The notes under the pieces are model-generated. The model did not search any database, had not been told where the DNA came from, and worked only from the letters and a program-made list of their open reading frames with translations. From the NCBI GenBank assembly GCA_963855995.1, contig OY979730.1:2666501-2730500 (forward strand): DNA of 64,000 bases, in the 5' to 3' direction. The first letter of the stretch is position 1. Every line of letters starts with the position of its first letter. The position numbers and the translations under genes are program-made. This document shows positions 1 through 64,000 of this stretch, in pieces. The stretch is from Muricea muricata (taxonomy: Eukaryota; Cnidaria; Anthozoa; Malacalcyonacea; Plexauridae).

Positions 1-73
1 TTAGAGCATAATTGGTTAAAAATCTCTCTACATCACGTGGGACAAGAATACGTCATACTTCCAGTTCAGAACT

Positions 74-1023
74 TCAACTGTGCGCTTGTTTCTTGTTGTG
101 TTGAAATGTCTGGAATCGCTTGGCAATGCTTCCGTATAAATCGTCCGACGACTTTCCCGTTGGATCCAGCACGTTCGCGCGGAGTTTGCTGGGAATGTTT
201 CCAGGGGGGTTATAAAGTGCTACGACATACACTTCGTTTTTCGTTGAACTTTTACTGCATCCCATGCCAAGTTCGGACACATCTTTCCATACGACCTGCG
301 AAATTTTTCGAATAAAAGGTAGATTATAATAGAGAGATTATAAAATAGAGCAGAATTGTATATATTGTAATGCAGGGCGAGGCGAGGCGAAGCAAAGCGA
401 GGCGAGGCGAGGCGAGACAAGGTAGGTTATGGTAGTTAATTCGTACCTGAGTGAAGGTATCTGTATCAGAGTCAAGACTTGGCGCAGCGAAACTGTATCC
501 CTTGACTTGATTGTACCACAATTTTACAGCTTCCTCAAACGCATTATCACAACTGGCTGCGTTAGTCGAACTTGGATCTGAGAGTTGAACACAATCAATG
601 TGATAAATCTTTTTATGATTTTTTGATAGTATTTGTTACAAATTTAGAATATAGCAAACAAATATACCTGAAATCCTTGCAACATTTTCGCCATATTTGG
701 TGACAGACTTGACCAGAGCGACATCCAACGTTCCCTTAGTCGCCATTTCAGTGGCCATCTTGTTGGCACGCTCGGCCATTTCTGTGTTCCAGATCAATGG
801 CGGAACATGATGTTTCTTACGAAAAGCATTATGAATCAGAAGCCCCTTTGCACTGCCTAAACGAAGCAGTTGAATCCGTCATTTTAAAAGCTTATGTATA
901 TCAAGGTAAAATACAACGGCATACATATAAAAACATTGACTCACCATCATCTGCCATAGTTTGAAATACCAGAAACCCACATAGAAAGGCGCATGCCCAA
1001 ACGCATTTAAATCGTGATGACAT
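74..1023 (-). CDS. Secreted CAP-domain (SCP/TAPS, GLIPR2-like) protein, 4 exons
   Basis: Coding exons 1023-945, 856-668, 577-447 and 295-74 have GT..AG borders and compatible phases; together they give 621 nt, 206 aa plus stop. Residues 1-24 form a hydrophobic signal peptide (CVWACAFLCGFLVF), so the product is probably secreted. CAP-family hallmarks are visible in order: HNAFRKKHHVPPLIWN near the N-terminus, YGENVA in the middle, FTQVVWKD, and the C-terminal YVVALYNPPGNI. The last block lacks the usual CAP2 cysteine, as in the GLIPR2/GAPR-1 subfamily. CAP proteins are small alpha-beta-alpha sandwich proteins with varied, often unclear roles (lipid binding, defence, venom components). Oddity: the residue before FTQ, usually the metal-binding His of GHFTQ, is Thr here (DTFTQ). 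The start is the first ATG before the signal peptide. The family assignment is firm; the physiological role is unknown. Confidence 0.9.
370..417. repeat. GGCGA-type pentanucleotide repeat in CAP intron 3
   Basis: An imperfect run of GGCGA units (some decayed to AGCAA) lies between the last two exons of the CAP gene. It is a simple intronic microsatellite. Confidence 0.8.
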
Positions 1024-2443
1024 GATGGTGTTAAGGAACTATTATAAGCTAGTCTTGCTCCAGTTGTCAGACACCTTGATTGATAATGAAGATAGGCATT
1101 TAGTCTCCATAAGGTTACTTCATAATTAACTTCAGAGGTCGATCCTTGGATTGTATATCACTTACTATTCTAGATATGCCTAATTTTGTATAATTGTAAA
1201 CTTTACAGTGGATTATTATATTTGGGCAAAGACCTGTTTCCTGCCTCGAGCAATCAACTTCAATAAATGAACAAAGTAGTGTTATCTTATCTTGATTCTA
1301 CACTTAAGTTGGATTCACAACTTCAGGTTTACAATTTCAAAGCAAAGTAGTGTTCTGCATACCTTCGATTACTTACGTCTATCTTCTGTGGTCTGTGGCC
1401 AGCCACTTCTAGCACACAAGTAACGCAATTTTCCAACACTCGCTAACTAAAGCGTTTCTTTCTCAAGAGTAAAGAATTCAAGCTTTATTGATCAATAATC
1501 TCGAGATTTTGTCTCGGTTGAATTCACAAACCGAATGATGCAGGTAAAGCGTTAGTGAAAAACAGGTGGCAAGCAAAGTGCTTGGCGAACTTGCAGTTTG
1601 GTTTAAACAGTTTAAAAGTATTAATATAATATATGTAGCATTTTGGGGGACACACGCAGTTTCTTGTGAATTTTTGTAAACCAGAAGAAGCTCGGGAATG
1701 TGATGTTCTGCGATTTGGATATCAATTTTTTCTGTTCTTCTGGCAACTTTGTACGATTTGTTAACTTTTTTGCCCATAAGCGCCTGGCTGAGAAATAAGC
1801 AATTTCGTCGTGTGGGGGTGGGAGCATCGACAACATTTATAATTATCTAACCATATTGTTTGTGCCTCTAATTGGCTCTAAACTTGTACTGCGAGATATT
1901 GTTAGTAATTGAATACAATATTCGTTACTAAGCCCGTGGTCTGGTATTTCTCAATACCATGTTTTACTAGGCTTTGGCTTTTAGAGACAGTTCCGTCATA
2001 CCACACTTGAACAAACCAATCTCATTTCTCCAAGAGAAGGAGGAAATGTGTCAATTCTAATATCCTGCGCACGTCATCGGCAAGCTTAGCCGAGCTTGCC
2101 CTGACTTGCATGAAAAAATATTGATATCTGTGCCAAACACATCGTAAGATTAGCGCCTCCTGCAGTGCATCATAAAAAATTAAGATTTAAGAAATCAGTT
2201 TTAAAGGTTTTGTTCGGGATGAATGGAGCTTCCATCGACATATGTCTTACATATTACCAATTTTTACTCCAGACATTTTAGCATTTCAACGAAAGAAATT
2301 GAAATGATGCTTACTTGTGTAAATGTCGTGCAGCAATGCAACCATTGTCTGTAATTAATTGCAATGTGATGAAATGTGTGGTCTTGTCATATACACAGCC
2401 AGCAATCTAGTCGGAGCACTTGCCATTGAACCTTAGCGCAGTG
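1024..2443. other. Intergenic region between the divergent CAP and secreted-protein genes
   Basis: The two flanking genes are transcribed away from this spacer, so it must contain both promoters. I see no coding exon, tRNA or clear transposon in it. The open frames on the minus strand at 1478-1836 have no recognisable similarity or splice support. Confidence 0.5.
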
Positions 2444-5116
2444 ATGTTGTCTCTGGGATTCCTCCTGGTTTTTTGCATCCTTGGTGCACATAGCGCCACA
2501 GTGAAAGATGAAAAAGTCAGCTGTAGCGAGCTGTATTACAGTAGCCATCTTTCAAAGAACTTTAACGAAACCATCGCTCACACAATCCACTCAATGACCG
2601 TGCAAGGATTGCGAATGTTCAATCCGAAGGCAACAGTGGCGAACAATGTCCCGACGGTTAATCACGATATCAGCGATGAGGTATGGGTTATTTGTTTTCA
2701 TTGTGTGCATTTGATGGGCGTGGGCAGTATAGTTCATATAACATATAGTTTTTATAACTATTTTATGCTAGCTTACGTTATTTCTCTTGTAATTATAATT
2801 TGACAAGCATCGTATATACATTTAATCTGTCTGACGCCCCCAGTTGTAAACAGTTGTCAAGGACAGCGTGGTTAAATACATACTTACATGCAACACGGCA
2901 ATTCAGAAACATGATGGTGTACTTGGACACTACAGCAAACCGTCGCCTCTCAGCTGTGGGAAGCTAGATAAAGGAATTATGCCATTGGTATTGGTACTTG
3001 CATAACCCTACTGTCCCACCCTCGGAGGGGGGAAGGCTTCTGGGTACGAGGTTGATATACGATCCCCAAAATTAGATATAGAATAAACAAAACGAATGGA
3101 CATTTGGTCACATGTCACCACCCACACAAAACAAACAAAACTTCCCTTTAGGAAGTTGGATTATCGCTTTGGTAAGGTTGACATATTCATAGACCTGGGC
3201 TTGTATAAAAAAACATCAATTTTTCAACCCAAAGTCCCATATATGAACAATAAAATTGGATCCAAATATTCCCCAAGACTTGTACATTTACAGCCATGTT
3301 GTCAATTGTGTTTGTATTAGACTAAGTAAATCATGTTGGGTCCTGTAAAGATAAGCCATCACGAGTGCACGATCGAACCCACAATCATAGAAGCAAAAGG
3401 GCATTTGCTGAATTATTTGCACAAGTAAAGCAACTTCTAATCACAATGACAACGGCTACATTTTATCCCTAGAGCCATCTGGTTCTTCCCTATGCCCCAG
3501 CAGAACATCACATGAGTGAAGATTTCACAACGGACACAATGAATATGATTGACGTCATCTTGTCGCGCATTGGTAAAGACGACGATGGCCTGGGACCAAA
3601 CTGGTCAGCAACTGAACGCATTGTGCACAAATTCCACATGTATGACGTGTGGTCACGTGTGCTAATAACGTACAAGGAAATTGTCTTAAAACATCGTCCA
3701 CAGGTAAATATTGATTTCACTTTAACCATAGACAATCTAAGGAATGGACTGGAAACGCAAGCTAAAGTTTACGCGACATCCGTGATACGCTTTACTTTGG
3801 AACCCTGTAACTTCACTTTAAATACATTTCAGGACTTCGTATTTACATATTTTAAACAAGAACAGAAATGTGAATGCAACTATCGACTTTTAAAACTTTT
3901 CAGAGAGATAAACGAGGCGGAAAATCACCATTTAATGTTTCCGTAAACCTTTTTCAACAACAACAATGGCGACATTTCTGCAGTCGAAAAGAATGCAAAC
4001 ATTCAGCGCTGGGTTTTAGCTTTGTTATATCCATAAAGAATTTTAAAAGTCGATAGTTCCATAGAGATTGCGGTTCTTGTTTAAAATATGTAAATAGAAA
4101 GTCCTGAAGTATATTTAAAGTGAAGTTACAGGGTTCCAAAGAATAGCATATCAGGCCGTATCACGGATGTCGCGTCAGCAACATTGACACTTTAGCTTGC
4201 GTTTCCAGTCCATTCTGTTGATTGTCTATGCTTTAACTAACAAACAATATCACCATACGTCGCAACCTATTTCTTCTCGTACGAATAACACTGTCTCTGC
4301 TTAAATCTTGCCATGTTTGCGGTGTTACTCCATATCAACAGCGGGAATTAACCGAAAAATATACCTGACCACGGTGGTAATCGGGCTCGTGGAACTCGTG
4401 CCCAGTTCTCTGCTAACTGAGCTACGGGGTCAGGTCCGTCCGAGCATGTGATATTTCGAAACTGAGTCCAGTTTTTCACTGAGTCCAATTTAATCTCAAA
4501 TGTATCAGGAGTTTTTTACTAATATCAAATGCACTCCCAAAGTCGTAGGTTCCACTCGTTCCGTGGTCAGGCATATTTTTCAACTTGTACACAAAGTTAT
4601 ACAACAAACAACAAAGGGCGTCTTTCAAAACATGATTAAAAAAATCTCATACTTGTAAAGGATATATTGTATATACATAGGTATATTTGTGATCATTGTA
4701 ATCACTGATATCCCGTTAGTACCAGCAGCATTGCTGACGGAATTTTCAACAGTTTTAATTAAAATATTTTTATTATTACTATCATTATTATTTTCACCCG
4801 AGTACATAACGATTACTCGCTACAAACCGCATCACCATTGAAACCGCACAAACTTGAGATTGTTTTGCTTTTGCCACAGGACGAGCTTTGTGAATGTCTT
4901 TTGAATACGCACGACAACGGTATCTACGATGCCGTACTCTGGGTTGCCCGACACTACAAATCTGGCACGCCAATCACGCTGCTTAACCGGCCCATCCCGA
5001 AATTGAAGGACGCAAAATCGTGGGGCATCTGGAAGAAGCGCTTGTTACATTACTACACCAACTCTGCGTTGGAGGATGCCGGCATTTACCTGTATTGTGC
5101 GACCAAACATTTCTGA
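2444..5116 (+). CDS. Small secreted protein of unknown function, 3 exons
   Basis: Exons 2444-2680, 3473-3703 and 4880-5116 are all phase 0 with good GT and AG borders, giving 705 nt and 234 aa. The ATG at 2444 is chosen because it directly precedes a strong signal peptide (MLSLGFLLVFCILGAHS); an upstream in-frame TTG at 2420 is not a credible eukaryotic start. The mature part is mixed alpha/polar with four cysteines (one after VS, a CEC pair, one near the C-terminus), enough for two disulfides, and one N-glycosylation sequon (NFNET). Exon 2 is rich in Asp and Met; exon 3 has a basic, aromatic end (WGIWKKRLLHYY). I recognise no family. An AATAAA at 5291 is a plausible polyadenylation signal. 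The structure is well supported; the function is not known. Confidence 0.75.
3728..4232. mobile_element. Foldback (MITE-like) inverted repeat in intron 2 of the secreted-protein gene
   Basis: The stretch from about 3728 to 3925 reappears in reverse complement at about 4015-4232. Examples are GGAATGGACTGGAAACGCAA, ACCCTGTAACTTCACTTTAA and ACTATCGACTTTTAAAA. The arms are about 200 bp, slightly diverged, around a roughly 90-bp spacer. No transposase is encoded, so it is probably a non-autonomous DNA element. Confidence 0.8.
4355..4583 (-). mobile_element. tRNA-derived SINE or foldback with tRNA-like ends
   Basis: On the minus strand the segment at 4375-4432 carries a tRNA D-arm/A-box-like stretch (GTAGCTCAGTTAGCAGAGAA). 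It is flanked by a terminal inverted repeat: AAAATATACCTGACCACGG at the left edge and its near complement at 4561-4583. A true tRNA is unlikely because no full cloverleaf or good B box is visible. Confidence 0.5.
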
Positions 5117-6343
5117 GAAATTGGGATTTCCTGAAACACTTTGTTTTCTTGTAATCTTGGGTGGTGATCCGTAATTAAGGTTTTCCTAGAAAGGGAATAA
5201 GTTGCAACGCGTGGGAAAATATGCATTGTTAAAATGTATTAGAATTAGGAATGAAATGTTTGGAAATAATTCTTGAATTGAATGATGTTGAATAAATATT
5301 GAAATGTATGGACAAGAAAGTTCTTTAATGCTATCACTTTCTTTGTGCTAAAAATAAACGAATCCACGTACATGAAAACATTGTAACAAGTCGTTCGAGC
5401 TGGCTTATGAGTGCCTCGGGTCGTTACAACACTGTTATTAATCCACCATTTGGTCTAATAACACATTAAATGAATTACGATGTGTTTACAATATTAACAT
5501 TTTTATAATCGCAAAATTATATTCAACAATTAGATTACAAGCTCGAGATTTCTATGCGGTAAAGTGCTAGTTGAGAGCGAGTAATCTAATTGGTTTGGTA
5601 GAATCTGAGATGGATAATTGATTTTTTAGTCATTTTTCAAAAAAAAACTATTACAAATTGTCTTTAAATTCAAAAAATGCACTAGAGAAATTATTGTGTC
5701 GCTATCAGGTGACTATTGATTTTTCCTGCATTCTGATTGCTCAAGATTCACTGTCTCTGAAGTGATAGTCACTGGCCAGTGACTATAGCTTTTTGCTTTT
5801 TTATACAGTAATAAATTTGAAGTGAATGTTTGTAAAGTTTACCATTTTGTAAAGTTATTATTTGTAAACACCTGGAAAACAGGCTCGGCGATTATAAGCC
5901 TATATTAACTTTGCCTTATTGAATATAGTCTTGCAATCACCTCACCTTCGGCGACTAATTGTTAAATAGATAGCGAATAGAGTAGCCAATCAAATTACAG
6001 CATTTGCATTAGTATGCTAGCATGATTTTACTAAATTAATTATATATTATAAAATTTTAGAAATTGCTAAAATATGAAGTGTTCACGCAGTCGGAAATCA
6101 CTCAGTGAGTGAGTATCCAGCTTATATACCTCACGCATAGTCACACTTCTCTTACTTTATATGCATTAGAAGAATACTTCAATATACAATAAGACAAAAT
6201 ATGTTAAAACCTACACAGACTGACAATTCAGTCTGAGTCGATATACACGTTTATAATTGGAAAACATCTCCTCGAACGATTTCACAGTCCACTATCCCGT
6301 CCGCTATCCCGTTCAGTCCACTATCTCAAGTTATCTATGTCGT
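5117..6343. other. Spacer between convergent genes (3' UTR regions)
   Basis: It contains the putative AATAAA at 5291 for the upstream plus-strand gene and presumably the 3' UTR of the minus-strand receptor gene. I see nothing else beyond short AT-rich hairpins. Confidence 0.5.
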
Positions 6344-9300
6344 TTACTCATTTGGTCCATCAGGAATGCGCTCGTATTCAGCCTGGACATTTTGAGGTTG
6401 TACAGCATTTTGTTGACCCTTGCATAAATTGACAAGGAACAACACCAGCATGACCAGTGCGCACGGTACCACCACAATACAGTTCATAGAAATGATCAAC
6501 CAAACCAAGGATTTATCAAATTTCAGAGAAACGCGGAGCAATGCCAAGCCGACAAACGACAGTAACAAAACGACCGAAACGATCACGTCGGCCATAGTTT
6601 CCAATTCGAATTTTTGCCAGTACTGTTCGTATGGACGGTATATTAAAATGACGGCCATTGAGGAGACGAGCAGTAGAGTTATCCCCATGATCTGGTAACA
6701 AGATGTGCTTGGCACGACGGTCAAAAACACGGCGAGCAAAAGTCGACGGGCAAGAAACACCACGGGGAAAATACGTCGGTAAGGACCTTGTTTAAATTCC
6801 TGGTACAATGGTTTCATCCATTTGTCCACATCATCAGAAACAGCGTTGCCGTTGCCGTCCAAGTACTTGTACAGCAAAGGAGCGAACCCCAAGAAAGGAA
6901 CTGCGAGAACGAATATGAGCAAGGAAGCAAACCCTAAACCTAGCAGCCAGTTATAGGAGGTCCCATCACAGTTCAACCATGGTGTATCCTTCAAATACGA
7001 CAAACCGTCGAGGTGTTCGCATGGTAACAACGCTTTGAAGGTTTTGGCTGTGATAGGAAAGTACAAGAATAACAGAATTTGGACGGTCAATCGCTTGCAC
7101 GCAGAACTGGGAATGCATAAACTTCGACATCCACTAATTCTCACCAAACCGTGCAAGAGCCACAGGAGAAAGATCGCTGCAACAGGTGCTGCCAAAATTA
7201 CAGCAAAGCTCACCTCAGGACGATCTGCATCGGAGAAGCTACAAGTAAGTTGCGAGATGTCGAAATTGAACGCATTTGTGATTTGGTATTTTAGCAGAAC
7301 TACAATAGGCGGCCAAATATTAGCGTCAGAGAACATGGCGTCGAGAGACTGGAAGAAAAAGACAGTGATGCATAGAAAACTTTCGAGCTTCTCGCTCGCT
7401 CCGGAGAGACCCAAGATCCACACCGCAAATATTACGACAAAAAACCATCCAGGAACTATGGACATGAAGTGTAGAACAATCAGAGTTACGGCCAAGAAAA
7501 ACATTGGGATGAGCACAAGCTTTTTACCGTTTCTGAAACAAATCAGTAGTCCGATAGAGACAAGAAAACACACCACAAAACAGACCGTTAATACAACCGG
7601 AAAGTTTCTACGGAACTCGGGACAACGAATGCACAGCGACCCCTTCTTGTAGTGGTCGTCCAGGCACTGGGAACAAAACCGTCCCTTGTTTCCATAGCGA
7701 CATATACACGAAGTATTACAGGAAGTTCGGAGTTCGCCATTCACTTTGTTTAGCTGGCATTTGCATTTTCCAGACGGACTGCAAATTTCTTCATCGAATT
7801 TTTCTTCCTGACTGCACTTAACCATTCGTGTGACGTTAGTAAAATTACCACAGCATGGCCAGTAGCCTTTGTGAATGGTCATTTCAACTTCAACAAAGTC
7901 CACAGATCCTTCGACAACTTTATGCTCTCGCGATGCTTCCACTTCGCACGAAGCGCCTTCCATACAGGGCTTGCAGTATTGCCGAAATCCATAGTAGCCA
8001 CTTTTGCAAGTGCATAGAGCGTAGCCATAGTAACTTGGGTCCACCTCTGCTTTGCCTCCAGTCAGTGTTAATTGTAGCGTCGGGCAGACGAGAATATCTT
8101 TATCAATGGTTTCTGTTACTGAGATATTTAAATAGCTATTCAGAAACGATTCCAGTTTGGTTTCCATGTAACGGTTACCGCGAATATCCAAAAACGTTAG
8201 CATTTTTAGCGGCGAGAAGAAACTCTTCCGCAGATCTCCCGTGAAATTATTCGATGCAAAATTAAGATGAAAGAGATAAGCCATGCTATAAGCGTCATTG
8301 CTTGGAATTTGTCCCGTTAGATTGTTTTCACTCAGATCAATGTACATAATTTTCCCAAAGCTCCAAAGTTTGCTTGGTATGTTCCCCTTCAAGCCGCAGT
8401 TCTTTGCAACTAACATGCGAAGGTTATCATTGCAAGATTGCAAAGTTTTTAAAAAAGTGTCAGCGTCGACTCTCAGGTTTACATTATTGTCGATGAACAG
8501 CATTTGCAACTTTTTGTTGAAAGTCATGTTTTCGGCAAAGCCTGTGAAGTTACTCATGGACACTTCGAGTACTTGAAGTGTTTCTAGTTGACCTAAGGCC
8601 CTGGGAAGCAAGCCGTGAAGGTACGGATTCGCGCCTAAGGAGAGTTGAGTAATCTTTTTGAAACCGAAAAAACACGAATGGAGTTCTCCATGAAGATCAT
8701 TTCCATACAAATGTAACTCGGTGATATTTGGGTGTTTTATGCCGAAGTCTTCGGGTAGGGTTCCTTTAAGTCGACAGTTGGTCAAATGCAAGTACTGGAG
8801 ACGAGTCATGTCGTCAAAATAAGACAAATTTCCTGACGTGAAATGGACATATTCTAAGTCTAAAAACCACAGTTTTGTCAGATTCTTGATGCTCAACGGA
8901 AGAGGGGTATCCTGTATATCATTTTCGCCCATACTCAATACTTGTAGTTTGTCCATCTTTCCGATGTCTTCTGGAAGAGAGTTGGCTTTCAGTCCGGGAT
9001 TTGTACAACAGATTTGCAGCTTTTCAAGGTTGTTTAGTTGCAATATGAGGTGCCAGGGTATATGACCGCGAATTTTGCTAAACGAGACAGAAAGTCGTCG
9101 AAGTCGGGTCATATTGCTTGATACTAGATCAGATATGCGTCCTGTCATTTGTTTGTTACGAGACAAACATATCCCTTGCAGATTTCGAAATCTCCAGAAA
9201 TTCGGCGGTTTGCCGACCAGGCCGTTTTCAACAAGCGAAATACATTTCACATAACTGCTGTTCTTGTAGCATTCGACACCATACCAATCGCAGTGATGTA

Positions 9301-10136
9301 CGCCATTGTTCTCCCGCCATCCTTTCGTCTCTTGCCAATACCGAGGGCCACCGGTTGCATGGTATAAATCCAACAAAAACGTACGCTCCTTCTCGGGTGC
9401 GTGCGTGAAATCGGTCACCGTGTCGTTCTCTGTTAAATTGTGCAAGCATCCTGTCGTGATAATCTCGCCAGCTTTTTGAAGGTACGCGAACTCTGAGATT
9501 CCTAGAAAAGAGTGCAATGCGAGTAAGCGTTCAATCTGAGGCATTGTTCGCTAAAATTCAGAACCTCATGAATATTCATTACTAGGAAGTACAATTCTTG
9601 TATTACGTCATTTGTCACATGGCGACTATTATATATGGCCACGTCGACAACAAAGTGCCTTCTTCGCTCAAAACGTCGAATTTTGTTTACTTTCATGGTT
9701 TTAGGTATCGTTTTAGATAACTTCGTTCTTCTAAATGCTCTCTTCTTCAACAAGATCTTTTGTTCGACAGAAAAGCAAGACCCAAACCGTTTGGTGTATA
9801 CGTAGAACAGCCATGCAGTATTATGTTATTTATGTACGCTTTGGCCGTGGGAGGCAAACTTAACTGCCTTGCCGTTGTTTTAGGTTTTTGGTGAGGAAAT
9901 TGAGGCGCTGGATGGGTATAGCTAAAACCTGCTATGCTTATGATACTAAATATTTCCTACACAACATAAATGTTTACTTGCAATACTGTGTTGATTGAAT
10001 GAATACAATACACAAAGTAACGCGTAAGCGACATAGTATGCGATATTAGCAACTCACCCAAACGATCTCCGATCTCCGGCAAAGCAAAGCACAAAGCCAA
10101 GTTCAAAATGAGACAATACACAAAGCAATTTGCCAT
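6344..10136 (-). CDS. LRR and Cys-rich multi-pass membrane receptor-like protein, 2 exons
   Basis: Exon 1 (10136-10058) encodes a signal peptide (MANCFVYCLILNLALCFA); exon 2 (9501-6344) carries the rest. The donor GTGAGT and the acceptor TTTTCTAG match in phase and give 1078 aa. Layout (approximate residues): signal 1-18; LRR N-cap with GW and HCDWYGVEC, 75-105; about twelve plant-like leucine-rich repeats (GxIP type), 107-485; a cysteine-rich extracellular stretch with CxCKSGYYG and CSQCLDDHY motifs, 500-655; then about ten hydrophobic segments, 660-1055, and a short acidic/polar tail (EYERIPDGPNE). The order implies an extracellular sensor on a polytopic membrane domain, perhaps an adhesion or pattern receptor (inference). 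No kinase, TIR or GPCR signature is visible. The long hydrophobic half is not assigned to a named family. The 3.16-kb intronless second exon is unusual beside intron-rich neighbours. Confidence 0.85.
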
Positions 10137-11797
10137 GGACAACTGAATTCGCGTGAAACACCGCCTGTAAACTGTGCCCTCACGAGCGACCAACAAACAA
10201 AGAATGTTTTTGTCTGAATGCGAATCGCCGTTCTGGGAAAATCCCAAGCAAGAGTCATGTGATGTCACAACTGGTCTTCCTAGAAAATAATTTCACGGAG
10301 AAGTATATCACAGTTTGGTGTTTCAATAACCAAAATTTCTAAACGTTGCGTGGCATAGAGTTATTATAGGTACTCTCTACTGGCGTGATGTTAAACAAAT
10401 GTGGACTCAAATGAAAAAGGTGAGACGTTTTCTGACTAAAATATATTTATTTGTTGACGATCTTTGAAAACGAGAAAAGCTGAACACATCAGAAACGTTC
10501 AAAAATATAATAATGGTTCAAACATCGCGAAACATGCATGGGACAATGATCATGTAATTGATTTTGATAACGCGAAAATCATTGACACAGGGAATTTCCG
10601 TGGTCGCCTAACACTAGAATCATATGCATGACATACAGGCAAAGACAGGAATGCCGATAACAACTCAAAACCGCTTCCTCGACAATATACAATCTTAATA
10701 AAGAAAACATAGTATCGCCTTATCGTATTTCACAGTGCACATGTATACACGTCATATCTAGCTTCATTTGACACTTTTACAGTTCATATATCATAGTAAA
10801 TATACCCGTTGAAGGCTAGAGATTGGTGGCTGAAAGCTCGTAAACAAATAAATATATATTATGCAAAACATAATCCAAAGATTAGCATCTTGAAACCCAA
10901 AATATGAGTTAAGCAAGAAAATTGAGTAAGTAATATTTCGATTTTATTACCAATATTATTCACTCAATAATATTTGAAATATTATTTCATATTCGAAATA
11001 TTATTTACTCAATTTTCTTGCTTAACTCATATTTTGGGTTTCAAGATGCTAATCTTCGGATTATGTTTTGTATTATATTTTTTGAAATTGTCGGCTGGTA
11101 TAAATAAATATATTTTAGTCAGAGAACGTCTCACCTTTTTCATTTATGTCTGATCCTGGTTACACATCCACGATTTTTAATGTGGACTCCTCGACAAGAG
11201 TTTTGTTCGCTATAGCGTAGACAGCCAAGACGATTATAGACGCGCTATGCAAATATTTTCGTGTTCTTTGGCAGCGAAACCGCAAGAGTTTCTGTAAACA
11301 AACGATCTCGGTATCAGATTCACTACACAGCTACACTCGTAAGGGTTGAAAATTTCATTTCGAAAGGATCAGTATAAACAGGATACACTAGGCAAAATTG
11401 CTTCGTTTCTCACTTTCAATCCCCTTCCCCTATAAGGACCCCACAAGTGGGTAAAAAAATATACCTGTTGAATTCCTTGTCCAATTTTGAATACCTTATA
11501 CAAAATCCATCTCACGCTTTCATTTTTCTTGCCCTGGGAGCCAAATTATCACAATAGAAAAATTTGAAAAGGCATATGGGACATAGATAACCACACCTGA
11601 TATACCAAAGTAACAGACATACACTATTATAACCTAATTTACAATGTTTAAAATCATCTTTATATAAACTAAAATATTTCCACTTGAAATTTATACAATA
11701 ATATTCCTGCAGACATTGCGCAATTTTAACATTTTGGTCACAGCCGATACTTGGGGCATACTTCGTCCAGTATTGTATCTAGGTCAGAGGCAGATTA
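10137..11797. other. Region between receptor gene 5' end and kinase gene 3' end
   Basis: Apart from the large foldback element at 10409-11145 I see no exon or RNA gene here. It should hold the receptor promoter on its left side and the kinase 3' UTR on its right side. Confidence 0.4.
10409..11145. mobile_element. MITE-like foldback element with nested palindrome
   Basis: The outer terminal repeats are AAATGAAAAAGGTGAGACGT (left) and the matching complement ending at 11145; both continue into TCTGACTAAAATATATTTAT. Inside, 10861-10945 and 11000-11085 form a second, almost perfect inverted repeat with a spacer of about 50 bp. No protein is encoded. This is consistent with a non-autonomous DNA transposon or two nested ones. 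Confidence 0.8.
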
Positions 11798-27994
<16,197 letters not shown>

Positions 27995-30678
27995 TTCGAC
28001 GACACAATAGCAAAGTTTCAGAGGGCAACTGCTTAGTTTATTTTATGTAAAGATACTTGAAATAAGGGCGATGCGTTATGACAGAAATTACCAATCTAAT
28101 GGCCATGTATACAAAAATGGTAGACAATAACACTTAAACGAAGACACCTCGAGCCGTAAAAAAAGCCTCCAAAGATACACAAATACATCCAGATACAGTA
28201 CAATTCATTCTTGAAGTCCCTATCGACTTGGAACGTGAAATAAGCCGTTTGAATGGACCGAGTTTAGTTGAACAACCAAATTTCCTCTGTCCAATGTCAA
28301 CATTCACAAACCTTTCCGAATTTCCGTCTAGACACGAACGCTATGAACTATGGGTCTACTTCCTGTCTTCCGTTGAGTATTGGTTAATGAATAATCAATG
28401 ATGGGTGTTAATTATTGATAACGCACAACACTCCCACGTAATTATATGCGTAGTGATGCTAAAAGCCAAAGATTGCAAGAAGAACTTCCGTGCTGCTAAA
28501 GCAATCATTCCAAAATATACACGCGAATATGCTATTTTCGTGATGTTAAATTTATATTATTCAAATACACAATGGCGAATGATAATTATGATATCTATTG
28601 ATACAAATGGACACGTGACGTTGCGTGAGCCGGTGTGGGAAATATCGTACACAAATAACTCTATTGTCTACAACAAAACTCTTTATGACTCACAATAAAT
28701 CATTTGTTGGTTTGATACATAGAAAGAAATATATTGGTTTGACTATAGTCGGCCCAATTCTTCATATAGAGATCAGTGAGCACATAAGCATACTTCGTAA
28801 GTTCAAAAACTACACAGAAAATACACAGGGATTTGAAATTACAGTACACAATGAATTGGGCCGCCTATGGTTTGACATGACGTCAACACGTCACATATTT
28901 CAATGGTTCAATATTCGTTACAGTCATGAGAAGACTTGAGAGTTTATAGTACACGTTTGCTTTGATAATAAAAACGTGTAATTTCATTCATTTGCGCATT
29001 CCTGTAAAGCACAAGCGTCAATACACGTAAACAGTTGAGGTTGACCCAAATTCACTGCCTAATTCCGTGGTGAAATCCGACAATTGTTCTGAGAAATGTT
29101 TTAATTCATGTCTTATCATAACTAATATAATATAAATAAAAAATATTCTTCATTTCTACCTGGAAATCCGGAAACGAAATTTTATAAAACGAATGGCGTT
29201 TTTGATTTCACATCACAAAATGGTAAGAACAACTGGTGAGATAACTCGATAATCGGTCTCTATTAGCGATGTAATGTGGACAAAAAAATTATACCAAACC
29301 TTGAAAAGGAAGTTGCTACTCCAAAGTTGTGACATATAGATCTAAGAATCTGCGCTTGAACTCAATATCGACAAGGCACAGTGGAATTAATGAGGAAAAA
29401 TTAAAAAATATAATCAGAGGTGTCAGAGGACAGTCATAAAAGACATGAAATAATTCGGCGATGAATATATCATCAAAATTTTTTCAATATCATCAAAAAT
29501 GAATCTTTGATTTTAAAAACATTCCATAGGTTTACATGTGTGAGTGCTCTTCAATGTCTTTAAAAACTGGAACAGCTGCACCCCCAATATGAATTACCAT
29601 ATGAGAGCGTTCTCAGAAAGGTCTGAAGAGGGGGAGTTTGGTTGCCAATTATCAGCTAAAGATTTCGTCGTTTGTCAGTTGCCAGCCAAAATTCAACCTG
29701 TGTCTATCCGGGGCAGTGAACTCAATATAACTGGAAGGCTACCTTCAGTTAAGCCAGTAATACAGGATTTGAAGCCAAATTTTGCGTGAAATGACCCCCA
29801 GACACGCGTGTCTGGGGGTCATTTCACGCGAGTTCAGTCTCGCGTGCTAATTACAAGGAGTGATGAATTACAAACTGGTATTTTTTCACTATGAAAAGTT
29901 CCTTTTTTGGCCTGAAAGCAAGTCATATTCTGCGTTGATACCGAAATGATAAAGAGAAATCAAGTTTCTTATAATGATAAGTTGTAATATGGAAACAGGA
30001 GCTCGAAAAGACCTCAGGTCAGTTCAAAATATTGGGATTATTTCAACAAAGTTTTTCTACTTCGGATATTTGAATATTTGCCTTTTGGAACTTTTGGAAA
30101 AGAATTTTTGCCGCGGTTCCTTGATCTTGGACTTAAATCAATGAAGTTTCTGGATAACCGAGCCAAGGATGTGCGAAAAGAGTAAAAGTTTTCGAAAACT
30201 CGCATCGAAAAGTCTTGTAATATCTTTCCATTCTTTCGGAATGTCGGAAAAAGTAATCGCGGTTTGTAAAATTTTGTATTATTAAATACGAGTTGGCAAA
30301 ACTGTGCATATGTTGGTTTTTAGTATATTTGTCTTAGAGCACTCGAAATGCGTATAAGCTACACTAATTAAAAGGAAAAAATAACTTCAAAAACGAAATA
30401 ACTTTGGCCGCAATGACGATCGCCACTCTTGGCTGTACGCTTTCGCGTAAAAATTGTTTTTTATTTGAATGAATTTGGTCAAGAAGATTAAGTTTAAAAG
30501 ATAGTCATTTGACCATTGTTTTGATTACATTTTGTTAAAACTTTAGAAGTGTTTCAGCCCAATTTTGACAGTTATCGGATGGCTTTTGTATACATTCCTT
30601 AGATGGCCGCGCATGTTTTTTCTGGTGGGGGCCTGGTGATGTTTGGCTTCAAATTTCCCGCCTCAGGTAGCCTTCCTG
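27995..30678. other. Region upstream of FAK; no supported gene
   Basis: The FAK promoter should lie just above 27994. Two overlapping plus-strand open frames (28405-28698, 28625-28939) have no recognisable domain or convincing splice sites. The only clear structure is the palindrome at 29784-29829. Confidence 0.4.
29784..29829. repeat. 46-bp perfect palindrome
   Basis: GCGTGAAATGACCCCCAGAC is followed by ACGCGT and the exact complement, with no spacer. A second small hairpin (CACGCGAG / CTCGCGTG) overlaps its right edge. Confidence 0.95.
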
Positions 30679-31039
30679 GGGCCGGTTGTATAAAAAAGTA
30701 GTTAAAGTTAATTGCAGTTAGCGTTAACTACCCCAGTTAAATCCCTAACCGTAGTTAGTTAACTGCACGACTTAACTGCGTTGCACAAAACGCAGTTAGT
30801 CGGATAGTTAACTAATCACGTAGTTAACTTGCGTGTGGCTCGCGTGGGGCAGTTGACATAAATTAAAATAAATTAAGTATTGTTTGTTTAAAAATGGCTA
30901 ACAAATTCGATTCAAATAATTGCAGAAGAATGCGCCTCATCTGTGGTAAAAGCAACCGTTATACATTTTTTCGTACAAATACAAACATTCACCATTATTG
31001 AAGAAAGTTCTATTTCGTTGGTTTGTAAATTTCGACCTT

Positions 31040-31310
31040 AAAACTGGCCAAAACTTGTGTGGATCACTGGACGTCACATGTGCTAAATTGTGTAATTTGT
31101 TTGTGTGACTCACTGACTGTATCGAGAGTGCCAAGCAGATTTGTGTAAAGATATTAAAATGTTTAGTTTGCAAACATATGCTAATGAAGAAAAGCGAAGT
31201 CAAGACATGTACTGGAAATGGATTACTAGATATTGGGGGACTGGTCATTGTTTATAGTGTGGGTTACACTGTCACCTATTAATTAATTAAACAAGCAGTT
31301 ATCAAACTCA
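31040..31310 (-). mobile_element. Internally deleted LINE remnant nested in the transposon
   Basis: The stretches 31050-31160 and about 31235-31305 match the two ends of the LINE block at 52.2-54.2 kb (TGCTAAATTGTGTAATTTGT and GGGTTACACTGTCACCTATT). The RT-coding part between them is missing. Confidence 0.7.
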
Positions 31311-31494
31311 TGTCATAGAAGTGGTGAAATACATGTGTGACAACTTAATGGTATCCTTTTGTAAAGCTTTTGGCTATAGGTGGCAGTTTGTTACAGAAAC
31401 TACTTCAATATTTTAATGGTTTAATCAGCAAGTTTTTAGCAAGAGAAGACATTTCTGTTTGGTGCAAACTTCCACCATGAATAATGACTGGCCC

Positions 31495-31870
31495 TTACAG
31501 AGTCACAGGATGAAAAATCAGATTTGCAATACATGTTCAACCCAGTGCCAAAATGCAAATTCTGTGAAGGCAAAACATTTGCTATATAGTGGAAATTTGA
31601 TCATTTGAAACACATACATAAAATGAAAAACCAGATTCACACAAAATTTGCACCTGGGTGCCAAAATGCAAATGCATCAAATGTGCACAAATCATTCAAA
31701 TGTGTGGCAAATTGTTGAAGCAATATCTGTCTAAAAGAAGAATATATCAGTTTTCAAATGATCAAATTTGCACCATATAATAATAAATTTGTTGCCTGCA
31801 TGGCATTTGCATTTTGGCACTGGGTTGAAAATGTATTGTAAATCTGATTTTTCATCCTGTGAATTGTACT
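31495..31870. mobile_element. Foldback element nested in the transposon
   Basis: CACAGGATGAAAAATCAGAT and CCCAGTGCCAAAATGCAAAT on the left pair with GCATTTTGGCACTGGGTTGA and ATCTGATTTTTCATCCTGTG on the right. Arms are about 100 bp or more. Confidence 0.85.
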
Positions 31871-32456
31871 ATCCTTGGTTAGCAGACTGCAGAGTTGGTC
31901 AGAGTTGCCCCCAAGATTTTTTGGGGAAAAGTTTTTAGTACCCCTGGGAAGTGCTTCATTATTTAAGCAATTAAAACTTAAATCTGCCCCAAATCTCTAA
32001 ATTTTACTGTGTTCGGTACCTATTTGCATGGTTACTTTTGTACTGTTTTGCACCCCTGCCCCTAGATTTTACACCCCCAAGATCTTGTAGAAAATTCTGC
32101 AGTGTGGATAAATTTATAAATAAACTCAAGTCATTTTCATCATGAAACCTAATCTGGGTTGGCCTACTTGGCTAATGTTGTTAAAGTTTAAATATTTCAA
32201 TCTGTATGAGTTTATTCACTATTAGATGGTACACTATATTTTTCAATATTGTGTTATATACAAGAATCAATATTTATTTGATGTGTTGTCAGATGTAACA
32301 AAAGTCAATATAAAACTCATGTCACACTGTATGTATTTGTATCATGTCTGAGGTCATATTTTCCCATGTAACTACAGTTGCCAAGCTTACAGGTATTTTG
32401 AGTTACTCAGTTACATTAAGTTGAATTACTCAATTACATATACACACAAATTCAAA

Positions 32457-32820
32457 ATGTCTGCCCAAAAAGCAGCTACTCTAAAATAAGGGAAGAAAAG
32501 AAAAGTAAACAAAATTTTAATTCAGAAGAATGCAACCTACTGGTTAATATAGTTGAACAAAATTTAGACACATTACGGGGCCAATTTTCGAGCACAATAA
32601 CAAATGCCAAAAAGCAAAAGTTGTAGGAAACTATTTACTTCCCAGATTAACAGCTATGAAAAACGTACACCAATAGAAATTCGGGAAAATAGCAAAGCAT
32701 GGCCCAAATTGACAAAAAAACCCCAACAAATTCTGGGATAATGCAGTCTCAAAGGAAAACAGGTGGACGACCTGCAGCAAGACCACCAACCACTACCACT
32801 GCTAAAATTATAAGTCTTAG
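32457..32820 (+). pseudogene. Myb/SANT-like DNA-binding protein, transposon-encoded, broken
   Basis: From the ATG at 32457 a short basic leader (SAQKAATLK, stop, GKKRKVNK) shifts frame into FNSEECNLLVNIVEQ and LRGQFSSTITNAKKQKL. A TAG at 32624 then takes the place of the tryptophan expected before ETI. After another shift QINSYEKRTPIEIRE and AWPKLTKKPQQ follow. Pattern and position fit the Myb/MADF-like accessory protein of PIF/Harbinger elements, which helps bring the transposase to the ends. With at least two frameshifts and two stops it is dead. Confidence 0.55.
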
Positions 32821-33230
32821 GCGATGAGCCTGGTTTTGCTTTGTTAGTGGTCTCACTTCCCGGTCGATGAGTCACGCTATAAAAAGCAAGGATTTTCCGC
32901 CAAATCTATAGCGTTTTAGGAGTTCTTCAACTGAGAAATCTTCCTAGGGAAGATGACAATTAAAAACTCTAGGTAAGCGTTGCCTTTCAGTATTATCTCG
33001 CTCATGAAAGTTGATCACTCTTAATACAGCCGCCATATTTAACTAGGTTTTGGGAAGTTAACTATGCCATTGAGGATAGTTAACTTTAACTACTTTTTAA
33101 CTGCAGTTAACACTAACTGCTTTTTTGTACAACCGACCTAACTACGTGGTTAACGTTAACCACTATTTAACTACTTTTTGGGTAGTTAAAAAGCAGTTAA
33201 GAGCTTTATACAACGGGCCCCTGCATTTGA

Positions 33231-35563
33231 AGTTGTTGCATTTCAGTGTACAAAATATATTCGTGCCAAATTCCTTGCACTGTGTTGTTTTGATTTTTTG
33301 TGGGGTTTTTTTTTGGGGGGGGAGAGGGAGGTGGCAGGAATGAGATAATTATGTAGGAGGGGGAGATAAGTGTTGAGATAGTAATTTAGTTTGTAGCCTA
33401 CATAGTTTTGTAATAATTTTGACCCATATTCAAGGAATTAGAGGTTTAGATGGGAGATACAGTATTAAATAAGTTGGGCAAAGGTGGTGGGTTTGTAGTG
33501 GTAGTTGTAGTTAGGAAGGAGGTTGGAGGGAGGCGTGCAGTGTAATTGGAATTTGGAGTATATATATATATATCAGATTTTGATATAGAGAGATATAGGG
33601 TGAGATGGGACAGCCATATAATTGTGTTTAGCACTCTGTTTTGATGTTTTCATAGATATATCGGATAAATATTTGACAGAAAATATTGTATTTAAAGCAA
33701 AGTGTAAAATTTTAGAGGTTTTGTGATTCAACATGAGGGGTACATAGACTTACTGGTATAGGGGAGGAGCAGTGAGGGTGTAAATTATTCATGGTCAGTT
33801 TGTTGCTTATCATAGCCTTGTAATAGATGAAATTTTGGAGAGTTATGATGAAGTGTTCAGAGTTATTTTTTATGAAAGGAAAGGAGACCTTTCCAGAGGG
33901 ATTGAAGTCTGGATGGGTGGGGGTGGAGGTAGGGGGGGGGTGCTAGATAGTAGTAAAATCTGGTCTGGAGAAGACAGGGGAACATTGGTAAAATTTTAAT
34001 TTTATTGGTTGATATTTTTTTCATGAAATGAGACCTATTCAGGGAAAAGGAGGTTGGAATGAGGGTAGGGGTAGGGGGTAGGTGCTGGGTAAAATCATAG
34101 CATAGTTCAATACTTCTAAGTTTATCAAACTTCATTTTGCAATGTTCAAAGTAACATTTGACTGATTAATTTAAAATATAAATCAATTATAATTAATATT
34201 TCATCATTTACACGTAATTGATCGTATTTCACAAGAGCGAATATAGAAAAATATAGCTAATTAAGTTATTAATGTAAGTAACCAATCAACGGTCGATTTG
34301 AGCGCTGAAGCGGGAACAAGAAATAAGATTTTTGATGGCCACACGTCTAATTCAACCATCTGTGCCTTCAATCATAAAAAAAACGGTAAAACAATCTTAC
34401 AGAAGGCGGAAAAAAACAAGAAAGAAGTGGTATAACAGGTGTTCCCCCATTACAGGTAATAATTTATGAAAGTTGTTCTTTTTTTGTCAAATTTTGCGAT
34501 TTTTACACGCCAAAGCGGCGGTACCGAATTCACGAAGACGGTCACATGTGTTCGCTTTGAAGACTTTTTAAACAAGGTTTATCAACAAGGTTTCGACTTT
34601 TTCCTTTCTTTTTATCGACTACAAGATGTTGGGAATGCTTATTTAGCGTAACCTAGCGAAATTTTGTATAACTTGGGTATTTTTAGCGAATATTTTCTGG
34701 TTTTTCACAACCCAGTACTGGTTGAATGCACGAAGGAGGCCAAATGTATTAATTTTATAATTTTGACAACTGAATATTAAAGCATTCCTGAACAACATTG
34801 GCCTTTTACTTTATTTCCAACGGCTAAAAAGCTTAGGAAATGGTTATTTAGCGTATTTTATCAAAAATTTGTACAATTGAGGTATTTTTAGCGAGTTATT
34901 TTTGGTTTTTGACAGCCCGAAATCGAATACGAAGGTCGCAGATGTATATTATTTATAACTTTGACAACTGAGATTTAAGCATGCTTTATAACAAATATTT
35001 TGGCCTTTTACTTTATTTTCAAGGACTACAAAGCTTAGAAAATGGTTATTTAGCGTACATTAACGAAAATTTATACAATTCATTGAGTAATTCAGTTATT
35101 TTAGTCGGTCAGTTTTTCTGGGTTTTGTTTTTTGACAGACCGAAATTGCACGTTTACATGTAAGCATATTTTAACAAATATTTTGTACTTTTAACTTAGT
35201 GTCTTTTTTAAAGGACTACAAAGTTTAGAAAATGGTTATTTAATGTAATTTGACGAAAATTTCTTGATGCTTTTTTACAATATATTGGCCAATAATGAAT
35301 ATTCTTGCTTCTGACTGCAACCGAAGCGGCAGAACTGGCCGAATGCAAACAGACGGCTAAATGTATTTATAACTTCGCCGACTGACTTTAATGCATAGTT
35401 TAAGAATGACTTTAACAAATATTTTTGCACTTTTACCTCTATTTGAAAAAAAACTACAAAGGCTAGGACTTAGGAAGGGGTTGTTTAGTCAAATTCAACC
35501 AAATTTGTACAATTAAGGTATTTTTAGGGAAGAATTGAAACTAGAGCCTTTGTCTTTGAAGTT
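33231..35563. repeat. 2.33-kb tandem duplication, unit 1
   Basis: Begins CTGCATTTGAAGTTGTTGCA immediately after the transposon edge and is repeated almost base for base from 35564. It contains a T/G-rich tract, a G-rich A-poor block, a short TA repeat (about 33559) and a set of ~200-bp subrepeats in its second half. No gene is recognised. Confidence 0.95.
34560..35560. repeat. Diverged ~200-bp subrepeats inside the unit
   Basis: The block GGTTATTTAGCGTA, followed by TTGTACAATT and GGTATTTTTAGCGA, recurs near 34637, 34843, 35044, 35235 (as TTATTTAATGTA) and 35480 with increasing divergence. Spacing is about 190-245 bp. The same ladder is present in unit 2 (about 36.9-37.87 kb). Confidence 0.75.
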
Positions 35564-35905
35564 CTGCATTTGAAGTTGTTGCATTTCAGTGTACAAAATA
35601 TATTCGTGCCAAATTCCTTGCACTGTGTTGTTTTGATTTTTTGTGGGGTTTTTTTTTGGGGGGAGGAGAGGGAGGTGGCAGGAATGAGATGGTTATGTAG
35701 GAGGGGGAGATAGGTGTTGAGATAATAATTTAGTTTGTAGCCTACATAGTTTTGTAATAATTTTGACCCATATTCAAGGAATTAGAGGTTTAGATGGGAG
35801 ATACAGTATTGAATAAGTTGGGCAAAGGTGGTGGGTTTGTAGTGGCAGTTCTAGTTAGGAAGGAGGTTGGAGGGAGGCGTGCAGTGTAATTGGAATTTGG
35901 AAGGA

Positions 35906-35941
<36 letters not shown>

Positions 35942-37889
35942 TTTTGATATAGAGAGATATAGGGTGAGATGGGACAGCCATATAATTGTGTTTAGCACTC
36001 TGTTTTGATGTTTTCATAGATATATCGAATAAATATTTGACAGAAAATATTGTATTTAAAGCAAAGTGTAAAATTTTAGAGGTTTTGTGATTCAACATGA
36101 GGGGTGCATAGACTTACTGGTATAGGGGAGGAGCAGTGAGGGTGTAAATTATTCATGGTCAGTTGGTTGCTTATCATAGCCTTGTAATAGATGAAATTTT
36201 GGAGAGTTATGATGAAGTGCTCAGAGTTATTTTTTATGAAAGGAAAGGAGACCTTTCCAGAGGGATTGAAGTCTAGATGGGTCGAGGTAGGGGGGGGTGC
36301 TAGATAGTAGTAAAATCTGGTCTGGAGAAGACAGGGGAACATCGGTAAAATTTTAATTTTATTGGTTGATATTTTTTTCATGAAATGAGACCTATTCAGG
36401 GAAAAGGAGGTTGGAATGAGGGTAGGGGTAGGGGTAGGGGGTAGGTGCTGGGTAAAATCATAGCATAGTTCAATACTTCTAGGTTTATCAAACTTCATTT
36501 TGCAATGTTCAAAGTAACATTTGACTGATTAATTTAAAATATAAATCAATTATAATTAATATTTCATCATTTAGACGTAATTGACCGTATTTCACATGAG
36601 CGAATATAGAAAAATATAGCTAATTAAGTTATTAATGTGAGTAACCAATCAACGGTCGATTTGAGCGCTGAAGCGGGAACAAGAAATAAGATTTTTGATG
36701 GCCACACGTCTAATTCAACCATCTGTGCCTTCAATCATAAAAAAAAACGGTAAAACAATCTTACAGAAGGCGGAAAAAAACAAGAAAGAAGTGATATAAC
36801 AGGTGTTCCCCCATTACAGGTAATAATTTATGAAAGTTGTTCTTTTTTTGTCAAATTTTGCGATTTTTACACGCCAAAGCGGCAGTACCGAATTCACGAA
36901 GACGGTCACATGTGTTCGCTTTGAAGACTTTTTAAACAAGGTTTATCAACAAGGTTTCGACTTTTTCCTTTCTTTTTATCGACTACAAGATGTTGGGAAT
37001 GCTTATTTAGCGTAACCTAGCGAAATTTTGTATAACTTGGGTATTTTTAGCGAATATTTTCTGGTTTTTCACAACCCAGTACTGGTTGAATGCACGAAGG
37101 AGGCCAAATGTATTAATTTTATAATTTTGACAACTGAATATTAAAGCATTCCTGAACAACATTGGCCTTTTACTTTATTTCCAACGGCTAAAAAGCTTAG
37201 GAAATGGTTATTTAGCGTATTTTATCAAAAATTTGTACAATTGAGGTATTTTTAGCGAGTTATTTTTGGTTTTTGACAGCCCGAAATCGAATACGAAGGT
37301 CGCAGATGTATATTATTTATAACTTTGACAACTGAGATTTAAGCATGCTTTATAACAAATATTTTGGCCTTTTACTTTATTTTCAAGGACTACAAAGCTT
37401 AGAAAATGGTTATTTAGCGTACATTAACGAAAATTTATACAATTCATTCAGTAATTCAGTTTTTCTGGGTTTTTTCTTTTGACAGACCGAAATTGCACGT
37501 TTACATGTAAGCATATTTTAACAAATATTTTGCACTTTTCAAATTAGTATCTTTTTTAAAGGACTACAAAGTTTAGAAAATGGTTATTTAATGTATTTGA
37601 CGAAAATTTGTAGATGGTTTTTTTACAATATATTGGCCAATAATGAATATTCCGCTTGCTTTTGACTGCAACCGAAGCGGCAGAACTGGCCGAAAGCAAA
37701 CAGACGACCAAATGTGTTTATAACTTTGCCGACTGACTTTAATGCATACTTTAAGAATGACTTTAACAAATATTTTTGTACTTTAACTACAAAGGTTAGG
37801 AAGGGGTTGTTTAGTCAAATTCAACCAAATTTGTACAATTAAGGTATTTTTAGCGAAGAATTGAAACTAGAGCCTTTGTCTTTGAAGTT
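35564..37889. repeat. 2.33-kb tandem duplication, unit 2
   Basis: Second copy of the unit, about 7 bp shorter in period. It differs by an expanded TA run (about 35906-35937) and a few small indels. Identity is visibly very high. Confidence 0.95.
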
Positions 37890-38020
37890 CTGCATTTGAA
37901 GTTGTTGCATTTCAGTGTACAAAATATATTCGTGCCAAATTCCTTGCACAGTGTTGTAATTTTTTTGTGTTTTTTTTTTGGGGGGGGGGGTGAGAAGGAG
38001 GTGGTAGGAATGAGATAAGT
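37890..38020. repeat. 2.33-kb tandem duplication, truncated unit 3
   Basis: Starts with the same CTGCATTTGAAGTTGTTGCA and runs through the poly-T/poly-G tract, then breaks off before the hairpin at 38071. Confidence 0.9.
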
Positions 38021-38070
38021 ATATCACAAACCCCTCTCCAAATAAGTTTAATACCATTATCAATATAAAT

Positions 38071-38251
38071 ATATCACAAACTAAACTTTGTAAATTCAAA
38101 ATATTTTTTATTATATTCACATCCCAACGTTTCGGGGCATGCCCCTTCTTCAAAGATGAATATCATCCTTGAAGAAGGGGCATGCCCCGAAACGTTGGGA
38201 TGTGAATATAATAAAAAATATTTTGAATTTACAAAGTTTAGTTTGTGATAT
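38071..38251. mobile_element. Near-perfect hairpin with GAAGAAGG..CCGAAACG motif
   Basis: Arms 38071-38153 and 38169-38251 are complementary over about 83 bp with a 15-bp loop. Each arm carries TTGAAGAAGGGGCATGCCCC followed by GAAACGTTGGGATGTG. This resembles the hammerhead-ribozyme core (UGANGA, stem II, GAAA) known from Penelope-like retroelements, although the first core C is replaced by T. A TA-rich microsatellite follows to about 38310. Confidence 0.8.
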
Positions 38252-38805
38252 ATATATATATATATATATCATCATATTATATATATATATATCATCAGGA
38301 TGGGTTGTATATATATTGTCAGGATGACCCATATTCAAGAGGTTAGAGATTGGGATGGGAGAGATAAGGTTGGGCAAAGGGAGTGACAGAGAGGCAGTGA
38401 GGTTACATGGACGGAGACCATGATTGTGCTGGCATAGATGTGGGTATATATTCATGGTATGAGCGGATATTCTTTTCTATATTATTTTCAATGTTGTTTG
38501 ACTAAACTTCTCAAGCTTTGGTCATTTAGGGAATCCCCCCCTGGAAATTGTTTTTTATTAAGCTGTATTGTTTTTTATTAAGCTATTATTAAGCTCATAA
38601 TATTCAATCAGTCATATGGCATTATACTATCAAGTGGGCAAAAATAGCCATTCATATTCTGGCAAGTAACCATCCTGCAGGATGCAGTGGGACTAGCCAG
38701 GGCTGTGGGTTTAGGTAAGAAGGGGTAGTGGTGGAAGGGGGGCAAGTGGTTGTTTAAGGGAAATCATTCAGTATGTTGCCTACTACGTTTGTGATAATTG
38801 TGGCC

Positions 38806-39230
38806 CATATTCAGAGAAATATAGGGTGGGATGGAGAGTGTTGGGTTGTATGCATGGGCAGGTATGGGTGGTTAGGTTTTTACCTACCATAGTTTAATAA
38901 TACTTCTGGTCTGCATCTGTCTTTCAATAATTTATTAGTCATATCACATGATATAATCACATAGGGGCTTCAGTGGTGTAGTGGTCAGACCACTCGCCTT
39001 TCACCTCTAAGGTCATCCCCAGTAAGTTGGACTCGAACCCAGTCCTCATGTGAAAAGAGTCAATGCTCTGCCGAAAGTCGTGGGTTTTCTTCGGGTACTC
39101 CGGTTTCCTCCCACAGGGAATGTTGACAGGGTGGGATAAGTAATATGGGCCCACAGTAATTGGCTCACGCTGTTGTGGTGACCCTGCCCTTGTGGCTTAG
39201 TTAATAAAAAAAACATAGGAAATAGCAATT
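38806..39230 (+). mobile_element. Duplicated segment with tRNA-derived SINE, copy A
   Basis: From AATATAGGGTGGGATGGAGA into a SINE beginning GGGGCTTCAGTGGTGTAGTG (A-box-like), then CCACTCGCCTTTCACCTCT. The SINE body follows with GGTACTCCGGTTTCCTCCCA and TGGCTTAGTTAATAAAAA. Its head lacks part of the B-box region that copy B retains. Confidence 0.75.
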
Positions 39231-39483
39231 ATATTATGACAAGCTTGTATGCAGTGCAAACCTAACTAACTGGGCTAGCTTACCAGCGTCGCTAGTCCAG
39301 GTAAAAGCGGAAAATGGGATCTTTCACTATCTGAAACTATATAAACAGAATTTGCCGTTTTGAGCAATTCACTGGAATTCTAGGAATCCTGGTTTCAGGA
39401 ACTTTTCAGTAATCCATTTGTCAGTAAACACTTTTTTTATATAAGATGTAAGAAAAAGTATTAAAGAATACGGATATCAAGAT

Positions 39484-40025
39484 GAAAATTGTTACAAATA
39501 TCGGGGTCTCTCGATCCTCGTTTATCCAAATTATTTATTATATCAATCAAATCTATTTCATTTTTTTTGTGTTTATGTACTGTAATTCACTGTACTATAA
39601 TTTAATACTAATTTATAATACTGTAATTTGTGTTTATGTACTGTAATTCAGAGAAATATAGGGTGGAATGGAGAGTGTTGGGTTGGATGCGTGGGCAGGT
39701 GGGGGTGGTTAGGTCAGTTTTTACCTACCATAGTTTAATAATACTTCTGGTCTGCATCTGTCTTTCAATAATTTATTAGTCATATCACATGATATAATCA
39801 CATTGGGGCTTCGGTGGTGAAGTGGTCCGACCACTCGGCTTTCACCTCTAAGGTTCCGAGTTTGATCCCCAGTTAGTTGGACTCGAACCCAATCCTCATG
39901 TGAAAAGAGTATAGTGAATGAAAATTGTTACAAATATCGGGGTCCCTCGATCCTCGTTTATCCAAATTATTTATTATATCAATCAAATCGATTTCATTTT
40001 TTTTTTGTGTTTATGTACTGTAATG
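39484..40025 (+). repeat. Duplicated segment, copy B with truncated SINE
   Basis: 39648-39910 repeats copy A's lead and SINE head (GGTTCCGAGTTTGATCCCC retained), then jumps straight to GAAAATTGTTACAAATATCG. That piece also occurs at 39484 behind copy A. Copy B therefore lacks about 0.4 kb that copy A has. Confidence 0.75.
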
Positions 40026-40437
40026 GATTACAGAAGACGTCATGGTCTGCGAAGGGCAAAAAGTCACCATATCTTCTTTTGCGCGTACTTTCTTATAGTT
40101 GTTCTTTCATTTTACGAGTCACGAATTTTCCACATTTGATCTCACCACGAATTTAGGACTGGGATCAGAGAACGGAACATTTGTGGTGATCAAAACGTAA
40201 AAGAATACCCTTTTTTATCTTGGCACGCTATGAACTGAAATCTGAATGAAAAATTGAAATGTATTTGTTATTAAACAAGCAATAATTGTTTTCATCGTTA
40301 TATTTTGTAGTGATATGAGAGCATTTGCACCTCACGATATCATGTCGAAGTTCGTAATTCAGGAAATTAAAATTAGAAACCTTGACAAAATGGAACTTGC
40401 TAGCGAGAAAGGTATGAAGTCTGAATATAGTGTGTCT

Positions 40438-40565
40438 TAATAGGTCCTTCTTGTAATTACGTCACAACTATGTGGAAAGCGAGGCAGTGGTACTGCTGAC
40501 TATTGGTGGGTCTGCCAGCCTTGTTGTTACCTGGGGATGACGTAATTAATAGAAAGGTCTTTTAC
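40438..40565. mobile_element. Small MITE with inverted ends
   Basis: AATAGGTCCTTCTTGTAATT with ACGTCA on the left and TGACGTAATTAATAGAAAGG on the right form imperfect terminal inverted repeats of about 25 bp. Confidence 0.6.
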
Positions 40566-40904
40566 GTGTTTGGAATTATGTAAAATGTTACTAACCTTTG
40601 ATAAAAAGACAGATTTGGCTCCTGAGTACTATAGGTATATCGACATTATTATTATTACAAATATCAAAACTATAACAGATGAAAAGAAACTGAGACATGT
40701 TGAAATTAAATATTCTTGTGGTAAAACGAGGTCAAAATTGGCGATATTTTCTAGTGTACATAGAGGGGGTGGTGTGAAGTGGGTTTTTTAAAATCTGGTC
40801 GTCTTAGTGATTTGCCTATTAAAAATGTGACTGTACCGTTTACCAAGCTCCTCACGCGGAAAGTCGCGTTATGCATTGATAAAATATACCAAGAAAAAAG
40901 TACT

Positions 40905-41155
40905 TCAATAGACCATACCCATAATGACGTCATTTAGTAGTTAAGCATGTAAAACTATTTAAATGTGCCAATATAATTGAATGGTTTAAGTAACAAAAAG
41001 ATTATTTGTGAAACAAATATGTTAAATTATTTGTTTCATTTAATGTCCTGGACAAATAAGGACCTAAAAAATTAACAATATTGCCATATTTAAGTAGTTT
41101 TACTCGCTTAACTACTAAATGACGTCATTATGGGTAAGGTCTATTGTTTGATGTG
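40905..41155. mobile_element. MITE with ~65-bp terminal inverted repeats
   Basis: CAATAGACCATACCCATAAT, then GACGTCATTTAGTAGTTAAG, on the left match the complement of CTTAACTACTAAATGACGTC and ATTATGGGTAAGGTCTATTG on the right. Length about 250 bp, non-coding. Confidence 0.85.
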
Positions 41156-41234
41156 TAAAAAGACGGTGCCAAAGTTAGCGGAGATGATATTCATAAAAGC
41201 TATAAAGTGAATAATTGTTTGCATGTTGATTAAA

Positions 41235-41370
41235 AGTCACAGCATAATTTTGTGGAAACACTGCGTAAATCTATTAGTCGCAATAATGTATTAGTACTGA
41301 TGAAGATCTGAGCTTCGGGATCGAAAGCTTTGCAATAATAAGTTTTCGTGCTGTTACCACAAACTAATAA
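41235..41370. mobile_element. GTGGAAACAC-family MITE
   Basis: AATTTTGTGGAAACACTGCG at the left, and GGATCGAAAGCTTTGCAATA then TGTTACCACAAACTAAT at the right, correspond to the 25.0-kb copy with more decay. Confidence 0.7.
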
Positions 41371-41739
41371 AACTGTTATTTTTCAAAGCATTAAAAACGA
41401 GTACAAAAAAAAGTGAAAACGGGTGTCATTTTCCATCATCTTTCGCTCCAACTTATGTTACTTTTCTTTCAGGTGCAAATATTTAGCTGAGCAATTGTTT
41501 TGGAGGTTTACTTTCTCTGTACGCATTGATTTTTCGTCCTAAAATATTTTAGATAAGTGCATGTTTTGAAGGCATTAAGTACTGGAACCCTGGGTCCCGG
41601 GCTCGTCAGATATTTAGGGTTAGAGGTAATAATAAAAAACATAAATGCATGATATAATAATAAAATAATAGCTAATCATGAACGGACAGCGAACAATAAA
41701 GAAAGACATACGATTCTTTAGAAGATTCTTATCAATGGT

Positions 41740-42620
41740 TTGAAGATGTCAATTAATTTCTTCGCTACTCGTTGGAAATTACCATCCATCAAGACGTATA
41801 TCTGATTACCAAATGATTGCTTAACGTTACCATTATTGTTGCTGAAAGTCGTTTCTAAAGTCATAATTTAAAGTACACTTTTCCCGCATGATCAATAGTT
41901 CCTTATGGATTCATCGTTTTCTTCCTGATTTTGGACAAGTCAGTCAGAATTTTCATACGCAAACAATCATCTGCTATTTTGCTGTATCAATAATTCGCTA
42001 AAGTGGTTTACAACATTTTCCCTTTCTTCCGTATTAGCCGCGTCCTGACCCTTTCGTTAATTTCTTGTTCCTTTCTGAACGGCTGCTTTCTTCTCTTAAA
42101 CACATGAAATTACCATGTACCAACACGTAATCTGGTTACCAAGTGATTACTTTACCTTGTCACATTTATTACCGCAATTTGTCTCTAAATTTCAAAATTA
42201 ATTTTCCCAATCGATGGTTCCTGAATTCCTTCCTTTGTAACCGCGGTCAGTCAGAGTTTCCATACTTTGACAATCATCTCCTATTTTACCATTTGCTTTA
42301 CCAATAACTCTCCAAATTCTATTGTGGTATGATTGAAAGATGTCAAATTATCTTCGCTACACCAAAGGTTACCAAAGGATTACCAAAGGATTACCAAAGG
42401 TTACCAAAGGATTACTTCATGTTACCATATCTGTTACCGCAATTCGTCTCTCATTCTGATCAATGGTTCTTGAATTAAAATACAATCTTATTTATTTATC
42501 ATTTTCTTCCCGATTTTAAACCAGTCAGTCAGCGTTTTCCATACTCAGACAATAATGACTTATTTTCCCATTTTTTGCCAATAATTCGTTAAATTCAGTA
42601 GTGGTTCATCATCCTTTCAC
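41740..42620. repeat. Three diverged ~300-bp tandem repeats
   Basis: An ordered set of motifs occurs three times: GTTACCAAATGATT-like, TGTTACCGCAATTYGTCTCT-like, TCAATGGTTCYTGAATT-like, AGTCAGTCAG, and CAATAATTCGYTAAA-like. The copies are about 41790-42010, 42110-42330 and 42410-42610. A short direct repeat of TTACCAAAGGA lies at about 42365-42415. Confidence 0.65.
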
Positions 42621-43037
42621 AGTTTCACTATCTTCTTTATTACTGCGTCCTATTTGTCAACAACGTCCCATATTATCCTTTCACCGACACCTTGTTTCTT
42701 TCAACTCTAAACTCGTACTTCCTCAGTTGTACTATGATCTACCTGTGATTACATCCGTCATTATCGTTGTATTGATTGTTTGAATGCATCCTGGCTTTTT
42801 CTCTTTAAGAATAAAGAACTTGATGAATTTATGTTTCAATATATTCTCACTTTTACTTGTAAGATTTTCGATTTTCGAGATCTTTTATAGGATCAAAAAT
42901 ATTTTTACATATGGTTATATGAAAAAGTGATGTGCAGTATATTTTGTTGTTTATCGTTGTTGTATATTGTATATTGCGCTACGCTGCGTCTGCGCTACCG
43001 TTCCATTGGCTTGTGTGGTGGTTGGTGTGGTTATGGT

Positions 43038-43272
43038 TTCATGTCTCGCTGTTTTAATGATACGGTCGTGAATTCAGGCCATTTTCCATTTTGATCTATT
43101 TGCATGTACGGGCGAAGCCTGCGTTGTTTTGATGCCCGCACTAGGCGTGGCAGATATTCATAGCTCGCTCCGCACATGCGGCAAAGCGATCGTAATGGAA
43201 AATGGCCTTTAGCTAGCTTAGACAGGCAGGTAGGCAAGCAGGTTTTTAATAATAAAACAGCGAGACATGAGG
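43038..43272. mobile_element. MITE-like foldback
   Basis: CATGTCTCGCTGTTTTAATG and AGGCCATTTTCCATTTTGAT on the left pair with ATGGAAAATGGCCTT and AATAAAACAGCGAGACATG on the right. Confidence 0.8.
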
Positions 43273-43664
43273 GATGAGGTTGTGGATGGGGTGACGTCAC
43301 GGATTCACACTTACCCTGCGCGCGCTTGCGATCGTATTGTGTTGTGTTGTCATGTCTTCGTATTGTAACCGTCCTTTACAGCACTTTGTCATATACAATC
43401 ATATGCACAAAATTATTTTTGGAATTTAAAGGTTTGCTTCGAGTACTCTGGCTTGCTTTATTAACTTAAGAGAACACAGACCTCCCGTTCTTCCCTTCAT
43501 TTTCTTTTGAACGTTTTCATGTCTTACTGGTAGCCTTGATGATATTCTGTCACTGATACCTTGTTCTTTCAAATTCGGGCCCTGCCTTCAGTTGTATTCC
43601 AATCTATATGATCTTTGTTCACTTAACTCTTCTAGTACGTGTCTGCTTTAAAATTATCAAACTT

Positions 43665-45880
43665 GGCTATGGAGCAAACTTGGTTGATAGAAGGTTGATT
43701 ATGAGAGGGAAAACATTGGAAAAAAATATGATTATGAGAAGATGTCTGATAAACATTGGAAACATTAGTGAAGGAATGTGATAATGAGCAAATGTGATAA
43801 TTAAGCAAGAAGATAACAAGATGGAAGATTGATTGTAAGAGGGAAACATTTGAAGAAAATTAGAATCATAAGAAGATACTGTCTGATGAACATTTGAAAC
43901 ATTAGTGAAGGAATGTGATAATGAGCAAATTGATAATCAATGATAATTAAGCAAGACGATAACAAGATGGGAGATTGATTTAAAGAGGGAAAACATTTGA
44001 AGAAAATTAGAATCATGAGATGAATCTGTTGAACATGGAAACATTAATGGAGGAATGGCAATTAAAATGGGTACTCCGGCTTCCATTATAAATGAATATC
44101 TAAATTTTCTTTTCTTCATTTGCCTTTGATTATTTACGTTTTCTTATCTCGTTAGTAAGTACGTGACATGATATTCCTTTACTTCATTCTTAAATTCTGA
44201 TTATCAAACCCAACTACGGAGCAAAACGATAACAATTGTGGAAGATTGATTGTGAGAGGAAAATATTTGAAGAAAATTAATATGACGAAAAGGGTGCTAC
44301 ATGAACATTGGAAATACTAATGAAGGATTGACAGTAAAGATGGAACATTTCATGTAACAGACAATAGCGATCGGACAGCTGATAATTTTAGATATGTAAA
44401 TATTTTAATAAATAGTAAATAGTTAAGTAATAATAATAGTCAACAGTTACGTCCACGCATCAAACGTTACTATGGAACAAACGATAATAATGGAAAATTG
44501 ATTTTGAGAGGGAAAAGGATCATGAGAAGATAATGCCTGATGCACATTGGAAACATTAATGACGGAATGGCAATTGAAATGGGTACTGCGCATTCCAGCA
44601 TAGATGAGTATCTAAATCTTCCTTTCTTCATTTCTCTTTGATTATTTACGCTTTCTTATCTCGTTGGTAACTACGTGAAATCTTATTCCATTTTTCATCT
44701 ACTAAGTACCTTCTGTATAGTTTCTTTGTACTTCGAAATGGTTTTCAAACTTAACTATAGAGCAAAATGATTAAAAGACTGTTTGTGAGAGGAAAACATT
44801 TGAAGAAAATTAGGATCATGAGAAGAGCGTGTATTGAACATTGGAAATACTAATGAAGGAATGACAATAAAAGTGGACCATTTCATATTAACTCTTTACG
44901 GAACTTTAAAATTGTGGAAGAGACAATAGCGGCGGACAGCTGATAAACTTTAGATAGTATAATAATGATTAAACATATGTAAATATTTTAATAAATAGTA
45001 AATAAGTTTTGAAGTCCACGCATCAAACATTACTATGGAGCAAACGTTAATAATGGAAGATTGATTGTGAGAGGGAAAATTTAAAGAAAATTTGGACCAT
45101 TTGAAGATAATGCCTGATGAACATTGGAGACATTAATGAAGGATTGCAATTAAAATGGGTACTGCGCCTTCCAGTATAAATGAATATCTAAATTTTCTTT
45201 TTTTTTTCATTTTCCTTTGGTTATTTACGCTTTCTTATCTCGTTGGTAACTACGTGACATGGTATTCCATTTTTCCTCTACTAAGTACCTTCTGTATAGT
45301 TTCTTTGTACTTCGAAATGGTTGTCAAACTTAGCTATGGAGGAAAACGATTACAATTATGGAAGACTGTTTGTGAGAGGAAAACATTTGAAGAAAATTAA
45401 TATCATGGGAAGAATCAGTTTAAACATTGGAAACATTAATGAAGCAATGTCAATTAAAACTGGTACTCCAATCTCCACTATAAATGAATATTTAAATTTT
45501 ATTTTCTTTATTTTCCTCATAATATTTACGTTTTCTTATCTCGTTGGTAGCTGTGTAACACGATATTCCTTTGCACAATTCTTCTTCTAAATACCCGCTT
45601 TAGAGTTTATTTGAATTTCGAGTTGATTATCCCTTACTATGGAGCAATACAATTACAAATACGGAAGATTGATAGCGAGAGGACAACATTTGAAGAAAAT
45701 TAATATCATGAGAAGATAATATTCGATGAACATTATTAACGAAAAAATGACAATCAAAATGAGACATTTCAAAATGACTCTATATAACATGGCAACCGTG
45801 GAACAGACAACAGCAATCGGACAGCTGATAAATTTTCTATAGTTTATTATTAAATTAAATATATTAAACCAGTTTTAAGG
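43665..45880. repeat. Degenerate tandem array (GGAAACATTAATGAAGGAATG family)
   Basis: A compound unit recurs: AAATGGGTACTGCGCCTTCC, then CTTTCTTATCTCGTTGGTAA, then ACTATGGAGCAAACG-like, GAAGATTGATTGTGAGAGG-like, TTTGAAGAAAATTAGGATC-like, and GAACATTGGAAACATTAATG. Starts are visible near 44068, 44577, 45155 and 45458, with partial units from 43670. A side block AGACAATAGCGATCGGACAG recurs near 44362, 44925 and 45809. Spacing is irregular (about 300-580 bp). No protein is recognised. Confidence 0.75.
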
Positions 45881-45996
45881 CCATCCATCCCATCGCTCTT
45901 GCCTTTCCGTTGCTTAATGCTTTCAGTTAGCATATATAATTTCGATTTCATGCATGATCTAAAACGTGTACGGGGAGGAAAATCGTCAAAACGAGA

Positions 45997-46653
45997 GCCA
46001 GATGCCCGGTCACCAGTGCCAGATGACCAGATGTCAGGCGACTAGTGCCAGATGTCAGGCGACCAGTGCCAGATGTCAGATGACCAGTTCCAGATGACCA
46101 GATGTCAGATGACCAGTTCCAGATGACCAGATGTCAGATGACCAGTTCCAGATTCCAGACGACCAGTGTCAGCTGTCAGACGACCAGTGCCAGATGTCAG
46201 ACGACCAGTGCCAGATGACCAGATGTCAGATGACCAGTTCCAGATTCCAGACGACCAGTGCCAGCTGTCAGACGACCAGTGCCAGATGACCAGACGACCA
46301 GTGCCAGATGACCAGATACCAGACGACCAGGGCAGATGACCAGATGTCAGACGACCAGTGCCAGATGACCAGACGACCAGTGCCAGATGCCAGATGACCA
46401 GATGTCAGACGACCAGTGCCAGACCGATGCCAGACGACCAGTGCCAGCTGTCAGACGACCAGTGCCAGATGACCAGATGCCAGACGACCAATGCCAGATG
46501 ACCAGATGTAAGACGACCAGTTCCAGATGACCAGATTCCAGACAGCAAGTACCAGATGTCAGACGACCAGGGAAGACGACCACTAGATGCCAGACGTACA
46601 GTACCAGATGACCAAATGCCAGATAAGCAGTGCCAGATGACCAGATGCCTGAC
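45997..46653. repeat. GACCAGTGCCAGATG minisatellite
   Basis: Variable-length units built from GACCAGTGCCAGAT, GACCAGATGTCAGAC and GACCAGTTCCAGAT run for about 655 bp. Units are about 18-30 bp and much more GC-rich than the flanks. Long open frames on the minus strand are by-products of the repeat. Confidence 0.95.
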
Positions 46654-49165
46654 GAATGACAACAAGGTGACACAAATGGTAAAAGGTAATTAGTATAGAA
46701 TCCTGGTGGTCAGAATTAAAGTTGAATAACTAAGCTGAATTTAAGTGGATTTTGTCTGGAAAACGGTTAGATTAAGTTAGTCATTAATGTCTTTCGTCGA
46801 GAGCAACCGGTTAAAGAATCGGATATAAGTCTATGATATTTATTAACTTTCCGACAAAGGGCCTTGAAGGGCTTTCGCTTAAAGCGCTCGAAACGGAGTT
46901 GTATAAAGGTTTTATGTTATGGAGGTTGCATAATATTCGATTGCAAAACTAATATATGCTGCTCATTAGATATTAGTTCAGACAATTGGCAAAATTTAGG
47001 GGTTGTGCTTGAAGCAACTGGAGGAAAGAGAGTTTTTCTCTATTTCCTAAGGTTCTCTTCCAGGCAACCGTGCTCAACCACCAGGATTTGCCTGCTTTAA
47101 CATAGGTTATTATAATTATAGTGCATGATTTACCACAGTATGTACATGTGTTGAAGTCATTCAGTAACATTACTCAGGAATGTCTCGAGTGATATAAGAT
47201 GGAAGTAATTCAGGCTTGGTAAAAATTAAATAAGAAATGTGAGAAATACATGCATAGTTATACTCCTCATCAAATTAGGTCATTAAACACTAGGACGTAA
47301 TGTTAATTAATAACCTTCATACGCATAGCTACTCCTCAAATGCACGACATACGTACATTCTTGCATAAATCATGTTAAAAACAGTCACATAAATATGCAT
47401 TGCTACTCTTAAAATGCACGTATCAAGAACATATAGTGATGATGTAAAATGAAATAACAAAATGAAAATGCACGCGCAGAAACCAAGCCTGGTAGAAAAG
47501 AAAGGACTATTGAAATGATATAGAGGAGTGAATGGCAAACATGGCGGATTTTGATGAATAAAAAAGTAAAACAGCAATGACTGCGCGGCATCCATGAACT
47601 TCTATATATTAACATTTCAATAACGACAGAGGTCGCTTATATTGAATTTGATATATGCTGATATTCTGTCGTAGGTTTTTATATTTGGCATTATAAACCC
47701 TTCAAACAAGTTTAAGCTATCATTTTGATTTTGTGCTCTCCTTGCTTGTATGAATTTGATTATAACTGAAAAAATTGCATTACTAAAATGAACATGACAT
47801 CATAATCTGATTAAAAAATCAACGCCATCACTGGCAAAAAAATAGTAGGATTAAACTTATGAAGGGTTTATAAGGTTTGTTGGAGATAAGGTCATAGACT
47901 GGCTGTTGGTATATAATTTTAGAAAACGTTAACGAAATACCTCTTATATTTCAATCCAGTTGATTCATTTTGTATTCTTTTTGAGAAAATTCGAATCAAA
48001 CTTGACAAATTCAGAAACAACAAAACCCAACAAGAAAGATACCTAACCTTATTTTGTTACAAAAAGAGTCAGAAATGCATGATATCATTTTACTTTGGCA
48101 AGCAATGTCTCATATGATATGACCTCATTAGACAAATCTCCTCAAACCGAAAAATTCCTTGAGCATGACTACGTTACTGACTGACTTACATGTCCATACG
48201 TTAATGACTGATGAACAATTTAAATCATTACTTGCGTTCGGTCTGTATATCTAATGACTTTCAGGATTGCTGAAAGGGTAAAAAAATTAAACGCAAGCGT
48301 ACGTTCAATGAACGTATGGGGTCAACAGGGAAAAAGGGAATTGAAATTAAGATGAACAACAAGGGTCTGAAAGGGTAGAATGGGCATAAAACAAGGTGCA
48401 TGAAAAAAGGTGTACATCAATAGTTTAATAATGAATGGAGGAGCTTCTGATTGAGAAAAATGGAACTACCTGAAAATGAATGTAAAAGCTTCTGAGAAAA
48501 GGTCCTTTGTCGGGAAGTTACAGGTAGTTGTATGTTTCTCAATCAAGTATAGCTTTCTTTTTATTGCGGCTAATTACACCTTTCAGAAGAATCTTGGTGG
48601 TGAGGGTTAAAGCTGAGTAATGTCAACACGACTTAAGCAGTTCAATTTTTGCCACCAAATTTTCATTAGAATTACAAAGAGCATACCATTTCGTTGATGA
48701 ACAATTTTGAAAGAACAAATTACGTTACTCAGCTTTAATCTTAAGCTTATTTTGATTTTTGAACAAAAATGCATGTTAGCAGTGCATGAATTAGGAGTGC
48801 ATGTTATAATGTAAGCGGTACAAATGGTACCTAGGTTAAGTTTCAGGTACGCGAGTGTTGGACACAGAAGGATTGGTGGACGTCTTTTTTGGTAACGTAT
48901 ATGGGCCCGGGTGGGGGCCCCAACCCTTAAGTCCCAATTCGGTCGGGTACTAACATTGCCTTTCAGGTTTCGACAACGACAGTTCATCGTCAGGTGATCA
49001 GAATCGAAAAATACTAAGAGATCAGTTAGGATTTTTATAACTATAAAATACATGACTTAAAAAACTATGTATGGTCGGTTTCTATTTAGTCGAAACTTTC
49101 GTGTTTACGGCGACCGTTAGAACTAAATCGAAACCAGGCTACATTGCACACACCACCAAGATTAG
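46654..49165. other. Non-coding region, nothing assigned
   Basis: AT-rich DNA with scattered short repeats (for example the AATCCTGGTGGT / ACCACCAGGATTT pair at about 46.70 and 47.08 kb). I see no supported exon, RNA gene or complete element. Confidence 0.4.
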
Positions 49166-49407
49166 TGAGCTCCATATATATCTGAAGTAGGAATTCTAGT
49201 CAGTCGGCCTTAAGAAAGGTAAAGTCAAAGATGGCGGAAATTAAAGGAGCTATAGGGCGCCAATCTCAGTCCTCTGCGCGGTTAACATAGCAACATATCT
49301 CTATTTTGATCGCGCAGAGGATCAAGATTGACGTCTTATAGCTCCTTTCTACCATCTTCGGCTTTTGCACTGGCTTGAGTTCTTATTCATGGTATATATG
49401 GAGCTTA
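49166..49407. mobile_element. MITE-like foldback
   Basis: GAGCTCCATATATATC at the left and TATATATGGAGCTTA at the right are terminal inverted repeats. Further in, AAGGAGCTATAGGGCGCCAA and TCCTCTGCGCG pair with CGCGCAGAGGA and TCTTATAGCTCCTTT. Confidence 0.75.
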
Positions 49408-51837
49408 TGCTAACAAGTATATATGGTCAGCACTTGTTTCCATCTACCAAAGTCCAAACTGACCGTGTCGTCTATTTGGTAGATAGATAGCGTAAATAAT
49501 TTTAATATGTAGACTATTTTAGTATAATTAGATAATTATCAATAATTTTTGCTTATTAATACGTAATTAGACAAATTAGATATTGCCGGAACACCCTTCG
49601 GGGAATATTATGATAATAAATGTAATATGTAGTGTGTATCTCTACAAGTGCTGACCATAGTATTATAGAACGCGGATCAGATATACAGACCATCAGGCTA
49701 TATGGAATTCTGGGATTAAACAAATATAGAGTAAAAACAAAATGGCGAATCCGGAAAAAGAACAATAAAATAGAATGTGCGTGTTCGTTTAAGACCAGTT
49801 TTCTGAGCCTGAATGTTTCCATGTTGAGTTAAATGTTAGCTCAACATAGTATTATTGAAAGTTATATGTAAAAAATATAAAAAAGAAATAGAAAAAAGAA
49901 ATCCGTGATTCTTCACATATACTTTCAGAATTCGGCAAACATTAATCTTCGACTCAATCCAAGTAAGGAGCACTTCTTGCGTCATTCTTAGGCTGTTGAG
50001 AAAAACAAAATTATTATTTATCCGGCGTATAAGCTACACCATACAGGCATACTGTCTTTGAAAAAAAAATGGACGGAAAAAAAAAATGACACAAATTTAT
50101 ATAAATAAATAAATAGATAAATAATTGCATGTATCGAGGGTTTTTACCGTAATTAAGGCCTGACAATTTAAACAATACACAACGAGGCAAGTCGTCTAGC
50201 TAGTATATTGTTTGAATTGCATTCCGCATGACTGAAATGTACGTACAGTATATATAAATCAGGCCTTAGTTTAGGTTTCCCGCGTTAAAAAAAAAGGGTG
50301 GCCATGTTTGGGACCATGCATTTTAGTTCACAAATTACACGAATTCTCATTGGACAGGCCTAAGTATAAAAACTTTGCATCAGTGATGAATGGTGATCAA
50401 TGGTTCCAATTTCACCATCCACATCTACACATCAGGCTTAATTTATTGTTTAGCCTGCGTATCAAGCCATAATGATTATCATTTCTGTAAAAGTTCTTAT
50501 GCTTGTGCAGTTGTGCAGCCATGAGCGTGTGACCAAATAGGTTTTAATGGTTACCTGGTTAGATTCCTGGTCCACCTGAAGACAAGAATATTATATTGAC
50601 GTGGAGGTGATGGAGCATAAAATGTGTATTTATCACCTATCATTTATCAATGATATATGATGTTATATAACAAGAAAATATCAATACATATAGTGCTGCT
50701 AACATTTCCTTTAATTTAATAACTTTTTTTATAAATAGTTCAGCAACGTTTGTTCGATGATGATTTGACGGGTTTAGCCATTCTATGAATGATAAAGAAA
50801 CTTCAGTCAAAATCTGAAAACGTCAGCTTCAATTTATGTAGCATAATTTTGCATGGTTCTTATAAAAGAAATATATGAAACTATTTTGTTTAAGTATTTT
50901 CTATCTAATAAGTCATTTGTCTTTATGCAGATAATCCTTATTGACATTTACCCATGGGTTTTTTGAAGTCAAATTTAGCTTTGGCGGAAATCATATATAT
51001 TGGTCAAAGAAGATGCGGGCGTTTGCGGGCTGGACTTTAATTTGAGGGTGAAATTTATAGCACAGTCACAGTTGCACAGTGCATGCAGTGATACAGTATT
51101 TTTTTTTATTTGTGATTTTACAAGATTGCATTGTATTTTGTAAGGCGATATCATAGAATGTGTGATTTCCGTGTATTATCTATTCAAAGCCATGTTGTAC
51201 ATGGATATGTTGGAAATAAATCTGCAACATTTCCTCTGCAGGTAGAGTGTATTATATATACCGGTAAAAAACATTAAATGCTACAGAATTTATTTTTATA
51301 CATGTAGAGTATAAAGCATTAGTGGGTCGTAGATATTAGTAATGTAGTATTTGAAATGTCATACATGAAATATCCACACTACATATATGTATCTCCAAGG
51401 TTTAAAATCTGTATCTTCAATGATTAGCATATACTAAATAAATTAATTGATCCCTATTCAACAACAGGGTGTAGTAGGCTGGATCTGCTATAAGTGTAGT
51501 TAGACAGGCTGTCGTGTTAGGCAGAGTTAAAACCTTTGGCTATCACTGTGGTCGATGCTGTCTCACTAATATCTTCAGCATAATTCTAATCTTCAAATTT
51601 TCCACATTAATGCATGCTCAAGGTGCTAGAATAAAATGAACATTATTTTAGCAAATGATTAGTGGCCAAAATTGATCTTGGGTGGTATATGACACTGGTA
51701 TACAATTTTCATTTTTATAATTAATTTTATAAACTAGGTCCATGGTTTTGAAGTAGATGCAATAAATTCAGTCCAGTTCTCAAATCATACAGGTACATAA
51801 ATATGGAAACTATAAAATTCAAATATTTATGCATCAG
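49408..51837. other. Non-coding region, nothing assigned
   Basis: AT-rich, with a loose inverted pair AAGGCCTGA / TCAGGCCTT (about 50.15 and 50.26 kb). No exon or complete transposon is recognised. Confidence 0.4.
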
Positions 51838-54222
51838 GGGCCGGTTGTATAAAAAAGTAGTTAAAGTTAACTGCAGTTAGCGTTAACTACCCTAGTTAAA
51901 TCCTTAACCGTAGTTAGTTAACTGCACGACTTAACTGCGTTGCACAAAACGCAGTTAGTCGGATAGTTAACTAATCACGTAGTTAACTTGCGTGGGGCTC
52001 GCGTGGTGCAGTTAACATAAATTAAAATGAATTAAGTCTTGTTTATTTAACAGTGGCTAACAAATTCGATTCAAATAATTGCAGAAGAATGCGCCTGATC
52101 TGTGATAAAAGCAATCGTACTTTTTTTCGTACAAATACAAACATTCACCATTATTGAAGAAAGTACTAATTCGTTGGTTTGTAAATTTCAAATGATTTGT
52201 CTGGATCACTGGACGTCACATGTGCTAAATTGTGTAATTTGTTTGTCTGACTCGCTGACTGTATCGGGAGTGCCAAGCAGATTTGTGTAAAGATGTTAAA
52301 ATGTTTATTTTCCAAAGAAATGATCCATCATACACTAAACTTTTTTTTAGATTATTAGTACGCGGTTGCGGTAAACAAAGTGTACCTGAAATGTTTCGGA
52401 GATTATAGCTAGTCGTCTCACCTTTATAAGTGAATAAATTGGTGAGTGATTGAGGCCCCATGTTATTTAACAACTTATACATCATTTTTGCCTTGGCTTT
52501 CTTCCTTTCTACTTTGAGTGTTTTCCAGCCCAACGCTTTCAATGCTACAGAATCATCTGTACATTGCTCATATTCATGATAATTCGAGCGGCTCTATTTT
52601 GGAGTTTTTGAAGTCGTTTAGATTGTGTTTCACTGAACACATCCCATACTTCACAGCAGTAATCGAAATATGGGCGGATAATAGCATTATAAACGGAAAG
52701 AAGTGTTTGCCTATCAACAAAATCCTTTAAACGTCTAAGAGCAGAAATTCCCGATGTTATTTTCCCGCAAATAATATCAGTATTACTTTTCCACGACAAA
52801 TGCTGGTCGACTGTCACTCCGAGAGTTTTGCACTCATGCACTTGTTTAATCCGTTTGTTTTCAATTACCACATTTGGCTGGAAGTTTGAAATATTTTTAA
52901 CCATTTGTTTTGAACCAATTAGCATAAATTCAGTTTTCGCGACATTGAGGCTTAGTTTATTGGCAATTAGCCATTTTCTAAGATTTTCTAAATCAGAATT
53001 TACTGCATCTTCAAGATCAGTTACAAGAGACGCCAGAAGCTGTCAGGTTTGTGTCGTCAGCAAATAACCGTGGTTTTGTTTTTGATAAACATTGGGGCAA
53101 ATCATTGATATACAATAAAAAGAATAATGGTCCTAAAATAGAGCCTTGTGGTACACCACACCTAATTGCTTTCTCTGATGATAAAAATCCGTTTATGTGA
53201 CATTTCTGACTTCGATTTGAGAGATATGAATTAAGTAGACACAAAGCCTGGCCTTTTATACCGTATATCTCCAATTTCCTCAATAAAATTCGATGATCAA
53301 CTGTATCAAATGCTTTTTTTAAGTCGATTTGGACAACTAGGTTAAACATTTTTTTGTCTAAATTTGCATACCAGTCATTAGTGCAGTCCAATAATGCTGT
53401 AGCGGTAGAATGAAATTTTCGAAAACCAAATTGACCATCACTTAAAAGTCTAAATTTGGATAAGTAACAGTATAGTTGATCATAAAGAATTTTTTCCATA
53501 ATTTTGCTGATGGCTGGCAGGACAGAAATTGGTCTGTAATTTCCTGCCACATTACGTTGGCCATTTTTGTATAGCGGTATTACTCTAGCCGTTTTCCATT
53601 CATCAGGGAATAAGGACAGAGCAATGGCCTGATTAAAAATGTGTGTTAGTGAATCTGAAATAGCAGGTGAAGCAATCTTAATAATTTTGCAAGAAATCTT
53701 GTCAACACCTGTTGCTTTGTTGCTTGAAAGACCAGTCAGAAGTTGATTGACATGGTTGACCGTGACAGGCTGGAATGCAGCAAACTCTGATTCAATATTT
53801 TTGACATATGTCTCAAAGTTGAAATTTTGTGTATTGATCTGACTAGCTAAATTTGGGCCAATATTTGAAAAATAATCATTAAAACCCTCTGCAATATCTC
53901 TAGGGTTTGTTAGGCTGTTTTCTCCAAGTTTTAGCTCATTTACAATTGACGGTTTGTTTTGCCTTCCCAATAAACTGTTTATAGTCTTCCAAGCCTGCTT
54001 AGGATTGGACTTATCATCAGCAATCTTCGTGGAATAGTAATCCCTTTTTGCATTTCTTAATTCTATATTTATTCTATTTCTAGTTCTTGTGTAGTTTAAC
54101 CAATCATTTTCGAGGTTTGTAATAATGGATATTTTGGGACTGGTCATACTGGTCATTGTTTATGGTGGGGGTTACACTGTCACCTATTTAATAATTTTAA
54201 CAAGCAGTTATCAAACTCCATG
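51838..54222. mobile_element. Second Harbinger-like left end carrying a LINE
   Basis: Starts GGGCCGGTTGTATAAAAAAG, as at 30679, preceded by CAG. It tracks the 30.7-kb element for about 470 bp, carries the LINE RT block in the minus orientation, then rejoins the 30.7-kb element's sequence for about 70 bp (GGGTTACACTGTCACCTATT to CAAGCAGTTATCAAACTC). No matching right TIR is seen downstream, so the host element is truncated. Confidence 0.75.
52225..54156 (-). pseudogene. LINE reverse transcriptase, 5'-truncated and frameshifted
   Basis: The minus-strand frame from 54156 to about 53020 encodes most of a non-LTR reverse transcriptase: YRPISVLPAISKIMEKIL, FGFRKFHSTATALL, catalytic motif A DLKKAFDTVDHR, GVPQGSILGPLFFLLYINDL and the catalytic FADDT. 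A frameshift near 53020 moves the thumb region (DLENLRKWLIANKLSLN, KTLGVTVDQHLSW, LQKLQNRAARIIMNM) into other frames. A second shift near 52545 precedes the C-terminal LGWKTLKVERKKAKA and YNLRN. No endonuclease domain is present upstream. By motif style it belongs to the Jockey/CR1/L2 group; the exact clade is uncertain. The copy is inactive. Confidence 0.9.
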
Positions 54223-54546
54223 AGAATCCGCACGGCCGAAAAAAGGTGTCAAACGCACAAAATTTGTGCGTTTCTCCGTATGCAATTATGCCTAATTCCA
54301 ACAAATTTAATAGGTAAAGCTGTCATCAATCCGGCTCTATTCACAGTTGGTATGGAAGCAGCTGCATGTGGTTTTCAGTTTAATATTAGGAAATAGGTTA
54401 CTGAAATGAAAGACGATATTGGCACAGCGTTGGTTAAGATAAAAGAGGTATTACTTCAGACAAAATTTGTTCAAAAACCAACAACAGAAACCAAGGCATG
54501 GTTACTAAGCTAAACGCGATCAAAGGTACTGGTAAGTAATTTCAAC

Positions 54547-54672
54547 ATGGCTTCCTTTTCTAACAAGAGTCAAAATATGAATATGGAAGATATTGGATGA
54601 TATGGATTAGATATGGATGAGCTTTCTAATAATGAGGGCTTGAATATTCATGAATCGACGGAAAGTAGCGAG
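54547..54672 (+). pseudogene. Short acidic exon-like frame in the left palindrome arm
   Basis: ATG at 54547 opens MASFSNKSQNMNMEDIG, is stopped by TGA at 54598, and continues in the same frame as YGLDMDELSNNEG and NIHESTESSE up to a GTAAAT donor-like site. The right arm holds the mirror copy (about 62728-62853, minus) with the same stop. It may be a decayed first exon; this is weak evidence. Confidence 0.25.
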
Positions 54673-56135
54673 GTAAATAGAATTGGTAATATTTTTTCTG
54701 AGTACAGACTGTACGACTACGTGGTTTGTTTATGAATTTCACCAGTTTAATATACGTACGGATATTGGATGATATTAATAATATTAAAATGGTGCGCGAA
54801 GTCGCAGAGATACCAGATTTATTTCGAGTGTTGAACATGATATCCTAAGAGTGAGTGCAGCGAACGAGGGCATTTCCTAGCACCATGTATTTTTCTGTTT
54901 ATTATATAAACTACAGTGTTTTCTACTAATATAAAACATCCAGAAGCTATTAGTTGATTGTTTGAAAAGCGATAATTTTCACATGTCATGATCTCACATT
55001 TGAGATTATCAATTTTATCAGTGCTGGAAATCTTTATGAAGCACTGTACTTTAAATAATAAGTATTGTCTGTCTAGTCACGAAGGTTAGTAATTCATTGC
55101 ATGTAGTGATCATGTGATGGCAAACAGGCAGGTAAAAATTCGAGATTGTATTCAACCTACAATTATAGTCCTATATAAAACCCACAAGTAAGTCTCTTTT
55201 GACTTTATTTTGTAATCAGCCGGTATGGTCTGGAAAGTATGGCAACTAGCCACTCAAGAATTTTTGTTGTGTTCAGGTTTGCATACTTGGCTTAATACTG
55301 AATATGGTGAATATGGCCAGTGCTAGGTATCTAACATGCACACTGAAGTGCATTTGACACAGGTTTGCACACTGTACATTTGAAATTTTTGAAACCCGAG
55401 ATCTTGTTAAAAACAGCCATACTTTCCAGTCTAGGTCATCAGTCTACAGTATCTGACTGCCTATCAAAGTGGATTGTTTGTACTGCACAGCCAAGATACA
55501 GTATTGGGCTGCAATTTTGATGTCTTCTAATAAATTTTCTATTAAATGTCTTCTATTAAATTGCCTATATTTTAGTCCCTATATATTTTCTATTAAGTAT
55601 TTTAAATCTCAGCACATAATCTTTCCAGTCTGGACTGCAGGTTCATAAACATGAAAATTTTCAAACAATCAACATTATTCATTTCTTGTGGGTACAAGAC
55701 TGTTGTTTGAAACATTTGAAAATGTGAAAATAATGCAACCGACTGTGGCTAGTTTGAAAATAAGCTAGTTAAGTGGACTATTTTTTATCACTCCCTGTAT
55801 ACTATTCTTCTGCCCATGCCATCTTTTTGCAACAATCAGTAACTGTCTTATTAAGGTTAAGTTAACAGTATCTAGCCATCCACAGAAGTTTAATGTTTAT
55901 GTAATCAGAAATCTTTAGTAATGTTTGGTCACTATATACTTTGGAACTTCAGTATTAGTAGAGAATAGCCAACAATAAGTCTCACTCATGTTGGGACCTA
56001 TATGTTTTTGTCTCCTTGGCTGTGACAATGCCATCATTCTAGCAGCTAAACCTGGGGCATAAAAAACGTTTGAAAAACTTCATGAGATTTAGTCTGTGCA
56101 AAGATTGTGCAGAATGGAAATATATGAGCATGCAC

Positions 56136-56150
56136 CCCCCCCCCCCCCCC
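56136..56150. repeat. Poly-C tract in the left palindrome arm
   Basis: About 15 C residues; the mirror poly-G tract is at about 61254-61266 and is slightly shorter. Confidence 0.9.
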
Positions 56151-57229
56151 AATTATCAGTAAGTAATATTTGATAATTATTTTTAGTCTCTGAGGCTGAG
56201 AAACAAATTCACACAATTGCCTGCATGGTAAATATTGTTTGGCCGGACCAACATTTCAGTCCTGTAAAGTATGCATTCACCAAAGGATCTGGCCTGCACA
56301 GTCATATTTGGACAATTCAGTCATCCATGGAAATGCACAATATAAATTCCAACAAAACGTCTGCAACCTGTTTTAGGAAAAGAAAGGAACTTTAAAAAGA
56401 CACACAATGGATGTGCTGTAAAGCCATAGATTAAGGATAAACAGATGTGCAACTGGATACGTGCCAGTCTCTCATGTTCTATGCTAATATACGACGTCAC
56501 ATCCACGAACCATGAAAGTGTTCATAAAATCGTCAATTAATTGACATTTCTCTTTCTAATTCGTTATAAACTTTGGCTTGTGTACTCGCCAGTATATTGC
56601 GCATACGCACTGCTGCTATGTTATGACCTGGTTTTTGTTGGCAGCATGAGCATCAGTAAAATAAAAAGGGATAACGTTTCCAGTGAATTTTGCGAAAAAA
56701 TGCTGAAAGAATTTTCTTTAAAATTTGTTTTTGTTTCGACGCACATTTCGGTACTGTTGATTTCTTTGTTTTTTAACCGTGTGCTTATGTTCATCTTGCT
56801 AGTCAAAATCAGGTCTAATTAAATGTTCATTTATCTTATACTAAATATACCGTAATTAGTCAAACGAATACGGTTTTCGTAAATAATAGAATTTAATAAA
56901 TAATTTCTTCTTATCTTGTGCTCAGATTTATTTATAAATCAAAATACAATATAATAATCTTATTACGAAAAACAGTGCATGTACCATATATTTTTGCTAA
57001 CCTCATACATGTATTATTCAATTTTCAACATACCTTTTTCTCGCTACTAGCCTAGTATTCACTCTTAAGCGCTTAAGATAATATTCTCCCTCTCCAAAAA
57101 AAACCCCACATTCCCTTACAATTTCTCCAAAATCTGGCCTTGGTTATATGTTAACTCGGTTTTTGCATGCATGCCACTTGATTTCTTATCTTTACTTCAA
57201 AGTTCAAATGGTCATTGTGGCCATGCATG

Positions 57230-59337
57230 TGTCTTTAGTATTGGAAAATGTTATTATAAGGATTGAAATTATTGTTTTCAGAGATTTTATGACTTTGGTT
57301 AAATAGGAACAAATTTTGTCATTGTTTAACCAAGCCTATTATTACACGAATTATTATGTATTTAGTGTTTGAAAATGTTATTATAAGGATTGAAATTATT
57401 ATCGTTTTCAGAGATTTTATGACTGGTTGAATAGGAACAAATTTTGTGATTATTTAACCAAGCCTATTATTACACGAATTATTGTGTCTTTAGTGTTTAA
57501 AAATGTTATAAGTACTGCTGTATTGTTTTCAGAGATTTTATGAGTTTGGTTAAACATGATCAAATTTTGTCATTAATTAACCAAGCCTATTATTACACGA
57601 ATTATTGTACCTTTAGTGTTTGAAAATGTTATTATAAGGATTGAAATTATTGTTTTCAGAGATTTTATGACTTTGGTTAAATAGGTACAAATTTTGTCAT
57701 TGTTTAACCAAGCCCATTATTACACGAATTATTGTGTCTTTAGTGTTGGAAAATGTTATTATAAGAATTGAAGTTACTGTTTTCAGAGATTTTACGACTT
57801 TGGTTAAATAGGAACAAATTTTGCCATTATTTAACCAAGCCTATTATTACACGAATTATTATGTATTTAGTGTTTGAAAATGTTATTATAAGGATTGAAA
57901 TTATTGTTTTCAGAGATTTTATGACTTTGGTTGAATAGGAACAATTTTTGTGATTATTTAACCAAGCCTATTATTGCACGAATTATTGTGTCTTTAGTGT
58001 TGGAAAATGTTATTGTAAGGATTGAAGTTAGTGTTTTCAGAGATTTTATAACTTTGATTAAATATGTACAAATTTTGTCATTGTTTAACCAAGCCCATTA
58101 TTACACGAATTATTGTGTCTTTAGTGTTGGAAAATGTTATTATAAGGATTGAAGTTACTGTTTTCAGAGATTTTATAACTTTGGTTAAATGTGTACAAAT
58201 TTTGTCATTATTTAACCAAGCCCATAATTACACGAATTATTGTGTCTTTAATGTTTAAAAATGTTATTATAAGGATTGAAGTTACTGTTTTCAGAGATTT
58301 TATAACTTTGGTTAAATATGTACAAATTTTGTCATTGTTTAACCAAGCCCATTATTACACGAATTATTGTGTCTTTAGTGTTTAAAAATGTTATTATAAG
58401 GATTGAAGTTACTGTTTTCAGAGATTTTATAACTTTGGTTAAATATGTACAAATTTTGTCATTGTTTAACCAAGCCCATTATTACACGAATTATTGTGTC
58501 TTTAGTGTTGGAAAATGTTATTATAAGGATTGAAGTTACTGTTTTCAGAGATTTTATAACTTTGGTTAAATATGTACAAATTTTGTCATTGTTTAACCAA
58601 GCCCATTATTACACGAATTATTGTGTCTTTAGTGTTTAAAAATGTCATTATAAGGATTGAAGTTACTGTTTTCAGAGATTTTATAACTTTGGTTAAATAT
58701 ATACAAATTTTGTCCTTGTTTAACCAAGCCCATTATTACACGAATTATTGTGTCTTTAGTGTTGGAAAATGTTATTATAAGGATTGAAGTTACTGTTTTC
58801 AGAAATTTTATAACTTTGGTTAAATATGTACAAATTTTGTCATTGTTTAACCAAGCCCATTATTACACGAATTATTGTGTCTTTAGTGTTGGAAAATGTT
58901 ATTATAAGGATTGAAGTTACTGTTTTCAGAGATTTTATAACTTTGGTTAAATATGTACAACTTTGGTCATTGTTTAACCAAGCCCATTATTACACGAATT
59001 ATTGTGTCTTTAGTGTTGGAAAATGTTATTATAAGGATTGAAGTTACTGTTTTCAGAGATTTTATAACCTTGGTTAAATATGTGCAAATTTGGTCATTGT
59101 TTAACCAAGCCCATTATTACACGAATTATTGTGTCTTTAGTGTTGGAAAATGTTATTATAAGGATTGAAGTTGCTTTTTTCAGAGATTTTATAACTTTGG
59201 TTAAACATGATCAAATTTTGTCATTATTTAACCAAGCTTATTATTACACGAATTATTGTCTTTAGTGTTTAAAAATGTTATTATAAGGACTGCTGTATTG
59301 TTTTCAGAGATTTTATGACTTTGATTAAACATGATCA
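57230..59337 (+). repeat. 127-bp tandem repeat array, forward orientation (~16.6 units)
   Basis: The unit contains TTTAACCAAGCCCATTATTA, CACGAATTATTGTGTCTTTA, ATGTTATTATAAGGATTGAA and TTTTCAGAGATTTTATAACT. The period is exactly 127 bp in the best part (58064 to 59207). Units in the centre are almost identical; the outer, left ones are more varied. Within each unit TTGGTTAAA and TTTAACCAA can pair as a short hairpin. Confidence 0.97.
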
Positions 59338-60095
59338 ATAATTCGTGTAATAATAGGCTTGGTTAAATAATGACAAAATTTGATCATGTTTAACCAAACT
59401 CATAAAATCTCTGAAAACAATACAGCAGCCGTTATAATAACATTTTCCAACACTATAGACACAATAATTCGTGCAATAATAGGCTTGGTTAAATAATCAC
59501 AAAAATTGTTCCTATTCAACCAAAGTCATAAAATCTCTGAAAACAATAATTTCAATCCTTATAATAACATTTTCAAACACTAAATACATAATAATTCGTG
59601 TAATAATAGGCTTGGTTAAATAATGGCAAAATTTTTTCCTATTTAACCAAAGTCGTAAAATCTCTGAAAACAATAATTTCAATCCTTCTAATAACATTTT
59701 CTAACACTGAAGATACAATAATTCGTGTAATAATAGGCTTGGTTAAATAATGACAAAATTTATACCTATTTAACCAAAGTCATAAAATCTCTGAAAACAA
59801 TACAGCAGCCCTTATAATAACATTTTTAAACATTAAAAACACAATAATTCGTGCAATAATAGGCTTGGTTAAATAATCACAAAATTTGTTCCTATTCAAC
59901 CAGTCATAAAATCTCTGAAAACGACAATAATTTCAATCCTTAAAATAACATTTTCAAACACTAAATACATAATAATTCGTGTAATAATAGGCTTGGTTAA
60001 ACAATGACAAAATTTGTTCCTATTTAACCAAAGTCATAAAATCTCTGAAAACAATAATTTCAATCCTTATAATAACATTTTCCAATACTAAAGAC
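59338..60095 (-). repeat. 127-bp tandem repeat array, reverse orientation (~6 units)
   Basis: The same repeat in the opposite direction (AATAATTCGTGTAATAATAG, GGCTTGGTTAAATAATGAC). The switch occurs inside a unit at about 59337 with a short shared CAA. These units resemble the outer, varied units of the left array more than its homogenised centre. Confidence 0.95.
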
Positions 60096-62929
60096 ACATG
60101 CATGGCCACAATGACCATTTGAACTTTGAAGTAAAGATAAGAAATCAAGTGGCATGCATGCAAAAACCGAGTTAACATATAACCAAGGCCAGATTTTGGA
60201 GAAATTGTAAGGGAATGTGGGGGTTTTTTTGGGGAGGTGTGCACCTCTCCTATTCCCAGAGGAGGCGCGCACCTCTCCCAAAATTCGGTCTTTTATACAA
60301 CTACATTTATGTAACCATGCATTTTGGAGAGGGAGAATATTATCTTAAGCGCTTAAGAGTGAGTACTAGGCTAGTAGCGAGAAAAAGGTATGTTGAAAAT
60401 TGAATAATATATGTATGAGGTTAGCAAAAATATATGGTACATGCACTGTTTTTCGTAATAAGATTATTATATTGTATTTTGATTTATAAATAAATCTGAA
60501 CACAAGATAAGAAGAAATTATTTATTAAATTCTATTATTAACAAAAACCGTATTCGTTTGACTAATTACGGTATATTTAGTATAAGATAAATGAACATTT
60601 AATTAGACCTGATTTTGACTAGCAAGATGAACATAAGCACACGGTTAAAAAACAAAGAAATCAACGGTACCGAAATGTGCGTCGGAACAAAAACAAATTT
60701 TAAAGAAAATTCTTTCAGCATTTTTTCGCAAAATTCACTGGAAACGTTATCCCTTTTTATTTTACTGATGCTCATGCTGCCAACAAAAACCAGGTCATAT
60801 GCGCAGTATACTGGCGAGTACACAAGCCAAAGTTTATAACGAATTTGAAAGAGAAATGTCAATTAATTGACGATTTTATGAACACTTTCATGGTTCGTGG
60901 ATATGACGTCGTATATTAGCATAGAACATGAGAGACTGGCACGTATCCAGTTGCACATCTGTTTATCCTTAATCCATGGCTTTACAGCACATCCATTGTG
61001 TGTCTTTTTAAAGTTCCTTTCTTTTCCTAAAACAGCTTCCAGACGTTTTGTTGGAATTTATGTTGTGCATTTTCGTGGATGACTGAATTGTCCAAATATG
61101 ACTGTGCAGGCCAGATCCTTTGGTGAATGCATACTTTACAGGACTGAAATGTTGGTCCGGCCAAACAATATTTACCATGCAGGCAATTGTGTGAATTTGT
61201 TTCTCAGCCTCAGAGACTAAAAATAATTATCAAATATTACTTACTGATAATTGGGGGGGGGGGGGTGCATGCTCATATATTTCCATTCTGCACAATCTTT
61301 GCACAGACTAAATCTCATGAAGTTTTTCAAACGTTTTTTATGCCCCAGGTTTAGCTGCTAGAATGATGGCATTGTCACAGCCAAGGAGACAAAAACATAT
61401 AGGTCCCAACATGAGTGAGACTTATTGTTGGCTATTCTCTACTAATACTGAAGTTCCAAAGTATATAGTGACCAAACATTACTAAAGATTTCTGATTACA
61501 TAAACATTAAACTTCTGTGGATGGCTAGATACTGTTAACTTAACCTTAATAAGACAGTTACTGATTGTTGCAAAAAGATGGCATGGGCAGAAGAATAGTA
61601 TACAGGGAGTGATAAAAAATAGTCCACTTAACTAGCTTATTTTCAAACTAGCCACAGTCGGTTGCATTATTTTCACATTTTCAAATGTTTCAAACAACAG
61701 TCTTGTACCCACAAGAAATGAATAATGTTGATTGTTTGAAAATTTTCATGTTTATGAACCTGCAGTCCAGACTGGAAAGATTATGTGCTGAGATTTAAAA
61801 TACTTAATAGAAAATATATAGGGACTAAAATATAGGCAATTTAACAGAAGACATTTAATAGAAAATTTATTAGAAGACATCAAAATTGCAGCCCAATACT
61901 GTATCTTGGCTGTGCAGTACAAACAATCCACTTTGATAGGCAGTCAGATACTGTAGACTGATGACCTAGACTGGAAAGTATGGCTGTTTTTAACAAGATC
62001 TCGGGTTTCAAAAATTTCAAATGTACAGTGTGCAAACCTGTGTCAAATGCACTTCAGTGTGCATGTTAGATACCTAGCACTGGCCATATTCACCATATTC
62101 AGTATTAAGCCAAGTATGCAAACCTGAACACAACAAAAATTCTTGAGTGGCTAGTTGCCATACTTTCCAGACCATACCGGCTGATTACAAAATAAAGTCA
62201 AAAGAGACTTACTTGTGGGTTTTATATAGGACTATAATTGTAGGTTGAATACAATCTCGAATTTTTACCTGCCTGTTTGCCATCACATGATCACTACATG
62301 CAATGAATTACTAACCTTCGTGACTAGACAGACAATACTTATTATTTAAAGTACAGTGCTTCATAAAGATTTCCAGCACTGATAAAATTGATAATCTCAA
62401 ATGTGAGATCATGACATGTGAAAATTATCGCTTTTCAAACAATCAACTAATAGCTTCTGGATGTTTTATATTAGTAGAAAACACTGTAGTTTATATAATA
62501 AACAGAAAAATACATGGTGCTAGGAAATGCCCTCGTTCGCTGCACTCACTCTTAGGATATCATGTTCAACACTCGAAATAAATCTGGTATCTCTGCGACT
62601 TCGCGCACCATTTTAATATTATTAATATCATCCAATATCCGTACGTATATTAAACTGGTGAAATTCATAAACAAACCACGTAGTCGTACAGTCTGTACTC
62701 AGAAAAAATATTACCAATTCTATTTACCTCGCTACTTTCCGTCGATTCATGAATATTCAAGCCCTCATTATTAGAAAGCTCATCCATATCTAATCCATAT
62801 CATCCAATATCTTCCATATTCATATTTTGACTCTTGTTAGAAAAGGAAGCCATGTTGAAATTACTTACCAGTACCTTTGATCGCGTTTAGCTTAGTAACC
62901 ATGCCTTGGTTTCTGTTGTTGGTTTTTGA
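60096..62929. repeat. Right arm of the palindrome
   Basis: Mirror of 54471-57229. Differences I can see include an 18-bp deletion (relative to the left arm's 56602-56627 zone), about 95 bp of extra sequence at about 60233-60335 rich in GGAGAGGTGCGCGCC-like palindromes, a shorter poly-G, and single-base changes (for example near 61844). Confidence 0.95.
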
Positions 62930-63517
62930 TGAATTGATGACATTTATTTAAATGAATTATTTTTTACCTATTTGTAATAGTACCCATATAAAACCACTTC
63001 GTTTAAATATTAATATTTGGAATAATGAAGCTTATAACTGCGTATTAAATATCTGACATTATTATTGTCACATTATATCCAGAAAACGCGCGCCAATTTT
63101 AAACATTGCACGCGAATACCGCATTCGAGGCGCATCAAACAGAGAATGTTCAAGCAAGTATATTCGCACTGTTTGGACAAAACAAAGAGTTGGTACGCGT
63201 ACAATAAATTGCTTTTCGGTTACCAAAAAAATCGTAGCCCTGAATGTTGCAAGGCATTCAAATGCTTTCCAACAGAGGTCAAGAAGGTCAAACTTGCAGA
63301 ATTGCGAGACGGTGACGGTCGCCAAATCTCATATCGGTAATTCTTCGCTGGGTCAAGAAAAAGGTTGTACCTAGCCTATATTAAAACATTATAAACCTTG
63401 AATATATACACGGTAAACTTTTTGTGCACGGGACCTATATAACTATGTGAATAATGATTACATACATATTATGCATTGTATGTATCAATTTAACTGAGTT
63501 AAATTAAGTCTGCGAAA
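62930..63517. other. Right flank of palindrome, nothing assigned
   Basis: Open frames on both strands cover 63065-63340, but neither shows a recognisable domain or splice structure. Confidence 0.35.
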
Positions 63518-63910
63518 AGAACTTAGCTGAGACTCTTGTGTCAGAAAGATGCAGTCATCTTTTGCTGACAGGTTAAGAAGATGTAATCATCTTTGCTTAA
63601 TCAGTTGACGCGAAGTCTTTGTAATGATCATGAAAATACTATATGTTCATATACTTTACCTGTTCGCAATTCATGTCTTGAGTTAACTGATCAAATCTGC
63701 GACCAAATAAGTATAATTATCCGAACATTTTAGTCAGATTGAACTGAACACAGTCGAGCGAATTTCAAAGCAAGCTTTGTGTGTGTTCCATTATAAAGAA
63801 CTTAGCAGAGACTCCTGTGTCAGAAAGATGCAGTCATCTTTTGCTGACAGGTTAAGAAGATGTAGTCATCTTTGCTTAATCAGTTGACGCGAAGTCTTTG
63901 TAATGAAAAT
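63518..63910. repeat. Direct repeat pair of ~113 bp
   Basis: AAGAACTTAGCTGAGACTCT at 63518 and AAGAACTTAGCAGAGACTCC at 63798 begin copies that both run through GTCAGAAAGATGCAGTCATC and TTAATCAGTTGACGCGAAGT. Each copy also has an internal near-repeat (AGATGCAGTCATCTTTTGCT / AGATGTARTCATCTTTGCTT). Spacing is about 280 bp. Confidence 0.9.
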
Positions 63911-64000
63911 TATAATATGTAGTAAGTGAATATAGGCCATATGTTATTGTGGTATGCACGGAAAAAGTATGAATTTTATTGCATTATATATAGCTAGTAT

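Follow-up and report, generated by a model that had tools for sequence, protein, structure and literature searches.

The window, a stretch of 64,000 nucleotides (C15:2666501-2730500), belongs to a genome that we surveyed over 453 Mb in 74 contigs. It contains a palindromic foldback element at 54445-62929; features lie on the plus strand unless stated otherwise. The left arm (54445-57227) is followed by a 127-bp tandem array in plus orientation (57228-59337), whose last unit is truncated to 81 bp, and by a second array of 6 units in minus orientation (59338-60098). The right arm, on the minus strand (60099-62929), was identified by its inverted-repeat match and by diagnostic sites. An asymmetric centre (59317-59345, minus strand), common to other copies, connects the arrays with the overlap TTG/CAA. 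Self-alignment returns the two similar ~2.8-kb arms and the head-to-head arrays as originally described, and the arrays are as unequal as had been proposed, with 16.6 copies at 57228-59333 against 6.0 at 59336-60098. The start of the left arm, previously placed at 54471, had to be moved ~26 bp outwards to 54445. The other terminal piece of the palindrome, its final ~28 bp, has been shifted beyond the window by an inversion, to about 64134-64156.

The inverted segments 54471-56147 and 61253-62929 pair over 1677 nt with ~100% identity, and the other arm blocks are 97-99% identical. An alignment along their length counts 2718 matching positions between the arms, with 18 substitutions and 3 gaps (3, 18 and 95 bp). 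Of these substitutions, the outer 1655 bp contain 1 and the inner 1050 bp the other 17, an uneven distribution (Fisher p = 1e-6). The longest open frame entirely inside the left arm encodes 93 aa, and nothing in an Rfam scan reached the gathering score. The window also encodes a 1068-aa LRR protein, which is 64% identical to a Dendronephthya gigantea protein and 43% identical to a Xenia protein, and which makes the host probably an octocoral.

Palindrome copies and the enclosing carrier

The original prediction held that further copies with different flanks would favor a mobile element, and many were found. One kilobase of arm matches 41 places, 40 at 98-100% identity and one short match at 81% (40 scored of 1475 candidates). 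We read ~10 kb around each of 18 further copies, which keep the same order of arms and head-to-head arrays; arms are truncated or missing in several (e.g. L013, L018, L020, L023). The terminal pattern of the palindrome occurs at 157 genomic places (81 + 76), the control at none. The 100 of these 157 places that were listed yield 24 pairs of ends that face each other at no more than 20 kb. Their polarity is fixed, as 22 of the 24 combine one CAGATATT and one GAGGTATT end. Ten of these listed pairs are in carriers, the enclosing elements described below, and around the other 14 no exact carrier end is present up to 3 kb away. Copies of ~15 kb start from C4:1458195, C5:1171282 and C5:8208728 as their locus labels.

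For 10 of the 14 non-carrier pairs, 44 bp were read at each end. Eight show an exact 7-bp target-site duplication, and none of 90 mismatched end pairings matches. The duplication agrees at 6 of 7 bases in L064/L065, and none is present in the 44 bp at each end of L060/L061. Copy L028, located outside any carrier, is flanked on both sides by GTAAAAT, which brings the exact duplications to 9 of 11 non-carrier copies. Their presence outside a carrier shows that the palindrome is an independent transposon. Carriers with and without the palindrome, together with L028, lead to predicted transposon ends CAGATATTATTTCAG and GAGGTATTATTTCAG and a 7-bp duplication. A motif like AAGATGGCGG, noticed post hoc, occurs near the insertion sites in 6 of 22 flanks, compared with 366 of 20000 background pieces; one of the six is a C-rich chance match.

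The earlier account of the locus overlooked both the carrier that encloses the palindrome and the inversion of the right flank (62930 to about 64156). The carrier measures 10,012 bp (54219-64230, of which 54219-64000 is within the window) and is recognized by matching 16-bp inverted ends and by two modules, T1 and T2. Its terminal inverted repeat CATGAGAATCCGCACG (54219-54234) has 95 exact genomic copies, against 0 for the reversed control. Outside the arms, copies have T1 or T2 in common, and both modules terminate in CATGAGAATCCGCACG. T1 covers 252 bp on the left side in the window, ~26 bp of which are the palindrome end; module alignment places the remainder at 54219-54444, with the 54219 boundary common to copies. 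T2 consists of ~1.2 kb and a 74-bp tip. It fills 62930-64000, inverted relative to other copies, and runs to about 64156, where the 74-bp carrier tip begins. GATAAAA, the 7 bp duplicated when the palindrome entered the carrier, is found at 54438-54444, and its second copy at about 64127-64133 is inverted with T2.

CATGAGAATCCGCACG forms 28 facing pairs within 20 kb, nine of them under 3 kb, and two of these pairs span 1501 and 1505 bp, approximately T1 and T2 alone. Reading through L050 and L051 identified them as carriers without the palindrome. These empty carriers contain a single GTTAAAA, whereas filled carriers have GATAAAA on each side of the palindrome. Since L050 and L051 lack the palindrome and L028 lies outside a carrier, the palindrome constitutes a separate, nested element. 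The 16-bp repeats were also considered as the palindrome's own ends, and dropped because no duplication is found at them.

The carrier in L027 sits in a 366-bp satellite, and neighboring units show the intact site, CCTCATTT directly followed by GGACATTT. No base was duplicated or lost upon this insertion. None of the 11 copies with both ends read has a duplication of at least 2 bp, and a chance 1-bp match is seen in three (left/right flanking bases C/G, T/T, C/G, A/A, T/T, T/G, G/A, A/T, T/G, C/A and C/A). Helitrons and Helentrons insert without duplication at A/T or T/T sites, and Spy elements do so between AAA and TTT. A Helitron/Helentron was rejected since the flanking bases vary among the 11 copies, and Spy since none of them has an AAA/TTT site. 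DIRS and Crypton were also considered and set aside; in the loci scanned, the carrier ends do not recur internally.

Arm lineages, centre and arrays

The arms fall into two lineages, alpha and beta, which differ by ~2% and are distinguished by 37 diagnostic sites. One arm in each of L010, L019, L021 and L028 is beta or predominantly so. In L009, one arm is beta at its two innermost sites only, and scattered beta sites occur in a few other arms. The 18-bp indel noted previously is real and marks the second lineage, being shared by the four beta arms and the left arm of the window (5 of 31). The ~95-bp difference also exists, but the left arm has lost this stretch and the right arm has not gained it, since it is present in 29 of 31 arms; the two without it are the left arm of the window and an arm of L014 that was extracted in part.

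The right arm in the window is of alpha type. In the left arm, the first 27 diagnostic sites are alpha and the next 9 beta, which places a single change of type at arm positions 1774-1860 (56244-56330). The range widens to 1644-1860 (56114-56330) without site 1774, a less reliable marker at which one beta arm also reads alpha. The closest relative of the outer left arm is the right arm of the same copy, at a distance of 0.0006, followed by the next arm at 0.0042. Judging by these sites, the left arm is a mosaic of an outer alpha and an inner beta part, and its outer ~1.8 kb was overwritten from the right arm of the same palindrome along a conversion tract at 54471-56330. This overwriting explains the uneven divergence between the arms. 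Across 12 copies, the mean outer-arm distance is 0.0109 within a copy compared with 0.0100 and 0.0093 between copies, and the mean inner-arm distance is 0.0093 compared with 0.0096 and 0.0093. As arms within a copy are no closer than arms of different copies, conversion is episodic and not dominant. The overall likeness of the arms is owed mainly to the youth of the family.

The centre sequence, CACGAATTATTGATCATGTTTAATCAAAG, is asymmetric, and its TTG can be assigned to either side. Units meet there in different phases and not at a point of mirror symmetry. The same centre, with at most 2 differences, is present in 15 of the 19 copies read and absent from L013, L014, L017 and L023, which indicates that the palindrome arose once and moves whole. 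The join at the founding centre resembles a fold-back at a 3-bp microhomology. The template switch considered in the original prediction finds its place here, at the founding centre only.

Two orientations of the centre are found. With the T1/GAGG end as reference, 11 copies have the truncated centre-side unit towards T1 and 5 (L013, L014, L024, L025, L027) have it towards the other end, a count that leaves out L010 and L017, with T1 at both ends, and L023, which has lost the centre. With intact centres only, the ratio is 11:3. A nested insertion of ~646 bp is common to L011, L016, L024 and L027, and both isomers are found among them, indicating that the orientation switched after the insertion. 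A crossover between the arms would be the simplest cause of the two orientations.

Array lengths among copies range from 253 to 6456 bp. In the window, the right array (units R1-R6) is broadly collinear with the left one (R1 = L1, R2 ~ L2, R4 ~ L5, R5 = L6, R6 ~ L3/L17), and R3 is ambiguous (0.087 to L9, 0.089 to L3). The mutually similar left units L7-L15 look like a recent expansion. One array unit holds GACAAAATTTGTTC, 14 bp of the element terminus, a match attained in 1 of 2000 shuffles. The expanded unit that is most frequent holds 12 bp of the terminus (11 of 2000), and T1 of the carrier has 11 bp in common with the palindrome terminus (31 of 2000). The 127-bp unit pattern has no match in viral_contigs or genome_contigs, as may be expected of a eukaryotic repeat. 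Published accounts describe the terminal repeats of Galileo (PMC4168063, PMC3573991) and Tetris (PMC4079207) as extra transposase sites.

Alternative explanations and proposed mechanism

The near identity of the outer 1.66 kb of the arms could point to an assembly or read-folding artefact, in which a single arm was read twice in opposite orientations. We consider this extremely improbable. The junction of two unit phases is found again, between different flanks, in 15 of 19 copies, the arm differences are lineage markers also found in other copies, and 7-bp duplications are present at 8 of 10 other sites. The same centre in copies at separate sites makes an artefact very unlikely. Spread by a process other than transposition, as a segmental inverted duplication disseminated by chromosome-end recombination, would be in line with the distribution of T1: 20 of 40 scored matches (84 candidates) are found in the terminal 500 kb of contigs, compared with an expected fraction of 0.035 (3.5%). 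Some contig-end copies (L018, L020, L047-L049) have one flank in common, so block duplication adds to this number. However, none of 14 non-carrier palindromes is that close to a contig end (both counts use an assumed length for C12), and the target-site duplications contradict such an origin for the family, which makes it hardly credible. Chromosome-end recombination probably adds composite copies near chromosome ends.

The palindrome could also be immobile by itself and spread only as cargo of the carrier with the 16-bp inverted repeats, given that 10 of the 24 facing end pairs listed are in carriers and that the window copy is in one as well. This scenario has very little probability: it is opposed by the 14 pairs without an exact carrier end within 3 kb and refuted for the family by the exact 7-bp duplications in 9 of the 11 non-carrier copies read. 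For the arrival of the one copy in the window, transport as cargo is the likeliest account. The best explanation as a whole, in which we have high confidence, is a non-autonomous foldback transposon of single origin that recombines with itself and once became cargo of a carrier.

We propose that a transposase encoded elsewhere binds the palindrome ends, and probably also sites in the 127-bp units that resemble the terminus, and that insertion proceeds via a 7-bp staggered cut, of which the observed duplication would be the product. The shared junction suggests that the palindrome originated when one arm and its array were copied back on themselves at a 3-bp microhomology inside the array. Afterwards it would have moved as a whole unit. 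The inverted repeat would recombine with itself: an arm crossover would flip the centre, giving the two observed orientations, and one arm overwrites the other, as in the tract mapped in the window copy. The two arrays alter length independently. One palindrome copy would have jumped into a carrier of ~1.5 kb with 16-bp inverted ends, which inserts without target duplication. The carrier probably brought the window copy to its present site, and T2 would have been inverted later.

A more far-reaching reading, which we hold to be unlikely, is that the palindrome is a self-maintaining mobile hairpin, with arms kept alike and the centre flipped by crossover and conversion, and that the blunt, duplication-free insertion of the carrier represents a possibly undescribed integration chemistry in animals. 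If true, it would mean that a transposon evolves by the rules of sex-chromosome palindromes. The locus provides an example of a transposon riding inside a second one that leaves no target duplication. The family is young: its many copies are nearly identical, their ends are exact, empty sites exist and one founding junction is shared, all within 74 contigs. The birth of the palindrome, inversions of its centre, conversions between its arms and the growth of its arrays can therefore be counted as events. Its dynamics are unusually traceable.

Relation to known transposons

Judged by its sequence, the palindrome is very probably a foldback-type DNA transposon. Long inverted arms and tandem repeats constitute most of the element, and it has multiple copies, precise ends and a target-site duplication. 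The giant foldback-type element considered originally is thereby borne out by dispersed copies with different flanks and exact 7-bp duplications; the alternative of a recombination-maintained palindrome holds in part, in that the arms convert each other. Target-site duplications are 8 bp in hAT and 8-10 bp in Mutator elements, and both superfamilies were rejected for the palindrome, with its 7 bp in 8 of 10 copies. The foldback elements FB of Drosophila and TU of sea urchin, which duplicate 9 and 8 bp, respectively, resemble it in structure, the one feature compared, by their long inverted ends with tandem repeats.

A literature search, with most subscription journals outside its reach, returned no octocoral foldback element; those found are mostly from insects. 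Tetris, a foldback element of Drosophila virilis, has ~220-bp tandem repeats in its arms and no coding copy was found (PMC4079207). As in the coral element, these repeats share a stretch with the outer arm. Unlike the coral element, Tetris is described there with 8-10 bp duplications and a middle domain and is assigned to Mutator (PMC4079207). Non-autonomous Helentron elements of oyster are reported to carry dispersed short satellite arrays (PMC7492417); the array-bearing coral element differs from them by its 7-bp duplications and long inverted arms, and the rolling-circle class therefore does not fit.

Galileo of Drosophila, a member of the P superfamily, is described as generating 7-bp duplications and as having two-TIR copies, one of which, without a transposase, measures 9021 bp with arms of 4.2 and 4.7 kb (PMC4168063, PMC3573991). 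The P superfamily produces duplications of 7 or 8 bp, a range that includes the 7 bp of the palindrome. It is possible, though we lean against it, that the palindrome is a Galileo-like member moved by a putative THAP-domain transposase, an assignment based only on duplication length and likeness to the two-TIR Galileo copies, including their arm tandem repeats. A GTATTAC-like consensus, a Galileo feature that may not hold superfamily-wide, is not evident among the 8 exact duplications, which argues against it. As they are described in print, two-TIR Galileo copies and Tetris appear closest to the coral palindrome. Set against these descriptions, the coral family differs from Galileo in that an arm-array-array-arm palindrome with one shared centre is its usual form, in that this centre occurs in both orientations, and in its nesting in a carrier and its probably cnidarian host. 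The two have in common 7-bp duplications, long arms and internal tandem repeats of varying number, as well as some copies without matching duplications, which in Galileo are chimeric.

Symmetry and duplication around the palindrome

The palindrome copy L017 (C10:198859-205991), considered together with locus L040, has T1, the module that forms the left end of the carrier in the window, at each of its two ends. The satellite DNA flanking this copy on either side is likewise inverted (94.6% over 2.4 kb), and the mirror symmetry therefore reaches past the element itself. L017 lies ~199 kb from a contig end. A common outside flank is found at the T1 ends of five places (L018, L020, L047, L048 and L049), which indicates that a larger block was duplicated.

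Insertions in carriers and a motif at palindrome ends

Carrier copies contain further insertions. In L051, a carrier that lacks the palindrome, another insertion of ~4.7 kb (L051:242-4911) has inverted ends beginning TACAGTGGCCC and a 6-bp duplication, GAAATA. Its interior holds one open frame present as inverted copies. An insertion of ~646 bp, which we take to be hAT-like, is common to L011, L016, L024 and L027, where it is located on the T2 side, between this second end module and the arm. Its ends are CAGTGTTGCC-like, and overlapping alignments point to an apparent 8-bp duplication, AAACCAAC.

A AAGATGGCGG-like motif, presumably YY1-like, was noticed post hoc near the ends of non-carrier palindrome copies (L052-L071 and L028). 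It occurs in 6 of the 22 flanks scanned (32 bp each), one of these six being a C-rich chance match, against a background of 1.8%.

Genes and other repeats in the window

Directly left of the carrier, at window positions 52225-54159 (minus strand), lies a fragmented non-LTR-like element with reverse-transcriptase open frames; one of the two frames tested matches Pfam RVT_1. An uninterrupted frame at 6344-9550 (minus strand) encodes a 1068-aa LRR protein that has close octocoral relatives. Kinase exons at 18459-19902 (minus strand) resemble focal adhesion kinase. The window also contains a GGTAT pentanucleotide array (12113-12582) and a degenerate CCAGATG minisatellite (46012-46655). Repeated open frames and tandem-repeat rows indicate an apparent direct duplication of ~2.3 kb at 33826-38297.
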